Assembly (NCBI GenBank): GCA_003576975.1
Contig: QEVD01000008.1
Location: forward strand, 1-64,000
DNA length: 64,000 nucleotides
Direction of reading: 5' to 3'
Source: Candidatus Zhuqueibacterota bacterium
GTDB lineage: Bacteria > Zhuqueibacterota > Zhuqueibacteria > Zhuqueibacterales > Zhuqueibacteraceae
This document shows, in pieces, positions 1 to 64,000 of this stretch. Each line of letters opens with the position of its first letter. Position 1 is the stretch's first letter. The notes under the pieces were generated by a model. That model was not told the origin of the DNA. It saw nothing but the letters and a program-made list of their open reading frames with translations, and ran no database searches. A program made the translations under genes and the position numbers.

Positions 1-137
1 AGGGTAACGTAATCGCCAATTTCAGACTGGACTCGGGAAAAATGGGCGCTTTTTGCCCCTTGGGCGACACGAAAAGCGCTCAACCGGACAGCAGTGCTGT
101 CAAAAAGATTTTAGGCAGGCTCATGGTTAGCGAATTC

Positions 138-572
138 TTACTTTACCCTGATTTGTATGCCACATTTTTGCTTGAGGCCGCGCTCAGACAAATACGTTGC
201 TTCGCGCCCGTACTCGCCAAGAATGAAGACGGGCAGGTGCGCCAGCCGCGCTGCCGGAAAGCTGTAGAGCCAGGTTTCCCAGTTGTGGGAGTGGACGATG
301 TCCACGCGCTGTTTCACGAAGATGTTCGCCAACTTGCGCACCAATCTCCAGTCGCGCCCGGCTTTTCTCTGGATGACGGCAAACTCGACATCCGGCGCCA
401 AATTATTTTTGAGCGGTTGATCAAATCCCCGAAAGGACACGAGCAGCGGGTGGAAAATATCACGATCGATATGGTTATCGACTTTGATCACTCCACCTTG
501 CATGCCGCCAAACTGCAGGCGGCCGATGACCTGAAGAATTTTGATTCTGTCCATTGGGATTTGCTTGATCAT
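138..572 (-). pseudogene. Truncated family-4 glycosyltransferase (N-terminal half only)
   Basis: The 144-residue product starts like a GT4 glycosyltransferase: a beta strand (KILQVIGRL), then a glycine-rich turn (GGMQ), and later the motif DIVHSHNW, which is typical of the end of the first Rossmann domain. Family members are usually 350-400 residues. Here translation stops soon after GEYGREATYLS, before the linker and the nucleotide-sugar-binding C-terminal domain. Neither of the other two minus-strand frames down to base 1 restores a GT4 C-terminal sequence. The gene is therefore probably a remnant, unless the missing part lies outside the window. It is the last gene of the polysaccharide operon seen here and follows the next glycosyltransferase by about 40 bases. 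Met-7 (base 554) is an alternative start. Confidence 0.6.
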
Positions 573-612
573 ATTAGTTCAGATTCACAACACGAGATTA
601 GACGAAAAAGTT

Positions 613-1866
613 TCAGACGCATACTGGAGTGTGATTTGGAATTTTCTGAAATTGTTCGGTATACGAAGAACCAAAATGCTTGCATAAGCTATACGCAATT
701 TGTTGAACTAAGTTATTCCAATCATGCTGTCGCGCGATACAGCGGCGAGCCTCTAATTTTTCTGGAGAATGCTCGGCAGGCTGAAGTGCATCGGACAACG
801 CTTGTGACCATTCATCAACTGTTGAAGCGAGGGTGATAATATGAGCATAATCTTGAAGCGAACGAATCGGTGAGGCAACGACTGGTCGTCCCGTGGCAAG
901 GTACTCGTGCAACTTCATGGGGTAAATGAATTTCGTGTAACCATTCACTTGGTAACACAGCAAACAGACATCCAGATGCTGTGTATATGCCGGAAGCCGA
1001 TGGACCGGCTTGGATCCCAAAAAATATACATTCGGCATTGCAGCAAGTCTATGCGCTGTGCTAGTCTGTTCAAATAGGTTTTCCATCGGCCCCACGAATA
1101 TGAAAGACCATTCTTGGTGCCGCATTACCAAGGTATGCAGTAGGGATAGGTCAAGCTGTTTTTTGATCACGCCAACGTAACCGATACGAGGATGCGGAAT
1201 GTGCCGCGTTTCATCCAGCTCATCGACTGGAGTAGCATAAGCATCATAGTCAACCCCGTTCGGTATCAGCGTGGTGTGAGGATTGATACGTCCCTTCTTT
1301 TCCAGTAATGCCGGAGAATGAATGATCACTTGATCGACACGCGCAATCAGAGACTTTTCTTCCACTGCGAGCGGTTGCTCGATATCTGAAAATGTGTATT
1401 CATCGTCAATATGGTAACAACTCAGATCATAGCCATTGAATTCTAAAGCTGAGCTAAATTCGGGACGCCATAGGTACAGTATAAATTTATCACACTTTTT
1501 TTTGCGCAGAATGCGATAGGCCTGATTTAGACGCATCTGTGTTGCACAGTCGGCGATAAAACGTGGCCGATAGAAATGAGGAAGCCATTTCCCTGGATCA
1601 TGGACCATGAAGCTATGGCTGGAAAAATCGTGATGAAAACGATTATTGTTCTGCAAGGAGTTCCGAAACCATAGTTCCCGCCACCCCTTTGCAGGGTTAA
1701 CCCAAACGACATTAAAGTAGACTGACAGTCGCGAGAGGACATGTTGGCGAGATTGCCATATACTTGCCCATTCATCGGGAACGAGCCCTATAACACCTAC
1801 AAGCGGGAATAACGGGAAATTAGAATTAGCTTGTTGCTCCGCAAGCCTATTCTTGCATAAGCGCAT
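613..1866 (-). CDS. Glycosyltransferase, GT4-like (417 aa)
   Basis: Probable cytoplasmic or membrane-peripheral glycosyltransferase that adds a sugar to the lipid-linked polysaccharide. The C-terminal half carries a Rossmann strand (RIGYVGVI), a second strand (FIFVGPMENL) and the motif KLHEYLATGRPVVAS. The last is the Glu-containing donor-binding loop of GT-B enzymes. The N-terminal half is divergent and contains HQ-type acceptor-side sequence without clear landmarks. Length fits the family. The gene lies 18 bases downstream of the GT2 gene in the same operon. Donor and acceptor sugars cannot be read from sequence. The first 15 residues are poorly conserved-looking, so a downstream start is possible. 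Confidence 0.8.
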   Translation of the reverse strand: MRLCKNRLAEQQANSNFPLFPLVGVIGLVPDEWASIWQSRQHVLSRLSVYFNVVWVNPAKGWRELWFRNSLQNNNRFHHDFSSHSFMVHDPGKWLPHFYRPRFIADCATQMRLNQAYRILRKKKCDKFILYLWRPEFSSALEFNGYDLSCYHIDDEYTFSDIEQPLAVEEKSLIARVDQVIIHSPALLEKKGRINPHTTLIPNGVDYDAYATPVDELDETRHIPHPRIGYVGVIKKQLDLSLLHTLVMRHQEWSFIFVGPMENLFEQTSTAHRLAAMPNVYFLGSKPVHRLPAYTQHLDVCLLCYQVNGYTKFIYPMKLHEYLATGRPVVASPIRSLQDYAHIITLASTVDEWSQALSDALQPAEHSPEKLEARRCIARQHDWNNLVQQIAYSLCKHFGSSYTEQFQKIPNHTPVCV

Positions 1867-1884
1867 ATATTTTCTCGGGGTAGC

Positions 1885-2814
1885 TTAAGCTGAGCTTTCA
1901 AACCTCGATTTCAACAAGTATAATAAAGGCCGTAAGGCTCTTTTAACAACATATTCCAAGTCTGTTTTCATCCTATGCCTGTTTTTTCCAAGCCATTCGA
2001 TCATCAGTGTATAGCATTGCAATCGTTGACGCCAATTTAGAGGCGCACGTCTTATGGAAGACAGGTATTCTTTGAGCTGTCGAAAGTGTGGGAACACGAT
2101 TTTTCCCGCGCCATTGGGGTGGAACCAGAGAGTTCTTTCTTGGCGAGAAATAAATACCTTGGTAGACTGACCGGGATGCTCTCTTCGAAAAAAAAGAAAT
2201 TCCGGTATGCGATGGAATGGACCATAAAGAGAAATTTCAGCCAACAATACCCGATCACAATCAGCATACGGCCCTTCAAGAGGGGTTTTCTCCAAAACAT
2301 TGGTTCGAATTAAACCTGCACTTGGTTCCATCATATGATCCATTCGAATCAGATCGCGAAAACGGCAATGATAACATGGTGAATTCAACTTCAGTTCCAA
2401 TTCTTTCCTGGGAAGATAATCCCCGTTTTTATCAATATAGCGAGTCATTGCGTAACAAAGCACTATGGCCGGATTATTATCCAATATCTGCACACAACGC
2501 TCCAGATACTCCGGAGCATACACATCATCATGCGCGCTCCACATAAAGTATTTGGTCTTCTTGGACAACTCAAAAACAAGATTATAGTTGGGGCTGCCCC
2601 CGATATTTTTTTTATTTTGATGAAAAATTATGCGCTTATCTTTTGCCGCATATTCTCGACAAATCCATGCGGTATTGTCGGTGGAAGCATTATCTGAAAT
2701 AATCAGGTCGAAATCTGCAAAAGTTTGCGCCAGGAGAGAGTTCAAAGCTTCTCGAATGTATTTTTCACCATTATAAACAGGCAAACCAATGCTTACTTTA
2801 GGCATATTGACCAT
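1885..2814 (-). CDS. Family-2 glycosyltransferase (309 aa)
   Basis: A GT-A fold inverting glycosyltransferase. The N-terminus reads VSIGLPVYNGEKYI, followed by the classic nucleotide-binding segment LIISDNASTDNT and then SAHDDVY in the position of the metal-binding DxD. About 230 residues match the GT2 catalytic domain; the remaining C-terminal part is basic and may dock on the membrane. It would add one sugar to the growing repeat or O-chain. It sits 8 bases after the ABC-exporter ATPase gene, so it is translated in the same operon. Met-4 (base 2805) is an equally good start because the family consensus begins at PKVSI. Confidence 0.88.
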   Translation of the reverse strand: MVNMPKVSIGLPVYNGEKYIREALNSLLAQTFADFDLIISDNASTDNTAWICREYAAKDKRIIFHQNKKNIGGSPNYNLVFELSKKTKYFMWSAHDDVYAPEYLERCVQILDNNPAIVLCYAMTRYIDKNGDYLPRKELELKLNSPCYHCRFRDLIRMDHMMEPSAGLIRTNVLEKTPLEGPYADCDRVLLAEISLYGPFHRIPEFLFFRREHPGQSTKVFISRQERTLWFHPNGAGKIVFPHFRQLKEYLSSIRRAPLNWRQRLQCYTLMIEWLGKNRHRMKTDLEYVVKRALRPLLYLLKSRFESSA

Positions 2815-2822
2815 CGCGATGC

Positions 2823-4052
2823 TCAGGGGGGCGTTTGACTGAAAGTGCCATAATGCGATTGGCCGTTCGTGACTATTTCCGGGTGCAAATTCGCAACACC
2901 GCGGATATCACGGTCAGAGTCTAAATACAACGTCGCTGCGGGAAAGAAGGTGTCATAGGTCCTTTGTATATCATAGCGATAAACGGCGGCGCCAAGGTAA
3001 AATGCGCCGGGGGCGAGATTCATTGACAGCTCAAATGTGCATTGCCATTTTTCGTTTGCTTTGAGTGAAAAGGTATGCCCGTTTAGCCTCTCGGTAGATG
3101 TATCGAAAATCCCGTAATAGTTCTCATCTTTGAGAAACAAAACGACTGCCAATTTGCTGCAAGTTTCTTTGGCCGTGACTTCGATGTCAATCCAGGCTTT
3201 TTGGCCGGATTTGATACGCATGGCGACGCCATTCTTATCACGCACCCTTACATTTGAAACAAAGACTTCCTTATCAAATCGATTGTTCTGCTCGTCAGCG
3301 GCTTGTTCCAGATAGTATCTAATGACTTCTTGCGCCACCCCCTCTTTGGTAACTTTTCCGCGCTCCAGGAGGATGCATCTATCACAGAGATCAGACACGA
3401 CTCTCAAATTATGGGAGACAAATATAATGGTACAATCCTGATGCATTATGGAATACATTTTTTCAGTGCATTTTTTTTGAAAAGCGTAGTCACCCACGCT
3501 GAGAACTTCATCAACGACCAGGATGTCCGGATCGACGTGTGCCGCCACGGCAAAGCCCAACCGGGCATACATGCCAGAAGAATAACGCTTGACCGGCGTA
3601 TCAATAAAATCTTCCAATCCGGAGAACGCGACAATTTCATCAAACTTGCGCTTAATTTGCTCCCTCTTCATTCCAAGAATCGTCCCATTTAAAAAAATAT
3701 TCTCGCGCCCAGTAAGATCCGGATGAAAACCCGCCCCCACTTCAATTAATGCTGATAATCTCCCATTGACTGACATCGTTCCTTTCGTCGGTTTCATGAT
3801 ACCGCAAAGATGTTTCAGTATTGTACTTTTACCTGCACCATTATGGCCGATAATACCCAGCGCCTCTCCTTTCCGAACCTGAAAAGAAACGTCGTTTAGG
3901 ACCCAAAATTCATTTGCGTTGAGCTCTTTGTCATTTCGCCTTTCAAAAATCCTTTGGATTATACCGGGGATTAAATCTCGCAAAGAATCATGATGTTCCC
4001 CTTTTCTGAATTTCTTATAGACGTTGTTCATCGCCAGAGCTATGGCAGACAT
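2823..4052 (-). CDS. Polysaccharide ABC exporter ATPase, Wzt-like (409 aa)
   Basis: ATP-binding subunit of a polysaccharide/O-antigen exporter. Visible motifs are Walker A (GHNGAGKST, about residue 70), the ABC signature (YSSGMYARL), Walker B (ILVVDEVLSVGD) and the H-loop (IIFVSHN). This is the KpsT/Wzt/TagH subfamily order. The approximately 150 residues after the nucleotide-binding domain form a beta-rich extension (DIEVTAKETCSKLAVVLFL and onwards) typical of the Wzt carbohydrate-binding domain, which recognises a capped chain end. The partner permease is encoded 10 bases upstream. A Wzt C-terminal domain suggests that the exported chain carries a non-reducing-end modification, though this is inferred from better-studied O-antigens. 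Confidence 0.92.
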   Translation of the reverse strand: MSAIALAMNNVYKKFRKGEHHDSLRDLIPGIIQRIFERRNDKELNANEFWVLNDVSFQVRKGEALGIIGHNGAGKSTILKHLCGIMKPTKGTMSVNGRLSALIEVGAGFHPDLTGRENIFLNGTILGMKREQIKRKFDEIVAFSGLEDFIDTPVKRYSSGMYARLGFAVAAHVDPDILVVDEVLSVGDYAFQKKCTEKMYSIMHQDCTIIFVSHNLRVVSDLCDRCILLERGKVTKEGVAQEVIRYYLEQAADEQNNRFDKEVFVSNVRVRDKNGVAMRIKSGQKAWIDIEVTAKETCSKLAVVLFLKDENYYGIFDTSTERLNGHTFSLKANEKWQCTFELSMNLAPGAFYLGAAVYRYDIQRTYDTFFPAATLYLDSDRDIRGVANLHPEIVTNGQSHYGTFSQTPP

Positions 4053-4062
4053 ATCTTAAATC

Positions 4063-4848
4063 CTATATCCGTTCCGCAAAAACAGGTTCGAGTTTTTTGA
4101 AATAAATAAAGCCGAAGATGGGCAAGAGAAAAGAGATCATGGCACTATAAAACAACCAATCCAATTGCGGCATGGCTTGTCTGACAATACAATCATTAAA
4201 ACTCTCTAAGATGGGGGCAACTGGATTAATCAGTATGATCGAAGCCCAATCTCCGAACATTTCGGTTTCGTAGAATACCGGTGTAAAAAATATGGCATAA
4301 GTTATCACGACTTCCACGATATATTTCACATCACGAAAGAAAAGATTCGCGGCAGCCAGGAATATGCCCAACCCAATAACCAGGAAAACAAGTAAGGCGA
4401 GCAGTAATGGTATGAAAAACAGATAAATGCTAACCCCAACTTGAGCCACGATCAAGACCGTAACGAGCACAACCGAGGCAATAGAGAAATCAAACAACTG
4501 TGACAAAACAGCTGAAATCGGAAAGATCTCCTTGGGAAAATAGATCTTTGTCACCAGATTTATGTTAGAGGTTAAGCTGTTAGTGGCAAATCGCAGAGAG
4601 GCGACAAAGAACGACCATGGCAATGCCTTGACCGCAACAGTCGCGATTTGTGCCATACTCAACGGATTCCCGGAGAATTTAGCAAAAACATATTTCACCA
4701 TTATTCCCGCCGAAACGATGAGCATCGGCATGAAAATCGCCCACATAAAACCCATTATGGACTGCTTGTACTTTATTCGAATATCACGCCAAGTAATCAT
4801 ATAAATAAGTTCTCGGTACGAGGCGAGCTCACGAAGTGGATCTAACAT
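4063..4848 (-). CDS. Polysaccharide ABC exporter permease, Wzm-like (261 aa)
   Basis: Integral membrane subunit of an ABC-2 type polysaccharide exporter. The N-terminus has the family hallmark TWRDIRIKYKQS just before the first membrane span, followed by six hydrophobic segments (for example MGFMWAIFMPMLIVSAGIM). The segment FFTPVFYE near residue 190 is characteristic of the Wzm/TagG family. It pairs with the ATPase encoded immediately downstream to flip the completed lipid-linked glycan across the inner membrane. About 70 bases separate it from the upstream pyruvyltransferase gene, the largest spacer in this part of the operon, and no promoter was recognised there. Confidence 0.92.
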   Translation of the reverse strand: MLDPLRELASYRELIYMITWRDIRIKYKQSIMGFMWAIFMPMLIVSAGIMVKYVFAKFSGNPLSMAQIATVAVKALPWSFFVASLRFATNSLTSNINLVTKIYFPKEIFPISAVLSQLFDFSIASVVLVTVLIVAQVGVSIYLFFIPLLLALLVFLVIGLGIFLAAANLFFRDVKYIVEVVITYAIFFTPVFYETEMFGDWASIILINPVAPILESFNDCIVRQAMPQLDWLFYSAMISFLLPIFGFIYFKKLEPVFAERI

Positions 4849-4921
4849 GGAAAATCAGGAAAGTTATCTTGAAATCAATCCAAAAGCATTCTAAACCGGT
4901 TGTTAAATTCCGGCTTTGTTA

Positions 4922-6241
4922 TCATGCCTTGAAAAACGTGCGGTCAAATTGATCTTGCAAGGCGTCCCTATAACTCACCATCCTTTGTACGATCTGGCGT
5001 TCAAGTATTTTCTTATTCGATTCCAGTGATTTAAAGACGTCAATTAACGAGTCCACCTCAAATCGCTTTATATCCTGACAATATTCTAATTGGCCCATAT
5101 TCTCCATAAGCGTTTTGACTTTCTTGTCATAAGAAATCGCCAGAACAGGCTTGTGCATGACATGGCTCAACAAAATGGCATGCAGCCTGGAAGCAACGAT
5201 CAAATCGGTTGACGATATCTGGACAAGCAAATCACTAACCGTAAGAATCGATGGATCGATAATCTGCCCATTTAATTTTGTAGCCGCCATATTCTCAAGA
5301 CATTCCTTGATATCGGTTACAACCAATCTATCCATAAAAATATCTGTAGCAAAAAACAAAGTTCTATATTGCTCTTGAACAAGCCAGTAAATAAAAGAAG
5401 ACATCTTACTGACGTAGTTTCGATAGACAATATCGTCTTTTTCCGGCCACGAGCGTGGATCAAAGTATGCTATTGGGTTTATGCCGACAATCCGACTCTC
5501 GTTGCTTTTGATAAAAGGCCTGTGACTTTTATCGATTTCTAGATTATATGCGAGGTCCGGGAAGACGTGGCTTTCTCCCGTAAAACCAATATTTTCCACC
5601 AGTCTCTTCGAGTTTTCATCTCGAAAAGATCGAAAATCTGCCAGTGCAAGCACGCATTTGACAAAAAACTGGGTAACCGGAGATTTTAAAGAGCTCGCAC
5701 CTACACTCAACACGTAAAGCTTAACACGAGCTATTTTTGCGAGAGCCGCCCACTTGAAAAGGGCGAAGGGATGTCGCCATGGCCCTCCCCAGTACTCATC
5801 CAATGCCCCGCCGCCAGATATGACCAAGACATTTAGATCTCTCAAAATCCAAAAAGAATTTACCAGAAAACGAATTTCTTCCCAAATTGACATAAGACCC
5901 AACAAGATTTTACGTAATCCCTTCAACAAAGGATAAACGAGATTAATCGTTTTTAACCAGTTGCGCATTCTTCGATATAAGCTTGGCGCCTTCTCTTTTT
6001 CAAGCCACGATTTTGTTTGCTTGGCGGACGAAACACTTCTGATATGCTTTCGATATATGGGAAATGCATCAATATGATGCCGCTGTCGTGTATCGATGGG
6101 GTTCAACGAGAATCCATATATGGTTGCCTGAGGCAACCGTTTCTTTATGGCCTGAATTATGGATTCCTGAATAGCTGCATCACCCAGGTTTCCGTATCCA
6201 AAAAATCCCCAAATGCCAATTTTTTTAGCGCCCGGCGCCAT
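4922..6241 (-). CDS. Polysaccharide pyruvyl transferase family protein (439 aa)
   Basis: Belongs to the CsaB/WcaK pyruvyl-transferase-like family, which has a GT-B-like fold and attaches ketal pyruvate to sugars. Support comes from the N-terminal motif GFFGYGNLGDAAI, the central ISGGGALDEYWGG segment, and the C-terminal sequence ASRLHAILLSHVMHKPV followed by AISYDKKVKTLM. These match the order seen in the family. The length is slightly above the usual 350-400 residues because of a basic insertion near residues 90-140. It stands between the PIG-L deacetylase and the ABC permease, consistent with decorating the exported glycan. Substrate specificity is unknown. Confidence 0.85.
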   Translation of the reverse strand: MAPGAKKIGIWGFFGYGNLGDAAIQESIIQAIKKRLPQATIYGFSLNPIDTRQRHHIDAFPIYRKHIRSVSSAKQTKSWLEKEKAPSLYRRMRNWLKTINLVYPLLKGLRKILLGLMSIWEEIRFLVNSFWILRDLNVLVISGGGALDEYWGGPWRHPFALFKWAALAKIARVKLYVLSVGASSLKSPVTQFFVKCVLALADFRSFRDENSKRLVENIGFTGESHVFPDLAYNLEIDKSHRPFIKSNESRIVGINPIAYFDPRSWPEKDDIVYRNYVSKMSSFIYWLVQEQYRTLFFATDIFMDRLVVTDIKECLENMAATKLNGQIIDPSILTVSDLLVQISSTDLIVASRLHAILLSHVMHKPVLAISYDKKVKTLMENMGQLEYCQDIKRFEVDSLIDVFKSLESNKKILERQIVQRMVSYRDALQDQFDRTFFKA

Positions 6242-6261
6242 CTTCTAACCCTCAAGATGGA

Positions 6262-6912
6262 TTAAAGACAAATTTTTCGGCAATAAAACGCTTCCGCAAG
6301 TATGCCTACTGCACCGGATTCATTGCCTCGAAGCCTTGACATTGCCTGGAAGGTCTCATTGGTAAACCAAGGTTTTTCCTTCTGGGATTGATAACATTCA
6401 AGAATAGAATCAATCTTGCGGCGGCAAGTGGATTCCGTCAGATGGGCAAAAAAGTTTGGCGAACCCAAATCTCCATCATACTTAGGAATCTCATATTCAA
6501 GAATGAGATGATTTCTGAACGTGTTCCATGTCAGCTCGCAAATGAGGCGATGATCCTGGTGCAGATCGTGGCGATAATGTGTGAAGATGAGATCTGGAGA
6601 GAATTCTCTTTTCAAATTCTCAAAATATTCCTTGACGCGCGCACCCTCGTACGGCAGAAAGCCGTCACGAAAATCTTCAATGACAATTTTCTTTTCGTTC
6701 ACGCCCTGCAAGAACAGGTTGGCGCACGCCAGAGCTTCAAGTTTTCGTGCTGGCGTGGAAGTCAGGACTAACCAGTAAATTTCGATCTGGCGTCGGCTTT
6801 CGGTCAGCTTTAGAATCGTTCCACCGCAGCCGATTTCTATATCATCGCAATGAGCGCCGATGCACAGAATTTTCAAACCTCGTTCCGGTGAGGCTAATTC
6901 AAATTGCAGCAT
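6262..6912 (-). CDS. PIG-L family N-acetyl-sugar deacetylase (216 aa)
   Basis: LmbE/PIG-L zinc-dependent deacetylase. The zinc-site motif AHCDDIEIGCGG lies near residue 20 and the second histidine motif HQDHR near residue 120, and the length fits the family. Members remove acetyl groups from GlcNAc-type sugars or from related small molecules. In this operon the likely role is making a free amino sugar for the polysaccharide. The gene ends 20 bases before the pyruvyltransferase and starts 6 bases after the stop of the secreted DUF4038 gene, so all three appear co-transcribed. The alternative of acting on a nucleotide sugar rather than a lipid-linked sugar cannot be settled from sequence. Confidence 0.9.
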   Translation of the reverse strand: MLQFELASPERGLKILCIGAHCDDIEIGCGGTILKLTESRRQIEIYWLVLTSTPARKLEALACANLFLQGVNEKKIVIEDFRDGFLPYEGARVKEYFENLKREFSPDLIFTHYRHDLHQDHRLICELTWNTFRNHLILEYEIPKYDGDLGSPNFFAHLTESTCRRKIDSILECYQSQKEKPWFTNETFQAMSRLRGNESGAVGILAEAFYCRKICL

Positions 6913-6918
6913 CTTCGA

Positions 6919-8838
6919 CTATCGCCCCTGAATGAGAACCATTTTTTTCACGGCATTGAAACTGTTGATTCTTATTGTGCAGAAATAGAGCCCGCTCGCC
7001 AGATCCCCGGCAACAAAATTGACGCTGTAGTTTCCAGCGCTCTGAAATGCGTGCACTAGATTGCCGACTTCTTTTCCTTGAATGTCATGAATCTTCAGGC
7101 TCACAAAGCCTGACTCCGCCAGAGTGTAGAAAATGACGGTGTGAGGGTAGAAGGGATTGGGATGATTCTGCCTCAATTCGAACCCCATTGTCCCATCAAG
7201 GTCTATTTCCACCGTCTGTGAAAATGTATGGCTGCCGGTGGTGTCAATCTGCTTCAGGCGATAAGCATATTTGCCGTGCCGGACCGGGCGATCGATGAAG
7301 CTGTAGCTGCATGCTTGCGTGGTTGTGCCTTGCCCCTTCACGAATCCGATCTTGTCAAATCCCCTTCTATTTTGACTGCGCTGAACCTCAAACCCGTAGT
7401 TGTTCGTCTCAGAAATTGTTTGCCAGCTCAATGTGACGCCTGTCTCGCCGACGCGGGCGGAAAGTCCGGCAAGTTCGACGGGCACGGGCAGGTCTGTGCT
7501 CCCCGGCGCCGGCAGATTGAGTTCTGCATTGTCCAGAACAAGCACCCAATCTCCTGCAGATTGTGGCGTGAAATCGATGTTCCCGCTTGCAGGCAATTCT
7601 CCGTTTGTGCTCGCGTGGCCTGTTGCCGGATCGAACCACCATGCTTTGACCTTCGACCCAGAAATTTGACTCATGTCCACGGTGAACTGCCGCGGTTCGG
7701 GCAAGTACGCGATGGCTGTGTTGCCATCGCGCGTGCGAGCGGCAGCAAGATAGCTACCGGTACCTACATCTCCATACCCTCCAATCACAACTTCATGATC
7801 ATAGTCCGGCACTAGATCATGCCATGCTCGCGACCGGAACAAGGCACCCAGATGAGTCATGCTGCGCGCGCCTTCTGACTCCAAGGCTTGTTGCCAGCCC
7901 TCCCCGAAGAACCAAATCGGATTGTTGCCGAAAAAATGTCCGATCGAACCTCCCAAGATTGACCAATAAGCCTGACTGCGTAAACATTTCGCACTGGCAC
8001 CTTCATTCTCGTAGGTGCCCTCCACGTAAAAGAAGGGCATGATCCGGTTGCGCTGATAATCTGCAAGCGTCCTGTCTGGCGTTTGGGAACAATCCGAATA
8101 TGTAGTGCTGATATCGAGCCACGCCTCATCATAACAATCCAAGGCGGATCGTTGGCGATCGCAATGCGCGGTGTTGAGATGGACGGTATCCATTTCTGCG
8201 ATGCCTGCGACCATGGCGCGCAGCTCTTCGGTAGCTTGGCCCGCTTCCGAGTCGCCGCCATGCATCCAAATAAGATTGGGAATGTTCCGGTAGCGCTTGC
8301 CGACGTAGCGTCCGTAATCACGGCATTTTTCCGGACCGTTAGCGATCATTTCCTGGCACCAACCCTGATTGCCGCACATGTACCCGAGATACGCCGGTGT
8401 CAGAACGACCAACATTCCCGTCTCCGCGGCTTTGTTGATGACCCAATCCGCGTGAGCGAAATAATTCTCGTTCGGCGTGCTGAAGTCTCCAGGCGTTGTG
8501 AAGGGAAGTTCGCCGTATGCGTTTGCCGGTCCGCCAAAGTAATGCTCGATCAATTCCACGATCACGGCGTTGAAACCTTTTGTACGACGATTTTCCAAAT
8601 ACTCCTGGACTTCGACTTTAGTCAATTTTACTATTAAAGACCACGGCGTGTCCCCATTGATCAAAAAAGGATTATTGTTTTGATCGAGGAGATGTCTTTT
8701 GTCGGGGCTCATCTTCAACGGAAAAACCGGGTCTGCGGAATTCCGTTGTCCGGCGACAACTGTCGCAAAAACGAGCAGTCCAAACATCGCCCAGATGATT
8801 GATCTGAGAGACTTCAAAGCGAAAGTATTTGTAAACAT
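6919..8838 (-). CDS. Secreted DUF4038/apiosidase-like glycoside hydrolase with C-terminal sorting domain (639 aa)
   Basis: The N-terminus (about 30 residues ending VVAGQ) is a signal peptide. Residues about 36-330 match the DUF4038 (apiosidase-like) TIM-barrel family: FLINGDTPWSL at the start, the conserved strand LIWMHGGD, and FFYVEGTYENE late in the barrel. Residues about 345-440 resemble the small beta domain (collagen-binding-like, DUF4038 partner) that usually follows. An FN3-like domain comes next (VTLSWQTISETNNYGFEVQR). The last 80 residues hold the sorting domain, with NHPNPFYPHT and a Gly-Leu-Tyr-rich end. It is thus an outer-surface or secreted sugar-cleaving enzyme. A glycosidase inside an EPS operon may trim or release the polymer, which is inference. 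Confidence 0.85.
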   Translation of the reverse strand: MFTNTFALKSLRSIIWAMFGLLVFATVVAGQRNSADPVFPLKMSPDKRHLLDQNNNPFLINGDTPWSLIVKLTKVEVQEYLENRRTKGFNAVIVELIEHYFGGPANAYGELPFTTPGDFSTPNENYFAHADWVINKAAETGMLVVLTPAYLGYMCGNQGWCQEMIANGPEKCRDYGRYVGKRYRNIPNLIWMHGGDSEAGQATEELRAMVAGIAEMDTVHLNTAHCDRQRSALDCYDEAWLDISTTYSDCSQTPDRTLADYQRNRIMPFFYVEGTYENEGASAKCLRSQAYWSILGGSIGHFFGNNPIWFFGEGWQQALESEGARSMTHLGALFRSRAWHDLVPDYDHEVVIGGYGDVGTGSYLAAARTRDGNTAIAYLPEPRQFTVDMSQISGSKVKAWWFDPATGHASTNGELPASGNIDFTPQSAGDWVLVLDNAELNLPAPGSTDLPVPVELAGLSARVGETGVTLSWQTISETNNYGFEVQRSQNRRGFDKIGFVKGQGTTTQACSYSFIDRPVRHGKYAYRLKQIDTTGSHTFSQTVEIDLDGTMGFELRQNHPNPFYPHTVIFYTLAESGFVSLKIHDIQGKEVGNLVHAFQSAGNYSVNFVAGDLASGLYFCTIRINSFNAVKKMVLIQGR

Positions 8839-8979
8839 GATGATTTGGCTTGTAGCGATTCAAATTGTTCTTTTGGCATGAATTGGCAACGGCTAACCCC
8901 GATCATCCATGAATTGCGTTTTAGGATTAACCCCAAATCCGAAGTGTAACCAATTTACGCGCCGCGCGAATTATCGGGG
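8839..8979. promoter_or_regulatory. Spacer with inverted TAACCCCGAT arms
   Basis: This 141-base spacer in the operon contains TAACCCCGAT at about 8894 and its exact reverse complement ATCGGGGTTA at about 8973, with a third related copy (ATTAACCCC) near 8926. The arms are about 70 bases apart, so they fit a protein-binding array or a weak large hairpin better than a compact terminator. No T-run follows on the minus strand. It may allow separate control of the secreted DUF4038 gene. Nothing else was recognised in the spacer. Confidence 0.3.
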
Positions 8980-10287
8980 TTAATTGTATCGGCGGAACAC
9001 CGGTTTTACGGGCCGCCCGGTGAGATATTTCTCGACGCCGTTTTCCAGCGCTTGTTTGTAGACGGCCAGGGATTCATGGATGGCCTCAACGGTTCTCGTG
9101 ATGATTGCATCGGTATGAGAAAAGCTCACGACCAGCGAGGGCATGATGAATCCGCGCTTGATCATTTCCTGCAGGAACAAGGTGCGAAAAGCTTGGGAGT
9201 GATTTTTCTCTTGATCTTTCGCGGCGTACACAAGATTGCACGGCTTGCCGAGAATTGCAAAATGGTCGCGCAAATGGTGGGCGTCGATTGCAGCGTTGAT
9301 TCCATCTGCGAGCTTGCAGCCTTGTTGGTTGAGGAAGTCGATGACGTTTTCCTTTTTGTAGACGTTTAACGTTTCTTGCGCAGCGGCAATGGCAATCGTT
9401 TCAGCGCCATGGGTTGTCGACAGCAAGAAGACACGCTCTCGTTCGTGACGGAGTCCGCCCAACTGCATGATTTCATTTTTGCCCACTAGCGCTGATAACG
9501 AGAAACCGTTGGCAATGGCTTTGCCGAACGCGGAGAGATCCGGTTCGATGCCGTAATATTTCTGCGCACCGCTCAGGTGCCAGCGAAAGCCCGTAATCAT
9601 TTCATCTAGAATGAATACTGCACCGTATTTGTGGCACAAATTCTTTATTTCGTGGAGGAAATTGTTTCGTGGCTCTTCCGTGGTCGCGGGCTCCAAAATG
9701 ACGCCTGCAATTTGATCCGGATTTGCAGTGAAAGCTTCCTTCAGACTTTCGAGGTCGTTGTAATAAAATTTGACAGTAAAATCTTTGATTGACGTGGGTA
9801 TGCCGGCATCCATGGGGGTGGTACCAATAAACCAATCATCGGTGGAGAAGAAGGGATGGTCGGCGCAAATGGCAATTTTGTCCCGGTCCGTGTACGCGCG
9901 TGCCAGCTTCACCGCCGCAGTCGTTACATCCGAGCCGTTCTTTGCGAATTTCACCATCTCTGCGCCCTCGAACAACTCGAGCAGCTCTTCGGCATAAGCC
10001 ACTTCGATGGCGGCGGGGCGCGTGAAATTGCTGCCCAGCAGCATCTGTCGATAAGCGGCTGCGACAACGGGTTCGTACGTATGGCCCAACGTGACTGCGC
10101 GAAGCCCCATGCCGTATTCGATAAACTCGTTCCCATCAACATCCCACACGCGGCAGCCCTTGCCGCGAGCAATGAAAGACGGCGCATTAAAGGGATATTG
10201 GTCATCGCCCTTGGCATAGGTGTGACTGCCGCCCGGAATAAGCCGGTGGGCTTTTTTCTGCAGTGCTTTAGATTGATCGAAGTTCAT
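8980..10287 (-). CDS. Class-III PLP aminotransferase, glutamate-1-semialdehyde-mutase-like (435 aa)
   Basis: Fold-type I PLP enzyme of the class-III aminotransferase family. It shows LIPGGSHTYAKG at the start, GMGLRAVTLGH, the cofactor Asp segment FILDEMITGFR and the Schiff-base Lys in AFGKAIANGFSLSA. It resembles HemL, but the setting beside a sugar cytidylyltransferase argues for transamination or related chemistry on a nucleotide sugar or side chain rather than tetrapyrrole synthesis. The longer reading frame would begin at 10368 and overlap the upstream gene by 65 bases. The start at 10287 (MNFDQSKAL) is preferred because family members begin there and it leaves a 16-base gap to the upstream stop. 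Confidence 0.87.
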   Translation of the reverse strand: MNFDQSKALQKKAHRLIPGGSHTYAKGDDQYPFNAPSFIARGKGCRVWDVDGNEFIEYGMGLRAVTLGHTYEPVVAAAYRQMLLGSNFTRPAAIEVAYAEELLELFEGAEMVKFAKNGSDVTTAAVKLARAYTDRDKIAICADHPFFSTDDWFIGTTPMDAGIPTSIKDFTVKFYYNDLESLKEAFTANPDQIAGVILEPATTEEPRNNFLHEIKNLCHKYGAVFILDEMITGFRWHLSGAQKYYGIEPDLSAFGKAIANGFSLSALVGKNEIMQLGGLRHERERVFLLSTTHGAETIAIAAAQETLNVYKKENVIDFLNQQGCKLADGINAAIDAHHLRDHFAILGKPCNLVYAAKDQEKNHSQAFRTLFLQEMIKRGFIMPSLVVSFSHTDAIITRTVEAIHESLAVYKQALENGVEKYLTGRPVKPVFRRYN

Positions 10288-10303
10288 TGGACAGATTTCC
10301 GTT

Positions 10304-11179
10304 TCAGGCTGGTTGCTGCGCGTCGAAACGCGATCTGAAAATTTCGCCATCACCATTAGTTTTATCAAACGTCTTGAAGCGTGCTTCCACCGGCTGGGAG
10401 GTCTTCCAGACTTCCCAAGGCGTCTCGCCGTGAGCCATCATATCGTCTAGGTTTTGTTTGTCTTTGAATGTTTCCATGCTGGCCCAGAAGCCGTCGTACT
10501 TGTACGCAATCAGCTCTTCCTTCTCGATGAGTCTTGTGAAAGGCTCGTGCACAAGTTCTTCACCCGGCTTGATGTGCTTGAATATGTCTTTAGTAAAGAT
10601 AAAGAACCCCCCGTTAATCCAAAGATCAGCCCGTACGACGCCTTGAATCTCGTTGACCAAGCCATTCTGTTTGCCCTTCATGCAAACAATATGAAAACTG
10701 TGATTGGGCCGCACCGCGAGGAAAGTGGCGGTTTTTCCATTCTCATAAAAATAGTCAATGAGTTTCGGCAGGTGAAAGTCCGTCAGGCCGTCGCCGTAGT
10801 TCGCCATAAACACTTCCTCGCCGGCCAGATATTTTTCCACCGCTTTCAGCCGCTCACCGATATTTGCCTTTAGGCCGGTATCGACAAAAGTGATTTTCCA
10901 ATCGTGAATATCGCTATTAACCAGTTGCAAATCGCGGCCGCCGTTGGCCAGCGTAAAATCGTTCGAGAGATACTCGTTATAATTTAAGAAATAATTTTTG
11001 ATGACATCCGCCTTGTAGCCAAGACAAAGGATGAACTCTTTATGGCCGTAATGAGCATAGTATTTCATCACATGCCAGATGATGGGCCGGTAGCCGATAT
11101 TAACCATCGGCTTGGGAATCGCTTCCGAATACTCACGTAATCGCATGCCTAAACCACCACAAAACAGGACGACTTTCAT
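10304..11179 (-). CDS. rfbF: Glucose-1-phosphate cytidylyltransferase-like nucleotidyltransferase (291 aa)
   Basis: Sugar-phosphate nucleotidyltransferase. The N-terminal signature is MKVVLFCGGLGMRLREYSE followed by PKPMVNIGYRPIIWH, and further on are YGDGLTDF (metal-binding Asp) and GGFFIFTKDIF. This pattern is closest to RfbF, which makes CDP-glucose from CTP and glucose-1-phosphate, the entry point to CDP-linked 3,6-dideoxy and branched sugars. Its stop overlaps nothing downstream; its start overlaps the upstream aminopeptidase-like gene by 4 bases (ATGA), showing translational coupling. A dedicated CDP-glucose 4,6-dehydratase was not identified, although an SDR gene lies 3 kb upstream in the operon. 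Confidence 0.88.
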   Translation of the reverse strand: MKVVLFCGGLGMRLREYSEAIPKPMVNIGYRPIIWHVMKYYAHYGHKEFILCLGYKADVIKNYFLNYNEYLSNDFTLANGGRDLQLVNSDIHDWKITFVDTGLKANIGERLKAVEKYLAGEEVFMANYGDGLTDFHLPKLIDYFYENGKTATFLAVRPNHSFHIVCMKGKQNGLVNEIQGVVRADLWINGGFFIFTKDIFKHIKPGEELVHEPFTRLIEKEELIAYKYDGFWASMETFKDKQNLDDMMAHGETPWEVWKTSQPVEARFKTFDKTNGDGEIFRSRFDAQQPA

Positions 11180-12522
11180 TTTTTGTTTCTTCCCTGGTTT
11201 TGTTTATCAGTTCTCAGCAATTCCAACAAATCACATTTCCGCAGGGCCGCTGCCGCTCGGCGAATCGCCTCAAATGGTAAATTGGCGTGTTCAGCGATAT
11301 CGAGCAAGGAATGTCCCCCATCCGATAAGTTCAACACCCACAGAATCGCAAGCTGCATGGTCTCCATATCTTGCTTCCCGCCGATAAGGCTGTATAAGCC
11401 ACGTTTGCCCAATTGGGGCTCGCATTTAGGATTCTTGTTGAGATAAGTCTTGTTGTTTTCAAGCACTTTTAAGACCGACAGGTATTTGGAAAAAGAATCC
11501 GCGAGATATTCAGGCCGTACAAAATCCAAATTGTCTGCTGAGGTATGATATTGGGGAAACCGTCCATGCGGTGTTCGGGTCAGGGAGCCGACTGCCAGAT
11601 TGAACCCTGGCGAGCAGTATTGCCTCTCGTCATAGCCATAAGGCGAAAATTCTAGAATTTCGTAGTCCTCGCCGAAGTGTTTTAAAACGTGCGCAACAGC
11701 CTTGTCGATCTCCGCCTCACCCCGCCTGCTCTTTTTGTACGTGCACCGGCCTGAATCACCGACACACGCGACCACTAAACCGTGCTTTATTCTGGCAACC
11801 CGATCTACATTCAGGCTCAGCCACGTAATCGCGCCAATTGTTCCTGGAATAAACAGAAAACGATAGGAGTATTTTGTTGAACAGGTACTCAAATATTTGG
11901 CGAGAAAGGTACTCAAGACGATACCGGAGAGATTGTCGTTGCAAAGCGAGGGGTGGCAGACATGGCACGAAATCAGTACTTCATCCGTTCTCTTGCCAGG
12001 AATGAAGTGTTCGCCATACGTCAAGTGTCCGTCTTCCAGGGATGAGTCGATCAGAACTTCGTATTCGCCATCTTGCAGTTGCATCAACTGATTGTGCGTC
12101 AAACAAAAGCCCCAGGTTTCTTTATAATAGGAAGTGCGATACGGAATCCAATCAGGGTGGTCGGGCAACGAAAAAAGATGATGCTTCAGCTTGGCCAAGG
12201 ACATTTTCTGGTAAATGGGCACGCTGTAATTGACGATGTGCAGGTTGGATTCCTGGAAATCGACAACCTTTTCATTTCTTGAATTATTGACGTATGCCTC
12301 CCGAATATTCCATTCCTTTGGCACCGTCCAGTCGAAAACCTCAGTGCCGCTGGGAATCTCATGAATTTCCAGATCGATATGTCTTTTGAGAAGATTGAGC
12401 GTTTTCCTAACACCGTTGCCGGTGATACTGCGACAGACTGGGTACAATTCGCAGATCAGGCCATACATCTCCTGCCCCGTCTGGCTGATTTCAAGATTCT
12501 CTGTCAAATCGGTCAAGTTCAT
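11176..12522 (-). CDS. DUF4910 aminopeptidase-like protein (448 aa)
   Basis: Matches the DUF4910/M28-like family that recurs in polysaccharide loci: an N-terminal ELYPVCRSITGNGVR motif, the central SCHVCHPSLCNDNLSG stretch in which His, Asp and Cys-flanked residues resemble a zinc-peptidase site, and a C-terminal winged-helix-like segment (about residues 370-440, SLLDIAEHANLPFEAIRRA). No signal peptide is present, so it acts in the cytoplasm. Its true reaction is not established; a role in forming or hydrolysing an amide on a sugar precursor is plausible from its neighbours (cytidylyltransferase, aminotransferase, C-methyltransferase). The TGA/ATG overlap with the cytidylyltransferase supports a joint pathway. 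Confidence 0.82.
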   Translation of the reverse strand: MNLTDLTENLEISQTGQEMYGLICELYPVCRSITGNGVRKTLNLLKRHIDLEIHEIPSGTEVFDWTVPKEWNIREAYVNNSRNEKVVDFQESNLHIVNYSVPIYQKMSLAKLKHHLFSLPDHPDWIPYRTSYYKETWGFCLTHNQLMQLQDGEYEVLIDSSLEDGHLTYGEHFIPGKRTDEVLISCHVCHPSLCNDNLSGIVLSTFLAKYLSTCSTKYSYRFLFIPGTIGAITWLSLNVDRVARIKHGLVVACVGDSGRCTYKKSRRGEAEIDKAVAHVLKHFGEDYEILEFSPYGYDERQYCSPGFNLAVGSLTRTPHGRFPQYHTSADNLDFVRPEYLADSFSKYLSVLKVLENNKTYLNKNPKCEPQLGKRGLYSLIGGKQDMETMQLAILWVLNLSDGGHSLLDIAEHANLPFEAIRRAAAALRKCDLLELLRTDKQNQGRNKK

Positions 12523-12538
12523 GGGTAAGTAATATCAT

Positions 12539-13096
12539 TTAGTTGATCATTTCGTCTCGCAGCCGCACCAGATTAAAGTCTTCGAATTGTTGATCTTTTT
12601 GCGAAATGATACTCACGGGTTCCGGCCAGAAGATGGCAAAAAGCGGATCATCCCAACGAAGGCCACGAGCAGAGGATGGCGCATAAAATTCCGACATCTG
12701 ATAAAACACTTCCGTGTTATCCTCGAGCGTTAAAAAGCCGTGTGCAAAATTTTCCGGAATGTAGAGCATTTTGCGATTTTCCGCCGCCAGCGTAACCGCG
12801 ATCCAATGCTTGAACGTCGCCGAGTTCGGGCGAAGATCGATGATGACGTCATAGATCGCGCCTTGCGTGCAGCGCACCAGCTTGGCTTCGGCACGGGGCG
12901 GCGCCTGGAAATGCATGCCCCGCAGAGTACCCCTTTTCTTGTTGAAGGAAATATTGCATTGCGCCAATCGGGGATTCAAACCGTGCTCGGCAAACTCATT
13001 TTGGCACCATGAGCGCGCGAAGAATCCACGCTCGTCTTCATATCTTTCCGGCTCGACCATGTAGGCGCCGCTTAGTTTGGTTTCCGTAAAAATCAT
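12539..13096 (-). CDS. rfbC: dTDP-4-dehydrorhamnose 3,5-epimerase-like cupin (185 aa)
   Basis: RmlC-type cupin. Motifs include YEDERGFFARSW, the catalytic-region sequence KRGTLRGMHFQ with its His, VIIDLRPNSATF, and IPENFAHGFLTLED. Length fits the family. It would epimerise a 4-keto-6-deoxy nucleotide sugar at C3 and/or C5. With the CDP-glucose-type cytidylyltransferase and the C-methyltransferase next to it, the substrate could be CDP-linked rather than dTDP-linked. The start at 13096 was chosen over a longer frame from 13144 because MIFTETKL aligns with family N-termini and the ATG overlaps the upstream TGA by the usual ATGA. Confidence 0.9.
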   Translation of the reverse strand: MIFTETKLSGAYMVEPERYEDERGFFARSWCQNEFAEHGLNPRLAQCNISFNKKRGTLRGMHFQAPPRAEAKLVRCTQGAIYDVIIDLRPNSATFKHWIAVTLAAENRKMLYIPENFAHGFLTLEDNTEVFYQMSEFYAPSSARGLRWDDPLFAIFWPEPVSIISQKDQQFEDFNLVRLRDEMIN

Positions 13097-14346
13097 GCGT
13101 AGACCTTGACTTCCGGAATCGGCACGAAAAATTTGCCGCCCCATTCGCGAATGAAGGCCACCTGCTCCATGATCTCATCTTTGAAATTCCAGGGCAGGAT
13201 GAAAACATAATCCGGCTTGGTTTCCCGAATCTTGTCCGGAGAATGAATCGGGATGTGCGTGCCCGGCAGAAACATGCCCTGCTTGTAAGGATTACGATCA
13301 ACTGTATAGTCGACAAAATCGGTGCGAATACCACAATAGTTGAGCAGCGTATTGCCCTTGCCCGGCGCACCATATCCAGCGATGGATTTGCCCGACCGCT
13401 TGGCTGCAATGAGAAAATCGAGCAATTTGCGCTTGGTCTCTTTCACTTGCTCGGTGAACGACGCATACGTTTCCACACGTTGCAAGCCCGCCTCCAGTTC
13501 TTTTTGCTTGAGCGCAGCCGCGCGCGTGGACAAGCGCTTCGAAGCATCTTCTTCGTGGCAGGCATAAATTCGCAGCGACCCGCCGTGGGTCGTCAACTCC
13601 TCGACATCGAACAGGCGCAGGTCATGCGCCGCAAAGATCCTCTCGACCGCAATCCAGGAAAAGTAGGAGAAGTGCTCGTGATAGATGGTGTCGAATTGGT
13701 TTTCCTGCATCAGCTTCACGAGATGCGGGAATTCCATGGTGATCACACCGTGCGGCTTCAGCAGTATCTTCATGCCGCGCACGAATTCGTTGAGATTCGG
13801 TACCTGCGCAAGCACATTATTGCCGATAATCAAATCAGATTGCTGGTGCTCGACTGCCACCCCGCGCGCGGTTTTGTCATTGAAAAACTTCACCAGCGTC
13901 GGGATACCTTTGGTGATCGCGGCTTTGGCAACATTGGCAGCCGGCTCTATCCCTAATACTGGAATGCCCCTCTGCACGAAGTGCTGCAGCAAGTAGCCGT
14001 CGTTGCTGGCGATCTCCACGACGAAGCTTTGTGAAGACAGTCCGAGGCGATCGATGATCATGTCGGTGTATTGGCGCGCGTGTTCAACCCAGCTCGTAGC
14101 GTACGAGGAAAAATAAGCGTACTCGGTAAAAATCTCTTCCGGTGGAACGAATTCCTGCAATTGCACCAGGAAGCAGCGTTCGCAAACATAGACGTGCAGC
14201 GGGTAGAATGGCTCCATTTTATTGAGCTGCTCCGCCTTGAGGTAGCTTTCGCACAGGGGCGACATGCCGAGATCGAGGAAGGTGTGGGTGAGCGGTGATT
14301 CGCAGAAACGGCAAAGATCTTTTTTTGAGGGCATGGTGATCTGCAA
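13093..14346 (-). CDS. Nucleotide-sugar C-methyltransferase with zinc-binding N-terminus (417 aa)
   Basis: Three-domain SAM-dependent methyltransferase of the TylC3/NovU type. An N-terminal zinc-ribbon-like part (CRFCESPL and CERCFLVQ, with cysteines spaced as in the family) is followed by the SAM-binding segment VVEIASNDGYLLQHF near residue 110. The sequence MEFPHLVKLMQ and IYHEHFSYFS, holding the active-site His/Glu cluster, comes next, and a Rossmann-like C-terminal domain includes AGYGAPGKGNTLLNY. Such enzymes methylate C3 of a 4-keto nucleotide sugar to make branched sugars. This gives a specific prediction that the glycan contains a C-methyl-branched deoxysugar. Met-5 (base 14334) is an alternative start. 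Confidence 0.9.
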   Translation of the reverse strand: MQITMPSKKDLCRFCESPLTHTFLDLGMSPLCESYLKAEQLNKMEPFYPLHVYVCERCFLVQLQEFVPPEEIFTEYAYFSSYATSWVEHARQYTDMIIDRLGLSSQSFVVEIASNDGYLLQHFVQRGIPVLGIEPAANVAKAAITKGIPTLVKFFNDKTARGVAVEHQQSDLIIGNNVLAQVPNLNEFVRGMKILLKPHGVITMEFPHLVKLMQENQFDTIYHEHFSYFSWIAVERIFAAHDLRLFDVEELTTHGGSLRIYACHEEDASKRLSTRAAALKQKELEAGLQRVETYASFTEQVKETKRKLLDFLIAAKRSGKSIAGYGAPGKGNTLLNYCGIRTDFVDYTVDRNPYKQGMFLPGTHIPIHSPDKIRETKPDYVFILPWNFKDEIMEQVAFIREWGGKFFVPIPEVKVYA

Positions 14347-14418
14347 ATGACTTTTACGCGGTCACCTTAAAGCCAGTAACCACAAAGCACACGAAATACA
14401 CGAAAATAATCATGAAAT

Positions 14419-15447
14419 TCAGTTATGACGCCACCGCAGGCTTTCATCCAGTAAATGTTCATTCAGCAACATTTTGAGATGATCGATGCGTTTGTATTTT
14501 GGACCTTCGAATTCATCGAGCGTGATGCCAATTTGGCGATAAGCATCGTACAACTGCTTTGCACCCTGGCGCGCCGTCCATTGCGGCTGAAACTCCGGCA
14601 ACGTGTGGTGAATTTTTCTGGCATCAACGCAATAGCAGCGTTTGTCCGGCCCGGCATCGCTGGCATATTCGATGGTGCAATTGGGAATTGTCTCCTTGAC
14701 AATCTCGGCGATTTCACGAATGCGATAGTTTTCGCCCGGTCTGCCAACATTGAAAGCCTGGTTGTGAACCAGCTCGCGCGGCGCTTGCAGAACAGCAATA
14801 AAGGCGCGCGAAATATCTTCGATGTGAACGATGGGTCGCCAGGGTGTGCCATCGCTCTTGAGGAAAATTTTGCCCGTGGTATAAGCCCACGCCATCAAGT
14901 TATTGAGAACAATATCAAAGCGCATGCGCGGAGAGAAGCCATAAGCTGTGGCACTGCGCAAATAAACCGGCGAGAAGCGATCATCGGCCAGCTTCTGCAA
15001 ATCCTGCTCAGCCCGCACCTTTGAAATGCCATAAGGCGTAACGGGATTCAGCTCCGCTTTCTCGTCGATGATGTTATCGCCGGCAGCGCCATAGTTGCTG
15101 CAGGATGATGAGAACAGAAACCGTTGCACGCCAGCTTCTTTGGCAACCCTGGCCAAATGTACTGTGCCGCGCCAATTGATATCATAGGTGATCTCGGGAT
15201 TGAGATTGCCCAGCGGATCGTTGGAAAGCGCTGCCAGATGAATAACCGCATCGAATCCTTCCAGGTCAGCGGGCGCAACGTTGCGAATGTCCTTTTTCAC
15301 ATGGGGCGTGCTGTTGGGGTCTTCTCCAAACGTGCAGCGCGCATAGAAATCAACATCCAACCCGGTCACTTCATGACCGGCCTTGACCAGCATGGGCATC
15401 ATCATTGTGCCGATATACCCGCGGCTTCCCGTGATCAAAACTTTCAT
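14419..15447 (-). CDS. NAD-dependent epimerase/dehydratase, extended SDR (342 aa)
   Basis: Extended short-chain dehydrogenase acting on nucleotide sugars. The NAD-binding motif is [25 protein letters not shown] follows, and the catalytic region contains SSSCSNYG and the YxxxK motif in [12 protein letters not shown]. It may be a 4,6-dehydratase, 4-epimerase or 4-reductase; the sequence alone does not decide. Placed upstream of the C-methyltransferase, 3,5-epimerase and cytidylyltransferase, it could supply the 4-keto or the final reduction step for the branched sugar. It begins 2 bases after the stop of the upstream methyltransferase gene. Confidence 0.88.
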
Positions 15448-15449
15448 GA

Positions 15450-16238
15450 CTAAAGGGCTCCTGTGCGAAAATTTGATAAAGATTCACAATTGCTCTGAGA
15501 CTTTTTTTGGGCGAGCACGACAATGGTTTGTCCTAGGCCGGCACGCTCCTTGATTGATTTGAAGCTACCTCTTGGAAGGAAGTACTCAATGAGCTTGTTG
15601 AGCTTGGCCGAGTTGACAATGCGAAGAATTCCATTGTGGCCGGCCGGTTCGATAGTGGTACACACAACAAGGTCGAAACTAGGCAGTAGAAGTTTCTTAA
15701 CTTCCCTTGGATTAAGCCATCGTCTGATTTGGCCGGGGTCTTGGTGCATCACGTCATCGCGACGTTCGAATACAAACTTGTTTTGCGTGGTTAGAATCAG
15801 ATATCCTGAAGCAGTAAGAAAAGAGGCGAGGCGGTCGATAAAAGCTTGTTGATCAGCGATGTGTGAGAGTGTTTCCAGGCAAACAATAACATCAAAATGA
15901 TCGCAAGGGAGATCACTTTGCATCACATCGCCGGCAAGAAACTGGATATGTGGAGCGCGTTGTCTGGCTCGTGTGATTACACCAATAGCCAGATCAATAC
16001 CGACAACCGTCCCGAACCTTGCCAGTTCTTCGGACAACCATCCGGTGCCACAACCGACTTCGAGAATCCGGGGATGGTCAAGGGCAAGTGACTCGAACAT
16101 TGCCAGAGTCTTTTCAGCACGCGCCCTGGAAGCGAGATCAAATTTTCCGCTTTCTCGTACCTCGGCATTCCATCGATTCCAAAATTCCTGTTGTTTGTCT
16201 AGTTGTGGGGCTAGTGTGGGTGAAGAGGAGTTAATCAT
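15450..16238 (-). CDS. Class I SAM-dependent methyltransferase (262 aa)
   Basis: Small-molecule methyltransferase of the Methyltransf_11/25 type. The SAM-binding loop is [19 protein letters not shown] near residue 60, then VVGIDLA and [27 protein letters not shown]. These are motifs I, II and the post-II acidic region in order. No targeting sequence is present. It might O-methylate a sugar residue of the polysaccharide or cap the chain. The latter would suit the Wzt C-terminal domain encoded downstream, but that link is inference. It is tightly packed, with a 9-base gap to the glycosyltransferase upstream. Confidence 0.85.
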
Positions 16239-16247
16239 GATGCACTG

Positions 16248-17465
16248 TCAATTCTGCAATACTGACGAGCTTTGTTGAATAAGCGCATCCAACTGCTGCA
16301 GATTCTTTTCCCAATCAAATTTCTGTTTGATAAATTCGAACGCTCGTTTTCTCAGACCATCCCTGACACGGGGATTGAAAAGCACGTGTAAAACCTGGCG
16401 GGCATATTCCGCTTCTGTCTCCGCCACCAGGACTTCCCGGCTCGGCCACGCGCCAATGCCTTTCGCCGCGGTGGGGCTCGTCACCACTGGAACGCCGCAC
16501 GCCATGGCTTCGAGAAGCTTGGTCTGCATGCCACGCGCAATGCGCATGGGCGCCACGAACACGTCAGCGCTTTGCATTCGGTCGCGCAGGTCTTCGACGT
16601 AGCCGCTGACGAAGATCGCTTTGTCGGGATCGTGCAGCCTGCGAATGTTCCGGGCCGGCCGCCGGCCCAAAATGTGAAATTGCGCGCCCGGCAGGATGGA
16701 TTTGATTTTGGGAAAAACGTTTTCCGCAAACCACATGGCTGCGTCGATGTTCGGCAGATAATCCATGGTGCCGGTGAATACCAACGCCGGAGAATCGTTG
16801 GTGGCGATGGCATGTCCGTTTGGCAACGCATCGCCAAAATACTGATGCAAATCCACGCCGTTGCTCAACACCGAGGTTTTACCGTTGCCGTGGCCGTGGT
16901 CAAACAAATGCTTTTCGCCGAGGTTGATGAAAATGACATGATTGAACTTTTCGGCGATACGCTTCTCATAGCGGGCGAGGCGTTTGCCTTCCAAACGATA
17001 CAGCCACGAGAGCGGCGGTTTGTTCCAGGTGGCGTATTGCTTGAATTTTTCCGAATCGAGATCGCAAAAATCGATGAGGCGGATCGGGATGTTGGTCTCC
17101 AAAACGTATTCGGCCATGTTGGAGGAATAAACAAAAAGCGCATCGAAGGCAATACTCTGCAAAAGGGCGTCGATTTGCTTGCGAAGTGTGTCCGCATAAA
17201 AATAGTGTACGGTCAGCGGCTTGTCGGAGAACAGCCCTCGCAGCATGTGCACGCGCTGCCGCTGCGGAGAAAACGGCGCAACGTGCAGGTTCGGTACCAA
17301 CGATTTGAGTTTTCCCGTCGCCTGCAACTCGGGCTCTCCATCGGACCAACACACCACGTGGACCTCATGATGGTTTGCCAGATGCTTGAGGATATTGAAG
17401 GCGCGAATTTTTTCGCCCTTGTCCGGTGGATAGGGCAGCCGGTGCGCCAGAAATAGGATCTTCAT
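16248..17465 (-). CDS. Glycosyltransferase of the XrtA/PEP-CTERM EPS type (405 aa)
   Basis: A GT4-fold glycosyltransferase resembling the TIGR03087 group associated with exosortase EPS loci. The N-terminus MKILFLAHRLPYPPDKGEK is diagnostic of this group. Later come ALVFTGTMDYLPNIDA, FVSGYVEDLRDRMQ and KLLEAMACGVPVVTSP with the conserved Glu. The frame extends to 17534, but the start at 17465 matches the family and follows the VanZ-like gene stop by 10 bases, so the extra 23 residues are rejected. Together with the FemAB-like and deacetylase genes upstream it forms an XrtA-style module, although no exosortase was seen in the window. Confidence 0.88.
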   Translation of the reverse strand: MKILFLAHRLPYPPDKGEKIRAFNILKHLANHHEVHVVCWSDGEPELQATGKLKSLVPNLHVAPFSPQRQRVHMLRGLFSDKPLTVHYFYADTLRKQIDALLQSIAFDALFVYSSNMAEYVLETNIPIRLIDFCDLDSEKFKQYATWNKPPLSWLYRLEGKRLARYEKRIAEKFNHVIFINLGEKHLFDHGHGNGKTSVLSNGVDLHQYFGDALPNGHAIATNDSPALVFTGTMDYLPNIDAAMWFAENVFPKIKSILPGAQFHILGRRPARNIRRLHDPDKAIFVSGYVEDLRDRMQSADVFVAPMRIARGMQTKLLEAMACGVPVVTSPTAAKGIGAWPSREVLVAETEAEYARQVLHVLFNPRVRDGLRKRAFEFIKQKFDWEKNLQQLDALIQQSSSVLQN

Positions 17466-17475
17466 TGTCAGGTTC

Positions 17476-17937
17476 TCATTCCCATCTTCCCACAAATGTC
17501 GCGTGCAGGTAGTATTGAATCGCCACGTACCCAAGAAAAATGCCGGCGAAATTCAGACCCAGAGCCACAACCGAGAATTCTCGGGCTGGCATGCGGGCTT
17601 GCAGCACTTCGAGACATACTGCAAACGCGACACAAAAAAGCACGCCCGCGCGCCCGGCTTTCCTGAATCCTACGCCGAATGAGACCAGGCTTATTGAAAA
17701 AAGCAGATAGAGAGAGGCGTATTCTGGAATGCGCAGTGTGTTATGAACAAAGGGAGCGAAGGTGAAAAGAACTTTGCCTACTGCGAAATTGTCTGTCGGC
17801 GTCAAGGCAAACATTGCCATGCCGAAGATATAACCCAAGGCAATAATCGGCAGTTTTTTGTCCAACCTGAATAACACGGCCATGATTGATTTGATGCTGA
17901 TTTCAACCGAGGCCAAATCCATTTGGCGTCGAATCAT
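17476..17937 (-). CDS. VanZ-like small membrane protein (153 aa)
   Basis: A four-span inner-membrane protein. Hydrophobic segments start at IIALGYIFGMAMFAL, YASLYLLFSISLVSFGVGF, VLFCVAFAVCLEVLQ and VALGLNFAGIFLGYVA, and the sequence between spans 3 and 4 (EVLQARMPAREFSVVALGLN) fits the VanZ-like family, in which a similar polar loop is conserved. VanZ-like proteins are common in EPS loci, especially exosortase-linked ones, but their function is unsettled. The gene is packed between an epimerase and a glycosyltransferase of the same operon. Confidence 0.75.
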   Translation of the reverse strand: MIRRQMDLASVEISIKSIMAVLFRLDKKLPIIALGYIFGMAMFALTPTDNFAVGKVLFTFAPFVHNTLRIPEYASLYLLFSISLVSFGVGFRKAGRAGVLFCVAFAVCLEVLQARMPAREFSVVALGLNFAGIFLGYVAIQYYLHATFVGRWE

Positions 17938-17947
17938 GAATTGCCCT

Positions 17948-18874
17948 CTATGAAGTGGATTGTACGGTGTGTTGCAATCCTTCTCGAAACTGCACGCGGA
18001 CCTCGTATCCGAGCAGATTTCTGGCCCGTTCTATTGCTGCTAGGGAGTCCCTTACATCGCCTAACTTGGCCTTCATGTAGCTTACCTCGATTTTCCTTTT
18101 GAAAATATCTTGCAAGCTTTGTAGCAATTCATTCAGACTGTGGCGTGTGCCGCACGCGATATTTATCGCCTTGCCGATAGCAGCCTCGGAGGTACACGCA
18201 CTCAGATTGGCGCGAACGACATTTTCAACATAGGTGAAGTCTCGAGTCTGTTCACCATCGCCATAGACGACAGCGCAGTTGTTTTTTGAGAACGCCTCAA
18301 TGAATCGTGGAATAACAGCAGCATATTGAGAGGCGGGATCCTGTCGTGGTCCAAAAACATTGAAATATCTTAGACAGACAACCGGTAAGTGATAAATATG
18401 GTAAAAGTTGAGGGCATAACATTCTGCTGCAAGTTTCGAAGTAGCATATGGCGAAAGTGGCAGTAACGGCATGTTTTCATGCTTCGGCAAAGTTGGCGTA
18501 TCGCCGTAGACCGAGGACGATGAAGCAAGAACAAAACGTTTGACGCCTGCTGATTGGGCGAGTAAGAGCAAATTGAGCGTGCCGGAGACGTTGACCTCAT
18601 TGGTCTCCGCAGGATTTTCGATCGAACGCGGTACCGATCCGAGTGCCGCTTGGTGCAGGACGTAATCAACGCCTGTCACGGCTTTGCTGACGATGTCGCG
18701 GTCGCGGATATCGCCTTCGATAAGCTCGATTTTTTTGTTTAGGAGTTGAAGATTTTCGCGTTTGCCGGTGCTGAAATTGTCAAGCACGCGAACATGAGCG
18801 CCTCGTTTCACCAACGTTTCAACAATATGGGAACCGATAAAACCAGCGCCGCCAGTAACGAGATATGTTTTCAT
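17948..18874 (-). CDS. UDP-sugar 4-epimerase-like SDR (308 aa)
   Basis: NAD-dependent epimerase with TGGAGFIGSHIVETL at the N-terminus, VLHQAALGSVPRSIENP (strongly reminiscent of UDP-GlcNAc/GalNAc 4-epimerases such as WbpP/TviC), the SSSSVYGD catalytic Ser/Thr region and YATSKLAAECYA carrying the YxxxK motif. Length is typical. It probably interconverts UDP-GlcNAc and UDP-GalNAc or their acids to supply the polysaccharide. It follows the FemAB-like gene by 6 bases. The SVPRSI match is from memory of the family, so the substrate is a moderate-confidence inference. Confidence 0.88.
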   Translation of the reverse strand: MKTYLVTGGAGFIGSHIVETLVKRGAHVRVLDNFSTGKRENLQLLNKKIELIEGDIRDRDIVSKAVTGVDYVLHQAALGSVPRSIENPAETNEVNVSGTLNLLLLAQSAGVKRFVLASSSSVYGDTPTLPKHENMPLLPLSPYATSKLAAECYALNFYHIYHLPVVCLRYFNVFGPRQDPASQYAAVIPRFIEAFSKNNCAVVYGDGEQTRDFTYVENVVRANLSACTSEAAIGKAINIACGTRHSLNELLQSLQDIFKRKIEVSYMKAKLGDVRDSLAAIERARNLLGYEVRVQFREGLQHTVQSTS

Positions 18875-18880
18875 GTGTTT

Positions 18881-19936
18881 CTAAGGGAAGGCCTTGACGA
18901 GTTTTGGTCCGAGTATTTTGGTTACTGCCAATGGCAAGTGTCGCCATGTCTCGATTGCCATTTTGAATTTCGGATTAGTGGGATTATTGCTGGGTATTGC
19001 CGCGCCATTCACCAAATAATATTGATAATGCAGTGGTGTCGGCTCAAAACCCATGTGGCGCTTGAAATTGTAAGCGCCTGTATCGCTTTTGCTTCGGCCA
19101 AAATCAAACCACGCGTAGCCGCGTGCACCGGCTTCTCGCATCAAATGCCAGTACATGTAATTATTGGGGGAGGGCGCTCTCTCTTCCGGCAGAGCTCCGC
19201 CATAATAAGGCAGAACGATATCGCGGTAATAAAATGAGAGTACACCGGCGACGGGTTTGTCCTGATGGTATATTAACAGGAGGTCGGCGTCATCCTGCAA
19301 AAAGTTCAGACAATTCTCGAACATGTAATAGGGGAACACCGGCGTTCCGAGATGGCGCACCGAGGCGGCATAGATATGATAAAATGCCTTCAAATCCTCA
19401 ACACGCCTGCTTCGTTGACCGGTGAGGCCGCCGGCCTCTGATTTACGGACCAAACGGCGCGCTTCGCGGGGGAGAAGTTTGAAATTCGCCTCGGCAGATT
19501 TTTCGATGCGACGCAGGAACGTCACATATAGAGAATCGCGCGTTTGAAGCTGCTCGTTCGGTTTTGAATAGCGCTCGCGCAACTCGATATAATTGGCGCT
19601 GAGCTGGCGGGCATGTTCTTTTGCTGCTTCGAACAATGCAGATTCTGTCTCACGATCTTTGGCCAAAATGCCACCGTAAACTGCGAACGGTGTCGAGATC
19701 AAAGCATTTCCGGAAAACATCGTGTGGACGTGAAACAACGGCAATACCCCGCAAAGTGCCTCACCTCTTTCTGCCAGCAGATAATAAGGCTTATAGGGAA
19801 ACGTTGCTCCAATTACTCTCTTCCAAGCGATCTTGTGGAAAATGGTGCCTTGGGAATCAGCATCGACAAAAGCGTCCCAACGCTTTTCATCTTCCGGCTG
19901 CAAAAGCTTCACCCTCATCATAGCCGTCATGTTCAA
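18881..19936 (-). CDS. FemAB-like GNAT acyltransferase of XrtA-type EPS loci (351 aa)
   Basis: A double-GNAT FemAB-family protein. The first domain begins WDAFVDADSQGTIFHKIAWKRV, and the second contains PVAGVLSFYYRDIVLPYYGGALPE and YMYWHLMREAGARGYAWFDFGRS, which are the landmarks of the TIGR03019 group. In Gram-negative bacteria these proteins accompany EPS synthesis and probably acylate or aminoacylate a sugar or lipid-linked precursor; a peptidoglycan bridge role is unlikely here. It overlaps the upstream deacetylase gene by 4 bases. A conserved start could be Met-6 or Met-7 rather than Met-1. Confidence 0.86.
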   Translation of the reverse strand: MNMTAMMRVKLLQPEDEKRWDAFVDADSQGTIFHKIAWKRVIGATFPYKPYYLLAERGEALCGVLPLFHVHTMFSGNALISTPFAVYGGILAKDRETESALFEAAKEHARQLSANYIELRERYSKPNEQLQTRDSLYVTFLRRIEKSAEANFKLLPREARRLVRKSEAGGLTGQRSRRVEDLKAFYHIYAASVRHLGTPVFPYYMFENCLNFLQDDADLLLIYHQDKPVAGVLSFYYRDIVLPYYGGALPEERAPSPNNYMYWHLMREAGARGYAWFDFGRSKSDTGAYNFKRHMGFEPTPLHYQYYLVNGAAIPSNNPTNPKFKMAIETWRHLPLAVTKILGPKLVKAFP

Positions 19937-20838
19937 GATTGCAGGTTTGATTCGTGGGTTGATTCCAAGGTAAGGAGCGGTCGCTTGCCGGGTGGCTTAT
20001 GGCTCGCGACGATTTCTCCCAAGGTCGAGAAGGGAAAGGTTCTCAGCAAGGTGCGGAGTTTGCCCGCGGTCGTTTCCAGGTTGGCGTAATGGCGAATCCG
20101 ATCAAAGAAGGATACGGCAATACGCGGTTGCAGCGGATCGAGCTCCCAAGGATGCACATAGATAATCGCGGGTTGCTGCGCGCGATTGATGCGTGCGATG
20201 CCTTTCGAAATCACCCACAAAGGAAACAACCGCAGGTAACCGCCGCCCGCCACCGGAAAGTTTTTCCCGGCGATGGAGACCGTGGACAAGGGACATTCGG
20301 TGAGCGATCCTTTGCCGTTGAGGGATATTTCGAATATCTCCGTCGGGGAATCCGAGACGCCATAGAGATCGTGCTTGATGGGAAACAGGCTGGAATCGAT
20401 CGAAATGCCATTGTCAAACAGCGTGTCAAAAACCCAAAGTTTTCTTGAGCTGATGGAATAGGAGGGAGCACGGTAACATTTCACTTCCGAGCCGACCACC
20501 CGCCGCAAAGCATACAGGGACTTTTGCAGGTCGTCGGTGAATTCTTCACGCGTCTGTTCATACACCAACTGATGGGCGTAGCTATGGCTGCCGATCTCAT
20601 GTCCGTATTGCGCGATTGTATAGACCAGCTCTGGATGTCTTTCTGCAATCCACCCCAGAACAAAAAAGGTGGCCCGCACCTCGTGCTCGCGGAGCAACTT
20701 CAGGAGATAACAAACATTCTGCACCACCCGGCTTTCCAATCCGGGCCAGTCGCCGGGTTTGATTACGTTTCGAAAGCGGGAGACGTGAAACCACTCTTCG
20801 ACGTCAATGGTCAGAGCGTTTCGCATTTGCGTTTTCAA
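19933..20838 (-). CDS. XrtA-type polysaccharide deacetylase with DUF3473 tail (301 aa)
   Basis: NodB-type carbohydrate esterase family 4 enzyme. The first catalytic motif is TIDVEEWFHVS (with the Asp-Glu pair), then ATFFVLGW, HEIGSHSYAHQLVY (the metal-binding His motif) and YRAPSYSISSRKLW. The approximately 90 C-terminal residues, including GGGYLRLFPLWV and YVHPWELDP, correspond to DUF3473, usual in exosortase EPS loci. It would remove acetyl groups from the exopolysaccharide. There is no signal peptide, as in its relatives. It overlaps the BY-kinase gene by 35 bases from the annotated start, or 20 if Met-6 (base 20823) is used. Confidence 0.9.
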   Translation of the reverse strand: MKTQMRNALTIDVEEWFHVSRFRNVIKPGDWPGLESRVVQNVCYLLKLLREHEVRATFFVLGWIAERHPELVYTIAQYGHEIGSHSYAHQLVYEQTREEFTDDLQKSLYALRRVVGSEVKCYRAPSYSISSRKLWVFDTLFDNGISIDSSLFPIKHDLYGVSDSPTEIFEISLNGKGSLTECPLSTVSIAGKNFPVAGGGYLRLFPLWVISKGIARINRAQQPAIIYVHPWELDPLQPRIAVSFFDRIRHYANLETTAGKLRTLLRTFPFSTLGEIVASHKPPGKRPLLTLESTHESNLQS

Positions 20839-21547
20839 TCTGCCGGTAGTACTTGTAACCGTAATAACGATGATCGTAATAGTAGGGCAGAGCGCTGCGC
20901 AGGTTGTTCACCACCACTCCGAGAATCTTGTCGGAGTTGGTTTGCAGCATGTCGAGGGCTCTTTGAGTGACGCGCTTCTGCGATTTTCCAGCTTTCACCA
21001 CGATCAAAATGCCGTCGACGAAATTACTCAGCAGTAGCGTATCGCTGACCGGAATGATTGGCGGCGCGTCGAAAATGATGATGCTGAATTTTTCGCGCAT
21101 CTCATCGACGACACTTTGCAGGTGCGTGAGGGAGAAAAGCTCTGCGGGAGTTTGGTTGGGTTTGCCGGCGGTAATGATTTTCAGATGCGGCAGGGCAGAG
21201 GGTTTTATTGCGGCACTCAGATCAAGCTCCCGGGACAGCACCTCAGCGATCCCCTGCTGCAGGGGTAATTCGTAATGCCGATGGATTACAGGCCGCCTCA
21301 AATCACAATCCACCAGAACGGTTTCGGTGGATTGATAGAGCGCGCTGGTCACCGCTAAATAGGCGGCAACGGTGCTCTTGCCTTCGCTCATCATTGCGCT
21401 GGTGATCATGAAGATTTTTGTGCCGTGCTTTTGTTTCTCGGTGTGCAGGCGATTGAACAAACGCTTGAATTCATTCAATTCCGGTGTTTCGAGGTAATAC
21501 CCAAGCGGCTTGGCTGATTTTTTGAATTTCGCAACGGAGGTTTTCAT
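20804..21547 (-). CDS. BY-kinase (CpsD/CapB-like tyrosine autokinase), 247 aa
   Basis: P-loop bacterial tyrosine kinase. Walker A is SAMMSEGKST, slightly unusual because the canonical Gly two before Glu is replaced by Met-Ser. Walker A' is VLVDCDLRRPV and Walker B is FSIIIFDAPPI. The C-terminus ends in a tyrosine cluster (seven Tyr in YYYDHRYYGYKYY), the autophosphorylation tail of the family. It lacks its own membrane segment, so the Wzz-like protein encoded just upstream (4-base overlap) supplies the membrane anchor and activator. Together they control chain length and export through the Wza-like pore. Confidence 0.92.
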   Translation of the reverse strand: MKTSVAKFKKSAKPLGYYLETPELNEFKRLFNRLHTEKQKHGTKIFMITSAMMSEGKSTVAAYLAVTSALYQSTETVLVDCDLRRPVIHRHYELPLQQGIAEVLSRELDLSAAIKPSALPHLKIITAGKPNQTPAELFSLTHLQSVVDEMREKFSIIIFDAPPIIPVSDTLLLSNFVDGILIVVKAGKSQKRVTQRALDMLQTNSDKILGVVVNNLRSALPYYYDHRYYGYKYYRQIENANAKRSDH

Positions 21548-23157
21548 GAGTGGATTTCCACATTGCTCGAGAGTTTGCCGTTGCTCGAATCTTTATCCAT
21601 GGACTGAAACGATTTATACCACTCGTTGAACGGCAGGGTCAGTTTGGGGATGATGCCCCAAACCTCATGTTCGAGGTAATGCTCGACATCCTTCACGTCA
21701 CGAATGGTTTGGTCCAAATACTCGCGGCCATAAACGAGCGCGCCGCCGATTGCCAAACTGATAAGAAACGCCAACGTCACAAAATTTCGCTTGCTGCCGC
21801 CAACCGCATAGATCGGCACCTTGGGAGGTTCGACGACAGTATATTTGAATTCGGCATCGCGTGTTTGCAGCGACTCTTCGATGATCGCCCCGCGCGATTG
21901 ACTGAAGAATAGGGAATAGATTCGTCGATTTTGTTCGAGCTCGTCCTCCAGGGTCCGCAATTTCAACTGTTCCGACGGTTCGGTGACGACATCACGCAAG
22001 TAGCTGTTCAATACCCCCTCGACTATTCTTGCTTTGGTCCGCAAAACATGAACATCGATTTGCCTGATAAGGTTATATTCGATGATATCTGCCTTAGTCC
22101 CCTCTGTCAGTGCGGTGGAACGTTGGGCCAAGAATTGCACGAGAAAGTTGCGGGCTTCCTGACGCATGGAATTGATTTCCTGATTAAGAGCCAGCTCCTC
22201 CTTGCTTTCCCAACTGTCGATGTTCGCCTTGTTTTGGAGGTTTTTCAATTTGTTTTCAATTTTGGCTGCTATTTCGGAAAACTGTTCTCCGGAGATCTGG
22301 ACGATTCCCGAATTTCTCGGCAGACGATTGACAATCTCTTCCAGGCGCCTCTCCTTGTCGGCTATCGCCACTTCTATGGCATTTTTTCTCCTGCGCAGCT
22401 CGACAATGCCCCGGTCATCTAAGGTGACGCTTTTGGCGCGTTTGGCGGCCAGATGCTCCTGGTACTCCCGCAATTTTTGCTCGGATACCGCAATCTTTTC
22501 CTCATAGATTTGAATTTGGGCATCGCTTTCTTCTTTAAGAGCCTGCAGACTCTCTTGCGCCCCGCCGCGTGATTCTTCAATAAAAATGTCGGAAAGATTG
22601 CGAACAATATCATAAGCCAACTGCGGCGAGGTATCCCGCGCGAAAATCCGGAACAGACCTTGTTCACTCGCGAGTTTTACAATTTGTATCTTCTCACGCA
22701 ATGCCTTCAGGATGACAGCTTCCAGCGCGTCTTCATACGAGGTCCATGGGGCTTGGGCCCGCAGCGATCTTGCTGCAGCGGTGTACTTGTTATCCCGGTT
22801 GGCCAGATCCAATCGCTGGGACAACTTGAGCAAAAACTCCGAACTGCGGAGCTTGCGGACGAGCGCATCATTTTCAGCGATGACGTTGTCGACGGAAGCG
22901 CCCGGCGTGATTTGGCGCATCGAGGAATTGAGAAATCGGCTGGGCGCCACCTTGATCATGGCGGAGGCTTCATAGATCGGGCGGATGTTTTTCAAGGCGT
23001 ATATGACACTGGCACTCACCACCAAAGCTATCGGAATTGCCAGCCACCATTTTCGCCGCCACAGCACAAACAAAAACTGCTTCAAATCAATATCCGGCTT
23101 AACGATTGACAGCACCGTGCGGAATGGAATTTTCAAATTTTCGGAGACGTTTTGCAT
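21544..23157 (-). CDS. Wzz/GNVR chain-length determinant (537 aa)
   Basis: Inner-membrane polysaccharide co-polymerase. The first membrane span lies at about residues 36-52 (WWLAIPIALVVSASVIYAL) and the second near residue 470 (NFVTLAFLISLAIGGALVY). Between them is a large, coiled-coil-rich periplasmic domain. Just before the second span come the Pro-rich VVEPPKVPIY residues that mark the Wzz/GNVR family. The extended helical middle (RRKNAIEVAIADKERRLEEI and neighbours) is typical of the longer BY-kinase-linked members. It is coupled to the kinase gene by a 4-base overlap. Confidence 0.93.
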   Translation of the reverse strand: MQNVSENLKIPFRTVLSIVKPDIDLKQFLFVLWRRKWWLAIPIALVVSASVIYALKNIRPIYEASAMIKVAPSRFLNSSMRQITPGASVDNVIAENDALVRKLRSSEFLLKLSQRLDLANRDNKYTAAARSLRAQAPWTSYEDALEAVILKALREKIQIVKLASEQGLFRIFARDTSPQLAYDIVRNLSDIFIEESRGGAQESLQALKEESDAQIQIYEEKIAVSEQKLREYQEHLAAKRAKSVTLDDRGIVELRRRKNAIEVAIADKERRLEEIVNRLPRNSGIVQISGEQFSEIAAKIENKLKNLQNKANIDSWESKEELALNQEINSMRQEARNFLVQFLAQRSTALTEGTKADIIEYNLIRQIDVHVLRTKARIVEGVLNSYLRDVVTEPSEQLKLRTLEDELEQNRRIYSLFFSQSRGAIIEESLQTRDAEFKYTVVEPPKVPIYAVGGSKRNFVTLAFLISLAIGGALVYGREYLDQTIRDVKDVEHYLEHEVWGIIPKLTLPFNEWYKSFQSMDKDSSNGKLSSNVEIHS

Positions 23158-23171
23158 GGCATGATTTACTG

Positions 23172-24164
23172 TTATCGGAAGAGAGTAAATGCAGCGCCTG
23201 CTGCAACTGAAGCGACGACCAGACGAGCCACTTCTTCTAAGAAACCTGGCAGCCGACTTTTGGACGGAATATAGACGGCATCGCCCCCGTGAAGCAGAAG
23301 CGGCCTCGGTACGGATTGGCTCAAGTAGCTCTCCATGTTAATTGTCGCAAGCCCGGATTGTTGCTCTCTGAACAAAACCCGAACTTGCTTTAAGTTTGCC
23401 GTTTCAGTGGCGCCGCCGGCCCGGGCGATCACTTCGAGAACGTCCATCTGATGATCCATATTGACAGGCCCCGGATTGGCAACCTGGCCCAAAACGTAAA
23501 TGACATTTTGCGCGAAGCCCAGTGTAGAAGAAATCGAATAAGGTGAGGTTCCGTCACGTTGGCCGAGGTTAATCGTGTCGCCCGGGTACACCGGCGGCAA
23601 CAGTGAAAAGTCACCCCGCTCAAGTGCCAGACTCACATCAGCATTCAGGATACTGCCGGCCTGTTCGCCGCTGCCACGTACAATGGTGACATTATTCAAT
23701 AATGCAGTCGGAAGAGGACCGCCGGCTTCGAGGATGACCTGCCACAAATTTGGTATTGTTTCAAAGCTGAATTTGCCGGGATTACCGACGGCTCCGGTTA
23801 CATACACGGTTTTGCTCGCATACTCTGTCACCTTGATGGCAGCCTGAGTCACTGTCATGTCCAATAGCGAAATTTTGTTGATGATTATCTCGCGAAGTTT
23901 GCCAACCGTCATACCCTCCGCTGGTACTGTGCCGATTATCGGGAGCTCGATGTCGCCGGCAGAATTGACTTTGGCCTCACTGTTCAACTCCGGCTTTTGC
24001 CAAAATGCGACAGATAGAACATCTCCAACGCCAATGATATACTCCTGACCAGCCGGCTTTTCCTGAGCGACGCATAGCCGTGCAAGGTCAATCGCCAAAC
24101 TGGCAGATATGGCCAAGCTCAGCACTAACAAGCGGGTGGGTTGCATCAATATTGTCTTCTGCAT
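23172..24164 (-). CDS. Outer-membrane polysaccharide export protein, Wza-like (330 aa)
   Basis: Polysaccharide export protein. A signal-like N-terminus (LLVLSLAISASLAI) is followed by the Poly_export domain (YIIGVGDVLSVAFWQKPELN; LPIIGTVPAEGMT) and two SLBB domains (VYVTGAVGNPGKFSF; VIYVLGQVANPGPVNM). The C-terminus has GGDAVYIPSKSRLPGF and a last hydrophobic helix (VARLVVASVAAGAAFTLF) that could span the outer membrane as in Wza. No lipobox cysteine is obvious at the cleavage region, although LARLCVAQ contains a Cys. It forms the outer-membrane exit channel for the polymer and lies 14 bases upstream of the Wzz gene. Confidence 0.93.
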   Translation of the reverse strand: MQKTILMQPTRLLVLSLAISASLAIDLARLCVAQEKPAGQEYIIGVGDVLSVAFWQKPELNSEAKVNSAGDIELPIIGTVPAEGMTVGKLREIIINKISLLDMTVTQAAIKVTEYASKTVYVTGAVGNPGKFSFETIPNLWQVILEAGGPLPTALLNNVTIVRGSGEQAGSILNADVSLALERGDFSLLPPVYPGDTINLGQRDGTSPYSISSTLGFAQNVIYVLGQVANPGPVNMDHQMDVLEVIARAGGATETANLKQVRVLFREQQSGLATINMESYLSQSVPRPLLLHGGDAVYIPSKSRLPGFLEEVARLVVASVAAGAAFTLFR

Positions 24165-24177
24165 GGGGCGACTATGA

Positions 24178-25233
24178 TTAAGGTGTAAATGAACCCTTTA
24201 CCTCATTGCTGCCGGCAACGAGGCCAAATCTGTCGAACACAAATACTCTGTAGTAATACTCGATATTTGGCTTGACGCTGGCGTCATTGTGTTCTGTCAC
24301 CGTTGCGGTGTTGATAACAAGCAACAGGGACGAAGTGTTGGTGGTATCCACTGGCGAAGCGGTGGCGCGATAGATCCGATAGCTGTGGAATTCAGAGTCA
24401 ATGCTTTGCGACCAGGTCAAGCGCAGGCCGGTGGGCGTTTGCATGGGTTGTGCCAGCGTTACAGGCACCGGTGGGTCGTTCACCGGCGTTGTTCCCACGA
24501 CGATATTGCTTCCCGTGCCGTTGCCGGACTGATTGAAGACGTAGAGGCGGTAGTGATATCTAGTCGACGGCGCCAAGCCGGTATCCGTGTAATCCAAAGT
24601 GGCGCTTGAAGTGAAGACCTGAACCAGCGTTGATGACAACGACACCGGGATACTGAGCGAACGCATGAGTTGGTAGGACTTGAAATCCGCATCGGTGGTC
24701 GGCTGCCATCTGAGGTGAAGCGACGAAACGCTCCCTTGCACCGTGGTGGGTTCTCGGAGAATCACCGCATTTGGCAGCAGGTTCAACGGCGTCGCGGCGA
24801 CCGCTGCCGAGTGTTCGCCCTCCACGCCAAACTTATTCAAGGCGGCAATCTCATAAGAGTACGTTACACCATTTTTTACGCTCTCGTCCTGATAGAACTG
24901 GTTGCTGGTTGCTGCGATTCGCCGAAACACATTGGCGCTACCCGAGCTATCCTGCCGGTAGATGCGATACTCTTTCACACTGCCGGTATCCTCGAAGGTC
25001 CACGTTATCGCCAGCGAGCCATTTCCTGCTTCTATTCCAACTTCGGTTGGAGCAGGCAGAAAAAATGCCTTTTCCGGTGGAACTTTTGTGGGCTGGTAGT
25101 CTTCACATGCAAGCAACAACCAGACTGCTTGGGGGAGTACAAAGAACCGCACGATAGCTTTCGTTGCAGCCAGACCACGCCTCCCATGCGAACTTGTCGC
25201 TTTTGCGAGCTTCATTTCATCGTGATGCGTCAT
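24178..25233 (-). CDS. Lipoprotein with three fibronectin type III domains (351 aa)
   Basis: The N-terminal hydrophobic stretch ends in VWLLLACED, a lipobox with Cys at about residue 43, so the mature protein is a lipid-anchored envelope protein. Three FN3 repeats follow at about residues 60-150, 155-250 and 255-350, each with a W in the first strands (LAITWTFED, LHLRWQPTT, LRLTWSQS) and a Y-Y pair near the end (TYSYEIAALN, RYHYRLYVFN, EYYYRVFVFD). It may bind the polysaccharide or scaffold the export machinery. The gene overlaps the upstream PEGA-protein gene by 4 bases. No enzyme domain is present. Confidence 0.82.
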   Translation of the reverse strand: MTHHDEMKLAKATSSHGRRGLAATKAIVRFFVLPQAVWLLLACEDYQPTKVPPEKAFFLPAPTEVGIEAGNGSLAITWTFEDTGSVKEYRIYRQDSSGSANVFRRIAATSNQFYQDESVKNGVTYSYEIAALNKFGVEGEHSAAVAATPLNLLPNAVILREPTTVQGSVSSLHLRWQPTTDADFKSYQLMRSLSIPVSLSSTLVQVFTSSATLDYTDTGLAPSTRYHYRLYVFNQSGNGTGSNIVVGTTPVNDPPVPVTLAQPMQTPTGLRLTWSQSIDSEFHSYRIYRATASPVDTTNTSSLLLVINTATVTEHNDASVKPNIEYYYRVFVFDRFGLVAGSNEVKGSFTP

Positions 25234-26003
25234 TTGATCGGAATTCGCACTTGCAGAGTTGCGCCGTCGGCTATTGGGTTTAGGCTTGGTATGACCGCCA
25301 GCGTTGCTCCCTTCTCATGAGGGTACGTTGGGAAAAAAATCAGATTCTCGAGCATACTGAAAAGCCATACGCCGCCAGCGAAATACAGACTTCGATTTCT
25401 CTTTTTTTTGTAGTGGTCAAGGTCCCGCAAGGATCTCTGCATGTCTGCGAATGCTATATTTTGCTCTGCGAAATTCGCCTCGGCATTCGTAAATCTGCCA
25501 AACGCGTCCTCATATTCTGACTGTGAGTCGCGGTAGCGGGACTGGTTTACTGCCGCGGCAACAAATGAAGTGGTAATAAGACTGGAATAAAACACACCCC
25601 ACGCTTTTCTGTCGGTGTAAAAATGCCCCCATCCTGGCAGCAGCAAAGATCTATAAAATGCCCTCACAGGAGTCCTTCGCGTTAAGGAGATTTCGTAAAT
25701 ATGGCCATTCGATAAAGAAAATATATGATCCCTGGCCTTGCTCTCGTATCCGTCTTTTGTTGCCTTAATCCGATACTGGCCGGTCAATGAATACGGAAGA
25801 GTAAAGGGCGTCCGTCCAACAAACTCATACTCTCCCTGCAGGGTAATCATCACTCCTGCCGGAATGGAACTGACTACGACGCAGTCCGGCCTCGGCCCGT
25901 TACTCGATTGTGCCAAAGCCACATTCTGTCCACCTGCTAAAAGGAATATCGTAGCCATCATACCAAGGCACATTGTGGCGGGCCGCCTAGTGCATGGGTT
26001 CAT
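25230..26003 (-). CDS. PEGA-domain envelope protein with DUF5683-like part (257 aa)
   Basis: After a signal peptide (hydrophobic FLLAGGQNVALAQ) comes a PEGA domain at about residues 38-105 (VVSSIPAGVMITLQGE, VGRTPFTLPYSLTGQYRI, KATKDGYESK). It is followed by SLLLPGWGHFYTDRKAWG, the hallmark of DUF5683-like small membrane domains, and two further hydrophobic segments. An approximately 55-residue polar helical insertion sits in between. It is probably an envelope-associated partner of the export machinery. The start at 26003 (MNPCTRR) overlaps the sugar-transferase gene end by 17 bases. The longer frame from 26036 or a shorter one from 25973 remain possible. Confidence 0.72.
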   Translation of the reverse strand: MNPCTRRPATMCLGMMATIFLLAGGQNVALAQSSNGPRPDCVVVSSIPAGVMITLQGEYEFVGRTPFTLPYSLTGQYRIKATKDGYESKARDHIFSLSNGHIYEISLTRRTPVRAFYRSLLLPGWGHFYTDRKAWGVFYSSLITTSFVAAAVNQSRYRDSQSEYEDAFGRFTNAEANFAEQNIAFADMQRSLRDLDHYKKKRNRSLYFAGGVWLFSMLENLIFFPTYPHEKGATLAVIPSLNPIADGATLQVRIPIK

Positions 26004-26967
26004 AACTGATGCGATAATTGAGTTTTCCGTTTGCACGTCTCGAGTCCAGAAAGCGTTTTTGGTTTATCGGTTTTGCCGTGAGAATGTATCCGGCCGTATA
26101 AAATAACACTTTCATATGCATAAAAACGGAGCGCCGGGAAATGTAGAGCATGTCCAGCTTGGTTTTTTTTCGGACATCATCCAGGTTGCTGTCATAGCCC
26201 AGGCAAATTTGCGATATTCCGGTAATACCGGGTTTGACTGCCAGACGATTTTGATATTCTGGGTATGTTTCAACCAACGAGGTGATAATCTCCGGCCGCT
26301 CCGGCCGTGGACCAACCAGGCTCATTTCTCCCTTGAGCACATTCAGGAATTGTGGAATTTCATCAATATGTGCTTTGCGCAACCATTTGCCGACGCGCGT
26401 GATACGCGGATCGTTTTTCTGAGCCCACACCGGACCATTCGATTCAGCATCCCTGTGCATGGTGCGAAATTTCAAAATGTAAAAGGGGTTTCCGAAAGAA
26501 TTCTGCCCTCGTTGCGTACCATTGTTTCGATCATGTCCGTCACCCGGCGTTTTTCCCCAACGCTGTCGTTTTCTGCGTCGGTCCGGCCCCGTTCTGATTT
26601 GTTTATAAATAACCGGGCCGGGAGAATCGATTTTGATGAGAATGGGAAGCACAACAAAAAGCGGTAGCGCACACAGCAATCCGACAATTGCCCCTAGCAC
26701 ATCGACAATTCTGAGCGCCGCCTCGCGTACCGCCTGTCGTGCCGCAGAAAGCGAGGGTATCCGCAAGAGCGCACGCGGCACAAAAACCAGGAAGCAGAAG
26801 TAGGACAATAAGAAAAAGGTACTGATGAAGTATTGGTTGATGATGGTACGCACGCGCTGCTTGGGAGCACCTGCATAAAGGGCGCGCAGCGATTCCTCGT
26901 ACTCCGATACAAATTGATCAACATTCAGCGTTAAAGCGCAGCTTTGCGCTTCCAAAATCGCGTTCAT
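25987..26967 (-). CDS. Initiating sugar-phosphate transferase, WbaP/PglC-like (326 aa)
   Basis: Polyprenyl-phosphate sugar-1-phosphate transferase that starts assembly of the repeat unit. The catalytic domain shows [26 protein letters not shown], the basic DE motif in [29 protein letters not shown]-like order, and KPGITGISQ. The N-terminal part has only two hydrophobic stretches ([16 protein letters not shown] and [16 protein letters not shown]), so it is intermediate between small PglC-type and large WbaP-type enzymes. A charged insertion of about 35 residues ([18 protein letters not shown]) interrupts the usual RxG-KxFxxxKFRTM spacing and is unusual. It is preceded by a 273-base leader after the antiterminator gene. 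Confidence 0.9.
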
Positions 26968-27240
26968 TTAACCCTCACAGTAGATGAATCGAATTTTAGA
27001 ATGGAAACCTGTACTTTTTTGGCAATGGCCAGAAAAGGCCATAGCTCCGCCACGTAAGCGCCACTCTATTCCTTTGGGTGCGCAGAAGTACTGACACAAA
27101 TGATATTTATGGGTGGGGAATCAGCCACGCAAGTTGAGACACCTAACCCAAATATGTCCGATGAAACGGCGCTGTGACGAAAAATCTATAAACAAGTACC
27201 ATCGATTCTTCAGTGTCAAATTTGATAGAGCTCGGCGCAA
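26968..27240. promoter_or_regulatory. Leader between antiterminator gene and first biosynthetic gene
   Basis: This 273-base gene-free spacer separates the UpxY-like antiterminator from the polysaccharide structural genes. A 6-bp stem (ATGGCC at 27025, GGCCAT at 27037) with an A/T-rich loop is the only clear hairpin. On the minus strand it is followed by an A-run and not a T-run, so it is not a canonical intrinsic terminator. No classical ops element was found. The leader could be where the antiterminator acts, but that is inference from position. Confidence 0.3.
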
Positions 27241-27798
27241 CTAGGCCGCGGCTTGCAATGCCTGTAATCGCCGCAAGAGCCCCGAACCCACCTCGACGGC
27301 GACGCTGCGCCGCAGAAGATCAATGGAGACCACGACACGGCTCTTCCGACTGGCAGGATTGAGTACTCTGCCGATCAAGCCGGCGAAAGGGCCGCCGATG
27401 ACTTCAACGACTTCGCCGGCGCTGAAGTACTCCGTTTCCTCGAAATCGTTTCGTGAGCCCAGCAGCAATCGCACACTATCAACCTGCTCGATTGGGATGA
27501 CGGACAATTGCGGCCACGGCCTTCCCACGAATTTAACCACGCCATGCGTCTGCAGAATGCTCAAGTATGCGGCCGCATCGTGCGCCGGCATCTGCACCAG
27601 AACATAACCTGGGAGCCAATTCTTTCTGATCTTGCGCAGGCGTGTTCCCCATTGTGCGCGCGTTTCATACTCGGCCAAATATGAATTGATACCTTTGGTT
27701 GTCAACGCTCCATGAACAACACGTTCATGCCGGTGTTTGCAGTAAATGGCATGCCAGTTGGGAGAATCGGCGCGGGTATCGTGAAACAATCCGTCCAT
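27241..27798 (-). CDS. UpxY/NusG-like transcription antiterminator (185 aa)
   Basis: NusG paralogue with an N-terminal NGN domain (WHAIYCKHRHERVV at about residue 15, then NWLPGYVLVQMP) and a C-terminal KOW segment (AGEVVEVIGGPFAGLIGRV). Such specialised NusG proteins, called UpxY in Bacteroides and RfaH/LoaP elsewhere, are encoded at the head of long polysaccharide operons and let RNA polymerase read through them. The setting here is exact: first in an operon of about 27 kb and translationally coupled (TGATG overlap) to a small HTH gene. It presumably binds the elongating polymerase at the leader immediately downstream. Confidence 0.9.
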   Translation of the reverse strand: MDGLFHDTRADSPNWHAIYCKHRHERVVHGALTTKGINSYLAEYETRAQWGTRLRKIRKNWLPGYVLVQMPAHDAAAYLSILQTHGVVKFVGRPWPQLSVIPIEQVDSVRLLLGSRNDFEETEYFSAGEVVEVIGGPFAGLIGRVLNPASRKSRVVVSIDLLRRSVAVEVGSGLLRRLQALQAAA

Positions 27799-28010
27799 CA
27801 GAGATCTCCTTCCACGCTTTCGACCTCTGGAAAAATCTCTTCAACCTTCAGATTCAGAATTTGTGCCACCATGACTTTGAATTCGTCCGGTGGATCAATG
27901 CGTCCGCTTTCAATAATTGAAAGATAGGGTGCGCTACAATGGAGTCTGGTGGCAAGTTCATATTGCTTCATTCCGGCTTCCCATCGCCGCACTTTGAGCA
28001 AGTTCTTCAT
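27798..28010 (-). CDS. Small XRE-type HTH regulator (70 aa)
   Basis: A single helix-turn-helix domain of the Cro/C1 type: KVRRWEAGMKQYELATRL, then CSAPYLSIIESGRIDPP with the recognition helix, and a short acidic tail (VEEIFPEVESVEGD). It overlaps the antiterminator start by one base (TGATG), so the two are made together. It could autoregulate the operon or act as a partner of the sigma-54 activator encoded upstream. There is no second domain for ligand sensing. The start at 28010 gives a typical length. Confidence 0.82.
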   Translation of the reverse strand: MKNLLKVRRWEAGMKQYELATRLHCSAPYLSIIESGRIDPPDEFKVMVAQILNLKVEEIFPEVESVEGDL

Positions 28011-28185
28011 TCTCCCCTCATCCTTGTGTCGATTGACTGGAATAAATGATCTTTATCATGGGTGACCTTCTCGTGAAGCCGGCGATTCTGCTTTCCCGGT
28101 TTCGAAGTTCAGTGCGCCAGCAAGTCGAATGGTACACACTTGGTTTCGATTATGACAATCAAATAATATTTTCTTTAATTCTGAT

Positions 28186-28202
28186 TGCAATGGGCATACC
28201 AA
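28186..28202 (-). promoter_or_regulatory. Sigma-54 (-24/-12) promoter candidate for the polysaccharide operon
   Basis: Read on the minus strand the site is TTGGTATGCCCATTGCA. It has GG at -24 and GC at -12, separated by exactly 10 bases, with the flanking TTGG and TTGCA of the sigma-54 consensus; two or three of the inner bases deviate. Transcription would start near 28175, about 165 bases before the HTH gene. A sigma-54 activator gene lies just upstream in the same direction, which strengthens the case. Confidence 0.6.
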
Positions 28203-28340
28203 CAAGACGTCCGCCCGTTAGTGGCACACACCAGCGAGATGGAGATTGAAGTATCTGTTTGATTTTTCTCGTGAGGTGGTCGGGAAGTACTGCTTCAAAA
28301 GTCAACGTTTTGTATGAGGCTTGCCCCAAAAACGAATCGA

Positions 28341-28370
28341 ATTATGACGTCTTCGACATGATTATGACGC
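28341..28370. promoter_or_regulatory. Direct repeat pair, possible activator binding sites
   Basis: ATTATGACG occurs at 28341 and again at 28361, exactly 20 bases apart (two helical turns), and a shorter copy, ATTATGAC, is at 28149. The pair lies about 150 bases upstream of the -24/-12 promoter, the usual distance for an upstream activating sequence of a sigma-54 activator. The sites are direct rather than palindromic, which is atypical for Fis-type activators, so the assignment is tentative. Confidence 0.35.
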
Positions 28371-28389
28371 AAACAGCACAAACAAATGA

Positions 28390-29622
28390 TTAGTTTTTCG
28401 TAAACCCCCACTTGCAGATGCCGAGCCTCTTCATCTTTTCATAGAAATTGCGGTAGCCCAACCTCGCTGCACCTGCCGCTTTTGTGATATTGCCATCGTG
28501 TTTTTTCAGCATACAGGTGATGTAATCACGCTCAAAACGATCAAGCAACTCGCCTTTCGCCTGGTGATACGGCATGCCTTCCCGGAAGAATTCGACAGCT
28601 TCGTTTGGCTGTGTGTCGGCATGCAAACAACTTGCAATTGTGCTCCGGGTCAAAACGCGGCTTTTCTCCAAAACCATGGAGCGTTCGATTACATTTTGCA
28701 ACTCACGAATGTTGCCTGGCCAGGGTTGGGCCAGCAAAAGTTGCATGGCGTCGTTCTCAATGCCTTGAATGTCCCGGCGGCATCGTTGCGCATGTTCGTG
28801 CAGGAAATGCAGCGTCAGTGGCGGCACATCTTCCAAACGTTCACGCAGAGGAGGGGCTTGAATGAGTACGACATTTAAGCGGTAAAAAAGGTCCTCCCGA
28901 AATTGCCCGTCTCGTACAGCGCGACGAAGGTCTTTATTGGTTGCCGTAATGATTCGAACATCAACGGCCATGGCTTCATTGCCGCCGACGCGCTCGAATT
29001 CCTTTTCTTGCAATACACGCAGCAGTTTGACTTGCAGTTCCGGCGGCATATCTCCGATCTCATCGAGAAAAAGTGTGCCGCCATCCGCCTGCTCAAAGCG
29101 CCCGGCACGTGTGCGGAGTGCTCCCGTAAAAGCGCCTCGTTCGTGGCCAAACAACTCGCTTTCAATCAAGGATGTGGAAAGCGCGGCGCAGTTGAATCCG
29201 ATCATGGGGCGATCTTTCCGGCGACTGCTGTGATGAATCGCCCTCGCAATCATTTCTTTGCCGGTACCGGTTTCTCCTTGAATGAGCACGGTTGAATCGG
29301 TTGCTGCCAGGTCGGCGATCAAGCTACAAACTTTTTTCATTGCCGCTGATCTTTGAACGATATCAAAAAAAATGGTATCTGTGATCCCGGTGTCAAGAGG
29401 CGAGGGGCACGAGGGCACCAATCCGGATTTCCCGTTTCCTCTTCGGGACACATGCATATCATGCTGCACAGCCAAGGGATCGTGAACGACAAAAACATCA
29501 GGCTTTGCGGTCATGGTGCTTGAGTCTAAAACGAGTTCTATTGGGGGAGAGATATAATTCTGCTCTACAGCATTTTTCAGTCGGCGGCTTCCACAGCCGG
29601 CAAGCTCCTGGGTTGCCCGCAT
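28390..29622 (-). CDS. Sigma-54-dependent AAA+ transcriptional activator (410 aa)
   Basis: Bacterial enhancer-binding protein. The central AAA+ domain (about residues 95-330) has Walker A (GETGTGKEM), the sigma-54-contacting GAFTGA loop, Walker B (GGTLFLDEIGDM) and the sensor/arginine-finger region (FREDLFYRLNVV). The C-terminal Fis-like HTH (about residues 370-405) reads GNITKAAGAARLGYRNFYEKMKRL. The N-terminal 90 residues have no receiver, PAS or GAF domain, so the activator may be controlled in trans, for instance by the lone receiver protein encoded just upstream. The start could be later (Met-37, base 29514); neither position has a convincing ribosome-binding site. It probably drives the polysaccharide operon. 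Confidence 0.92.
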   Translation of the reverse strand: MRATQELAGCGSRRLKNAVEQNYISPPIELVLDSSTMTAKPDVFVVHDPLAVQHDMHVSRRGNGKSGLVPSCPSPLDTGITDTIFFDIVQRSAAMKKVCSLIADLAATDSTVLIQGETGTGKEMIARAIHHSSRRKDRPMIGFNCAALSTSLIESELFGHERGAFTGALRTRAGRFEQADGGTLFLDEIGDMPPELQVKLLRVLQEKEFERVGGNEAMAVDVRIITATNKDLRRAVRDGQFREDLFYRLNVVLIQAPPLRERLEDVPPLTLHFLHEHAQRCRRDIQGIENDAMQLLLAQPWPGNIRELQNVIERSMVLEKSRVLTRSTIASCLHADTQPNEAVEFFREGMPYHQAKGELLDRFERDYITCMLKKHDGNITKAAGAARLGYRNFYEKMKRLGICKWGFTKN

Positions 29623-29710
29623 GCCGCAAATTCAGATGAAAGGTCTATGCCTGCCACGTGAATAGTTGAAAAGCGCTATAGCAGTTCCTGGCGAAATAAC
29701 CAGCGCGCTA

Positions 29711-30070
29711 TTAAGTCTTAATTTGCTGCAATAGCTCAATCAATTTTTCAAATTCAGTCGACTTATCAAAAAAAAAGTCGGCGCCCTCTTCCTTGGCTTT
29801 CTTGCGGAACGGCTCTGCCGTGTAATCTGTGAGCATAATCACGATCGGAGAATCTCGCCATTTTTTGACCTCCGTCAGCACGTCAAACCCAGATCCTTCC
29901 TTCAGAACCACGTCCAGAATGACGACGTCCGGCCGCAGTTTCTTTATAAAATGCAAAGCTGCACATGAAGTCTCCGCCTCGCCGATGATTTCGAAGTGGG
30001 CAATTGCTGAAAGCAGCGGCTTCATATGCTTTCGCACGGGCGCCGAGTCATCGACAAGAAGAATTTTCAT
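29711..30070 (-). CDS. Single-domain response regulator, CheY-like (119 aa)
   Basis: Receiver domain only: MKILLVDDSAPVRKHM with the acidic pair, the phospho-acceptor Asp in VVILDVVLKEGSGF, the conserved Thr in IVIMLTDYT, and the Lys in FFDKSTEF. The reading frame extends to 30142, but the first 24 residues do not resemble a receiver, and the start at 30070 gives the standard length. It has no output domain, so it must act by binding a partner. The adjacent sigma-54 activator, which lacks a receiver, is the obvious candidate. About 90 bases separate the two genes. Confidence 0.88.
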   Translation of the reverse strand: MKILLVDDSAPVRKHMKPLLSAIAHFEIIGEAETSCAALHFIKKLRPDVVILDVVLKEGSGFDVLTEVKKWRDSPIVIMLTDYTAEPFRKKAKEEGADFFFDKSTEFEKLIELLQQIKT

Positions 30071-30318
30071 GAAATTTGCATCCACACACGCTACACAACT
30101 TCCCTTCGCGAGTCGCATGTGCAAGCGTAGTAATTTTTCCAATGTCCTGTAGCGAAAATAAGAAATTTTTATTCTGAATCTATAGTCCCAAGTATGAATT
30201 TTGTGTCACCTTTTTCTGGAAACAACATCGTACTTGAGATGAAGGGTTGTCGTCTTTTTGACGACAAAAGACGATTTTAGCAGTTCATGAGGATAAGAGA
30301 GTCTTGAAGACGCGGGTT

Positions 30319-30425
30319 TAAGGATTGCCATTTAAATAACTTACTCATTTTCTTTAAACCGCTAATCAACGCGAATGGTCGCTAATGCTTTTTAATTCGC
30401 GATGATTCGCGTCTATTGGGGAAGA
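30319..30425. repeat. Dispersed hairpin element, copy 1 (partial)
   Basis: The left arm (TAAGGATTGCCATTTAAATAAC, split here as TAAGGATTGCC plus ATTTAAATAACTT) and the inner part (CGCTAATCAACGCGAAT, then AATTCGCGATGATTCGCG) match the element at 50071-50209. The right terminal arm is missing or decayed in this copy. It carries no open reading frame. It sits between two response-regulator genes, and its short inverted GCGAAT/ATTCGC segments could fold into a hairpin. Confidence 0.55.
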
Positions 30426-30440
30426 CGCAAAATTGAACTT

Positions 30441-31082
30441 CTAATCAACGAGATTGTTTTTTATGGCATAGTGAACGATCTCTACCGTGGAATGCAATTG
30501 GAGTTTTTGCAAAATGCGCTGGCGATAGGTTTTGACGGTGCTGGCGCTAAGCATTAGCTCCGCCTCAATCTCAGTCAAGGTTTTGCCAATACCGACCAGT
30601 TGTAGAACTTGCATTTCGCGATCGGACAGGTTTTCGTGAAGCGGCCGGGATGGGTCGTGTTGCACATAGCAAGCTAGTTGCTCGCCCAACGTGCATGAAA
30701 TATATTTCCCGCCGTGATATACTTTCCGGATAGCCGCGACCAGTTCTTCACCGGCCGTGTCTTTGGTCAGATAACCCGAGGCGCCGGATTGCAGGGCGCG
30801 CACCGCAAAACGTTCTTCGGGATTCATGCTGAGAACCAAAACCTTAATGCCGGTTTCGCGCAACGGCAATTCCTTCAACAAATCCAGGCCGCTTTTGCCG
30901 GGCATGTTGATGTCGAGAACGATCACGTCGCATTCGCCGTCATGAAGGTAATCCAGGACGGTGGCCGCATTTTGGCATTCGGCCACCACCTGCATATCCG
31001 CTTCCTGGCCGATGATTTTCTTAAAACCCTCGCGGATGAGAAGATGATCGTCAACGATTAGGATTTGAATCATAATCATCAA
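30441..31082 (-). CDS. NarL/FixJ-type response regulator (213 aa)
   Basis: Receiver domain (ILIVDDHLLIREGFKKI, phospho-Asp in VIVLDINMPGKSG, Lys in GYLTKDTAGEE) joined to a LuxR-type HTH (LSDREMQVLQLVGIGKTLTE, then LSASTVKTYRQRILQKL). Length is normal. The sensor kinase gene ends 57 bases upstream of it in the same direction, so the two form a classical two-component pair. Its targets are unknown; the polysaccharide operon and its regulators directly downstream are natural candidates. The true start may be Met-4 (31073). Confidence 0.94.
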   Translation of the reverse strand: MMIMIQILIVDDHLLIREGFKKIIGQEADMQVVAECQNAATVLDYLHDGECDVIVLDINMPGKSGLDLLKELPLRETGIKVLVLSMNPEERFAVRALQSGASGYLTKDTAGEELVAAIRKVYHGGKYISCTLGEQLACYVQHDPSRPLHENLSDREMQVLQLVGIGKTLTEIEAELMLSASTVKTYRQRILQKLQLHSTVEIVHYAIKNNLVD

Positions 31083-31139
31083 AAGAGTCGGTTACGTTGC
31101 CACATCATCAATTATTTGCTGCAATAATCCTCAAACGAT

Positions 31140-34100
31140 TCACGCTGCGGCGATCGGCACTTTGATTCTTACCGTCGTTCCCCGGCCGGGAGCGCCGGTG
31201 ATGGTCACTTCACCGCCAAACACCAGTGCGCGCTCGCGCATGCCCAACAAACCGAATTTGCCGTGCGCATTGAGATCCTCTGCTGTAATGCCCTTGCCGT
31301 CGTCGGTAATTTCCACCCACAGGGCGCCATGATACTTTTCAATTGTAGCCGTCACTTTGCCGGCTTGAGCATGACGCGCAATATTGGTGAGACTCTCCTG
31401 AAAAATACGGAAGACGGCAATCGCATGCTCTTTGACAAGATACAGCTCTTCCTCCACCGTACTGCTGAATGCGCACGCCAGATTTGTGCGTTTATGAAAT
31501 TCCTCGATTTGCCACTCCAGCGCTGGAATGAGGCCAAGCGTATCCAAAACTTCCGGGCGCAATTCTGTAATCAGGTTGCGAACTTTATTGATGGTGCCGG
31601 CAATCAGCCCATGCATGGTCTCAATGTCGTCCAAAACCGTTACGTCTTTAAATTTGCCTGTGGTGTTTTGGGCTTTACACTTCAACAGAGACATGTCCAT
31701 CTTCAGCGACGTCAGAGCTTGGCCCAATTCGTCATGCAAATCTCTGGCAATGGCCAAACGTTCCTGCTCTCGCAAGGAGTGCAAGTGTGCGCTCAACGCG
31801 CGTAAACGCTCGCGCGACGTGTGCAGCTCGGTGAGCGCTTCCTTTCTCTCGGTTATATCAATAACTGCCAGGAAAACTCTTGACAGATTCTTTTCGCAAC
31901 CGGGCTCGACACGCCAATGCGCCCAGAGATGTATTGTTTTCCCCCGTAATGTTTGCATGCTTGTTTCAAACTTATTGTCGCTTTTGCCCTCGGCAATTGC
32001 GAGGAGTTGGTCCTTAAATGCGTTCAGGGAGTCGGCATTCCAGATTTTGCGGGTATTAAAAATGAGTTGATCTTTGGAGTCAGCCTGATATAAGCGCCAG
32101 GTAGCCTGGTTGACGTTCAAGGTATTGATTTGAGCCAAGCATTGTTCCACCGCTTCCGGGTGTTCGTCAAGAAACACGCGCAGGTTGTCAATTCCCTTTT
32201 TCCGCCATTCCTCAAGACGGATTTTAACGGCGGACAAATCGATCTCCCAAAGCGGCGTGGGCGCTTCGTCGAAGAGAACATGATAGCGATTCTGGCTCTC
32301 TTTGATTGCGATTTCAGCTTGTTTGCGCGCGGTGATGTCTTCACAAACGATCAGAACCACCCAATTACCCTCGCGGTTTTTGACGGCGCGGGCCGATTCG
32401 CTGACCCATAAAATGCTGCCGTCTTTCCGAAGCTTGCGCAATTCCCAGGCATGCAGCAGTTGAGGCTTTTGCAAGCAGGCGGCAAGTTGGCGCTTCACCT
32501 CTTCTTTGTCTTTTTCGAGAAAAACGTTAAGGACGGGACGGCCAATCAGCTCTTCCGCTGAGTAACCCAACTCCTCGCAGCCGGATTGATTGACGGAAAG
32601 TACGACACCCTTGGCGTCGACCGTAAAGTACATGATCGGACTATAGTCGTACAGCACCCGGTAACGTTCTTCGCTTTGATGCAATGCTGCGGTGCGCTCG
32701 AGCACGCGCTGTTCGAGGCGCTCGTTGATCTGGTGCAATTTGGCTTCGCTCTCGCGCAATTGCGTGGTGCGCGCCGCGACCTGATTCTCCAACTCTCGAT
32801 GTGTGATTTCCAAATGATGCAGCCGCCAGCGCAGGCCGCCATAAAATACTACTGCCATTAACAGTGTGCCAAGCGCGATGAACCAGGCGGTCTGATAAAA
32901 ATACGGTTTGATTGCAATCGTCAAGCGCGCGCCTTCTTCGTTCCACTCGCCGCTGCTGTTGCTGCCGCGCACGCGCAAAACGTAAACGCCCGGTTTGAGA
33001 TTGGTGTAGGTGGCGCGCTGCCTGCGGTCGGGCCGGCTCCAGTCCTCATCAAAGTTTTCCAGTTTGTAAGAATACAGGTTTTTCTCCGGCGCGGAATAAT
33101 CCAGCGCGGCAAACTCAATCGCCATAACATTGTCTTTGGGAGAAAGTGTGACGGTGTCTGTCAGGCTGATCGTTTTCTGCAAGGGCGAGCCTGGCGCGCC
33201 CGGCTTGACGCTCTGATACCGGATGTAAAAATCCGTGAACACAACCGGTGGGAGGTAAGCATTATCCTTGATGCTGTCCGGATGAAAGATATTAAAGCCT
33301 TTGATGCCGCCGAAGAACATTTCTCCCTGCGCATTTTTGGAGTAAGCGCCGGTGTTGAACTCATTGCTTTGCAGGCCGTCGCCGACATCATAGTTTCGGA
33401 ACCTGATGATGTCTCTGCTCTCCCGTGCGAGAATGGCCTGGGACAGGCCTTTGTTGGTGCTCATCCACAAATTGCCGGCGTTGTCCGAAAGGATGCCGTA
33501 AACCACATTGTTGGACAAGCCCTGCTCTTCCAAATAATGTGAAAAGTTTTCAGCGGCGAGATCCAAACGATTCAAGCCGCCGCCATTGGTGCCGAGCCAG
33601 AGAAACCGCTCCGGCTCCAGAGGATCCGGGAGCAACGTTTTTACCTCGTTATTCGTCAAGCTGGCGCGATTCTTCGATTCGTTTCGGAAGATTTTAAGCG
33701 CGCCGCTCTGCGGATGAAAGCGCAACAACCCCACGTTCGTCGCCAACCAGAACATTCCCTTCTGATCTTGCACGATTCGGCGGACATCCAGCCAGTCGTC
33801 TGTGAGGTTGGCTGGAATGGTGAAGGAATAATGAGTTATTTTTTCGGTTTTGCGATTCCAGCAATACAGGGCGATTTGCGGGATTGCCAACGCCTTGGGA
33901 CCATTCGGCAGCGCATTGACAACACCAAACCACATATCGCCATGATTGTCTTCATAGATGGCGTTGAGCTTTAATTTAGGCGCTTCCGGCGACGGGAAAA
34001 TTTTTTCGATCCGGCGCGATCGCGCGTTATAGCGGGATACGCCAGCATTGTTGGTGATCCACAAGTAGCCCGCATGATCTTCAAACAGTGCACTGACTTG

Positions 34101-35501
34101 TTCCGAAGCAAAATTGAGCGGATGGCGCAGGACGCTGCCGGTTTTGCGATTGAGTTGGTGCCAGTCATGGCTGGTAAAAATCCACGTCACGCCGCGGCGA
34201 TCTTCCAGCAGGGCATAGATGCTGAGATCCGTGTCCGAATCCAGCGCGAGCTTGCGGGAGGTATAGCAATGAAATGACATGGCCAGTGGATCCCAGCGAT
34301 TTAGGCCAAAGCCAAAAGTACCGACCCATATCGCGCCGCTCTGTTCACCAAAAATTGAACAAACGCCATCATGGCTCAGGCTCGCAGGATCTTCAGAGTC
34401 GTGCCGAATCAGCTCATAAGACGCCTTCTTCGGATCAAACAGTAACAATCCCTGATAAGTCGCAAGCCATAAGATGCCGCGACGATCCTCGCAAATATCT
34501 GAAATCGCCTCGGGCAACGCCGGCGTCAAAAGTTTCACCGGATAAGGATGGTTTTCGAAAACTCCCGGTGATCCCCTCGCCGGCATTATCCGCGCCAAGC
34601 CTTTCGTCGTACCAATCCAAATCGAACTGTCGCGGCTTTCGTAGAGAGAATGACAGTCATTATCAAGCAGACTTGTGGCCTTCTTTATATCGTGCAGATA
34701 GCGCGTGAATGTCACCGGCTGCTCATTCGCTGCACTCAAATGTGGAGGATCGAGGCGACACAGCCCCTGATCCGTTCCGATCCACAAAACGCCGGTTTGA
34801 TCGACGAGGAGATCCCAAATTCGATTTGAACTTATGCTTGTGGTATCATCGGGATGATGTTGATATCTGACAACGTCGTAATCCGGTTGCTGCTTTTGAT
34901 TGGAGCGTTGCGCGCGCATGGCCGGCGGCAGTTCACCGCGGGTCTCATATAACACCAATTTGTTCAAGCCACCGCTGACAGTGCCGATCCACAGCACGGT
35001 CACGCCTTCCGCCGCATTCGGTTGCGCCGGGGCTTCGCATATGGTGGAGATGTGATTGCCGCTTAGCCCGTGGGGATTGGCAGGATCGTGCAGGAAGCGC
35101 CGGAATTTTTCCGTTGCCGGGTCAAAGCAATTGAGGCCGGTACTGGTTCCTATCCACAACCGGCCCCGGCGATCTTCGCAGATGGTTGTGATATAGTCGT
35201 TGGATAAAGACGTCGAGTCGAAAGGCTCATTTCGGAAAATGGTGAAGCGATAACCGTCGTAGCGATTCAAGCCGGCTTTGGTGCCGAACCACATGAAGCC
35301 TTTGCGGTCTTGATAAATGGCATTCACCATGCCCTGGGAAAGCCCGTCATTGATTGTGATATGTTGGAATGAAAAGGTGGGTGCGCGGGGTGTTCCTCTG
35401 CTTTGTGCAGCAGCTATAACCGTCGGAACACTGCAAAACGAGTAGAAATCAAACAGAAGAAATGCGCAAAGCGTGCTTCTAATGCGGTACTTATGAGACA
35501 T
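31140..35501 (-). CDS. Two-component sensor kinase with periplasmic propellers, Y_Y_Y and PAS domains (1453 aa)
   Basis: Domain order from the N-terminus: signal peptide (FLLFDFYSFCSVPTVIAAAQ), then about 14 two-component-propeller blades (pattern GMVNAIYQDRKGFMWFGTK..GLNRYD), which build two seven-bladed ligand-sensing propellers. A Y_Y_Y domain (YSYKLENFDEDW) and one membrane span (AWFIALGTLLMAVVFYGGL) follow. The cytoplasmic part has a coiled coil, two PAS domains (the first starting YRVLYDYSPIMYF), a HisKA_3 H-box near residue 1250 (IARDLHDELGQAL) and an HATPase domain (DDGKGIT, GLLGMRERA). The start at 35501 was chosen because it opens the signal peptide. Unlike many Bacteroidetes hybrids it has no receiver or HTH; the NarL regulator is separate. 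Confidence 0.93.
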   Translation of the reverse strand: MSHKYRIRSTLCAFLLFDFYSFCSVPTVIAAAQSRGTPRAPTFSFQHITINDGLSQGMVNAIYQDRKGFMWFGTKAGLNRYDGYRFTIFRNEPFDSTSLSNDYITTICEDRRGRLWIGTSTGLNCFDPATEKFRRFLHDPANPHGLSGNHISTICEAPAQPNAAEGVTVLWIGTVSGGLNKLVLYETRGELPPAMRAQRSNQKQQPDYDVVRYQHHPDDTTSISSNRIWDLLVDQTGVLWIGTDQGLCRLDPPHLSAANEQPVTFTRYLHDIKKATSLLDNDCHSLYESRDSSIWIGTTKGLARIMPARGSPGVFENHPYPVKLLTPALPEAISDICEDRRGILWLATYQGLLLFDPKKASYELIRHDSEDPASLSHDGVCSIFGEQSGAIWVGTFGFGLNRWDPLAMSFHCYTSRKLALDSDTDLSIYALLEDRRGVTWIFTSHDWHQLNRKTGSVLRHPLNFASEQVSALFEDHAGYLWITNNAGVSRYNARSRRIEKIFPSPEAPKLKLNAIYEDNHGDMWFGVVNALPNGPKALAIPQIALYCWNRKTEKITHYSFTIPANLTDDWLDVRRIVQDQKGMFWLATNVGLLRFHPQSGALKIFRNESKNRASLTNNEVKTLLPDPLEPERFLWLGTNGGGLNRLDLAAENFSHYLEEQGLSNNVVYGILSDNAGNLWMSTNKGLSQAILARESRDIIRFRNYDVGDGLQSNEFNTGAYSKNAQGEMFFGGIKGFNIFHPDSIKDNAYLPPVVFTDFYIRYQSVKPGAPGSPLQKTISLTDTVTLSPKDNVMAIEFAALDYSAPEKNLYSYKLENFDEDWSRPDRRQRATYTNLKPGVYVLRVRGSNSSGEWNEEGARLTIAIKPYFYQTAWFIALGTLLMAVVFYGGLRWRLHHLEITHRELENQVAARTTQLRESEAKLHQINERLEQRVLERTAALHQSEERYRVLYDYSPIMYFTVDAKGVVLSVNQSGCEELGYSAEELIGRPVLNVFLEKDKEEVKRQLAACLQKPQLLHAWELRKLRKDGSILWVSESARAVKNREGNWVVLIVCEDITARKQAEIAIKESQNRYHVLFDEAPTPLWEIDLSAVKIRLEEWRKKGIDNLRVFLDEHPEAVEQCLAQINTLNVNQATWRLYQADSKDQLIFNTRKIWNADSLNAFKDQLLAIAEGKSDNKFETSMQTLRGKTIHLWAHWRVEPGCEKNLSRVFLAVIDITERKEALTELHTSRERLRALSAHLHSLREQERLAIARDLHDELGQALTSLKMDMSLLKCKAQNTTGKFKDVTVLDDIETMHGLIAGTINKVRNLITELRPEVLDTLGLIPALEWQIEEFHKRTNLACAFSSTVEEELYLVKEHAIAVFRIFQESLTNIARHAQAGKVTATIEKYHGALWVEITDDGKGITAEDLNAHGKFGLLGMRERALVFGGEVTITGAPGRGTTVRIKVPIAAA

Positions 35502-36462
35502 TTGCCACACTCCCCACCGCGAAAAGCGAGCGAGCTTTTCACGCAAGGCGCCAAGTTGAAGTTCTTGTATCGTGAAGGCCTCAAGGTACAACGCAAATTC
35601 GGGGCATCATCTAGCGCAAATAGTTGCCTTCACTTGTCTTTCTTTAGTTGCACAGAATTGCCTGTGCTGCTTGCATTTTCTTTTCGTTTCACCTCAATCG
35701 TGCGTGCGGCTCATAGATATTGTTTTTGAGCTGGACAAATCTGTTCAAACAACAAAGCACGAGGCGGCACGTCTGACACTGAGAAAATTCTCGGAAGGTG
35801 AGTCAAATTATGTCGCGCAAATCAGAAACAGACAAAACGCTAATAAGGCCTACAAAATATATACCAGGCGTGAATATACCATAACTTACAAAATAATCAA
35901 AGCGAAGATTTAAATTTTCTTAAAATTTAGGGTGTGTCGATGCTTGTGCCTTCTGAGCGGTTTTATGCCCGACCTGCGTCAAATCGCGATCTTTTGACCG
36001 TGATTGGCTTATTTAACCCACGAGATCCCGAAAGTTGTAAAAACCCATCATGTGATGCATGAAATCGCAGTACCTATGTATATCGCGAGTTCAAAATCTG
36101 GATCGCCCCGCGCTGCGATCTATTACCAGAAAAGTGTTATCACGACAATTTGTGTTTGCGCTTTGTATGTTGCTTTACGAAGAATTATTTTGCATCTTCT
36201 TGCGTGCCTAATCACGATCCAAAAGCTGGCTGCAAACGAAAATTACCCCTCACAGTACTCTCTTATCTTTCTTGCCTTTGTTCCGGTGCGCCTTTATCAA
36301 GGCTTGGGCGCCGGTTCCGTGCTGGATCGGCCGTGTTTGGAGACGGCCGTTTGCCTTCAGAAAAAAGTTACAGTTTTCCCCAACTTCTGTTCTTTAAAAC
36401 TGTATTTATGATTGAATCCGCTTCGCCTCGTCAACAAAATCAATCTTGAGGAGAACTTCCCC
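35502..36462. other. Gene-free divergent spacer between kinase operon and caspase gene
   Basis: About 960 bases separate the sensor-kinase start (minus strand) from the caspase-hydrolase start (plus strand). The stretch is A/T-rich in its middle (about 35740-36000), and the reading frames in it have no recognisable protein signature. It must hold promoters for both directions. The heptamer CGGCCGT occurs twice near 36330-36353. No terminator, tRNA or repeat family was recognised. The change from operon packing to a long spacer marks the left edge of the accessory island. Confidence 0.4.
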
Positions 36463-39400
36463 ATGGCCCAAAAAATCTATGCCCTTCTGGTCGGCATCAA
36501 CGACTATGCGCCGGAAGTCGGCAGGCTCGCCGGCTGTCTGAATGATGTCGATCATTTCAACGAATATTTAACCGGCAATTTCAACAAAAGCGAGTTGGCG
36601 ATCGAAGTGTTGAAGGATCGCGATGCCACACGCGGCAACATCATCAAACAATTCCGCAAGCATCTGGGCAAAGCCAAAGCCGGCGACGTGGCCGTGTTTC
36701 AATACTGCGGCCACGGCGCGCGCTGGAAATCCGCCGCCGCGTTCAAGGAATTTTATCCCGACGGCAAGGATGAGGGCTTGGTGTGCTATGACAGCCGCGG
36801 CCCCGGCGGTTATGATCTGGCGGATGCCCATGTGGCCGTTCTCCTGGATTGCTGCCACTCCGGTTCCGGCACACGGAACGTCAATGCATTTAGAGGATTG
36901 AAAGCCCGCCTTACTCACGAGGTGAGCAAGGAAAGGCCGCTGGAGAGCTATGTTGACGGCTATTATGCGGAGCGGCAAAAGAAGAAAGAACGGTTGGCGA
37001 TCCCGGCCAGCAAACATATTTTATTGGCAGCTTGTGAGCGCACGCAGCTCGCCCAGGAAACCCCGAACTCCAGTGGAGTGTTCACCGACACGTTGATCGA
37101 AGTGTTGAGCAAATCCAGCGGCGGCAATATTAGTTACGCGGATTTATTCGTGCGCTGCCGGGCCGCGGTGCGCACGCGCGCTGAAGACCAAAGCCCCCAA
37201 TTCGAACCCTACGAAAATTTTGATGCGTATGCCGGCTTCCTGGGCCGGGCCGCTGCGGGCGCGGCGCATCGCCATCGGGTTTATTTCGAGGCTGATACCC
37301 AGGCATGGAAAATCGACGCGGGCGCGGTGGCGCCGGTTCCCGGAATTCCCACGGATTCAACCCAAGTTGTAAAGGTCGCGCTTTACCGCGGCGATGATGC
37401 TGCAAGTTTTGCGGGAAATGCCGCCATTGTCAAAGTCGGACCTCAGACTAGTATTTTGGAACCCGGTTTTCAGATCGACCCCGAGGTGCAGTATCAAGCC
37501 GAAATAACCAACATGCCGGCAGCGCCGATGTTCGTCTACCTGGAAGGTGAGGCCAAAGGCACGGAAGTGTTGAAAAAAGCATTGACTCCTGAAGTGGGCG
37601 CGACGCTGGGAGTGGAGTTGACTGACATCCCCGAAGGCACGCGCTATGCGCTTGCCGCCGAGGGCGGGAAATTCGTGCTGAAACAGCGCGAAACGAATGT
37701 GAAGATTCTAGGCGTCAAAGATTATTCCGAACAATCGGCTAAAACCATTTTCTATGAGGGCCTCAAGCCGGTGGTGCAGTGGGAACGGATTCTCGCGCTG
37801 CAGAATCACCATTCTGAAATGAACAAAGATGAAATCGATTTTGTTTTCACCGAAACCCCGGAGAATGGCAAACCGCATCAGTACGAACAGGATGAGATGA
37901 CGCTGGATTACGTGAAATCCGGCAAGGAGTGGAAGAAAATTCGCGGCAAGATTCAAATACGCAACCGCACGAGACAGCCCCTGCACTTTCTCGTGCTCTA
38001 TTTTTCGTCGAAGTATGGCATCTTCAAGATCAAAAACGATCCGGTGCCGCAGGGCGAGGAGTATGTCACCGTGTGGGGCGATCAGCCAGATCATTACTTC
38101 GACCTGGATGACACGATGATCGAGGGCCAGGAATATAAAGTCAAGGAAGAAATCAACAACCTCAAACTGATCGTCAGCACCGAAAAGATCGACGATTTCT
38201 TGCTGGCGCAGAAAAATGTGAAAAATTTTGGGGAAGATCTGCCTGCCACGCGCGGCATGGGCGGCGTTGGCGAGGAAGATCAGGCAAAGATGTATCAAGA
38301 CGAGTGGTTTGCCAAAAAACTTTGCATCAAAGTCGTCCGCCAGCTCGATCAGGTGGGCGCAAAGGATACCGCGCTGGCCAAAGGCAAGATCGTCGTCAAG
38401 AGTCATCCTTCCGTCAAAGCCAATCTCAGCCTGAACGCGGCCACGACCGGGACGCGCGGCGCGGGCCAGGGTTTTGATTTCTACAAAGCGTTTGAGCACC
38501 ACGGGTTGCAGATGCTCAATTTTAGCGCTGGCACGCGCGGCGACAGCGAGAACATTCTGGAGTTGACCGATATTCAAAATGCCGAAGCGTTGGCACAAAA
38601 TCCGCTGGAAATCGAGGTGAATGTTCCGCTCAACGCCGACGAGGGCATTCTGCCGTTCGTGTTCGACGGCCAGCACGTCATGCTCGGCGGCGATGCTTAC
38701 AAAGACGAACAAGGCAACACCCACATCAGCATCGATCACATTCTCGAAACGCCGGACAACCGCCGCAGCGTGGGCAAAGCGCTGAAGCTCTACTTTTTCA
38801 AAACCTATCTCAAGCAGGATAACGTCAATCAATTGTGCTGGGTGGAGTTTAAAGATGGCGGTGGGATTGTTCGGCACAAGAGCATGATTGCAGAAAAAGT
38901 GAATGCCGCGCAGAACATTGTCGTGCTGATTCACGGCATCATCGGCGACTCTGAGAACATCGCCAAGGGCCTGCATGCTGCCGGACTCGACAAAAAATTC
39001 GATCTGGTGTTGACTTACGACTACGAGAATCTCAGCACTCCGATTGCCGAGACCGCGCTCGATCTCAAGAAAAAGCTCGAAGCAGCCGGATTCGGCGCGA
39101 GTGACAACAAGAAGCTCACGCTTCTGGCACATTCGATGGGTGGTTTGGTCTCGCGCTGGTTTATCGAACGCGAAGGTGGCAACAGCATGGTCGATCATCT
39201 CGTCATGTGCGGCACGCCCAACAATGGCTCGCCCTTCGGCAAGATTGATTCGGCGCGCAAGATTCTGAACGTGCTCACCGGCGTGGCCATGAATTACATT
39301 CCGGCGTTGATTCCGTTCAACGGCGCGATTCTGTTTGCCTTGAATCGCTCGAAAAAAATCACGCCGACGTTGGAGCAGATGAATCCCGCTTCGGAGTTCA

Positions 39401-39705
39401 TGACCGCGCTCAACAGCAGCGGCGATCCCGGCGTGCGCTACACCATTCTCGCCGGCGACGTCGAAACCTATCAAGAGCCTTCGGATCAGTTTTTTGCCAA
39501 AATGCTGGCCAAGGCGGGCAAGGGTTTCGTGTTGAGCGCATTGTTCGGCAGCGGCTCGCATGACATCGCGGTTGGCGTCGAGAGTATTCTCGGCATCGAC
39601 GGCTCACGCAATCCCATGCCCAAACGCGAGAACGTCGCCTGCCATCATTTGAATTATTTCATTTCCGATGCCGGTCAAAAAGCGCTGGCAGGGGTGGAGT
39701 GGTGA
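36463..39705 (+). CDS. Caspase-like peptidase fused to an alpha/beta-hydrolase (1080 aa)
   Basis: The N-terminal C14 caspase-like domain (KIYALLVGINDYAP at the start) has the catalytic His in YCGHGARW (His-84) and the Cys in LLDCCHSGSG (Cys-131), within about residues 1-260. The middle 550 residues have no recognised domain and are beta-rich. The C-terminal domain (about residues 820-1080) is a lipase-like alpha/beta hydrolase: VVLIHGIIGDSEN with the oxyanion motif, the nucleophile Ser-891 in LLAHSMGGLVSRW, CGTPNNGSPFG, and a late His in VACHHLNYF. There is no signal peptide. The start at 36463 has a GAGGAG ribosome-binding site; the frame extends 17 residues further upstream without one. The caspase part seems to lack a segment between DLAD and HVAVLLD. 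It is probably a cytoplasmic conflict effector. Confidence 0.85.
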   Translation: MAQKIYALLVGINDYAPEVGRLAGCLNDVDHFNEYLTGNFNKSELAIEVLKDRDATRGNIIKQFRKHLGKAKAGDVAVFQYCGHGARWKSAAAFKEFYPDGKDEGLVCYDSRGPGGYDLADAHVAVLLDCCHSGSGTRNVNAFRGLKARLTHEVSKERPLESYVDGYYAERQKKKERLAIPASKHILLAACERTQLAQETPNSSGVFTDTLIEVLSKSSGGNISYADLFVRCRAAVRTRAEDQSPQFEPYENFDAYAGFLGRAAAGAAHRHRVYFEADTQAWKIDAGAVAPVPGIPTDSTQVVKVALYRGDDAASFAGNAAIVKVGPQTSILEPGFQIDPEVQYQAEITNMPAAPMFVYLEGEAKGTEVLKKALTPEVGATLGVELTDIPEGTRYALAAEGGKFVLKQRETNVKILGVKDYSEQSAKTIFYEGLKPVVQWERILALQNHHSEMNKDEIDFVFTETPENGKPHQYEQDEMTLDYVKSGKEWKKIRGKIQIRNRTRQPLHFLVLYFSSKYGIFKIKNDPVPQGEEYVTVWGDQPDHYFDLDDTMIEGQEYKVKEEINNLKLIVSTEKIDDFLLAQKNVKNFGEDLPATRGMGGVGEEDQAKMYQDEWFAKKLCIKVVRQLDQVGAKDTALAKGKIVVKSHPSVKANLSLNAATTGTRGAGQGFDFYKAFEHHGLQMLNFSAGTRGDSENILELTDIQNAEALAQNPLEIEVNVPLNADEGILPFVFDGQHVMLGGDAYKDEQGNTHISIDHILETPDNRRSVGKALKLYFFKTYLKQDNVNQLCWVEFKDGGGIVRHKSMIAEKVNAAQNIVVLIHGIIGDSENIAKGLHAAGLDKKFDLVLTYDYENLSTPIAETALDLKKKLEAAGFGASDNKKLTLLAHSMGGLVSRWFIEREGGNSMVDHLVMCGTPNNGSPFGKIDSARKILNVLTGVAMNYIPALIPFNGAILFALNRSKKITPTLEQMNPASEFMTALNSSGDPGVRYTILAGDVETYQEPSDQFFAKMLAKAGKGFVLSALFGSGSHDIAVGVESILGIDGSRNPMPKRENVACHHLNYFISDAGQKALAGVEW

Positions 39706-39724
39706 CAAATCTGTAGTCTATGAT

Positions 39725-39747
39725 TGCAATCGTGGGTTACGATTGCA
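39725..39747. terminator. Stem-loop after the caspase-hydrolase gene
   Basis: A 9-bp perfect stem, TGCAATCGT / ACGATTGCA, with the loop GGGTT lies 19 bases after the stop codon. No T-run follows on the plus strand, so it may be an RNA-stabilising hairpin or a factor-assisted terminator rather than a canonical intrinsic one. Confidence 0.4.
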
Positions 39748-39821
39748 TGAAATTATGATCAAATAAAATCCAAACCCTCATCCTTACTGGGTTGTTCAAA
39801 CCACAACAAAAGGGAATTAAC

Positions 39822-40799
39822 ATGGTCACTGATGATTCATTGAAACAAATCATGCCCAAGCTGCCGGATGCCAAACGCGCGGCATTTCTGCCCGCACTGC
39901 AACGCGCGCTGAACGAGTTTGGCGTGAATACGCCCAAGCGGGAGGCCGCGTTTCTGGCGCAAATCGCACACGAGTCTGCGGAATTAAACATTTTCGTCGA
40001 GAATCTCAATTACGGCGCCAAGGGCTTGATGGCCACCTGGCCCAAGCGCTTCGATGCCGCAAAAGCGCAGCAGTATGAGCGGAACCCGCAAAAGATCGCG
40101 AGCTATGTTTATGCCAACCGCATCGGCAACGGCGATGAAGCGAGCGGCGACGGCTGGCGCTTTCGCGGCCGCGGCCCGATTCAAATTACCGGACGCGAGA
40201 ACTATCAGAAATACGGCAGCCGGCTTAACGTCGATCTCATCAACGATCCCGACAAAGCCGCGACGCCGGAAGTGGGATTTCGCATCGCCGGTTTGTATTG
40301 GCGCGAGAACGGCCTGAACGAGCTTGCTGACGGCGGGATGTTCGAAACCATCACCAAGCGGATCAATGGCGGATTGAAGGGCCTGGAGGATCGCGTGAAA
40401 TACTACACCCGCGCCAAACAAGTGCTGGGTGTGCCGGTAACCCGCAGCATGGGGATTCCGGAGTCTGAACGCAATATTCAATTGCCGCCGCTGTTCACGC
40501 GCGGAGTTGAAGCTCTTGAGGAGGAGATGCCGGTCGAGCAAAGCAAGCCGCGCACACGTGGAGCAGCGCTCGCACCCGCCGAGCCGGCAAAGAAGAGAAC
40601 TGCCGTGAGAACAGCCGGCCCGAAGAAGGCCGCAAAGAAGAAGGTCCCCAAAAAGAAAGCTGGGAAGAAGAAGGTTGATAAAAAGAAAGTCAGCAAGAAG
40701 AAAGCCGGGAAAAAGAAGGTCAGTAAGAAAAACAGCAGCAAAACCCGGAAACCGGCAAAAGCAACGAATAAGCGCAAATCTGCGTCACGCCGCAAATAA
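39822..40799 (+). CDS. GH19 chitinase/endolysin-like enzyme with lysine-rich tail (325 aa)
   Basis: Residues about 1-210 form a GH19 lysozyme-like domain: the catalytic Glu in AQIAHESAELN, then FRGRGPIQITGRENYQKYG, which is the family's best-conserved stretch, and a closing ITKRINGG. These are muramidase or chitinase folds often found in phage endolysins. From about residue 255 to the end the protein is almost only Lys, Ala, Val, Ser and Gly in KKK-spaced repeats, like histone H1 or bacterial HU tails. No signal peptide is visible. The start at 39822 follows an AAAAGGGA ribosome-binding site; the frame is open 10 codons upstream. The CHAT fragment starts 3 bases after its stop, showing operon packing. 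Confidence 0.88.
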   Translation: MVTDDSLKQIMPKLPDAKRAAFLPALQRALNEFGVNTPKREAAFLAQIAHESAELNIFVENLNYGAKGLMATWPKRFDAAKAQQYERNPQKIASYVYANRIGNGDEASGDGWRFRGRGPIQITGRENYQKYGSRLNVDLINDPDKAATPEVGFRIAGLYWRENGLNELADGGMFETITKRINGGLKGLEDRVKYYTRAKQVLGVPVTRSMGIPESERNIQLPPLFTRGVEALEEEMPVEQSKPRTRGAALAPAEPAKKRTAVRTAGPKKAAKKKVPKKKAGKKKVDKKKVSKKKAGKKKVSKKNSSKTRKPAKATNKRKSASRRK

Positions 40800-40802
40800 T
40801 CA

Positions 40803-41012
40803 ATGCCTGCGACTTCATCTGACAAACCTGTCATTTTCCTCGCCTTCGCGCAAGATCGCGTCGAAGGCGGGGCGTATTTGCGCAATCTGCCCGCCGAGCT
40901 GGACGGTATCCGCAAGGCGTTACAAAAAGCGCGGCAGGCCGGGCTGTGTGAAGTGGTCGAGCGATCCAACACCACTGGCAGAGAATACCGTGGATTTGCT
41001 TCACGAAAATAA
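40803..41012 (+). pseudogene. 5' fragment of a CHAT-protein gene
   Basis: Residues 6-58 match the N-termini of the CHAT proteins starting at 41759 and 63263 almost exactly (KPVIFLAFAQDRV, then YLRNLPAELDGIRKALQKAR). By eye there are about 13 differences over about 154 aligned bases against the 41759 gene. Homology ends abruptly near base 40976, after the codons for ERSNTT. The frame closes after 12 unrelated codons, before the catalytic His and Cys. It follows the GH19 stop by 3 bases, so a full CHAT gene probably once lay in that operon. The adjacent toxin-antitoxin cassette replaced or displaced the rest. Confidence 0.75.
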
Positions 41013-41016
41013 CGGA

Positions 41017-41382
41017 TTATTCCCGAATTCTGATGCGGTGTACTTCAATCAAAAAGAGTTTGCCGCGATAGTGTTGCATGTCGGGATGGGAAGAGAGGTA
41101 GGTTTGCAAGCGCGTCACGAACTGTGGTATGATTTCAGGATGGTCATGAACTTGAAGCGCAATAATCCCTTTGTATAGCGCCGGCGGATAAGTCACAATA
41201 TCGGCAAAATCACCATTGAGTGAAACCAGAATGCAATCCAATTCTTGTGCCTTGGCGATCACAACCGGGTCGGCCGAGCCGGGATCAATATAATCTCTCA
41301 GGCGCAAAACTTCGCAGCCGGCATCGCGAAGCCCGGCTATGATATACTTGGAAATGCAGTGGTCGGCAAAAATCTTTAGCAT
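41017..41382 (-). CDS. DUF5615 PIN-like toxin candidate (121 aa)
   Basis: Small protein with the DUF5615/Mut7-C-like PIN fold signature: an N-terminal Asp (IFADHCISKYI), EVLRLRDYIDPGSADPVVIAKA, the second acidic site in CILVSLNGDFADIV, and a C-terminal Arg/His-rich end. Such proteins are predicted RNases and are usually paired with DUF433 proteins. The start ATG overlaps the stop of the DUF433 gene by one base (TAATG). It is transcribed against the surrounding island genes. It ends 5 bases from the CHAT fragment's stop, so the two genes converge. Confidence 0.82.
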   Translation of the reverse strand: MLKIFADHCISKYIIAGLRDAGCEVLRLRDYIDPGSADPVVIAKAQELDCILVSLNGDFADIVTYPPALYKGIIALQVHDHPEIIPQFVTRLQTYLSSHPDMQHYRGKLFLIEVHRIRIRE

Positions 41383-41606
41383 TACGCTGCCAGGGTGTAT
41401 TCTGAAAGTTCGCGCGCATAATCGAGGCAGGCGGCGATATGTTCGTGAGTGAGATCGGGAAATTCCTGAATGATTTCGTCATGAGTTTTCCCGATGGCCA
41501 GATAACCAAGAATGAGGCTGACAGGAATTCTGGTATCACGAATACGGGGTTTGCCTCGCAGGACCTCGGGAGTGCTCACAATATGGTTGCGCCAGGTATT
41601 CATCAT
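41382..41606 (-). CDS. DUF433 antitoxin (74 aa)
   Basis: DUF433 domain: STPEVLRGKPRIRDTRIPVSL, a strand-turn motif typical of the family, then GKTHDEIIQEFPDLTHEHI, a helix-turn-helix-like pair, and AACLDYARE. These proteins bind DNA and neutralise the neighbouring PIN-like toxin. The start at 41606 follows a GAGGAG-like ribosome-binding site on the minus strand. A longer frame from 41642 adds 12 residues that do not match the family. The antitoxin-first order with overlap is the normal arrangement for this pair. Confidence 0.85.
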   Translation of the reverse strand: MMNTWRNHIVSTPEVLRGKPRIRDTRIPVSLILGYLAIGKTHDEIIQEFPDLTHEHIAACLDYARELSEYTLAA

Positions 41607-41758
41607 GTTGCGCTCCTCGTTAAAACTGCTCTCTTTTGTCACGCTGATTGATTTGCCGCTGAAGATAAGAATTTTATACCCAAAATCAACATGATTGATT
41701 GATAATCACGCTTCATCTCGGCTGTAGTTTTCATCACCGGTCTGTAATAATTTCACCC

Positions 41759-44700
41759 ATGGCGCAAAATATTAATCACCAGTTCACCAAACCCGTCATC
41801 TTCCTCGCCTTTGCGCAAGATCGCGTCGAAGGCGGCGCGTATTTGCGCAATCTGCCTATCGAACAGGACGGTATCCGCAAGGCGTTGCAAAAAGCGCGGC
41901 AGGCCGGGCTATGTGAAGTGGTCGAGCGATCAAACACAACTGTTGAAAACATTCTCGATGTGTTTCAGGAATATCAGGATCGCATCGCCGTTTTTCATTA
42001 CGGCGGCCATGCCGACAGCTACGAGCTTTTGCTGGAGTCGTTGAGCGGCGAACACGCGACGGCGCACAGCGAAGGCCTGGTTTCATTTCTTGCCAGGCAA
42101 AAAGGTCTGCAACTCATTTTCTTGAACGGCTGCTGCTCGCAGCAGCAAGCGCTGGATTTGATCGAAGCGGGATTGCCGGCCGTGGTCGGCACTTCGCAAA
42201 AGATCGACGACGGCGTTGCCACCAAGTTGTCGGTGCGTTTCTATCAAGGCTTGGCCGCCGGGCTTGGGATTGATCGCGCGTGGGTTGAGGCGATTGATCA
42301 AGTCAAAATCGAAAAGGGCGCCGGCAATGTTCGCGGCATGCATGGGCAGGGCCTGGAGGAGGCCTCCGATCGTTTTCCGTGGGAAATTTATTACCGCCAG
42401 GGCGCGGAACAGATCAAAGAATGGAATCTGCCCGAGGCCGTGGGCAATCCTCTTTTTGGTTTGCCGGAGATTCCGAAAATCCATGATCTGCCGGAATCGC
42501 CGTTTCTGTTTTTGCGGCGCTATGAACGGCCGCATGCGGAAATCTTTTTTGGACGTTCTTATTATGTCCGCGCGTTGTGCAATCGCGTCAACGATCCTCA
42601 TGCTGACCCCCTCATCCTGCTTTACGGCCAATCGGGCGTGGGCAAATCTTCCTTGTTGGAAGCGGGACTCTATCCGCGTTTGGAAACGGATTACACCGTG
42701 ATCTACGCGCGGCGCCATGCACAAAAGGGATTGAGTCACACGCTGGGCGCAGCGCTGCAGCGCGAGCTGGCGAAGATTCCCAAAGATCAGCTTGCGCCGG
42801 CAACGGAGTCAACCGGGCTTGCGTTGCCGCAGGAAAATGGTGAAACGCAAACGCCATCAACCGAAGCTGCTGAAGCCCAGCCCGGCCAGGTTGTCGAAAA
42901 AATCATTCAGCAACTTGAAGCCACGGCCGCAACCTCGCCGGCGCCGGTAAAGCAGGAAATCGAGGAGTTCATTGCGCGTTTGCGGGTCTTCACAACGGAC
43001 GCGCAGGCGCAAAAGACTTTGATGACGCCATTATCCGAAGAAGCCGGACAGGATACCGCGGTGCTGATTGACGAGGATATTCTGACCTTCCTGGAAAAGT
43101 GGCTGGTGATCGAGGCGCACACCAACAAGCCGCTGCTCGTGATTCTCGATCAAATGGAAGAACATTTTACCCGGCCCAATCCGAATCTTCCCGACGAATT
43201 GGATGATTTTATGCTGGCGCTGCGCATCATTTTCAGCTCGCCGGCGCTCCGTCCCAAAGGCAAAGTGATTTTGAGTTACCGCAAAGAGTATCATGCCGAA
43301 ATCGAGGCGCGCTTTCGCACGTTTTTGCTGCCGCGCTCCACCGTGTTTCTGGAAACGCTCACTCGCAAGGATATTCTCGATATCTTTCGCGGCGTGACGC
43401 AAACACCGGCGTTGCAGAAGCGCTACCATCTCACCGTCGATGAGGAGCTGCCGGTCATGATTGCCGACGATCTCTTGGAAGATAAGGACTCGCCGGTGGC
43501 GCCTGTGCTGCAAATCGTGCTGACCAAGTTGTGGAATGCCGCCGGCAAGGAGAATGCTGAAGCGCCGCATTTTGCCGCGGCGCAGTATCAGCAGCTCAAA
43601 AAAGACGGCATCGCCATGGGGGAGTTTTTCGAGCAGCAGATGAAGGAATTGCGCAACTGGCAGCAGGAGACCGTCGATTCCGGCTTGGCGTTGGACTTTC
43701 TCTATTTTCACACCTCCAGCCACGGCGCTGCCGATAACCGCACGCTGGAGGCGTTGCGCCGGACCTATGAGCATCGCCAGGAAACCATTAATGCGTTGGT
43801 CGCCAAGTGCAAAGAGCTTTATTTGTTGACGGACTCGCAACAAAGCCAGGAGTCCACCAGCTTGACGCACGATACGCTGGCTTCTGAAGTCATCAAGCAA
43901 TACAACACTTCCGACAAACCCGGGCAGCGCGCCTCACGCATCTTGGGCAGCAAGATGCGGGAATTCCGCGAGAACGATGACAGCATTTGGCTCGACGAAA
44001 TGGATCTGCAAATCGTCGAGCAGGGTTTGCCCGGCATGCGTGAGCTATCGCCCAACGAGAAGAAGCTGCTCGACCTCAGCCGCCGCCGCCGCGAAGAGCT
44101 TGAGCGTGAGCGCCGGCGTAATCGGCAGATTCGCAGAATTCTGGTGGCCGCCATTGCCCTCTTCGCCGGCTTTGCGGTGTGGCAGTGGCGTGAAAGCGTG
44201 ATGCAAAAAAAACGCGCCGAGTTTCAAGCCGCGGTTGCGCAAAGCAATTTGCTCGCTAAAGAAGCCGACGAGATGTTTCAAAACGACCGCACGCCAGCGC
44301 TGCGTCTGGCCGAAGCCGCTTATCAATTGAATCCCACCACTTCCGCAGAAAAGGCTTTGTTGAAGATATTTTATCAAACCCGCTTCGAGCAGCGGCAATT
44401 TTACGCGAGCCGCTTGCCGCACGGCAGCGAAGTGACCACAGCGGTTTTCTCACCTGACGGCAGCAAAATCCTGACGACTTGCCTTGATGATACGGCCCGG
44501 CTTTGGTTGAAGAACGGCGCGTTGCTGGTGAACTTTCCGCACGAGTATGAGGTCAACTCCGCCATCTTTTCACCGGATGGCAATGAAATCCTCACGGCCT
44601 CAGATGATGCCACGGCGCGTTTATGGTTGGTGAACGGCGACAGCGTGAGAACTTATCAGCACACCAACAATGTGAACACCATCCGCTTTTCACGCGAGGG

Positions 44701-46402
44701 CACACAAATACTCACAGCTTGTGATGATGATTCGGTTCGGCTCTGGTCCAAGTCCGGTAATTTGATTGCAGCCTTTCGGCACCAGGGCGCAGTGCTTTCA
44801 GCGGATTTCTCCAACGATGAAGCCTGGATTCTTTCGGCGTCGAGCGATAACACCGCCCGGCGCTGGTCAATCAACGACGGCACCGCTATAACGTTTCAGC
44901 ATCGAGGTCCGGTTTACATGGCCGTGAGTTCTTCCGACGACGCATTCGTTCTCACGGTTTCGGATGATGATACCGCGAGGTTGTGGTCGGCAAACGGCAA
45001 CCTCCAGAAAAAATTTCCACACGATGGGGCGGTTAAATCTGCCCTGTTTCTATCGGATAAGGATGAGATTCTCACCGCCTCCGACGATGGCACTGCGAGA
45101 ATATGGTCAACAAATGGAGATTTGCGAAAGACACTCGATCATCGCGCCCCGGTGTTCTCGGCGATGAGTTCGCAAGACGGCAGCCGCATTGTCACCGCCT
45201 CGCGCGACAGCACTGCCAAGCTTTGGTCGAAGGAAGGTGAATTGCTCATGACGCTGCAACACGGCGGTGCTGTCAACGCAGCAGCATTTTTTGAGGATGA
45301 ACCCTACATTCTCACGGCCTCGCACGATCACACCGCGCGCTTGTGGCCTGCCGATGAAACTGATTTGATCACGTTGCAACACGAAGGAGAAGTCAACACC
45401 GCGGTTTTCTCATCATCAGGAGATTTTCTTCTGACCGCTTCGGGTGATTTCAGTGCACGCCTGTGGTCGGCTGAAGGAGTATTGCAGGCGACTCTCTCAC
45501 ATGACGGCGAAGTTCTCACCGCGATTTTTTCGCCAGATGGAGGTTCGATTCTCACCGCCTCGCGCGACAAAACTGCGCGCCTGTGGTCGTTGCAAGGAAG
45601 CATGTTGGCATCGTTTCAGCACGACAGCACGGTTTATGCCGCCGTGTTCTCGCCGGACGGCAATCAAATTCTCACCGCCTCGTTGGAGGGCAAAGCACGA
45701 TTGTGGTTGATTGATCGCGGATTATTGACGACTTTCCCGCATCGTGGCCCGGTTTATTCCGTCGCTTTCTCTCCCGCCCCGGCGGGACGTCAAATTCTAA
45801 CCGCCTCGGATGATTCCACTGCGCGGCTGTGGTCGTTGGAAGGCAAAGAGATCACAACCTTTCAGCATGAGGGAGAGGTTTGGGCCGCGCAATTCTCGCC
45901 TGATGGGCGCCGGGTTTTGACCGCTTCCGAAGATAACACGGCGCGGCTGTGGTCCCTCGATGGCAAACTTTTGGCGGCGTTGCCACATGAAGGCCGCGTT
46001 TGGAAAATTGCATTTTCTCCTAGCGGCAATCAAATTCTCGCCGCTTCGTGGGACAACACTGCCCGGCTGTGGTCAACCGAAGGCAAATTGATCGCGACTT
46101 ACCCGCACGAAGGGTGGCTGTATTCCGCGCGTTTTTCATCAGATGGCCGTCATATTCTTACAGCTTCGGATGATGTTACCGCCAGGTTGTGGTCAATCAC
46201 CGGCGACACGCTGATGACGTTTCTACAGGAAGGCCCGGTCTACTTTGCCGTTTTCTCGAACGACGGCCGGCAAATCATTACCGCTTCCGCAGATACTCAG
46301 GCTCGGCTGTGGCAAACCCCGGCGGGGATCGCCACGTGGCTCAAAACGGCGGAGGTTTATCGGTTGCCCGAACTTGAAAGACAGAAGTATGAAATTGAAT
46401 GA
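41759..46402 (+). CDS. CHAT-STAND NTPase-TM-WD40 protein (1547 aa)
   Basis: Four parts are visible. Residues 1-230 are a CHAT caspase-like domain with His-84 (HYGGHADS) and Cys-125/126 (FLNGCCSQQ). Residues about 260-620 are an nSTAND-type P-loop NTPase: Walker A GQSGVGKSS at 290 and Walker B LLVILDQMEE near Asp-464. A basic stretch (RRREELERERRRNRQ) and one membrane helix (ILVAAIALFAGFAVWQW, about 794-811) follow. Residues about 889-1515 are 16 WD40 repeats of about 40 residues, each ending near ILTASDDTARLWS. With this topology the protease and NTPase are cytoplasmic and the propellers may be periplasmic, if the helix really inserts. A later start than the frame's 41699 fits the paralogues. 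It is likely a sensor-effector protein of a conflict system. Confidence 0.88.
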   Translation: MAQNINHQFTKPVIFLAFAQDRVEGGAYLRNLPIEQDGIRKALQKARQAGLCEVVERSNTTVENILDVFQEYQDRIAVFHYGGHADSYELLLESLSGEHATAHSEGLVSFLARQKGLQLIFLNGCCSQQQALDLIEAGLPAVVGTSQKIDDGVATKLSVRFYQGLAAGLGIDRAWVEAIDQVKIEKGAGNVRGMHGQGLEEASDRFPWEIYYRQGAEQIKEWNLPEAVGNPLFGLPEIPKIHDLPESPFLFLRRYERPHAEIFFGRSYYVRALCNRVNDPHADPLILLYGQSGVGKSSLLEAGLYPRLETDYTVIYARRHAQKGLSHTLGAALQRELAKIPKDQLAPATESTGLALPQENGETQTPSTEAAEAQPGQVVEKIIQQLEATAATSPAPVKQEIEEFIARLRVFTTDAQAQKTLMTPLSEEAGQDTAVLIDEDILTFLEKWLVIEAHTNKPLLVILDQMEEHFTRPNPNLPDELDDFMLALRIIFSSPALRPKGKVILSYRKEYHAEIEARFRTFLLPRSTVFLETLTRKDILDIFRGVTQTPALQKRYHLTVDEELPVMIADDLLEDKDSPVAPVLQIVLTKLWNAAGKENAEAPHFAAAQYQQLKKDGIAMGEFFEQQMKELRNWQQETVDSGLALDFLYFHTSSHGAADNRTLEALRRTYEHRQETINALVAKCKELYLLTDSQQSQESTSLTHDTLASEVIKQYNTSDKPGQRASRILGSKMREFRENDDSIWLDEMDLQIVEQGLPGMRELSPNEKKLLDLSRRRREELERERRRNRQIRRILVAAIALFAGFAVWQWRESVMQKKRAEFQAAVAQSNLLAKEADEMFQNDRTPALRLAEAAYQLNPTTSAEKALLKIFYQTRFEQRQFYASRLPHGSEVTTAVFSPDGSKILTTCLDDTARLWLKNGALLVNFPHEYEVNSAIFSPDGNEILTASDDATARLWLVNGDSVRTYQHTNNVNTIRFSREGTQILTACDDDSVRLWSKSGNLIAAFRHQGAVLSADFSNDEAWILSASSDNTARRWSINDGTAITFQHRGPVYMAVSSSDDAFVLTVSDDDTARLWSANGNLQKKFPHDGAVKSALFLSDKDEILTASDDGTARIWSTNGDLRKTLDHRAPVFSAMSSQDGSRIVTASRDSTAKLWSKEGELLMTLQHGGAVNAAAFFEDEPYILTASHDHTARLWPADETDLITLQHEGEVNTAVFSSSGDFLLTASGDFSARLWSAEGVLQATLSHDGEVLTAIFSPDGGSILTASRDKTARLWSLQGSMLASFQHDSTVYAAVFSPDGNQILTASLEGKARLWLIDRGLLTTFPHRGPVYSVAFSPAPAGRQILTASDDSTARLWSLEGKEITTFQHEGEVWAAQFSPDGRRVLTASEDNTARLWSLDGKLLAALPHEGRVWKIAFSPSGNQILAASWDNTARLWSTEGKLIATYPHEGWLYSARFSSDGRHILTASDDVTARLWSITGDTLMTFLQEGPVYFAVFSNDGRQIITASADTQARLWQTPAGIATWLKTAEVYRLPELERQKYEIE

Positions 46403-46489
46403 AAAATTTGTTCACAGAAGCCGCAACTGGCTCCAAATTGTCTTGGCTAGTTGTCTGTTACCTTGAAAAGTTTGTCCGTCACCACTGTC

Positions 46490-46507
46490 ATCCCGCCCCA
46501 GCGGGAT
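46490..46507. terminator. Stem-loop downstream of the CHAT-WD40 gene
   Basis: A 7-bp perfect stem, ATCCCGC / GCGGGAT, with the loop CCCA lies about 90 bases after the stop codon. Only CTT follows on the plus strand, so it is a weak terminator candidate. It could equally be a decayed repeat, since the spacer from 46403 to 46748 also holds a REP-like unit. Confidence 0.35.
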
Positions 46508-46611
46508 CTTGTGAAGATTTGAGCGCGGCGCCGGGTATCTCACAGGATTCTTTCTGAATGACGCTCGGAATCACTTGTGCAAATCAAGGCAATAAATCAA
46601 TAGGTAAAGGC

Positions 46612-46712
46612 GAAAACGCCGAAGGCGTTCAACACCAAAGCCGAGGGTAGCGCGCAGCGCACCCTCGGAAATGATATCGACAATCAAGAACCCTGACAGG
46701 GTTCGACAAGAG
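46612..46712. repeat. REP-like half unit, single copy
   Basis: The unit reads AACGCCGAAGGCGTTCAAC, then CACCAAAG, a variable hairpin (CCGAGGGT pairing with ACCCTCGG, inner arms GCGC/GCGC), and ends with AACCCTGACAGGGTTCGAC. It has the same order as the right halves of the two units at 47485 and 48246, but the stem bases of the variable hairpin differ in both arms. It ends 37 bases before the next gene's ATG. Confidence 0.7.
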
Positions 46713-46748
46713 TTATCAAACAGAGACAATCATTTACGGAGGTAAGCC

Positions 46749-47474
46749 ATGAAATCATTTATATCTGTAACAGTCACACGAATGTTTGGGCTGGCGATCT
46801 GGTGTGCGATCATGTTTTGCAACAGCACCGCCGAGGCGCAATTCAAGCGCGAGCATCTCTACAAGCTGCGCGACGGCAACCGCTTCGAGGGCATCAAAAC
46901 CAAAAAATGGAAACCGGTATCGGGAACAGTGGCGTTGACTTCTCTCGTACTCAGCGAAGGCCAGTCTGCGCCGGCCAATGCCTCGGGAGACAACGTCTCT
47001 GTCCACTTTTTTTCAACCGCAACCAGCGACATCAAACTTTCCATTTTCAATCTGGAAAAAGAATATTTCATGGAGCCGAGAAATCCGTCCTTCAACAAGG
47101 ATTGGAACGCCTTTTCTTGGCCCGCAAAAATTTTAAGTGAAATCAATTTGCCGGCCGGCCAGCTCGACGGCATCGCCTCGGCGCGCAAAGGCACGCAGGA
47201 TATTTACTTCCCCATTTGCTTTCACAAACCCGATGCCGCGAGCAAAAAACTGGTTGCCAAAGCCAAGCTGGTTCCCGACAAGAACATGACGGTGACGGTA
47301 TCGCTCTTTTCCGCTGATCCCAACAAACCGGACAAGGTTTGGGAAGATCAGAAACTCACCTCCGACGCGCCGTTTGCGGTGGAATGGCCGGTTGCCGCGA
47401 ATCAGAAAACCCTCCTTCTGAAAGTGAAAGAGCACGGCGGCCGGGAGTTTAGTTATAATATTCATCTGTTCTGA
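46749..47474 (+). CDS. Secreted protein of unknown function (241 aa)
   Basis: The N-terminal 31 residues form a signal peptide (VTRMFGLAIWCAIMFCNSTAEAQ). The mature part has no domain that I recognise. It is beta-rich and includes GDNVSVHFFSTATSDIKLSIF, CFHKPDAASKKLVAKAKLV and SDAPFAVEWPVAANQKTLL, which suggests one or two beta-sandwich modules. It lacks a lipobox and the type IX sorting tail of the large proteins further right, so it would be periplasmic. A GGAGG ribosome-binding site precedes the ATG by 7 bases. It lies between two REP-like repeats and may belong to the island operon with the trypsin-like gene. Confidence 0.7.
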   Translation: MKSFISVTVTRMFGLAIWCAIMFCNSTAEAQFKREHLYKLRDGNRFEGIKTKKWKPVSGTVALTSLVLSEGQSAPANASGDNVSVHFFSTATSDIKLSIFNLEKEYFMEPRNPSFNKDWNAFSWPAKILSEINLPAGQLDGIASARKGTQDIYFPICFHKPDAASKKLVAKAKLVPDKNMTVTVSLFSADPNKPDKVWEDQKLTSDAPFAVEWPVAANQKTLLLKVKEHGGREFSYNIHLF

Positions 47475-47484
47475 TCGATTGAGT

Positions 47485-47772
47485 GGAACCCCACACGAGG
47501 GGGTTATGCACGATTGTTTGATTCGAAACCCGAGGTGCAGACACCCTGGGCTGCGGTGTGAAACGCCTTCGGCATATGGCCGGTGCTGCAGCGAAATAAT
47601 GGCTCACGTAGATTATCATGTTGATCAACGTAATGCCGCCATCGGGATTTGGCAAACTTTCTTCTTGCTCCAATACGCCGAAGGCGTTCAACATCAAAGC
47701 CGATGGTTGCGCACCACGCAACCATCGGAAAAGATGAAAACGAAGACGAACCCTGAAAGGGTTCGACAGGAG
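47485..47772. repeat. REP-like inverted pair upstream of the transposase
   Basis: Two half units in opposite orientation with a spacer of about 95 bases. The left half has an imperfect hairpin (CCCGAGGTG/CACCCTGGG) then GTGTGAAACGCCTTCGGC. The right half has ACGCCGAAGGCGTT, a perfect hairpin (CGATGGTTGCG / CGCAACCATCG, loop CACCA) and AACCCTGAAAGGGTTCGAC. The pair lies immediately before the transposase ATG and is homologous along its length to the pair at 48246-48533. Confidence 0.75.
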
Positions 47773-47780
47773 GGGAGACT

Positions 47781-48218
47781 ATGCCGCAATCGCTCGTCCA
47801 GGTTTATTTACATATCGTGTTTTCCACCAAGCAGCGCCGTCCTTATTTGAATGATCCGGCCTTGCGGGAAAAATTATACGGTTATATGGCCGGCATTTGC
47901 AAAAATCTCCAATGTCCGGCGCTGAAAATAGGTGGAATTGAAGATCATACACATCTTTTGACGCGCCACTCGAAGACACAGGCGATATCGGATTTCATGC
48001 GCGAGTTGAAACGTTCCTCCTCGGCGTGGCTCAAAACGCAAAGCCGGGAGTTGTCATCTTTCCATTGGCAGGATGGCTATGGGGCATTTTCAATCAGCCC
48101 ATCGCATGTGGAGGAGGTTGAGGCTTATATCATCAATCAGAAAAAACACCATCAAAAAGAGTCGTTTCAAGATGAATTCCGGCGGCTATGCAAAAAAATA
48201 TGGCGTCGAAATCGATGA
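47781..48218 (+). CDS. REP-associated IS200-like transposase (RAYT), frameshifted near its 3' end
   Basis: The 145-residue product resembles the Y1 single-strand transposase family TnpA(REP). It starts SLVQVYLHIVFSTKQRRPYL, has the HUH-type metal site in EDHTHLL, and contains the helix with the likely nucleophilic Tyr in VEAYIINQKKHHQKESFQDEF. The usual ending follows in another frame: skipping one A in the seven-A run at 48192-48198 gives KYGVEIDERYVWD and a stop at 48237. The gene is thus either recently broken, a sequencing error, or expressed through slippage. It lies between two inverted pairs of REP-like repeats, its probable substrates. Confidence 0.82.
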   Translation: MPQSLVQVYLHIVFSTKQRRPYLNDPALREKLYGYMAGICKNLQCPALKIGGIEDHTHLLTRHSKTQAISDFMRELKRSSSAWLKTQSRELSSFHWQDGYGAFSISPSHVEEVEAYIINQKKHHQKESFQDEFRRLCKKIWRRNR

Positions 48219-48245
48219 ACGATATGTTTGGGATTGATCGAGTTT

Positions 48246-48533
48246 GTGTCGAACCCCGGTTGGGGTTCGACATGGTTGTATGATTCGAAACCCAGGGTGC
48301 AGGCACCCTGGGCTGCGGTGTGAAACGCCTTCGGCGTAACGTGCTGCGCTCGTTGAGAAATATTGGGTCACGCCGTTTTTATGTTGACCAAGGCGAAGCG
48401 CCATCGGAGTTTGGTATACTTTCTCCTTACCCGAAAACGCCGAAGGCGTTCAACACCAAAGTCGATGGTTGCGCACCACGCAACCATCGGATTCAAGATA
48501 GACATTGATGAACCCTGAAGGGTTCGACAAGAG
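48246..48533. repeat. REP-like inverted pair downstream of the transposase
   Basis: The left half has a perfect hairpin GTCGAACCCC / GGGGTTCGAC at 48248-48271, a second perfect hairpin CCCAGGGTGC / GCACCCTGGG at 48291-48312, then AAACGCCTTCGGCGT. The right half (inverted) has AACGCCGAAGGCGTT at 48436-48450, the hairpin CGATGGTTGCG / CGCAACCATCG at 48463-48489, and AACCCTGAAGGGTTCGAC. It spans nearly the whole spacer between the transposase stop and the trypsin-like gene. Confidence 0.78.
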
Positions 48534-48555
48534 CTCACAAACGAGGAGAAAGGCC

Positions 48556-50004
48556 ATGCCCTCAAAAACTATTCTACTAACGGCTCTCTTTTTTATAATG
48601 CTTCGATCTGCGAGCGTTGCCCAAGACAAAACTGCAGCGGAAATTTTGCCCAAAATCAAAGACAGCTTTGCGCTGTTGAGCGACGGCCAGAATTCTTCCC
48701 ACGGACTCTACGTCGCGGGGGCGCGCAGCAAGCAATTCATTTACATGCTGGCGCTCAATCAGCTTGCCGTCGGACTCGAAGTCAAGGTTCGATTCACTGC
48801 GCTGGACGGCAAAACAAAAGAGCTCGACGCCGAACGCTTGCAATCGGACGATAATATGGGCGTCGCGCTTTATCGCATCAAAACGTCAACGAAAGATTTA
48901 ATCCCCATCACCAAACATCCCGATCTGCGCAAAGCGCAAAACACGCCGTTATGGACATTGGGAAACGCCCAGTCGCTTCAGGATTTGCAGCGCGCCAGCC
49001 TTGTTGCTTTGCAGGATGACGACAAAGCCTTCACCGTCTCCGGCCTTGCTGCCGAAACGTTTGCAGGCATGCCGGTATTTGACGGCGAAGGCAAAGTCCT
49101 CGGCATGATCGCGCGCCAGAATGCCGACGGCACACATCATGCGATTGCCATTGCCGAGCTGCTGCAATTCGCCGCGCGCACGTTTGCCGCAGAGAAATTG
49201 GATCTCTATCCCACCTGGGACGAGGTTTTCCCCTCGCAATACGCCGTCGAAAAAGTCCGCGCCAGCTCCGCTACGCTCGAAACCGGTAAGCCGGGCGTGG
49301 GTTTTTTCATTGCCCGCGACAAACAAAACGCCGGATATTTCTTGACCGCGAATCACGTCGTGGAAGGCGAGAGCGAATTCAGCATCGAAATTCCCGGCTA
49401 TGAACAAAGCGACGTCATTGGCAAGACCATGCCGGGCAGCGAGGATGCCGCGCTGGATTTGGCCATCGTAATGGTTGAAGAGAATTGCCCGCCGGTCAAA
49501 CCGGTGTTCTTTTGGAGCACGAAAGATTTTCAAAAGCTCAAAAAAGGGTTTGTGGATTCGACTGAAGCCATTGCCAACGTCGGTCGCTCGCAGCAGGTGG
49601 GTGATTATTTTCAATCCAAAACCGGCTACATTCGCGGCGAGAATTTGGAAGGCCAGTTCATTCAAACCGATCTCTCGCTGGAAAGCGGCGACAGCGGCGG
49701 CCCGTTGTTCAACAAGAACGGCGAAGTCGTGGGCATCAATCTCAAAACCGAACTGCAAGCGGGCAGCTTCTCCACCGCCAACAACGTCGAAACCATTTTG
49801 AAATATCTCGACGACAAGCTGGGCAAAATCGAATTCAAAGAAAAATGGCAGTTTCTCGAAGTGCCGTCGTATTGGTCGAAAAATAAAAATTGGATTCTGC
49901 CGGTGGGCGCGACCACGCTCACGGCCTCAGGTTTCGTTCTCTATAACGTGCTAAAGCCGCCGGAGGCGCTGGCCGAAGTGCCGGGTGTGCCTGTCGGGCA
50001 GTGA
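48556..50004 (+). CDS. Trypsin-like serine protease with degenerate first domain and C-terminal membrane helix (482 aa)
   Basis: After a signal peptide (ILLTALFFIMLRSASVAQ) residues about 30-220 resemble a trypsin-like barrel that has lost its catalytic residues; FAGMPVFDGEGKVLGMIA aligns with the usual GDSGGP region but has no serine. Residues about 230-440 are an active-looking S1 protease: His-267 (LTANHVV), Asp-301 (ALDLAIVMV) and Ser-380 (SGDSGGPLFNKNGEVVGIN). A last hydrophobic segment (ILPVGATTLTASGFVLY) could anchor it in the membrane facing the periplasm. The start at 48556 has a clear GAGGAG site; the frame runs 17 codons further upstream into the repeat. Trypsin-fold proteins often act beside CHAT and caspase proteins in conflict islands. 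Confidence 0.88.
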   Translation: MPSKTILLTALFFIMLRSASVAQDKTAAEILPKIKDSFALLSDGQNSSHGLYVAGARSKQFIYMLALNQLAVGLEVKVRFTALDGKTKELDAERLQSDDNMGVALYRIKTSTKDLIPITKHPDLRKAQNTPLWTLGNAQSLQDLQRASLVALQDDDKAFTVSGLAAETFAGMPVFDGEGKVLGMIARQNADGTHHAIAIAELLQFAARTFAAEKLDLYPTWDEVFPSQYAVEKVRASSATLETGKPGVGFFIARDKQNAGYFLTANHVVEGESEFSIEIPGYEQSDVIGKTMPGSEDAALDLAIVMVEENCPPVKPVFFWSTKDFQKLKKGFVDSTEAIANVGRSQQVGDYFQSKTGYIRGENLEGQFIQTDLSLESGDSGGPLFNKNGEVVGINLKTELQAGSFSTANNVETILKYLDDKLGKIEFKEKWQFLEVPSYWSKNKNWILPVGATTLTASGFVLYNVLKPPEALAEVPGVPVGQ

Positions 50005-50070
50005 GGCGAGGCGGTATTCTTGCAAACCTTAACCAAAAAGATCGCCAGCGGATTGAAACAACCCAATTCA

Positions 50071-50209
50071 TTAAGGATTGTCGATTAAATAACTTGCCCA
50101 AATCTCAAACCGCGAATGCACGCCAATAAACGCGAATTTTAAAACTAGCGAATATTCGCGTTTATTAGCGGTTCCCCAAATGAGTAAGTTATTTAAATGG
50201 CGTTCCTAA
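50071..50209. repeat. Dispersed hairpin element, copy 2 (complete)
   Basis: About 139 bases with long imperfect inverted arms. The left end reads TTAAGGATTG-TCGATTAAATAACTT and the right end is its near reverse complement (AAGTTATTTAAATGGCG-TTCCTAA). Inner inverted segments are AAACGCGAAT and ATTCGCGTTT. It would fold into a single hairpin of about 60 bp. A second, truncated copy is at 30319-30425. No coding capacity was seen, so it looks like a miniature inverted-repeat element or a structured intergenic repeat. Confidence 0.65.
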
Positions 50210-50327
50210 ACCGCTTTTGCATCTGCTTTGTTGTTCCCGAAATCTCGGAACGAGTTCAATCTGTTTGAAGCCGTTCGGTTTTTCGCTAAAACTCCATTTG
50301 CAATGGACTGATACGGAGTGAATTGAA

Positions 50328-53300
50328 ATGAAAACGAAATCTCTTGCCATTTCCTTGAAAACTCTCCTGGCCATGCTGCTCGGATTGTTTCTGCAACCCG
50401 CATTCAGCCAGTTCGACACGCCGCCCGGCGTTTGGCAAACCAACGGCCCGCAGTTCCATGCCGAGGTTACCGGGATCGTCGCGGATTTACAGGATAGCCT
50501 TTTATTGCATCTTGGCACGCGCGGGCCAGGCGCAAACATTGCCACGGGTTTGTTCCGTTCGACGGATGGCGGCGTTTCCTGGATTTTGGCTGATGAGCAA
50601 CAACTCAACGATGTCAATGTTATGACGTTGTTCGAAGTAAATGATATTCTTTTTGTCTCTGTTGTCAATTTCGACCATTCTGATGACTCCGGACTCTATT
50701 ATTCCTGGGACAAAGGCGAAAGTTGGGAACGTGCAGAAGGCGGCATGGCCGATAAAACCGCGCTGGCAATCGCGAGCAACGGCGAGGCCCTCTTTGCCGG
50801 CGGTTTGAAGCTGGCGTTCAATGAAGATGTTATTGAAGACGCGTTTGGCCTGTTTACCAGCACGGACGGCGGCAGAAGCTGGCAAGCTATTCCCGCAATG
50901 GACGGTAGAATTGTCACCAGTCTGGCTGTTTCTGCTTCGAAAATTTATGCCGGCACTGGCGGCACGTTGCCAAATCGCGGCGCTTTCCTGGCCAATGAGC
51001 CGCAAGATCACGGCGTTTTCATCAGCGAAGATGGCGGGGAAAATTGGACGTACTCTTTACCGGGCAACCGAATCGAATCAATGCTTTTTTATCGTGACAC
51101 GATTATTGCCGGAACGCAAGTGAACGGTCTGTTTTATACCTCTGATCAAAATATCGCATGGACCAACGCTATCCGAACTGACGGCGTGCCGTTGAATCTG
51201 GGGAGTGTCCGAAACCTCACGACGATTTTCCCTGATTCTCTTTTGGCAATGTCGCTGCATGATGGCGACCAAAGAGATGAGGTTTACACCTCTGTCAATG
51301 GGGACGCCTGGCAGTTCTTAAACCAAACGGAATCCCCCATAACCAAACTCATTTCGGATTTGCATCGCGACACGCCATTTTTATTTGTCGGCACGGAAAA
51401 CGAGGGCGTTATTCGAGTCGTGGGTATCGATAACGGCTTGGAAAATTCCATTTGGGTGCCGGCGGAACCGCCGATCGCAGGCACACATATCACGGCACTG
51501 GCTGCGAATTCCGGCGGCAATGATACTTATGCCGGCACACTGGTCAACGGCCTGTACCGCGCCCCCACCGGCGCACCGGTTTGGTTTCCCACCTCGCCTC
51601 AGCCGACGCACATCGCCACCGGAGGAGTGAATGTTTCAAATGAGAGGATGTTGCTCGCTTATGGCGCCGGCGCGGGGGTTTATCGCAGTTTAGACGGCGG
51701 GCAATCCTGGGCGCCTGCGGTCACGCCATTTACCGCGCCGATTTCGAGCTTGATTTATCACTTCGCGCAAGATTGGTTTTTACTCGGTGCGGAGTATTCT
51801 GACAGCCAGGGCCGGGCGATTGGCGTCTGGCGCAGCCGCGATGGTTTGCAGTGGGAACAAACCGGGGTTGATAGTGTGCTGGTTTATCAACTGCTCGAGT
51901 CTCAAGATGAAGAAACCATCTATGCCGCGACCAACAATGGCATCTACAGAACCATTGACGGCAGCGGCGGCGATTGGGAGAGGGTTTTGGAAATCAATTC
52001 CGGCGAGGTGTTGACAATGATGGAAGTCGATGACACCGGATTTTGGGCAGGCGTGCGATTTGACGGTGCAGGACTTTACTTCAGCTCGGATGGAGATGAT
52101 TGGAATCTTGTCGAAGGCGAGCTGGCCGGGAAAACCGTCACAGCGCTGGCATACTTTGGTGAGGACGTTTACGTTGGTACGGATGGAGAAGGCATTTATT
52201 TCAGCGCGGACGGTTTGACCAATTGGCAAAAGGCCAACGTGCCGTTTCGCGATGAGCAAGGTTCGCGCATCTCGCAGTTTCAAGTTATTGGCGATGATGC
52301 CTTGCTGCTCGCTGGCTCCGGCGGCTTGCCCGGCATCACTTCAGACGATCAGGGTTTGTTTTATTCAGACAATGGCGCAGATTGGTTTGCGATCGACGAA
52401 GAAAGCGTTGATCATGTTCGTATGGACGATAAAGATATTTGGAAAATCATCGCGCTCGACAGCGTGGCTTACGTTGCGACCGACGGCCATGGCGTTTTCC
52501 GAAGTGAGAAGTTCGATCTTTCACAATGGTTCCCGTTGAACACCGGCTTGACGGATTTGAACACGAGAAACATCATACACATGCCCGGGACGAAACAACT
52601 CGTTCTTTCAACCTTCGAGGGCGTGTTCACGCAAAAACTCGACGTCATCAATCCGAAGCTGGACTATTTCGACGTCGGCGGCGGCAGGCGTTTCGAGAAT
52701 CCCGACTATACCAATTCACGCGATGTCCGTTTTTTCATCTTTGCCTTTGACCCACTTGAAGACGGCTTTGACAGAGCTCCCGATTTCATGCGCGTTTCTG
52801 AAACTCCGGATTTTAGCGACACCACTTGGATAGCGTACAATGATAATATCGATTTCACGGAGCCGAACTTTATCATCAAGTCCGCAGGCGAAGGCCTCAA
52901 AACCATTTATGCCCAAGTGCGCGATCATTCCTGGAATTTGTCGGAAATACTTTCGTGGGATATCATTCTCGATCAAACCAAGCCGCAGTTTGACTCGCAC
53001 ACTCCGCCCTCGGGCGCGAGAGTGGGGCAGCCGGTAACCGTCTCATTCTCCGTAACCGAACCGAATATCGAGAGCATCACATTTCGGCTGCGCCGGCCAG
53101 GCCAGCAGTGGGATCCGAGACGATCATTCACTTTTTTCGATGATACTGACGGTGATTGGGATGTCGAAATTCCGGGTGAGTTCATTAGCAATGGCGGGTT
53201 CGACTATCGCATTATCGTGGCAGATCGCGCCGGCAATGTCGATTCGCTGCGCAGCAACACGCTGGACTTTGTTTCTTTGCCGGTCAATTTGAACGAAGCC

Positions 53301-54935
53301 GAGTTGGGCAATTCCAACAGTCTGCCTGCCGGAACCGGCGCTGGTTCCTACCGCATGGTGTCTGCGCCAATGAACTTGCAGAATTCACCGCCAGCCAAAG
53401 ATCTTTTTAAAGATCTCGGCGATTATGGCCGCCGCGGCAATTGGCGTTTTTATGCCTATCAAGGCAACGATCAATGGCAGGAAGGTGAAAACATTCCGCT
53501 GCAAACCGGCGCCGGTTATTTCATGATCCGCCGCGACGGCGGTCCGCTGACCAACAAGATGGCCGGCGCAACCACGCCAACCTCCGACGGTATCACCGGC
53601 AAAATCCCGGGCTGGCATCTGCGCGCCAACGACTGGACGCTCATCGGCAATCCCTACAACACGCGGTTGTCATTAGGCCAGTTGTTGCTGAGAAACAGCG
53701 GCATGCGTCTGGACTCTTCTGACGTTGCCGGGCAAATTTGGCTCTATGACGGCAGTTGGAAAAACCCGCAGACGACTCCCGACCTGGCGTTGGAAGCCTG
53801 GGGCGGTTTGTTTGTGCGCGCGGCGCATGCAGACACGATTATTTTTGCAAATGCCGCGGATCCTTTTCGACCGGTGGGAAAAATTTCTCTGCCGCCGGAT
53901 GATTTGGTTGAGCCGCCAGTTTCTGCGGGTGTGCGTCTGGTGGCCTCTGGCAAAAATGCTTCCGATGAGAACATAAAAATATCACTGCTGGAATTTGTTG
54001 GTGCCGAGCAACTTGATAAAGCGCGCCCACAGAAGGGGAAATCCCACAGAAAAGAAAATGCGCGCATGCAATTCAGCAGGCATGTCGATTATTTGGGCGA
54101 AAACCGCCTGACGCAAAGTTCATCCAGCAACAGCTCGCCCGGAGAAACGATTGCGGTTGAAAAGTCCGGCAGCTTTTTAAACAATCTCGCTGAAAACGAA
54201 TGGCTGGTGCAAATCATCGCGACGAGCCAGGAGATTTCGGATGAGGTGAATTATTTCGGTGTAAGAAACGAGGCGAAAGAGGTTTTGGACAAACACGATT
54301 GGTATGAGCCGCCTTTCATGCTCCAAGGCGTGAGCCTCACTTTTCCGCATGCGGATTGGGAAGCGCCGGTTGAATTGGCGGCGGATGTACGCCCAATTGC
54401 CGGTGAAGGCCATCGCTGGGAAATCGCGATCAAAGGCGAACCGACGCATGCCGTGCAGCTCAACTTTGCGAACTTGGAAAATGCGCCGGAGGGCCAGCAT
54501 ATTTTGCTGCTCGATGAAACCACAAAGATCATACACGATCTGCGCAAAGAATCTGCGCTTGCCGTTCGCATTCCCGACGCTGGAGTAAAAAATCTCGTCA
54601 TCCTCGCCGGCAATGATTTCTTTATCAACAAGCATACTGCGGGCATGCTCGGCGTGCCCACGGCTTTCGCCCTGCATCAGAATTACCCCAATCCCTTCAA
54701 CCCGAGCACGACGATTCGCTACCAACTGCCGTTTGCCGGACAAGTGACGTTGAAGATTTTTGATATGATGGGACGCGAAGTCATGGTTTTGGAGGAGAAC
54801 AAATCTCGCGAGCCGGGATATTATGAACTGGTGGCGGACATGAAAGCCCTGGGTTCGGGAGTGTATTTCTATCGTCTCAATATTTCCGGCGAGCAGAAGT
54901 TTCAGGCGACGAAAAAGATGTTGTATGTCAAGTGA
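50328..54935 (+). CDS. Secreted Asp-box propeller protein 1 with sorting domain (1535 aa)
   Basis: A signal peptide (LLAMLLGLFLQPAFSQ) precedes about 800 residues holding at least 12 Asp-box (BNR) motifs of the form FRSTDGGVSW or FYSDNGADW, as in sortilin/sialidase-type propellers. Two Ig-like domains follow (about residues 780-990). Next is a shared module of about 240 residues starting ELGNSNSLPAG and containing YGRRGNWRFYAYQG and WTLIGNPYNTRLSL. The C-terminal sorting domain has NYPNPFNPSTT. Compared with its two paralogues it has an extra polar insertion of about 80 residues (about 1180-1260). It is probably exported by a type IX-like system and displayed or released. No catalytic residues were recognised. 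Confidence 0.85.
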   Translation: MKTKSLAISLKTLLAMLLGLFLQPAFSQFDTPPGVWQTNGPQFHAEVTGIVADLQDSLLLHLGTRGPGANIATGLFRSTDGGVSWILADEQQLNDVNVMTLFEVNDILFVSVVNFDHSDDSGLYYSWDKGESWERAEGGMADKTALAIASNGEALFAGGLKLAFNEDVIEDAFGLFTSTDGGRSWQAIPAMDGRIVTSLAVSASKIYAGTGGTLPNRGAFLANEPQDHGVFISEDGGENWTYSLPGNRIESMLFYRDTIIAGTQVNGLFYTSDQNIAWTNAIRTDGVPLNLGSVRNLTTIFPDSLLAMSLHDGDQRDEVYTSVNGDAWQFLNQTESPITKLISDLHRDTPFLFVGTENEGVIRVVGIDNGLENSIWVPAEPPIAGTHITALAANSGGNDTYAGTLVNGLYRAPTGAPVWFPTSPQPTHIATGGVNVSNERMLLAYGAGAGVYRSLDGGQSWAPAVTPFTAPISSLIYHFAQDWFLLGAEYSDSQGRAIGVWRSRDGLQWEQTGVDSVLVYQLLESQDEETIYAATNNGIYRTIDGSGGDWERVLEINSGEVLTMMEVDDTGFWAGVRFDGAGLYFSSDGDDWNLVEGELAGKTVTALAYFGEDVYVGTDGEGIYFSADGLTNWQKANVPFRDEQGSRISQFQVIGDDALLLAGSGGLPGITSDDQGLFYSDNGADWFAIDEESVDHVRMDDKDIWKIIALDSVAYVATDGHGVFRSEKFDLSQWFPLNTGLTDLNTRNIIHMPGTKQLVLSTFEGVFTQKLDVINPKLDYFDVGGGRRFENPDYTNSRDVRFFIFAFDPLEDGFDRAPDFMRVSETPDFSDTTWIAYNDNIDFTEPNFIIKSAGEGLKTIYAQVRDHSWNLSEILSWDIILDQTKPQFDSHTPPSGARVGQPVTVSFSVTEPNIESITFRLRRPGQQWDPRRSFTFFDDTDGDWDVEIPGEFISNGGFDYRIIVADRAGNVDSLRSNTLDFVSLPVNLNEAELGNSNSLPAGTGAGSYRMVSAPMNLQNSPPAKDLFKDLGDYGRRGNWRFYAYQGNDQWQEGENIPLQTGAGYFMIRRDGGPLTNKMAGATTPTSDGITGKIPGWHLRANDWTLIGNPYNTRLSLGQLLLRNSGMRLDSSDVAGQIWLYDGSWKNPQTTPDLALEAWGGLFVRAAHADTIIFANAADPFRPVGKISLPPDDLVEPPVSAGVRLVASGKNASDENIKISLLEFVGAEQLDKARPQKGKSHRKENARMQFSRHVDYLGENRLTQSSSSNSSPGETIAVEKSGSFLNNLAENEWLVQIIATSQEISDEVNYFGVRNEAKEVLDKHDWYEPPFMLQGVSLTFPHADWEAPVELAADVRPIAGEGHRWEIAIKGEPTHAVQLNFANLENAPEGQHILLLDETTKIIHDLRKESALAVRIPDAGVKNLVILAGNDFFINKHTAGMLGVPTAFALHQNYPNPFNPSTTIRYQLPFAGQVTLKIFDMMGREVMVLEENKSREPGYYELVADMKALGSGVYFYRLNISGEQKFQATKKMLYVK

Positions 54936-54956
54936 TTTTGAACCTCAGCAATCACG

Positions 54957-57900
54957 ATGAAAACTTTCATCTCTATAAAGTTGTTTCCTGCCGCCACGAT
55001 GCTGCTGGTGATTTTGAGTGTGAATGGCTACGCGCAATCTCCGGGCCTTTGGGAAACCAATGGCCCGAGGGCCGCATTGCCGGTTCGCATCAATAGCTTT
55101 GCGCGCCTGCAAACAGCGGCCAGCGACACCATATTTGCCGCCTCCAGCGAAGGCGTGCTGTTCAGCCAAGACGCCGGACTGACCTGGCAAAAGTTGCTGA
55201 GTATCGGTAACCGCATTGCGCTGTTGTTCAATGTACAAGATACGCTTTATGCGCTGCGCGACGGCTTGCCTTACAAAAGCATTGACGCCGGCGCTACCTG
55301 GCCTTCCCTCAGTTTTGCCGGATTAGGCGCGGTTAAAGATAATCTGTTTTCTCATGCCAACGGCACGCTTTTGGTCGTGACGCAGCAAAACAGCATTTAT
55401 TTCAGCAGGAATGGCGGGCGAAATTGGCAACAGGCGATTCTCCCGGGCAACGGCATGGTGATAAATTCGTTCATGGCCGGAGATTCGCTATTTTTTGCCG
55501 GCACGGATGCCCACGGCTTGCTCATGAGCTCTGACAGCGGCGCGACCTGGGAAACGGTTAATTCTCCATTAAATGAAGGGCGTGTGCGCACGGTTTTCTT
55601 TCATGACGGCCAGCTTTACGTCGAAAAAATTTTGCAAAGCCTCGAGCTTTTCTACGGACAAGAGGGCGCGCGCGACTGGAGAACATTTGGCGAGGCTTTC
55701 AGAATCTACGGTGTGACTTTCATGAAATTCATCGCCGGGCGGTTTTATGTCGGCAACAATTTCAGCATCTGGCATAGCAGCGATGCCGCCGGCGCGTGGC
55801 AAATGGGAACCGGCGCGATCGTGAATCAATTCGCGCGTTCACTGATTTCCACCGGCAATGCGCTTTACGCCGGCACGAATTTGAGCGGCGTTTACACGAG
55901 CACGGACGGCGGCGCGCTTTGGCAAAAAGCTGAAACGCCGTTTAGAGCCGCGACCAGCCTGGATTTTTTGCAACAAGAAGATTTCAGTCTCATTGGCACG
56001 GAGTCCGCGATTTTTCGCAGCCGCGACAGCGGCGAAACCTGGGCGCGGCGCAGCTTCTTCGATCCCGACTTCACGTTCAATGCGCCGAAATTGTTTGTTG
56101 GTCAAGATGTGCTGGCCGCCTTCGGGCAGGATGGCCTGTTCCTGAGTTATGACGCGGGCAGCAATTGGCTGCAGATTCAATCGCCGGTTTTCGATAACAA
56201 CGTTGTGCGCGATTTCATTTCGATCGAAGGCGCATTCGTTGCAGCCACGTTGCGGGGCATTTTTTACAGTTTCGATTTGGGCGCAACCTGGACTGAACCG
56301 GTTTTCAACACGGAAATCACCAGCGGCGGCAAGGAAGCGTTCACGTTGCTCACCGCTGGAAATGCCGTTTATGCCGGTTTAAGGGCCGGAATTTTCCGCA
56401 GCGTTAACGGCGGGCTGGCCTGGAGGTTTGATGGTGAAAGCACGGCCGCAGAATCCTTTCTGGCCGCCGGCAATCGTCTTTTTGCGCGCGGCGGTGGAAG
56501 CATTTTTCGCCGTGTGCCCGGTGAATTGCGCTGGCAACGTTTACAGATTTCCGGCAATCCGCAGATTGCCGCGCTGCTTTATCATAATGGCGTTTTGTAT
56601 GCCGGCGCGAGAAATTCCGGCATTTACATGAGTGAAGATGACGGCGGGAACTGGCAGGCGGCGCAACTGCCGCCGAACCTCATTGAAATCGAGAGCCTGT
56701 TTGCCGCAGATTCGACGAATCTCTTCGCTGGCGCCATTGCATCCAGTACTACTTTCCCGATTTTAATCAGCCGAGACAGGGGCAGAAACTGGGAGTACGC
56801 CCAAGCGCCATTAAACCTTGGGCGGTTGGCAAAAATCGAAGCTTCGGGACAGGCCTGGTATGCCGTTGCCGGAGGCAGTATTCATCGCAGCTTGAATCGT
56901 GGGCAAACGTGGACGCCGTTGCAAACCGGCTTGGAAAATGCGCTGGCAACAGTGCAATTCGAACGCCTCGCCACGCTCGATCGCCTGCTGGCCTTCACCG
57001 CAAAAGGCTATTTTCTTCAAAGGGAAGATCTCGATCCTCCTCAGCCGAAGATTTTTTCTATTCAATCTGTCGACAATGGCCGCTTCACCAAATCCCATCA
57101 GATAGATTTAATTATCACGGCTGAGGGCGCTGATTTCATGCGGCTTTCTGAAGATGCAAGTTTCGCCAATGCCCCATGGGTCGATTTCAATTCGGAATAC
57201 GAATTTCCGCTTTCGGCTGGCGACGGCGAGAAAATGATCTATGCACAATTCCGCGATTTCTCCTGGAATTTATCGGATACCATCAGCGCCAGCATCACGC
57301 TTGACACGCAAACGCCTCGCTTTGCCGAACATCTCTCGCCGCAAAATGCCAGGCCTGGAAATGAAATCACCGTTACACAACAAATCCTCGATGACAATCC
57401 GCAGAGCGCGGAGTTGTTCTTCCGGCGCGCCGGGGAAACGTGGAATCCCAACATTCGCCGGGTTCTGTTTGATGGAGATGCCGCCGCCATCGCCGATGTT
57501 TGGGTCAATAACCGAGGCCTCGATTATCAGATCTCGGCATCGGATTTAGCGGGAAATGAATCGACTTTGCAAAACGGCGCGCTCGACTTTTATTCGTTAC
57601 CAGTCAATATCGCTGCAACCGAGCTGGGCAACTCGCGCAGCCTGCCGGGTGGCACCGGCGGCGCGGCGTATCGCATCGTTTCAATTCCGCTGGATTTGCA
57701 GGATTCTCCGCAAGCCAAAAATGTTTTTGAAAATTTGGGCAAATACGGCCGCCGCGGCAACTGGCGCTTCTATGCGTATTCCGGCAATAGCCAATGGGAG
57801 GAAGGGGAGAATATTCAAATGCAAACCGGCGCGGGTTATTTCATGATTCGCCGCAGTGGCGGCAGCTTGACGAATGCCATCTCGGCTGCGACGACAAAAA

Positions 57901-58976
57901 CTACAGACGGCGTGCTCGGCAATATTTCCGGCTGGCAATTGCGCGGAGGTGATTGGACGCTGATCGGCAATCCCTACAACACGCGAATCGAGTTGAGCCA
58001 GTTGAAATTGAAACGCGAAGGAACTTTGTTGAGCAATCATGGCGCAGAAGTGCAGGTTTGGAACTATGATGGTCAGTGGCGAAATCCGATTATCGAGCCT
58101 GAACTTGCACTGGAAGCATGGGGCGGTTTGTTTATTCGCGCCAGCGAAGCCGACACAATTGTTTTTGCCAATGATAAAGAGCCTTATGCGCGAAACGCTG
58201 CCAAAACCGGCATTGCTGCAACAGAACTCGCTGAAGGCGAATGGTCGATTCAAATCACCGCAGCCAGCGGTGAATTTAGCGATGTCGTCAACTATTTCGG
58301 CGTGAGAAAAGAGGCGAAAGACGATTTGGATAATTTTGACTGGCACGAACCGCCTTTCCTGCCGGATGGCATCGGACTCAGTTTCCCGCATCCGGGGTGG
58401 AACTCGCCTGCCGAGTTGACCGCCGATTTTCGCGGAAATGAAAGCGACGGCCAGCGCTGGGAAATTTCCGTCAAGGGCGAACCGTCTCACGCCGTGCAAC
58501 TCGGTTTCGCGAATATCGAATCCGCGCCGAATGCTTTGCAAATTCTGCTCGTCGATGAAATCACCAAAATCGTGCATGATCTCCGCAAAGAAGCAACGGT
58601 TGCCGTTCGCATCCCTGAAGCCGGCGTTAAATCACTCGCAATCCTCGTCGGCGATGATTTCTTTATCAACAAAAACACCGCGGGCATGCTGGCTGTGCCG
58701 ACAACGTTTGCGCTGCATCAAAACTACCCCAATCCCTTCAATCCCAGCACCACGATTCGTTACCAAATGCCGGTTGCGGGACGAGTGACTTTGAAGATTT
58801 TCGATATGCTGGGACGGGAAGTTTTGGTTTTGGAAGAAAACAAATCTCGCGAGCCAGGATACTATGAAGCTGTCGCAGACATGAATGCGTTGGGTTCCGG
58901 GGTTTATTTTTATCAAATTGCCGTTGCCGGCGAGCAAAAGTTTTTGGCAACGAAAAAGATGCTATACGTCAAATAG
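54957..58976 (+). CDS. Secreted Asp-box propeller protein 2 with sorting domain (1339 aa)
   Basis: Paralogue of the preceding gene, starting 21 bases after its stop with no obvious Shine-Dalgarno sequence. A signal peptide (AATMLLVILSVNGYAQ) is followed by about 13 Asp-box motifs (for example FRSRDSGETW and FLSYDAGSNW) over residues 30-700, then the Ig-like pair, the ELGNSRSLPGG module and the sorting domain. The propeller part has diverged strongly from both neighbours while the C-terminal 450 residues are very close to protein 3. The Ig region keeps MIYAQFRDFSWNLS, shared with the other two. A surface-binding or adhesion role is inference. Confidence 0.85.
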   Translation: MKTFISIKLFPAATMLLVILSVNGYAQSPGLWETNGPRAALPVRINSFARLQTAASDTIFAASSEGVLFSQDAGLTWQKLLSIGNRIALLFNVQDTLYALRDGLPYKSIDAGATWPSLSFAGLGAVKDNLFSHANGTLLVVTQQNSIYFSRNGGRNWQQAILPGNGMVINSFMAGDSLFFAGTDAHGLLMSSDSGATWETVNSPLNEGRVRTVFFHDGQLYVEKILQSLELFYGQEGARDWRTFGEAFRIYGVTFMKFIAGRFYVGNNFSIWHSSDAAGAWQMGTGAIVNQFARSLISTGNALYAGTNLSGVYTSTDGGALWQKAETPFRAATSLDFLQQEDFSLIGTESAIFRSRDSGETWARRSFFDPDFTFNAPKLFVGQDVLAAFGQDGLFLSYDAGSNWLQIQSPVFDNNVVRDFISIEGAFVAATLRGIFYSFDLGATWTEPVFNTEITSGGKEAFTLLTAGNAVYAGLRAGIFRSVNGGLAWRFDGESTAAESFLAAGNRLFARGGGSIFRRVPGELRWQRLQISGNPQIAALLYHNGVLYAGARNSGIYMSEDDGGNWQAAQLPPNLIEIESLFAADSTNLFAGAIASSTTFPILISRDRGRNWEYAQAPLNLGRLAKIEASGQAWYAVAGGSIHRSLNRGQTWTPLQTGLENALATVQFERLATLDRLLAFTAKGYFLQREDLDPPQPKIFSIQSVDNGRFTKSHQIDLIITAEGADFMRLSEDASFANAPWVDFNSEYEFPLSAGDGEKMIYAQFRDFSWNLSDTISASITLDTQTPRFAEHLSPQNARPGNEITVTQQILDDNPQSAELFFRRAGETWNPNIRRVLFDGDAAAIADVWVNNRGLDYQISASDLAGNESTLQNGALDFYSLPVNIAATELGNSRSLPGGTGGAAYRIVSIPLDLQDSPQAKNVFENLGKYGRRGNWRFYAYSGNSQWEEGENIQMQTGAGYFMIRRSGGSLTNAISAATTKTTDGVLGNISGWQLRGGDWTLIGNPYNTRIELSQLKLKREGTLLSNHGAEVQVWNYDGQWRNPIIEPELALEAWGGLFIRASEADTIVFANDKEPYARNAAKTGIAATELAEGEWSIQITAASGEFSDVVNYFGVRKEAKDDLDNFDWHEPPFLPDGIGLSFPHPGWNSPAELTADFRGNESDGQRWEISVKGEPSHAVQLGFANIESAPNALQILLVDEITKIVHDLRKEATVAVRIPEAGVKSLAILVGDDFFINKNTAGMLAVPTTFALHQNYPNPFNPSTTIRYQMPVAGRVTLKIFDMLGREVLVLEENKSREPGYYEAVADMNALGSGVYFYQIAVAGEQKFLATKKMLYVK

Positions 58977-59019
58977 TACTGTCAATTTTGCCGTCGCGAT
59001 AAACTTCAGAGAAGAACAC

Positions 59020-62000
59020 ATGAACGTGAGAGCTTTGCTGGCCCGCATGAAAGCGCTGGCACTCGTGAGTTTCTCTTTCATCTTTGGAAACGCTTTGTCT
59101 CAAGACGCAGCGCCGGGCAAATGGATTTCCTTTCCCGGCGACATTTCGCCAAAGACAAACGTCATGGCGGGGCGCTCTGTATCGCAGGACCTTTGGGCCG
59201 GCACCAATGCTGGAATCTTTCGAACCACTGATTATGGACTGACCTGGTCCCAAGTCGAACGCCCGATCGCCGGCAAAGAAGTGATCAGCATGCTTTGGAT
59301 AGACAATCTAACAGTGTATGTTGGGACTGCGCAAGACGGCCTTTTTCGAAGTGACAATGGCGGCGCCACTTGGACGCAAGCATTGGAAGCTAGGGCAGTA
59401 CGAGCCTTGTTATGGCTGGAACGCGATCAAACACTCTACGCCGGTTTGGCATACGCCGGCCTTTCAGATGAACTGGGAGTATGGAAGAGTACGGATTTTG
59501 GAAAAACGTGGGAACCGAGCGGCCTCAGTAATCAAGAAATCAGCGAATTTCATGAAATCGACGGCAGATTAATTGCCATCGGCGCTTACCTCTTCTACAG
59601 CGACAACGGCGGGTCAAATTGGGCTCAAGTCGATCCGCCAAATACATTAACCCCATCAAAACCTGCACTTCTCTCTGTCGACAGCTTGCTTTATGCCGCC
59701 ACTTTTTTTGCCGGCGTGTGGCGAAGCGGAGATCGCGGCGAAACGTGGGTGCAGGCCAATCCCCCAATGGATACGCAGTGGATTAGTACACTCATATATA
59801 ACGCGACCAATCACTCCCTCTTTGCCGGCACCTACGACAATGGTGTCTGGCGGAGTATGGATTCGGGGCAAAATTGGGAGCAGGCAGCGTCTCCGCTGGA
59901 TAGTGGCTACGTGCAGTCCTTGATTGCTTTGGATGATGGAACGATGCTTGCCGGAACGGCGGACAATGGCGTGTGGCGCAGCACAGACGGGGGAACTAAG
60001 TGGAACCGGACCGACCCGCCGATGAATGTGCATATTTTCCTTCAGCGCCTCGGGAGAGTCTATGCTGTCACCGAAGATGAAGGAATATTTCGCAGCTCGG
60101 ATCAAGGTCAAACGTGGTATGGTTCGGGAAACTCCTTTTATTTGCGGCCCAACGCGGTCGGTGTTTACGTTGAAAAAGACTTCAATTTTATCCTGGCCTA
60201 CGGTGAACGGGGTATTTTTCGGAGCGAAGACGGGGGGCAGAGCTGGGCCAGCGCCGATACGCTGCAAAATAGACCCGTGCGAAGACTAGTCGAGATGGAT
60301 AACGCCTTTTATGCAGCAAAAGATCTCGCGAGCATATTGGATGAAGATGCCCGCATCTACAAAAGCATGGATCGTGGTATCACATGGACACCGACTGGGC
60401 GGTTGCCGGGTGATGGTTTGTTGAGAGTGAATCAAGTGACGAGCTTGCACGCCTCGGCAGGAAGGCTTTATGCCGGGTCAAATCTCGGCTTATTCTATAG
60501 CGGCGATAACGGCGCAAGCTGGTCAGCGGCCAACAGTCCCATGAATTTTGGCGCTGTCTTAAATATCATCTCACTGCCGGACGGAAGACTGATTGCAGAC
60601 AACAACTACGAAAAGGGAATCTTTTATAGCGATGATCTCGGTCAAAACTGGACCAGAGCAAATCCGCCAATGGACAATCAAAGCGTGACCGTCTTGCTGG
60701 CAGCGGATGCAACAACAGTGTACGCGGGTACGGGCGGCAATGGATTTTTTTACAGCACGGATCGTGGCGCGAACTGGGCGCCAGCGCCAGCGCCGATGAA
60801 TGATAAAAATATCTCGACATTGTCGATCCTGGAGGGTGGCGTCATTTACGCTGGCACGCAGGGAAACGGCGTTTGGCGAAGCACCGATGGGGGAACTCGC
60901 TGGGAAGGTGCAAACCCGCCCATGGCGGACAAAACGGTTTTATCGCTTTTCCGATGGGCAACAGAAGAAGACACCGCATTGTTTGCCGCAACCGGCGCAG
61001 GCCAGGGAGTTTTTAGAAGCTTGGACGGCGGCAGGAATTGGACGGCGCTCAATACCGGATTTAATCTTGTCAATGACGTGAGAGCTTTCAAAGACATCCC
61101 GCTGATAAAGCGGCTTTATGCTGCCACAGATGCCGGCGTTTATTTCCAGCAAGTTGATTTTGCTCCGCCGCAGGCCGTCGCCCTGCAGATTGGAACCTCC
61201 GAAGGGCGGAAGCTGGAATTCACCAGGGTGCCGGAAGTCACGTTGCTTCTTGATGCCGAAGATCAGGACGATCCTCCGTATCCCGATTCCATGATTGTTT
61301 TCGAAGAAGGCAAATTTTCTGAGGCAAAATGGGAGCCATTTCAAAGCTTGTTTGCATTCACGGTCTCGAACACTGACGGGCCCAAAATTATCCATGCGCA
61401 GGTCAAGGATCTATCCTGGAATCTATCCGCAACGGTAAAGGATACGATAACACTGGATACCACGCCCCCGCGATTCCTGGCACACACGGTTACACCAGTG
61501 ACTCCGGCTGCTGGCCAGAGTATTCGCATCACCCAAGAAGTGGACGATCGGAACCCGGATAGGATCGAGTTGTTATACTGGCTCTCTGGCCAAGCAAGGA
61601 TGAGTCGCGCCGCTTTTCTCGGCAATGCGATTGATATTGATGGCGCTTTTGTGGCTAATCGCGGTTTCGACTATCGTATTGTCGCCACCGACAAGGCCGG
61701 TAATGATTCGACTCTGCAAAACGGCGTGCTTGATTTTTTCTCCTTGCCAGTTGCGATCTCTGCAAGCGAACTGGGCAACTCGCGCAGCCTGCCGAGCGGC
61801 GCCGGCGGCGCAGCTTATCGCATCGTTTCGATTCCGCTGGATTTGCCCAATTCGCCTAAAGCAAAAGATGTTTTCAGAGATTTGGGCAATTACGGCCGCC
61901 GCGGCAATTGGCGCTTCCATGCGTATTCCGGCAATAGCCAATGGGAGGAAGGGGAGAATATTCAAATGCAAACCGGCGCGGGTTATTTCATGATTCGCCG

Positions 62001-63123
62001 CGACGGCGGCAGTTTGACGAATGCCATCGCGGCTGCGACGACAAAAACTACGGACGGTGTGCTCGGCAATATTTCCGGCTGGAAATTGCGCGGCGGCGAC
62101 TGGACGCTCATTGGCAATCCCTACAATACACGCCTCGAGTTGAGCCAGTTGAAATTGAAGCGCAAAGGAACTTTGTTGAGCAATCACGGCACAGAAGTAC
62201 AGGTTTGGAATTACGATGGCCAGTGGCGAAATCCGATTATCGAGCCTGAACTTGCTCTGGAAGCCTGGGGCGGTTTGTTTATTCGCACGAGTGAAGCCGA
62301 CACTATTGTTTTCGCCGATGCCAAAGAACCTTACGCGCGCAATGTTGCAAAAGCCGGCATTGCTGCAACAGAACTCGCTGAAGGCGAATGGTCGATACAA
62401 ATCACCGCAGCCAGCGGCGAATTCAGCGATGCCGTCAACTACTTTGGTGTGAGAAAAGAGGCGAAAGACGGTTTGGATAATTTTGATTGGCACGAGCCGC
62501 CTTTCCTGCCGGATGGCATCGGGCTCAGTTTCCCGCATCCGGAATGGAACGAGCCGACGGAATTGACCGCCGACTTTCGTGGGATTGAAAGCGACGGCCA
62601 GCGCTGGGAGATTTCTGTTAACGGCGAAGCAGCGCATGCCGTGCAACTCAGCTTCGCACATATCGCAACCCTACCGGAAGATTTTCGCATTTTGCTGGTT
62701 GATGAAACCACCAAAATCATGCACGATCTCCGCAAAGAACCTACCATTGCGGTTCGCATTCCCGAGTCCGGCGTCAAATCACTCGCGATCCTCGCCGGCA
62801 GTGATTTCTTTATCAACAAGAATACCGCAGGCATGCTGGCTGTGCCGACAACGTTTGCGCTGCATCAGAATTATCCCAATCCCTTTAATCCCAGCACAAC
62901 GATTCGTTACCAAATGCCGGTTGCGGGACGAGTGACGTTGAAAATTTTTGATATGATGGGACGGGAAGTTTTGGTTTTGGAAGAGAACAAATCCCGCGAG
63001 CCGGGATACTATGAAGCTGTTGCAGACATGAATGCGTTGGGTTCCGGGGTTTATTTTTATCAAATTGCCGTTGCCGGCGAGCAAAAGTTTCAGGCGACAA
63101 AGAAGATGATATTTGTCAAATAA
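59020..63123 (+). CDS. Secreted Asp-box propeller protein 3 with sorting domain (1367 aa)
   Basis: Third tandem paralogue. The start at 59020 opens a signal peptide (LALVSFSFIFGNALSQ) and follows a purine-rich GAGAAGA; the frame extends 45 codons upstream into the previous gene's 3' end. I count 15 Asp-box motifs (such as VWRSTDGGTKW and FYSDDLGQNW), the most regular set of the three, in keeping with two propellers of seven or eight blades. The Ig-like pair, the ELGNSRSLPSG module and the sorting tail (NYPNPFNPSTT; FDMMGREVLVLEE) complete it. Long stretches of its 3' part are identical at the base level to protein 2, pointing to gene conversion. Confidence 0.86.
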   Translation: MNVRALLARMKALALVSFSFIFGNALSQDAAPGKWISFPGDISPKTNVMAGRSVSQDLWAGTNAGIFRTTDYGLTWSQVERPIAGKEVISMLWIDNLTVYVGTAQDGLFRSDNGGATWTQALEARAVRALLWLERDQTLYAGLAYAGLSDELGVWKSTDFGKTWEPSGLSNQEISEFHEIDGRLIAIGAYLFYSDNGGSNWAQVDPPNTLTPSKPALLSVDSLLYAATFFAGVWRSGDRGETWVQANPPMDTQWISTLIYNATNHSLFAGTYDNGVWRSMDSGQNWEQAASPLDSGYVQSLIALDDGTMLAGTADNGVWRSTDGGTKWNRTDPPMNVHIFLQRLGRVYAVTEDEGIFRSSDQGQTWYGSGNSFYLRPNAVGVYVEKDFNFILAYGERGIFRSEDGGQSWASADTLQNRPVRRLVEMDNAFYAAKDLASILDEDARIYKSMDRGITWTPTGRLPGDGLLRVNQVTSLHASAGRLYAGSNLGLFYSGDNGASWSAANSPMNFGAVLNIISLPDGRLIADNNYEKGIFYSDDLGQNWTRANPPMDNQSVTVLLAADATTVYAGTGGNGFFYSTDRGANWAPAPAPMNDKNISTLSILEGGVIYAGTQGNGVWRSTDGGTRWEGANPPMADKTVLSLFRWATEEDTALFAATGAGQGVFRSLDGGRNWTALNTGFNLVNDVRAFKDIPLIKRLYAATDAGVYFQQVDFAPPQAVALQIGTSEGRKLEFTRVPEVTLLLDAEDQDDPPYPDSMIVFEEGKFSEAKWEPFQSLFAFTVSNTDGPKIIHAQVKDLSWNLSATVKDTITLDTTPPRFLAHTVTPVTPAAGQSIRITQEVDDRNPDRIELLYWLSGQARMSRAAFLGNAIDIDGAFVANRGFDYRIVATDKAGNDSTLQNGVLDFFSLPVAISASELGNSRSLPSGAGGAAYRIVSIPLDLPNSPKAKDVFRDLGNYGRRGNWRFHAYSGNSQWEEGENIQMQTGAGYFMIRRDGGSLTNAIAAATTKTTDGVLGNISGWKLRGGDWTLIGNPYNTRLELSQLKLKRKGTLLSNHGTEVQVWNYDGQWRNPIIEPELALEAWGGLFIRTSEADTIVFADAKEPYARNVAKAGIAATELAEGEWSIQITAASGEFSDAVNYFGVRKEAKDGLDNFDWHEPPFLPDGIGLSFPHPEWNEPTELTADFRGIESDGQRWEISVNGEAAHAVQLSFAHIATLPEDFRILLVDETTKIMHDLRKEPTIAVRIPESGVKSLAILAGSDFFINKNTAGMLAVPTTFALHQNYPNPFNPSTTIRYQMPVAGRVTLKIFDMMGREVLVLEENKSREPGYYEAVADMNALGSGVYFYQIAVAGEQKFQATKKMIFVK

Positions 63124-63134
63124 GGTCATTTGGC

Positions 63135-63198
63135 ACTGACCGGTCACTCCAACGCAAAACCTCTATTCAGAAAATTTTTGTAGAAGTGACCGGTCAGT
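63135..63198. promoter_or_regulatory. Twin palindrome upstream of the second CHAT gene
   Basis: ACTGACCGGTCACT at 63135-63148 and its exact reverse complement AGTGACCGGTCAGT at 63185-63198. Each contains the perfect 10-bp palindrome TGACCGGTCA, with centres exactly 50 bases apart. The pair lies between the stop of propeller protein 3 and the next start. It could be a double operator for DNA looping, or the stem of a large terminator hairpin; no T-run follows. Confidence 0.55.
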
Positions 63199-63262
63199 TG
63201 ACCTGAATGGAAGCAAAACGTGAGCAATAAAGCGTAATTCGTGAGGCGTGAGGCGAAACCCG

Positions 63263-64000
63263 ATGCCCCAAATAAACGATCATCAAACCAACAAACCCGT
63301 CATCTTCCTCGCCTTTGCGCAAGACCGCGTCGCGGACGGCGCGTATTTGCGCAATCTGCCCATCGAGCTGGACGGCATCCGCAAGGCGCTGCAGAAAGCA
63401 AAACAGGCCGGGCTGTGTGAAATTGTCGAGCGCTCGAACACGACGGTCGAAAACATTCTTGACGTGTTTCAAGAGTATCAGGATCGCATCGCCATTTTTC
63501 ATTACGGCGGCCATGCGGACAGCTTCGAGCTGCTGCTCGAATCGCTGGCCGGCGCGCATGCCGCGGCGCATCGTGAAGGCTTGGTTTCGTTCTTGGCGAG
63601 ACAACTCGGGTTAAAGCTGGTCTTCCTGAACGGCTGCAGCACGCAGCAGCATGCCCTGGATTTGAAGGAAGCCGGCATTCCCGCGGTGATCGGCACTTCA
63701 AAGACCATCGGCGATGCCGTGGCCGCAGACCTGGCGGTGCGCTTTTACAAAGGACTGGCCGCGGGCCACACGATTGAGCGCGCCTGGGCCGAGGCCGTGG
63801 ATCAGGTGAAAATAGAAAAAGGCACGGACTGGCGGGCGCTGCACTGGCAAGGCAAAACCGAAACGCCCGACCGGTTTCCGTGGGAAATCTCTTACCGCGA
63901 GGGCGCGGAAAAAGTAAAAGACTGGAATTTGCCGGAAGCAGCGGAAAATCCATTGTTCGGCCTTCCAGAGATTCCGCCAGAATATTTCCGCAAGCTCCCT
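63263..64000 (+). CDS. CHAT-domain protein, 5' part (246 codons, runs off the window)
   Basis: The sequence from MPQINDHQTNKPVIFLAFAQ onward is closely similar to the N-terminus of the 41759 protein across the whole CHAT domain. It keeps the catalytic pair His (HYGGHADSFELL) and Cys (FLNGCSTQQHAL), and continues with PWEISYREGAEKVKDWNLPE and ENPLFGLPEIPPEY, the same linker that precedes the STAND NTPase in the full-length paralogue. The reading frame is open through base 64000. The rest presumably encodes an NTPase and sensor region, but that is not in view. The start has only a weak purine-rich ribosome-binding site. It is the third CHAT copy in 23 kb. Confidence 0.85.
   Translation, partial: MPQINDHQTNKPVIFLAFAQDRVADGAYLRNLPIELDGIRKALQKAKQAGLCEIVERSNTTVENILDVFQEYQDRIAIFHYGGHADSFELLLESLAGAHAAAHREGLVSFLARQLGLKLVFLNGCSTQQHALDLKEAGIPAVIGTSKTIGDAVAADLAVRFYKGLAAGHTIERAWAEAVDQVKIEKGTDWRALHWQGKTETPDRFPWEISYREGAEKVKDWNLPEAAENPLFGLPEIPPEYFRKLP

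Follow-up and report, generated by a model that had tools for sequence, protein, structure and literature searches.

A candidate REPtron-like locus with an IS200-like Y1 transposase of predicted subclass 1.2 in an uncultured KSB1-type bacterium

The window, i.e., the whole stretch of DNA that was analyzed (64,000 nt of contig QEVD01000008.1 in assembly GCA_003576975.1, from an uncultured KSB1-type bacterium), carries at positions 46612 to 48535 five half units of ∼100 nt in alternating orientation, two inverted pairs of which flank the transposase gene tnpA (Table 1). This locus is probably (at about 70%, in our estimate) a REPtron-like system run by a class 1, IS200-like Y1 transposase of subclass 1.2. 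The current analysis revealed that the units are dispersed and come in two alternating subtypes, that genes of this class are paired with such repeats across phyla, and that the locus is present in the window's genome and missing from two congeners.

The locus and its transposase

The five half units are located where the original prediction had placed them and find independent support in further units, both in the rest of the genome and in other genomes; tnpA indeed lies between two inverted pairs, D-B and E-C. The segments D-linker-B and E-linker-C form a direct duplication of ∼277 bp (80% identity) with tnpA in between. Hairpin 2 has the sequence CCGAGGGT or CCGATGGTTGCG in the Q subtype (A, B, and C) and CCCAGGGTG in the P subtype (D and E), and start codons are found 6 to 34 nt 3' of the ends of units A, B, and C. 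The scores in Table 1 come from R1, a covariance model built from 18 units of the window's genome (alignment A1), and hold by construction, because all five window units are among these 18 training rows. The strand given for a half unit is the one on which hairpin 1 precedes the other two hairpins.

Table 1. Features of the tnpA locus in the window (hp2, hairpin 2; R1, covariance model score)
Feature	Positions	Strand	Subtype	hp2	R1 (bits)	Remarks
Half unit A	46612..46714	+	Q	CCGAGGGT	104.8	5' of the 241-aa gene
241-aa gene	46749..47474	+				Flanked by units A and D; host gene, with synteny conserved in unit-free congeners
Half unit D	47476..47577	-	P	CCCAGGGTG	62.2	Decayed
D-B linker	47578..47672	.				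Part of the D-linker-B duplicate
Half unit B	47673..47774	+	Q	CCGATGGTTGCG	97.2	Stops 6 nt 5' of the tnpA start codon
tnpA	47781..48218	+				Y1 (HuH) transposase, 145 aa; DHTH / WQ / YIINQKKHH; frameshifted C terminus
Half unit E	48241..48339	-	P		83.2	
E-C linker	48340..48434	.				Part of the E-linker-C duplicate
Half unit C	48435..48535	+	Q		89.2	5' of the trypsin-like gene

The product of the 241-aa gene has no match in Pfam. Further upstream, positions 41699-46402 encode a 1,567-aa protein that combines an nSTAND1 NTPase domain with many WD40 repeats. Two other repeats were seen in the vicinity: one just 5' of unit A (46446-46605), which occurs some 25 times in G076, a congener, and a ∼140-bp repeat at 50068-50216, with dozens of copies (about 85 to 99% identical) in the same-species assembly G075.

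The congeners G076 and G077 have the same gene order as the window (WD40 protein, 241-aa gene, trypsin-like gene). The gap between the latter two genes is 326 bp in G076 and 173 bp in G077, versus about 1,080 bp in the window, and in this gene-level comparison neither tnpA nor any unit was found at the syntenic site, nor was there a unit 5' of the 241-aa gene. The whole set (A, D, B, tnpA, E, and C) would thus have been either gained in the lineage of the window or lost in the congeners; since two congeners are empty, gain appears to be the simpler reading. An empty site at the base level was also sought for two other copies. For the one on contig C542 of the window's genome, the right flank lacks synteny in the relatives, and for the one at locus L137 of G075, the flanks were not found in the window's genome.

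The tnpA product matches the Pfam family Y1_Tnp and passes the NCBIfam model for IS200/IS605 transposases (66 bits; cut-off, 55). The gene had been predicted to encode a RAYT, a label that was not supported: TnpA stays below the cut-off of the REP_Tyr_transpos model (NF047646; 29.4 bits versus 80), and its Tyr motif is Y---Q--HH rather than Y---NP. In the published classification, the former motif marks subclass 1.2 and the latter all class 2 RAYTs (PMC6006769). The motifs of TnpA are DHTH, HWQ, and YIINQKKHH, the last of which represents the Y---Q--HH pattern found in the window protein and in 42 of its 44 relatives. As in the subclass 1.2 pattern, W is followed by Q; the middle residue of the HuH motif is Thr (DHTH), the relatives have DHVH, DHIH, or DHLH, and the subclass pattern has a hydrophobic residue there. 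The enzyme is therefore predicted to be a class 1 TnpA-Y1 of subclass 1.2, an assignment made from the Tyr motif and copy number, and not a RAYT (TnpA-REP) of class 2. An AlphaFold model of TnpA, calculated from 13 sequences (pLDDT, 88), has its best matches in the IS608 and ISDra2 transposases (E value, 5e-8) and a weaker one in the E. coli RAYT-REP complex 4er8 (9e-5).

The window's genome contains three tnpA genes, the other two being 44% and 33% identical to the one in the window and flanked by different repeat families. No near-identical full copies of tnpA with defined ends were found, and there is one close copy in the window's genome. At positions 48192-48198 the gene has a run of seven A's, compared to six in a 78% identical relative (L064); the extra A puts the conserved C-terminal end YGVEIDERYVW out of frame, so that it is lost. 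This run represents either a genuine frameshift or a sequencing error. The HuH motif and the Tyr precede it, and the window copy may be inactive owing to its frameshifted C terminus.

Structure and dispersal of the units

In the window, each half unit consists of hairpin 1, a linker, hairpin 2, a spacer, and hairpin 3, in this order. Hairpin 1 is ACGCC-GAA-GGCGT, hairpin 3 is GAACCC...GGGTTC, and the linker terminates 5' of hairpin 2 in AAAG, AAAGT, or GCAG. The 15-mer AACGCCTTCGGCGTT, quoted in the original prediction, is exact in two of the five (at 46615 and 48436); the others deviate from it at one to a few positions, and D is decayed. Among 131 units from many genomes, aligned by fitting to R1 (alignment A2), 96.4% of the cells paired, compared to 78.4% in shuffled controls, and 20 of the 22 stem pairs showed changes on both sides. 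Double-changed cells numbered 453, versus 92.5 in shuffles and no more than 83 with the partner slid by 1 to 3 columns; the fit to R1 favors structure, but the margin over the slid-partner controls is nonetheless wide. Selection on structure, as originally proposed, is thus borne out, and the repeat units are a structurally selected family. The middle hairpin does keep its pairing while varying in sequence, as had been noticed; covariation is not limited to it, since all three hairpins covary in the 131 units. In hairpin 1, for example, ACGCC/GGCGT is replaced by ACCGC/GCGGT, ATCCC/GGGAT, ACACC/GGTGT, and further variants, most of them with the GAA loop.

A scan of the region against Rfam returned no family at its gathering score. 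Two weak look-alikes of CRISPR repeats scored below their gathering thresholds and were rejected. At five other loci with subclass 1.2 genes (L022, L086, L087, L088, and L092), a simpler repeat was seen that consists of a hairpin followed by ATGTTTATAG and lacks hairpin 2; it is possibly a reduced form of the three-hairpin unit.

Searches with R1 identified units in 28 of the 82 genomes of the window's phylum. The window's genome has 29 and G075 has 17, and the genome of Rhodopirellula solitaria yielded 97. Such counts are lower bounds, and the true number in the window's genome is higher, because at least seven matches there are cut by contig ends. Neither confinement of the units to this locus nor a prevalence of noncompensatory stem changes, which together would have spoken against the original prediction, was found. 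Neighboring units are inverted with respect to each other in 61 of 64 pairs, joined as '+-' in 35 and as '-+' in 26 cases. Within a locus, the median similarity is 0.81 for units of the same orientation and 0.20 for units of opposite orientation: as in BIMEs, the two orientations are two different, opposed subtypes. In R. solitaria, about twenty units of alternating orientation form an array next to tnpA. Only 12% of the unit bases fall inside open reading frames of at least 150 aa, compared to 36% in nearby controls, so the units are mostly extragenic.

Several of these features bear on the possibility that the units constitute the complex ends of an IS200-like insertion sequence, with B-tnpA-E as the autonomous element and the Q-P' pairs of 250 to 300 bp as its MITEs. 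This arrangement would account for the Q unit 5' and the P' unit 3' of tnpA, the frequent occurrence of dispersed copies as Q...P' pairs in the same outward orientation, the match of TnpA to the IS200 model, and the missing locus in congeners. We nevertheless regard it as unlikely: the window's genome has 29 units and one close tnpA, its two more distant tnpA genes come with other repeat families, pairs are joined both ways round, and long alternating arrays like that of R. solitaria resemble BIMEs rather than insertion sequences.

At L135 (contig C92 of G075) and L003 (contig C254 of the window's genome, G000), unit arrays are bracketed by a CAAAGGGCATC...GATGCCCTTTG hairpin, and a small gene pair between them resembles, by eye, a PIN-domain toxin with its antitoxin. 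An element of ∼360 bp with the ends GGTTCTATG...CATAGAACC encloses a subfamily of unit pairs. Copies with this element were recorded at L137 (411-771), L138, L140, and L012 and on contigs C655, C608, C681, C220, C11, and C492 of G000. At L137, in G075, the 8-bp direct repeat GAAATTTT is found outside both ends; these ends and the single direct repeat point to a different transposase for those copies. The outer GGTTCTATG ends were rejected as a property of all copies, being absent from the window, C133, C542, and other genomes.

The repeats might accordingly have been spread by another transposon, of a DDE-type, MITE-like kind, with at least one subfamily housed in the GGTTCTATG...CATAGAACC element. 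Although about nine copies in the window's genome share the same outer boundary and one copy has the flanking 8-bp repeat, this explanation is very improbable for the units at large: those of the window, C133, C542, C254, and other phyla lack the GGTTCTATG...CATAGAACC ends, conservation across phyla ends near hairpin 1, and the link to tnpA is left unexplained.

Pairing with subclass 1.2 genes and proposed mechanism

The comparison loci were fetched by the TnpA protein alone and not by the units. At such loci in KSB1, Gemmataceae, Chlamydiales, Verrucomicrobia, and Rhodopirellula, R1 units adjoin tnpA, typically with one unit in the orientation of tnpA 5' of the gene and an inverted unit 3' of it. 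In a model-free test, the 300 nt upstream of the gene were compared with the reverse complement of the 300 nt downstream, with mismatched pairs as the control. The inverted flanks matched above the 95th percentile of mismatched pairs in 28 of 38 loci and above the 99th percentile in 23 of 38, in several phyla. The sampled loci come from outside the Cyanobacteria.

Hairpins identified de novo within 250 nt of 42 subclass 1.2 tnpA genes had AG at the 5' foot in 37 cases, compared to 7.2 expected, with p-values that are optimistic because the loci are related. Specific feet were ATAG (8 versus 0.5 expected) and GTAG (6 versus 0.4). Among the R1 units, an NNAG foot was present in 115 of 131, a feature that is partly built into the model; the hairpins identified de novo provide the cleaner test. 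The commonest foot in that set was AAAG (38 of 131), and GTAG was found in 8 of 131. The left guide of IS608 is AAAG (PMC5934647), and the foot tetranucleotide of REPs is GTAG (PMC8266576).

Within the phylum, units were present in all six genomes with a close TnpA and in 22 of the 76 others (p = 0.001, uncorrected for kinship). The presence of any TnpA relative predicted units weakly (20 of 28 versus 26 of 54; p = 0.037, likewise uncorrected); the test with close homologues is the stronger one. Among the genomes compared, mostly metagenome assemblies, eight carry units with no TnpA relative detected, and in G075, which has units, a close TnpA was not detected. Similarity of the proteins is correlated with that of their upstream flanks (Mantel correlation, 0.27; p = 0.0005), in part through plain common descent.

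The matching flanks at tnpA across phyla also weigh against the proposal that the units act at the RNA level, as regulators or terminators of the adjacent genes, and that they accompany tnpA by coincidence. Each of the three Q units is located shortly upstream of a start codon, and some stems resemble terminators when read on the minus strand; however, congeners carry these genes without any units, the units alternate in orientation, arrays can comprise ∼20 units, and no Rfam family reaches its gathering score. We consider this explanation very improbable.

In the REPtron-like reading, the half units are likely the cognate substrates of TnpA, and their mobility would be due to this subclass 1.2 enzyme. 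By analogy with IS608 and TnpA-REP (PMC5934647, PMC8266576), half units that become single-stranded on the lagging strand would fold, and TnpA would bind the folded strand by recognizing hairpin 2. The NNAG at the foot of this hairpin (AAAG, ATAG, or GTAG) would be the guide that selects the cleavage site, and Tyr116 together with the HuH residues H56 and H58 would carry out the cut. Inverted pairs, similar to REPINs or BIMEs, could then move in trans, with tnpA itself staying at low copy number. Hairpins 1 and 3 might, as a guess, bracket the recognition hairpin for binding of a dimer or orient the two ends.

A broader proposal, which we put forward tentatively and at somewhat less than even odds, is that the transposases of subclass 1.2 as a whole drive a REP system that evolved separately and combines an IS200-type enzyme with tripartite half units carrying an NNAG guide. 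Such a system would stand, as a living intermediate, between IS200/IS605 elements and REPtrons; it would occur in many phyla and have escaped notice because searches for the canonical REP pattern do not capture its repeats. The mechanism of REP dissemination is still described as unknown (PMC8266576), and the origin of REPs from IS200-type elements and their spread is an open question that these loci touch upon. If true, the proposal would make guide-directed cutting of REP-like hairpins testable in a second class of enzymes and would account for the many unannotated repeats of Planctomycetes, Verrucomicrobia, KSB1, and other groups; the loci supply ready substrates for an in vitro cleavage assay.

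Comparison with known systems

Subclass 1.2 has been described as a class 1 branch without REPs and without insertion sequence behavior, found mainly in Cyanobacteria and Bacteroidetes (Quentin 2018, PMC6006769). Its role has been described as unknown. The genes analyzed here share with it the DHxH, WQ, and YI-NQ--HH motifs, the size of ∼150 aa, the low copy number, and the low identity between copies. They differ in having REP-like flanks (28 of 38 loci), the published "no REP" being a descriptive rather than a defining feature, and in being found in KSB1, Planctomycetes, Verrucomicrobia, Chlamydiae, and other groups. No previous description of repeats next to subclass 1.2 genes was found in the open-access literature, and one may exist elsewhere.

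With the IS200/IS605 elements IS608 and ISDra2, the system shares the fold, the catalytic motifs, and hairpin ends with a 5'-foot tetranucleotide guide. In contrast to those elements, neither near-identical copies of tnpA nor a single defined left and right end were found, and the units far outnumber tnpA. The GTAG-tagged REP superfamily comprises end-tagged palindromes in inverted dimers, often heterodimers, from several phyla (PMC3733652). The units are likewise tagged palindromes in inverted, often hetero-, dimers from several phyla, but they carry NNAG as the tag, located at the foot of the second of their three hairpins, and the gene they flank does not encode a RAYT.

The designation of the repeats as REP-like holds: similarly to REPs, they are dispersed (29 to 97 copies), biased toward extragenic regions, and arranged in inverted pairs. 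They are not canonical REPs in size or hairpin number, with half units of ∼100 nt and three hairpins instead of 20 to 50 nt and one hairpin (PMC8266576), and with an NNAG foot (AAAG, ATAG, and some GTAG) where REPs have a fixed GTAG, or GT[AG]G. The proposed match to a REPtron stands with respect to layout, in that the locus looks and probably works alike, and does not extend to membership in the RAYT/REP family as defined. In REPtrons with class 2 RAYTs, such as that of E. coli (subclass 2.2), as here, a single low-copy HuH-Tyr gene lies between inverted pairs of dispersed palindromic repeats, two repeat subtypes alternate in inverted orientation (the opposed Y and Z2 REPs in E. coli; PMC6006769), each tnpA has its own repeat family, and the tetranucleotide at the hairpin foot ends in AG. 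Repeats on both sides of tnpA, as in a REPtron, are found in the window and in those 28 of the 38 loci; the enzyme between them appears to belong to class 1 (Y---Q--HH), unlike the class 2 RAYTs (Y---NP).

Follow-up and report, generated by a model that had tools for sequence, protein, structure and literature searches.

How do neighbouring genes come to encode proteins that differ widely over their first two thirds and are closely alike over the last? The question is raised by three co-directional ORFs on the + strand of the window, a 64,000-nucleotide stretch from a Candidatus Zhuqueibacterota bacterium (genome G000). The comparison includes two genomes of the same genus (G001 and G002) and one conspecific genome (G099); all compared genomes are draft assemblies. 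Probably, the ORFs encode surface propellers secreted by the type IX system (T9SS), and the 3′ part that they share acts as a block of homology: through gene conversion and unequal crossing-over the tails stay similar, even as heads are exchanged.

Architecture of the array

Gene 1 (head type A, 50328–54935, 1535 aa) consists of an Asp-box propeller head, an Ig-like linker, and a divergent copy of the constant cassette (53301–54935) that is longer by about 94 residues. Gene 2 (head type B, 54957–58976, 1339 aa) follows after a gap of 21 nt and gene 3 (head type C, 59020–63123, 1367 aa counted from the ATG at 59020) after a gap of 43 nt. The start of gene 3 is placed at 59020, where the sequence is signal-peptide-like, and not at 58885, because the earliest ATG of the ORF falls within gene 2.

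The preliminary description of three tandem Asp-box propeller genes is confirmed by their shared direction and by propeller profile matches. Sortilin-Vps10 and BNR profiles match the array proteins; PF15902 exceeds its Pfam cut-off in all three and PF02012 in two of the three. The pattern S/T-x-D-x-G-x-x-aromatic occurs 7, 9, and 13 times in genes 1, 2, and 3, respectively. The variable heads of gene 2 (54957–57554, delimited by the change-point described below) and gene 3 (59020–61701, harboring the 13 Asp-boxes) are only about 31% alike, which bears out the wide divergence of the propeller regions for these two genes. The predicted model of the gene 3 head is modest (pLDDT 72.7, pTM 0.53) and all-beta, with many propeller matches at low TM scores (0.15–0.36), the nearest being tandem-propeller sensor domains, GH74, and SorCS2. 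Asp-box blades are common to the array heads and to Sortilin/Vps10-type and GH74 propellers, whereas a bacterial T9SS tail takes the place of the Sortilin/Vps10 receptor domains.

The constant cassette of gene 2 (57555–58976) comprises the last part of the Ig-like domain, followed by a beta-sandwich module of about 360 residues and a type IX sorting domain; its counterpart in gene 3 (61702–63123) is delimited by a change-point in identity and by codon comparison. The C-terminal sorting domains expected of T9SS type A cargo (54666–54935, 58707–58976, and 62854–63123 in genes 1, 2, and 3) score above the cut-offs of PF18962 and TIGR04183 in 3/3 array proteins (Pfam, NCBIfam). The T9SS search covered SprA (TIGR04189), which is above cut-off in G000, G001, and G002 and is divided between contigs C358 and C561 in G000. 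The N termini of the array proteins appear hydrophobic and signal-like by eye. The predicted tail model (pLDDT 83) matches generic beta-sandwich proteins including PorU (TM up to about 0.3), and the comparison with solved structures gave no informative relative. Sorting domain and SprA together suggest a delivery role for the cassette, so that the propellers would be exported and displayed at the surface. The heads may bind ligands and may be under selection for diversity.

A sharp border between heads and tails

Along genes 2 and 3 the identity changes abruptly, and uniform divergence was not seen. A single change-point at 57555/61702 raises DNA identity from 0.45 to 0.89 (lnL gain 163). The cassette had been described as starting at the ELGNSRSLP motif; its border is indeed sharp but lies 66 nt (22 codons) farther upstream. 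Likewise, the final 450 or so residues of the two genes, described as nearly identical, are strongly alike, although the wording was slightly strong: the 451-residue tail is 89% identical in amino acids and 88.5% in DNA over the final 1356 nt. The identical runs of about 80 bases noted near 57780 and 61920 are real and correspond to 83 nt at 57772–57854 in gene 2 and 61919–62001 in gene 3. A run of this length was reached in 0.5% of 5000 shuffles in which codon difference patterns were permuted within the tail.

Homogenization of all three C-terminal halves had been proposed, and holds for genes 2 and 3 but not for gene 1, a more distant paralogue. Its tail shares 0.63 amino acid identity with those of genes 2 and 3 and has a dS of about 1.05, therefore only the latter two are homogenized; gene 1 participates weakly in exchange. 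The gene 1 orthologue in G001 (87% amino acid identity; head dS 0.40 and 91% aa, tail dS 0.64) serves as a control and shows no codon switch (605/781 in the head, 294/418 in the tail). The tail dS between genes 2 and 3 (0.41) compares with 0.40 for the gene 1 heads across the G000–G001 split. Homogenization is not very recent, because the tails coalesce near the depth of that split.

Other heads on the same tail in sister genomes

The array is also present in G001 and G002, where the tail is shared (about 81%) and the heads are different (29–38%); in both, the syntenic gene has such a different head joined to the shared tail. Between these sister genomes, the pair gX–gY (G001/G002) repeats the switch, with codon identities of 101/229 in the heads and 307/382 in the tails, a tail dS of 0.37, and saturated heads. 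The G001 sequence is about 86% identical to that of the window across gene 1 and as far as codon 195 of gene 2 (about 55541 in the window); this start of gene 2 persists in G001 as an orphan piece. The similarity then breaks off in a jump at a short microhomology between Asp-box codons and trypsin GDSGG codons. Beyond it lies a piece of the trypsin-like protease gene, which forms part of this rearrangement junction, and then a gene with another head. G002 retains orphan tail pieces of 40 aa and 206 aa. Loci L051rc (12625–19001) and L052rc (11179–17558) match at 93%, beginning at the tail. The array is absent from the conspecific G099.

Further cassette copies with other heads, for which a search had been suggested, thus occur at the syntenic sister locus and also elsewhere, where homologous tails are joined to unrelated heads. 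With the gene 2 tail as query, a plain scan of named genomes gave no matches; an alignment query of the tail gave 53 loci. For head C, no close relative or intact donor was found in the genomes searched (best 39%, in G002). The head scan covered 17 of the 27 tail-bearing ORFs. A tandem pair from another genus of the same family (G006) repeats the pattern, with constant ends that flank a saturated middle. The pairs in G030 and G045 are old throughout. The pattern is therefore not general for the module, as two of the three other tandem pairs tested have no homogenized tail.

Recombination and its alternatives

The array would encode Asp-box beta-propeller proteins that are exported, most likely via the T9SS, and reside either at the surface or within the matrix. 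Their 5′ two thirds would be putative binding heads, and the 3′ third (end of the Ig-like domain, beta-sandwich, and sorting domain) a block of homology. Given tandem copies and this block, ordinary homologous recombination would keep the tails similar through patchy gene conversion, unequal crossing-over, and occasional import from related strains, while heads would be replaced, lost, or gained as whole units. Most exchanges would resolve within about 100 nt where the Ig-like domain ends. Neither a recombination hot-spot nor a dedicated recombinase was identified.

It is rather improbable that head replacement alone produced the pattern, with the tail duplicated once, a foreign head joined to it, and no conversion thereafter. 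The different heads on one tail in the sister genomes and the fragments at the joins are what such an event would leave behind. The tails, however, are patchy: dS along the tail ranges from 0.08 to 1.05, and 0 of 5000 shuffles spread the differences as unevenly. By maximum chi-square, they are mosaic across paralogues and species in 6/6 triplets tested. Conversion or crossing-over therefore continued after duplication. The change-points gather at the module border, with the exception of gene 2–gY, where the change-point lies farther upstream. At any given step, either tail conversion or a head swap onto a duplicated tail may have occurred; both are recombination.

The trees conflict in part. 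Tail DNA pairs gene 2 with gene 3 (94/96) and gX with gY (100/100) and rejects a grouping of gene 3 with gY (AU 7e-6), whereas the head tree groups gene 3 with gY (87/94). This conflict alone is weak, since the tail grouping survives the AU test on the head trees (0.134 for genes 2 + 3, 0.07 for gX + gY). The case for recombination rests on the switch in rate and in codons.

That switch also bears on an explanation without any recombination, whereby an old duplication gave rise to genes 2 and 3, with fast-evolving heads and strongly constrained tails. Rapid evolution is common in the heads of surface proteins, and the tail is indeed constrained (dN 0.06 against a dS of about 0.40). At identical residues, however, codon identity is at chance in the saturated heads (80/207 = 0.39, chance 0.36) and twice chance in the tails (299/383 = 0.78, chance 0.40), and it is 15/52 in the alignable stretch immediately 5′ of the switch. 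Constraint or fast heads are ruled out because codons match far above chance only in the tails. The orthologous gene 1 heads evolve slowly, and codon or RNA selection on the tail is disfavored by the dS between the tails of genes 1 and 2. This explanation is very unlikely. The first proposal, a constant cassette that recombination keeps uniform behind exchangeable heads, is thus upheld for genes 2 and 3 by the codon switch, the mosaics, and the sister heads, with gene 1 only weakly involved.

Rhs/CDI polymorphic toxins likewise combine a constant delivery region, an exchangeable part, and orphan fragments. The array resembles them in all three respects, including orphan fragments beside an intact gene, and lies in an accessory island. 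Variable warheads with cognate immunity genes are nevertheless hardly credible here: exchange affects the N-terminal side, a propeller of non-enzymatic appearance, Pfam and NCBIfam scans of the array proteins found no toxin domain, and the intergenic gaps are too short for immunity genes, none of which was found.

That a diversity-generating retroelement writes the heads is the least plausible proposal of all: one report describes sensors of CHAT/STAND islands that owe their diversity to these elements (PMC10907252), and reverse transcriptases are present in the genome, but none of the 4 matches in G000 lies on the contig of the window, and variation extends over entire heads (about 880 codons), at every codon position and with insertions and deletions, rather than at adenine-templated sites.

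Relation to known exchange systems

The nearest parallel to recombining T9SS proteins is RgpA/Kgp/HagA of Porphyromonas gingivalis. There, T9SS cargo genes have near-identical modules in common, and recombination rearranges domains combinatorially and exchanges alleles (PMC5266723). In the array, too, paralogous T9SS proteins recombine between their shared modules. In the gingipain system, the shared parts are adhesin repeats and the catalytic heads come in few alleles, whereas the array shares a linker module and sorting domain, exchanges the whole propeller head, stands in tandem, and belongs to an uncultured phylum. No gingipain catalytic or cleaved-adhesin (CAD) domain was found in the array proteins (Pfam, NCBIfam). 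The array works like gingipain/HagA exchange but is not a member of it. The KLIKK proteases of Tannerella forsythia combine varied N-terminal parts with a single near-identical C-terminal domain across several secreted proteins (PMC4404884). Their heads are proteases, whereas the propeller genes are tandem and their heads differ at the same locus between sister species.

Reshuffling of heads and tails is a known bacterial way to vary surface proteins, found here in an uncultured phylum. A literature search, to which most subscription journals were outside coverage, returned no paper in which a T9SS tail carries exchanged propeller heads, and none on KSB1 T9SS proteins. With the array, the modular exchange described in T9SS surface proteins from oral Bacteroidota also covers an uncultured lineage of the KSB1 type. 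It offers a tractable signature, a synonymous-site switch at a defined border together with sister genomes in which moving parts and remnants can be seen. Should the heads bind partners, rivals, or phages, the locus would amount to a natural library of binders that share one export tail.

Gene neighborhood

The array lies within a co-directional caspase/CHAT-STAND/trypsin cluster, a setting that makes it testable whether recognition at the surface is tied to conflict proteins inside the cell. The upstream part includes a caspase (C14)/hydrolase gene (36412–39705, + strand), an nSTAND1-WD40 protein with a CHAT-like N terminus (41699–46402, +) homologous to the CHAT region at 63248, and a 241-aa protein with a signal-peptide-like start (46749–47474, +) that has no family match and occupies the same place in G001 and G002. 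A CHAT-nSTAND1-Lcl_C gene (63248–64000, +) starts just 3′ of the array and extends past the window in the contig. A retroelement acting on this neighbor was considered and dropped, as the 3′ end of the gene, to which the template test was applied, has no second copy in the genome.

The array might form a polymorphic outward recognition arm which, in one co-directional unit with the trypsin-like protease (exported by appearance) and intracellular CHAT/caspase-STAND-WD40 proteins, senses kin, phage, or rivals outside the cell and triggers an inner death or defence response, its diversity arising by head exchange without a retroelement. This joint system is improbable. In the conspecific G099, caspase, GH19, and CHAT genes are present but propellers are absent, and homologous tails occur elsewhere without such neighbors. 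Defence-system profiles matched two of seven proteins, the caspase and the trypsin-like protease only. The position itself is conserved: the array stands between trypsin-like and CHAT/caspase-type genes in all three array-bearing genomes of the genus. The trypsin-like protease (48505–50004, +) is directly 5′ in each, and in G001 and G002 a relative of the caspase gene follows directly 3′, beginning 30 nt and 32 nt after the last propeller, respectively.

Organization of the array

The array consists of three tandem ORFs on the plus strand, gene 1 (50328-54935), gene 2 (54957-58976), and gene 3 (59020-63123), which are separated by gaps of 21 nt and 43 nt, respectively. The encoded proteins share one layout, in which a signal-like start is followed by a long Asp-box head (7, 9, and 13 Asp-boxes by pattern in genes 1, 2, and 3), an Ig-like stretch, a ~360-residue module, and a sorting domain for the type IX secretion system (T9SS; PF18962 and TIGR04183 above cut-off in all three proteins). 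The module matches no Pfam family and is modelled as a chain of beta-sandwich domains (pLDDT 83). The T9SS translocon protein SprA is present in the genome carrying the window and in the two same-genus genomes G001 and G002. In the window's own genome, 151 sorting-domain matches are spread over many contigs, corresponding to well over a hundred probable T9SS cargo proteins.

Asp-box propellers are described as widespread in bacteria and as functioning through a variable top face (PMC2716378), which makes it plausible by analogy that the heads of the array are binding heads. An enzymatic role is possible for gene 3, since it alone scores above the cut-off of the NCBIfam glycosylhydrolase profile F510_1955 (197.6 versus 175).

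A sharp switch between heads and tails

Codon alignment of genes 2 and 3 shows synonymous saturation in the heads, against a dS of ~0.40 and a dN of 0.057 in the tails. A change-point model sets the border at 57555/61702, with a DNA identity of 0.45 upstream and 0.89 downstream. The sharp switch anticipated in the preliminary description was found; it is placed 66 nt upstream of the ELGNSRSLP motif. The border does not depend on the poor alignment of the heads because codon agreement counted among identical residues shows the same: the same codon is used at 80 of 207 such columns in the head (chance 0.36), at 15 of 52 immediately before the border (chance 0.40), and at 299 of 383 in the tail (chance 0.40). 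In a control comparison of gene 1 with its G001 orthologue, codons agree at 605/781 columns in the head and 294/418 in the tail, without a switch.

The identical run of about 80 bases reported for genes 2 and 3 was confirmed at 83 nt, a length reached in 0.5% of 5000 codon shuffles; the uneven spacing of the tail differences was equalled in none of 5000. Homogenized tails, proposed for all three genes, hold for genes 2 and 3 but not for gene 1, whose tail is far off (dS ~1.05).

Other heads on the same tail

Some match to the module was detected in 65 of 99 genomes (98 relatives plus the window's own), and a close one (~81%) occurs only in G001 and G002. G001 follows the window at ~86% DNA identity over a stretch that begins ahead of gene 1 and includes the first 195 codons of gene 2. 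It then jumps into a trypsin gene fragment that is followed by gX, a gene with a different head and the same tail. At the jump point, Asp-box codons resemble the GDSGG codons of trypsin; the fragment is closer to the G002 trypsin gene (91.4% identity) than to G001's own (89.5%). In G002, gene 1 is missing. The gene gY, with yet another head, is preceded there by two orphan tail fragments (40 and 206 aa) and by the beginning of a head of the gX type. Starting with the tail of the last propeller gene, the DNA of G001 and G002 is 93% identical, and the heads of that gene have no DNA match. The heads of gene 2 (B), gene 3 (C), gX (D), and gY (E) share 29-38% mutual identity; their tails share 80-87% (ELGN to sorting domain).

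The tail DNA tree pairs genes 2 and 3 (94/96) and gX and gY (100/100), and rejects a grouping of gene 3 with gY (AU 7e-6). The head tree prefers gene 3 with gY (87/94); head data do not reject the tail pairings (AU 0.134 and 0.07). Within the tails, mosaicism was detected in all six triplets tested (matched by no more than 2 of 400 permutations), most clearly in a gene 3 patch where 17 of 18 informative sites side with G001's gene against gene 2.

Homologous recombination among the tandem copies through their common 1.4-kb 3' block is the simplest account. Conversion patches would arise between copies, unequal crossing-over would delete or fuse genes, and DNA would occasionally be imported, giving many heads on a single export tail. 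The array works like two known systems, the recombining modular T9SS surface proteins of P. gingivalis (gingipains and HagA, PMC5266723), although it lacks gingipain domains, and the KLIKK proteins of T. forsythia, different proteases with near-identical C-terminal domains (PMC4404884).

Homologous tails with other heads exist elsewhere. Homologous modules were found at 53 loci, in records titled KSB1, Caldithrix/Calditrichaeota, Zixiibacteriota, Latescibacterota, Rhodothermaceae, and others. From 27 tail-bearing ORFs, 17 heads were scanned and proved to be of varied families: HYDIN/ASH Ig (5), FG-GAP/ASPIC (4), He_PIG (2), TIG (2), and Big_13, LVIVD, BNR, and fn3 (1 each). Three other tandem pairs were tested (G006, G030, and G045). 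Those of G030 and G045 are old over their whole length. The G006 pair (L064, G006:C409), from a genome in the same family as the window, encodes T9SS proteins in which a TIG-repeat middle, saturated at synonymous sites, is flanked by a constant N-terminal 400 aa and a constant tail (dS mostly 0.1-0.3 in these ends), a swap pattern with two constant ends.

Neighborhood and accessory status

The array belongs to a cluster of co-directional genes that also encode a caspase, a GH19 protein, a CHAT-STAND-WD40 protein, an exported-looking 241-aa protein, and a trypsin-like protease. Across 174 loci compared, this setting is kept in all three array-bearing genomes and is absent from other tail-bearing loci, two of which have a weak CHAT match alone. 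The caspase gene starts 30 nt (G001) and 32 nt (G002) past the last propeller gene. Similar intracellular parts build diversified conflict systems elsewhere (PMC10907252). A functional link between the array and the cluster genes is only a suggestion.

The conspecific genome G099 lacks a close copy of gene 2, of the gene 2 tail, and of head C (that of gene 3), and gene 1 DNA is represented by a repeat and a 50-nt match at most among the matches listed. The caspase gene (93% aa) and the GH19 gene (93%) are present on one G099 contig together with a CHAT/STAND pair and a CHAT-nSTAND gene; the 40 kb of it that were read contain no propeller gene. Its absence from a conspecific genome makes the array accessory, as far as can be judged from draft assemblies. 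The conflict-type cluster is itself reshuffled within the species. On G099 contig C6 (L169:2718-17946), caspase and GH19 are ~7 kb apart with a different CHAT/STAND-WD40 pair between them.

Downstream of the array, a CHAT-nSTAND1-Lcl_C gene occupies 63248-64000 and continues to 65876 in the contig (L053:3249-5876). Its C-terminal end resembles a ligand domain of the type diversified by retroelements; the 3' end of the gene was not found a second time in the genome. The CHAT-like-nSTAND1-WD40 protein at 41699-46402 has at least 11 very similar WD40 repeats, which are perhaps themselves homogenized or expanding.

Upstream of gene 1, a palindromic element of ~140 nt (50069-50212) is REP- or MITE-like. 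Dozens of copies are present in G099, many of them 94-99% identical, and the corresponding G001 spacer is 160 nt shorter. An IS200/IS605-like transposase gene (47781-48218), which also weakly matches REP-associated tyrosine transposases, is a candidate for moving such elements; in G001, the corresponding neighbors lie too close together to accommodate it. A second multi-copy element of ~100 nt (30318-30418), likewise with many copies in G099, is partly similar to the first.
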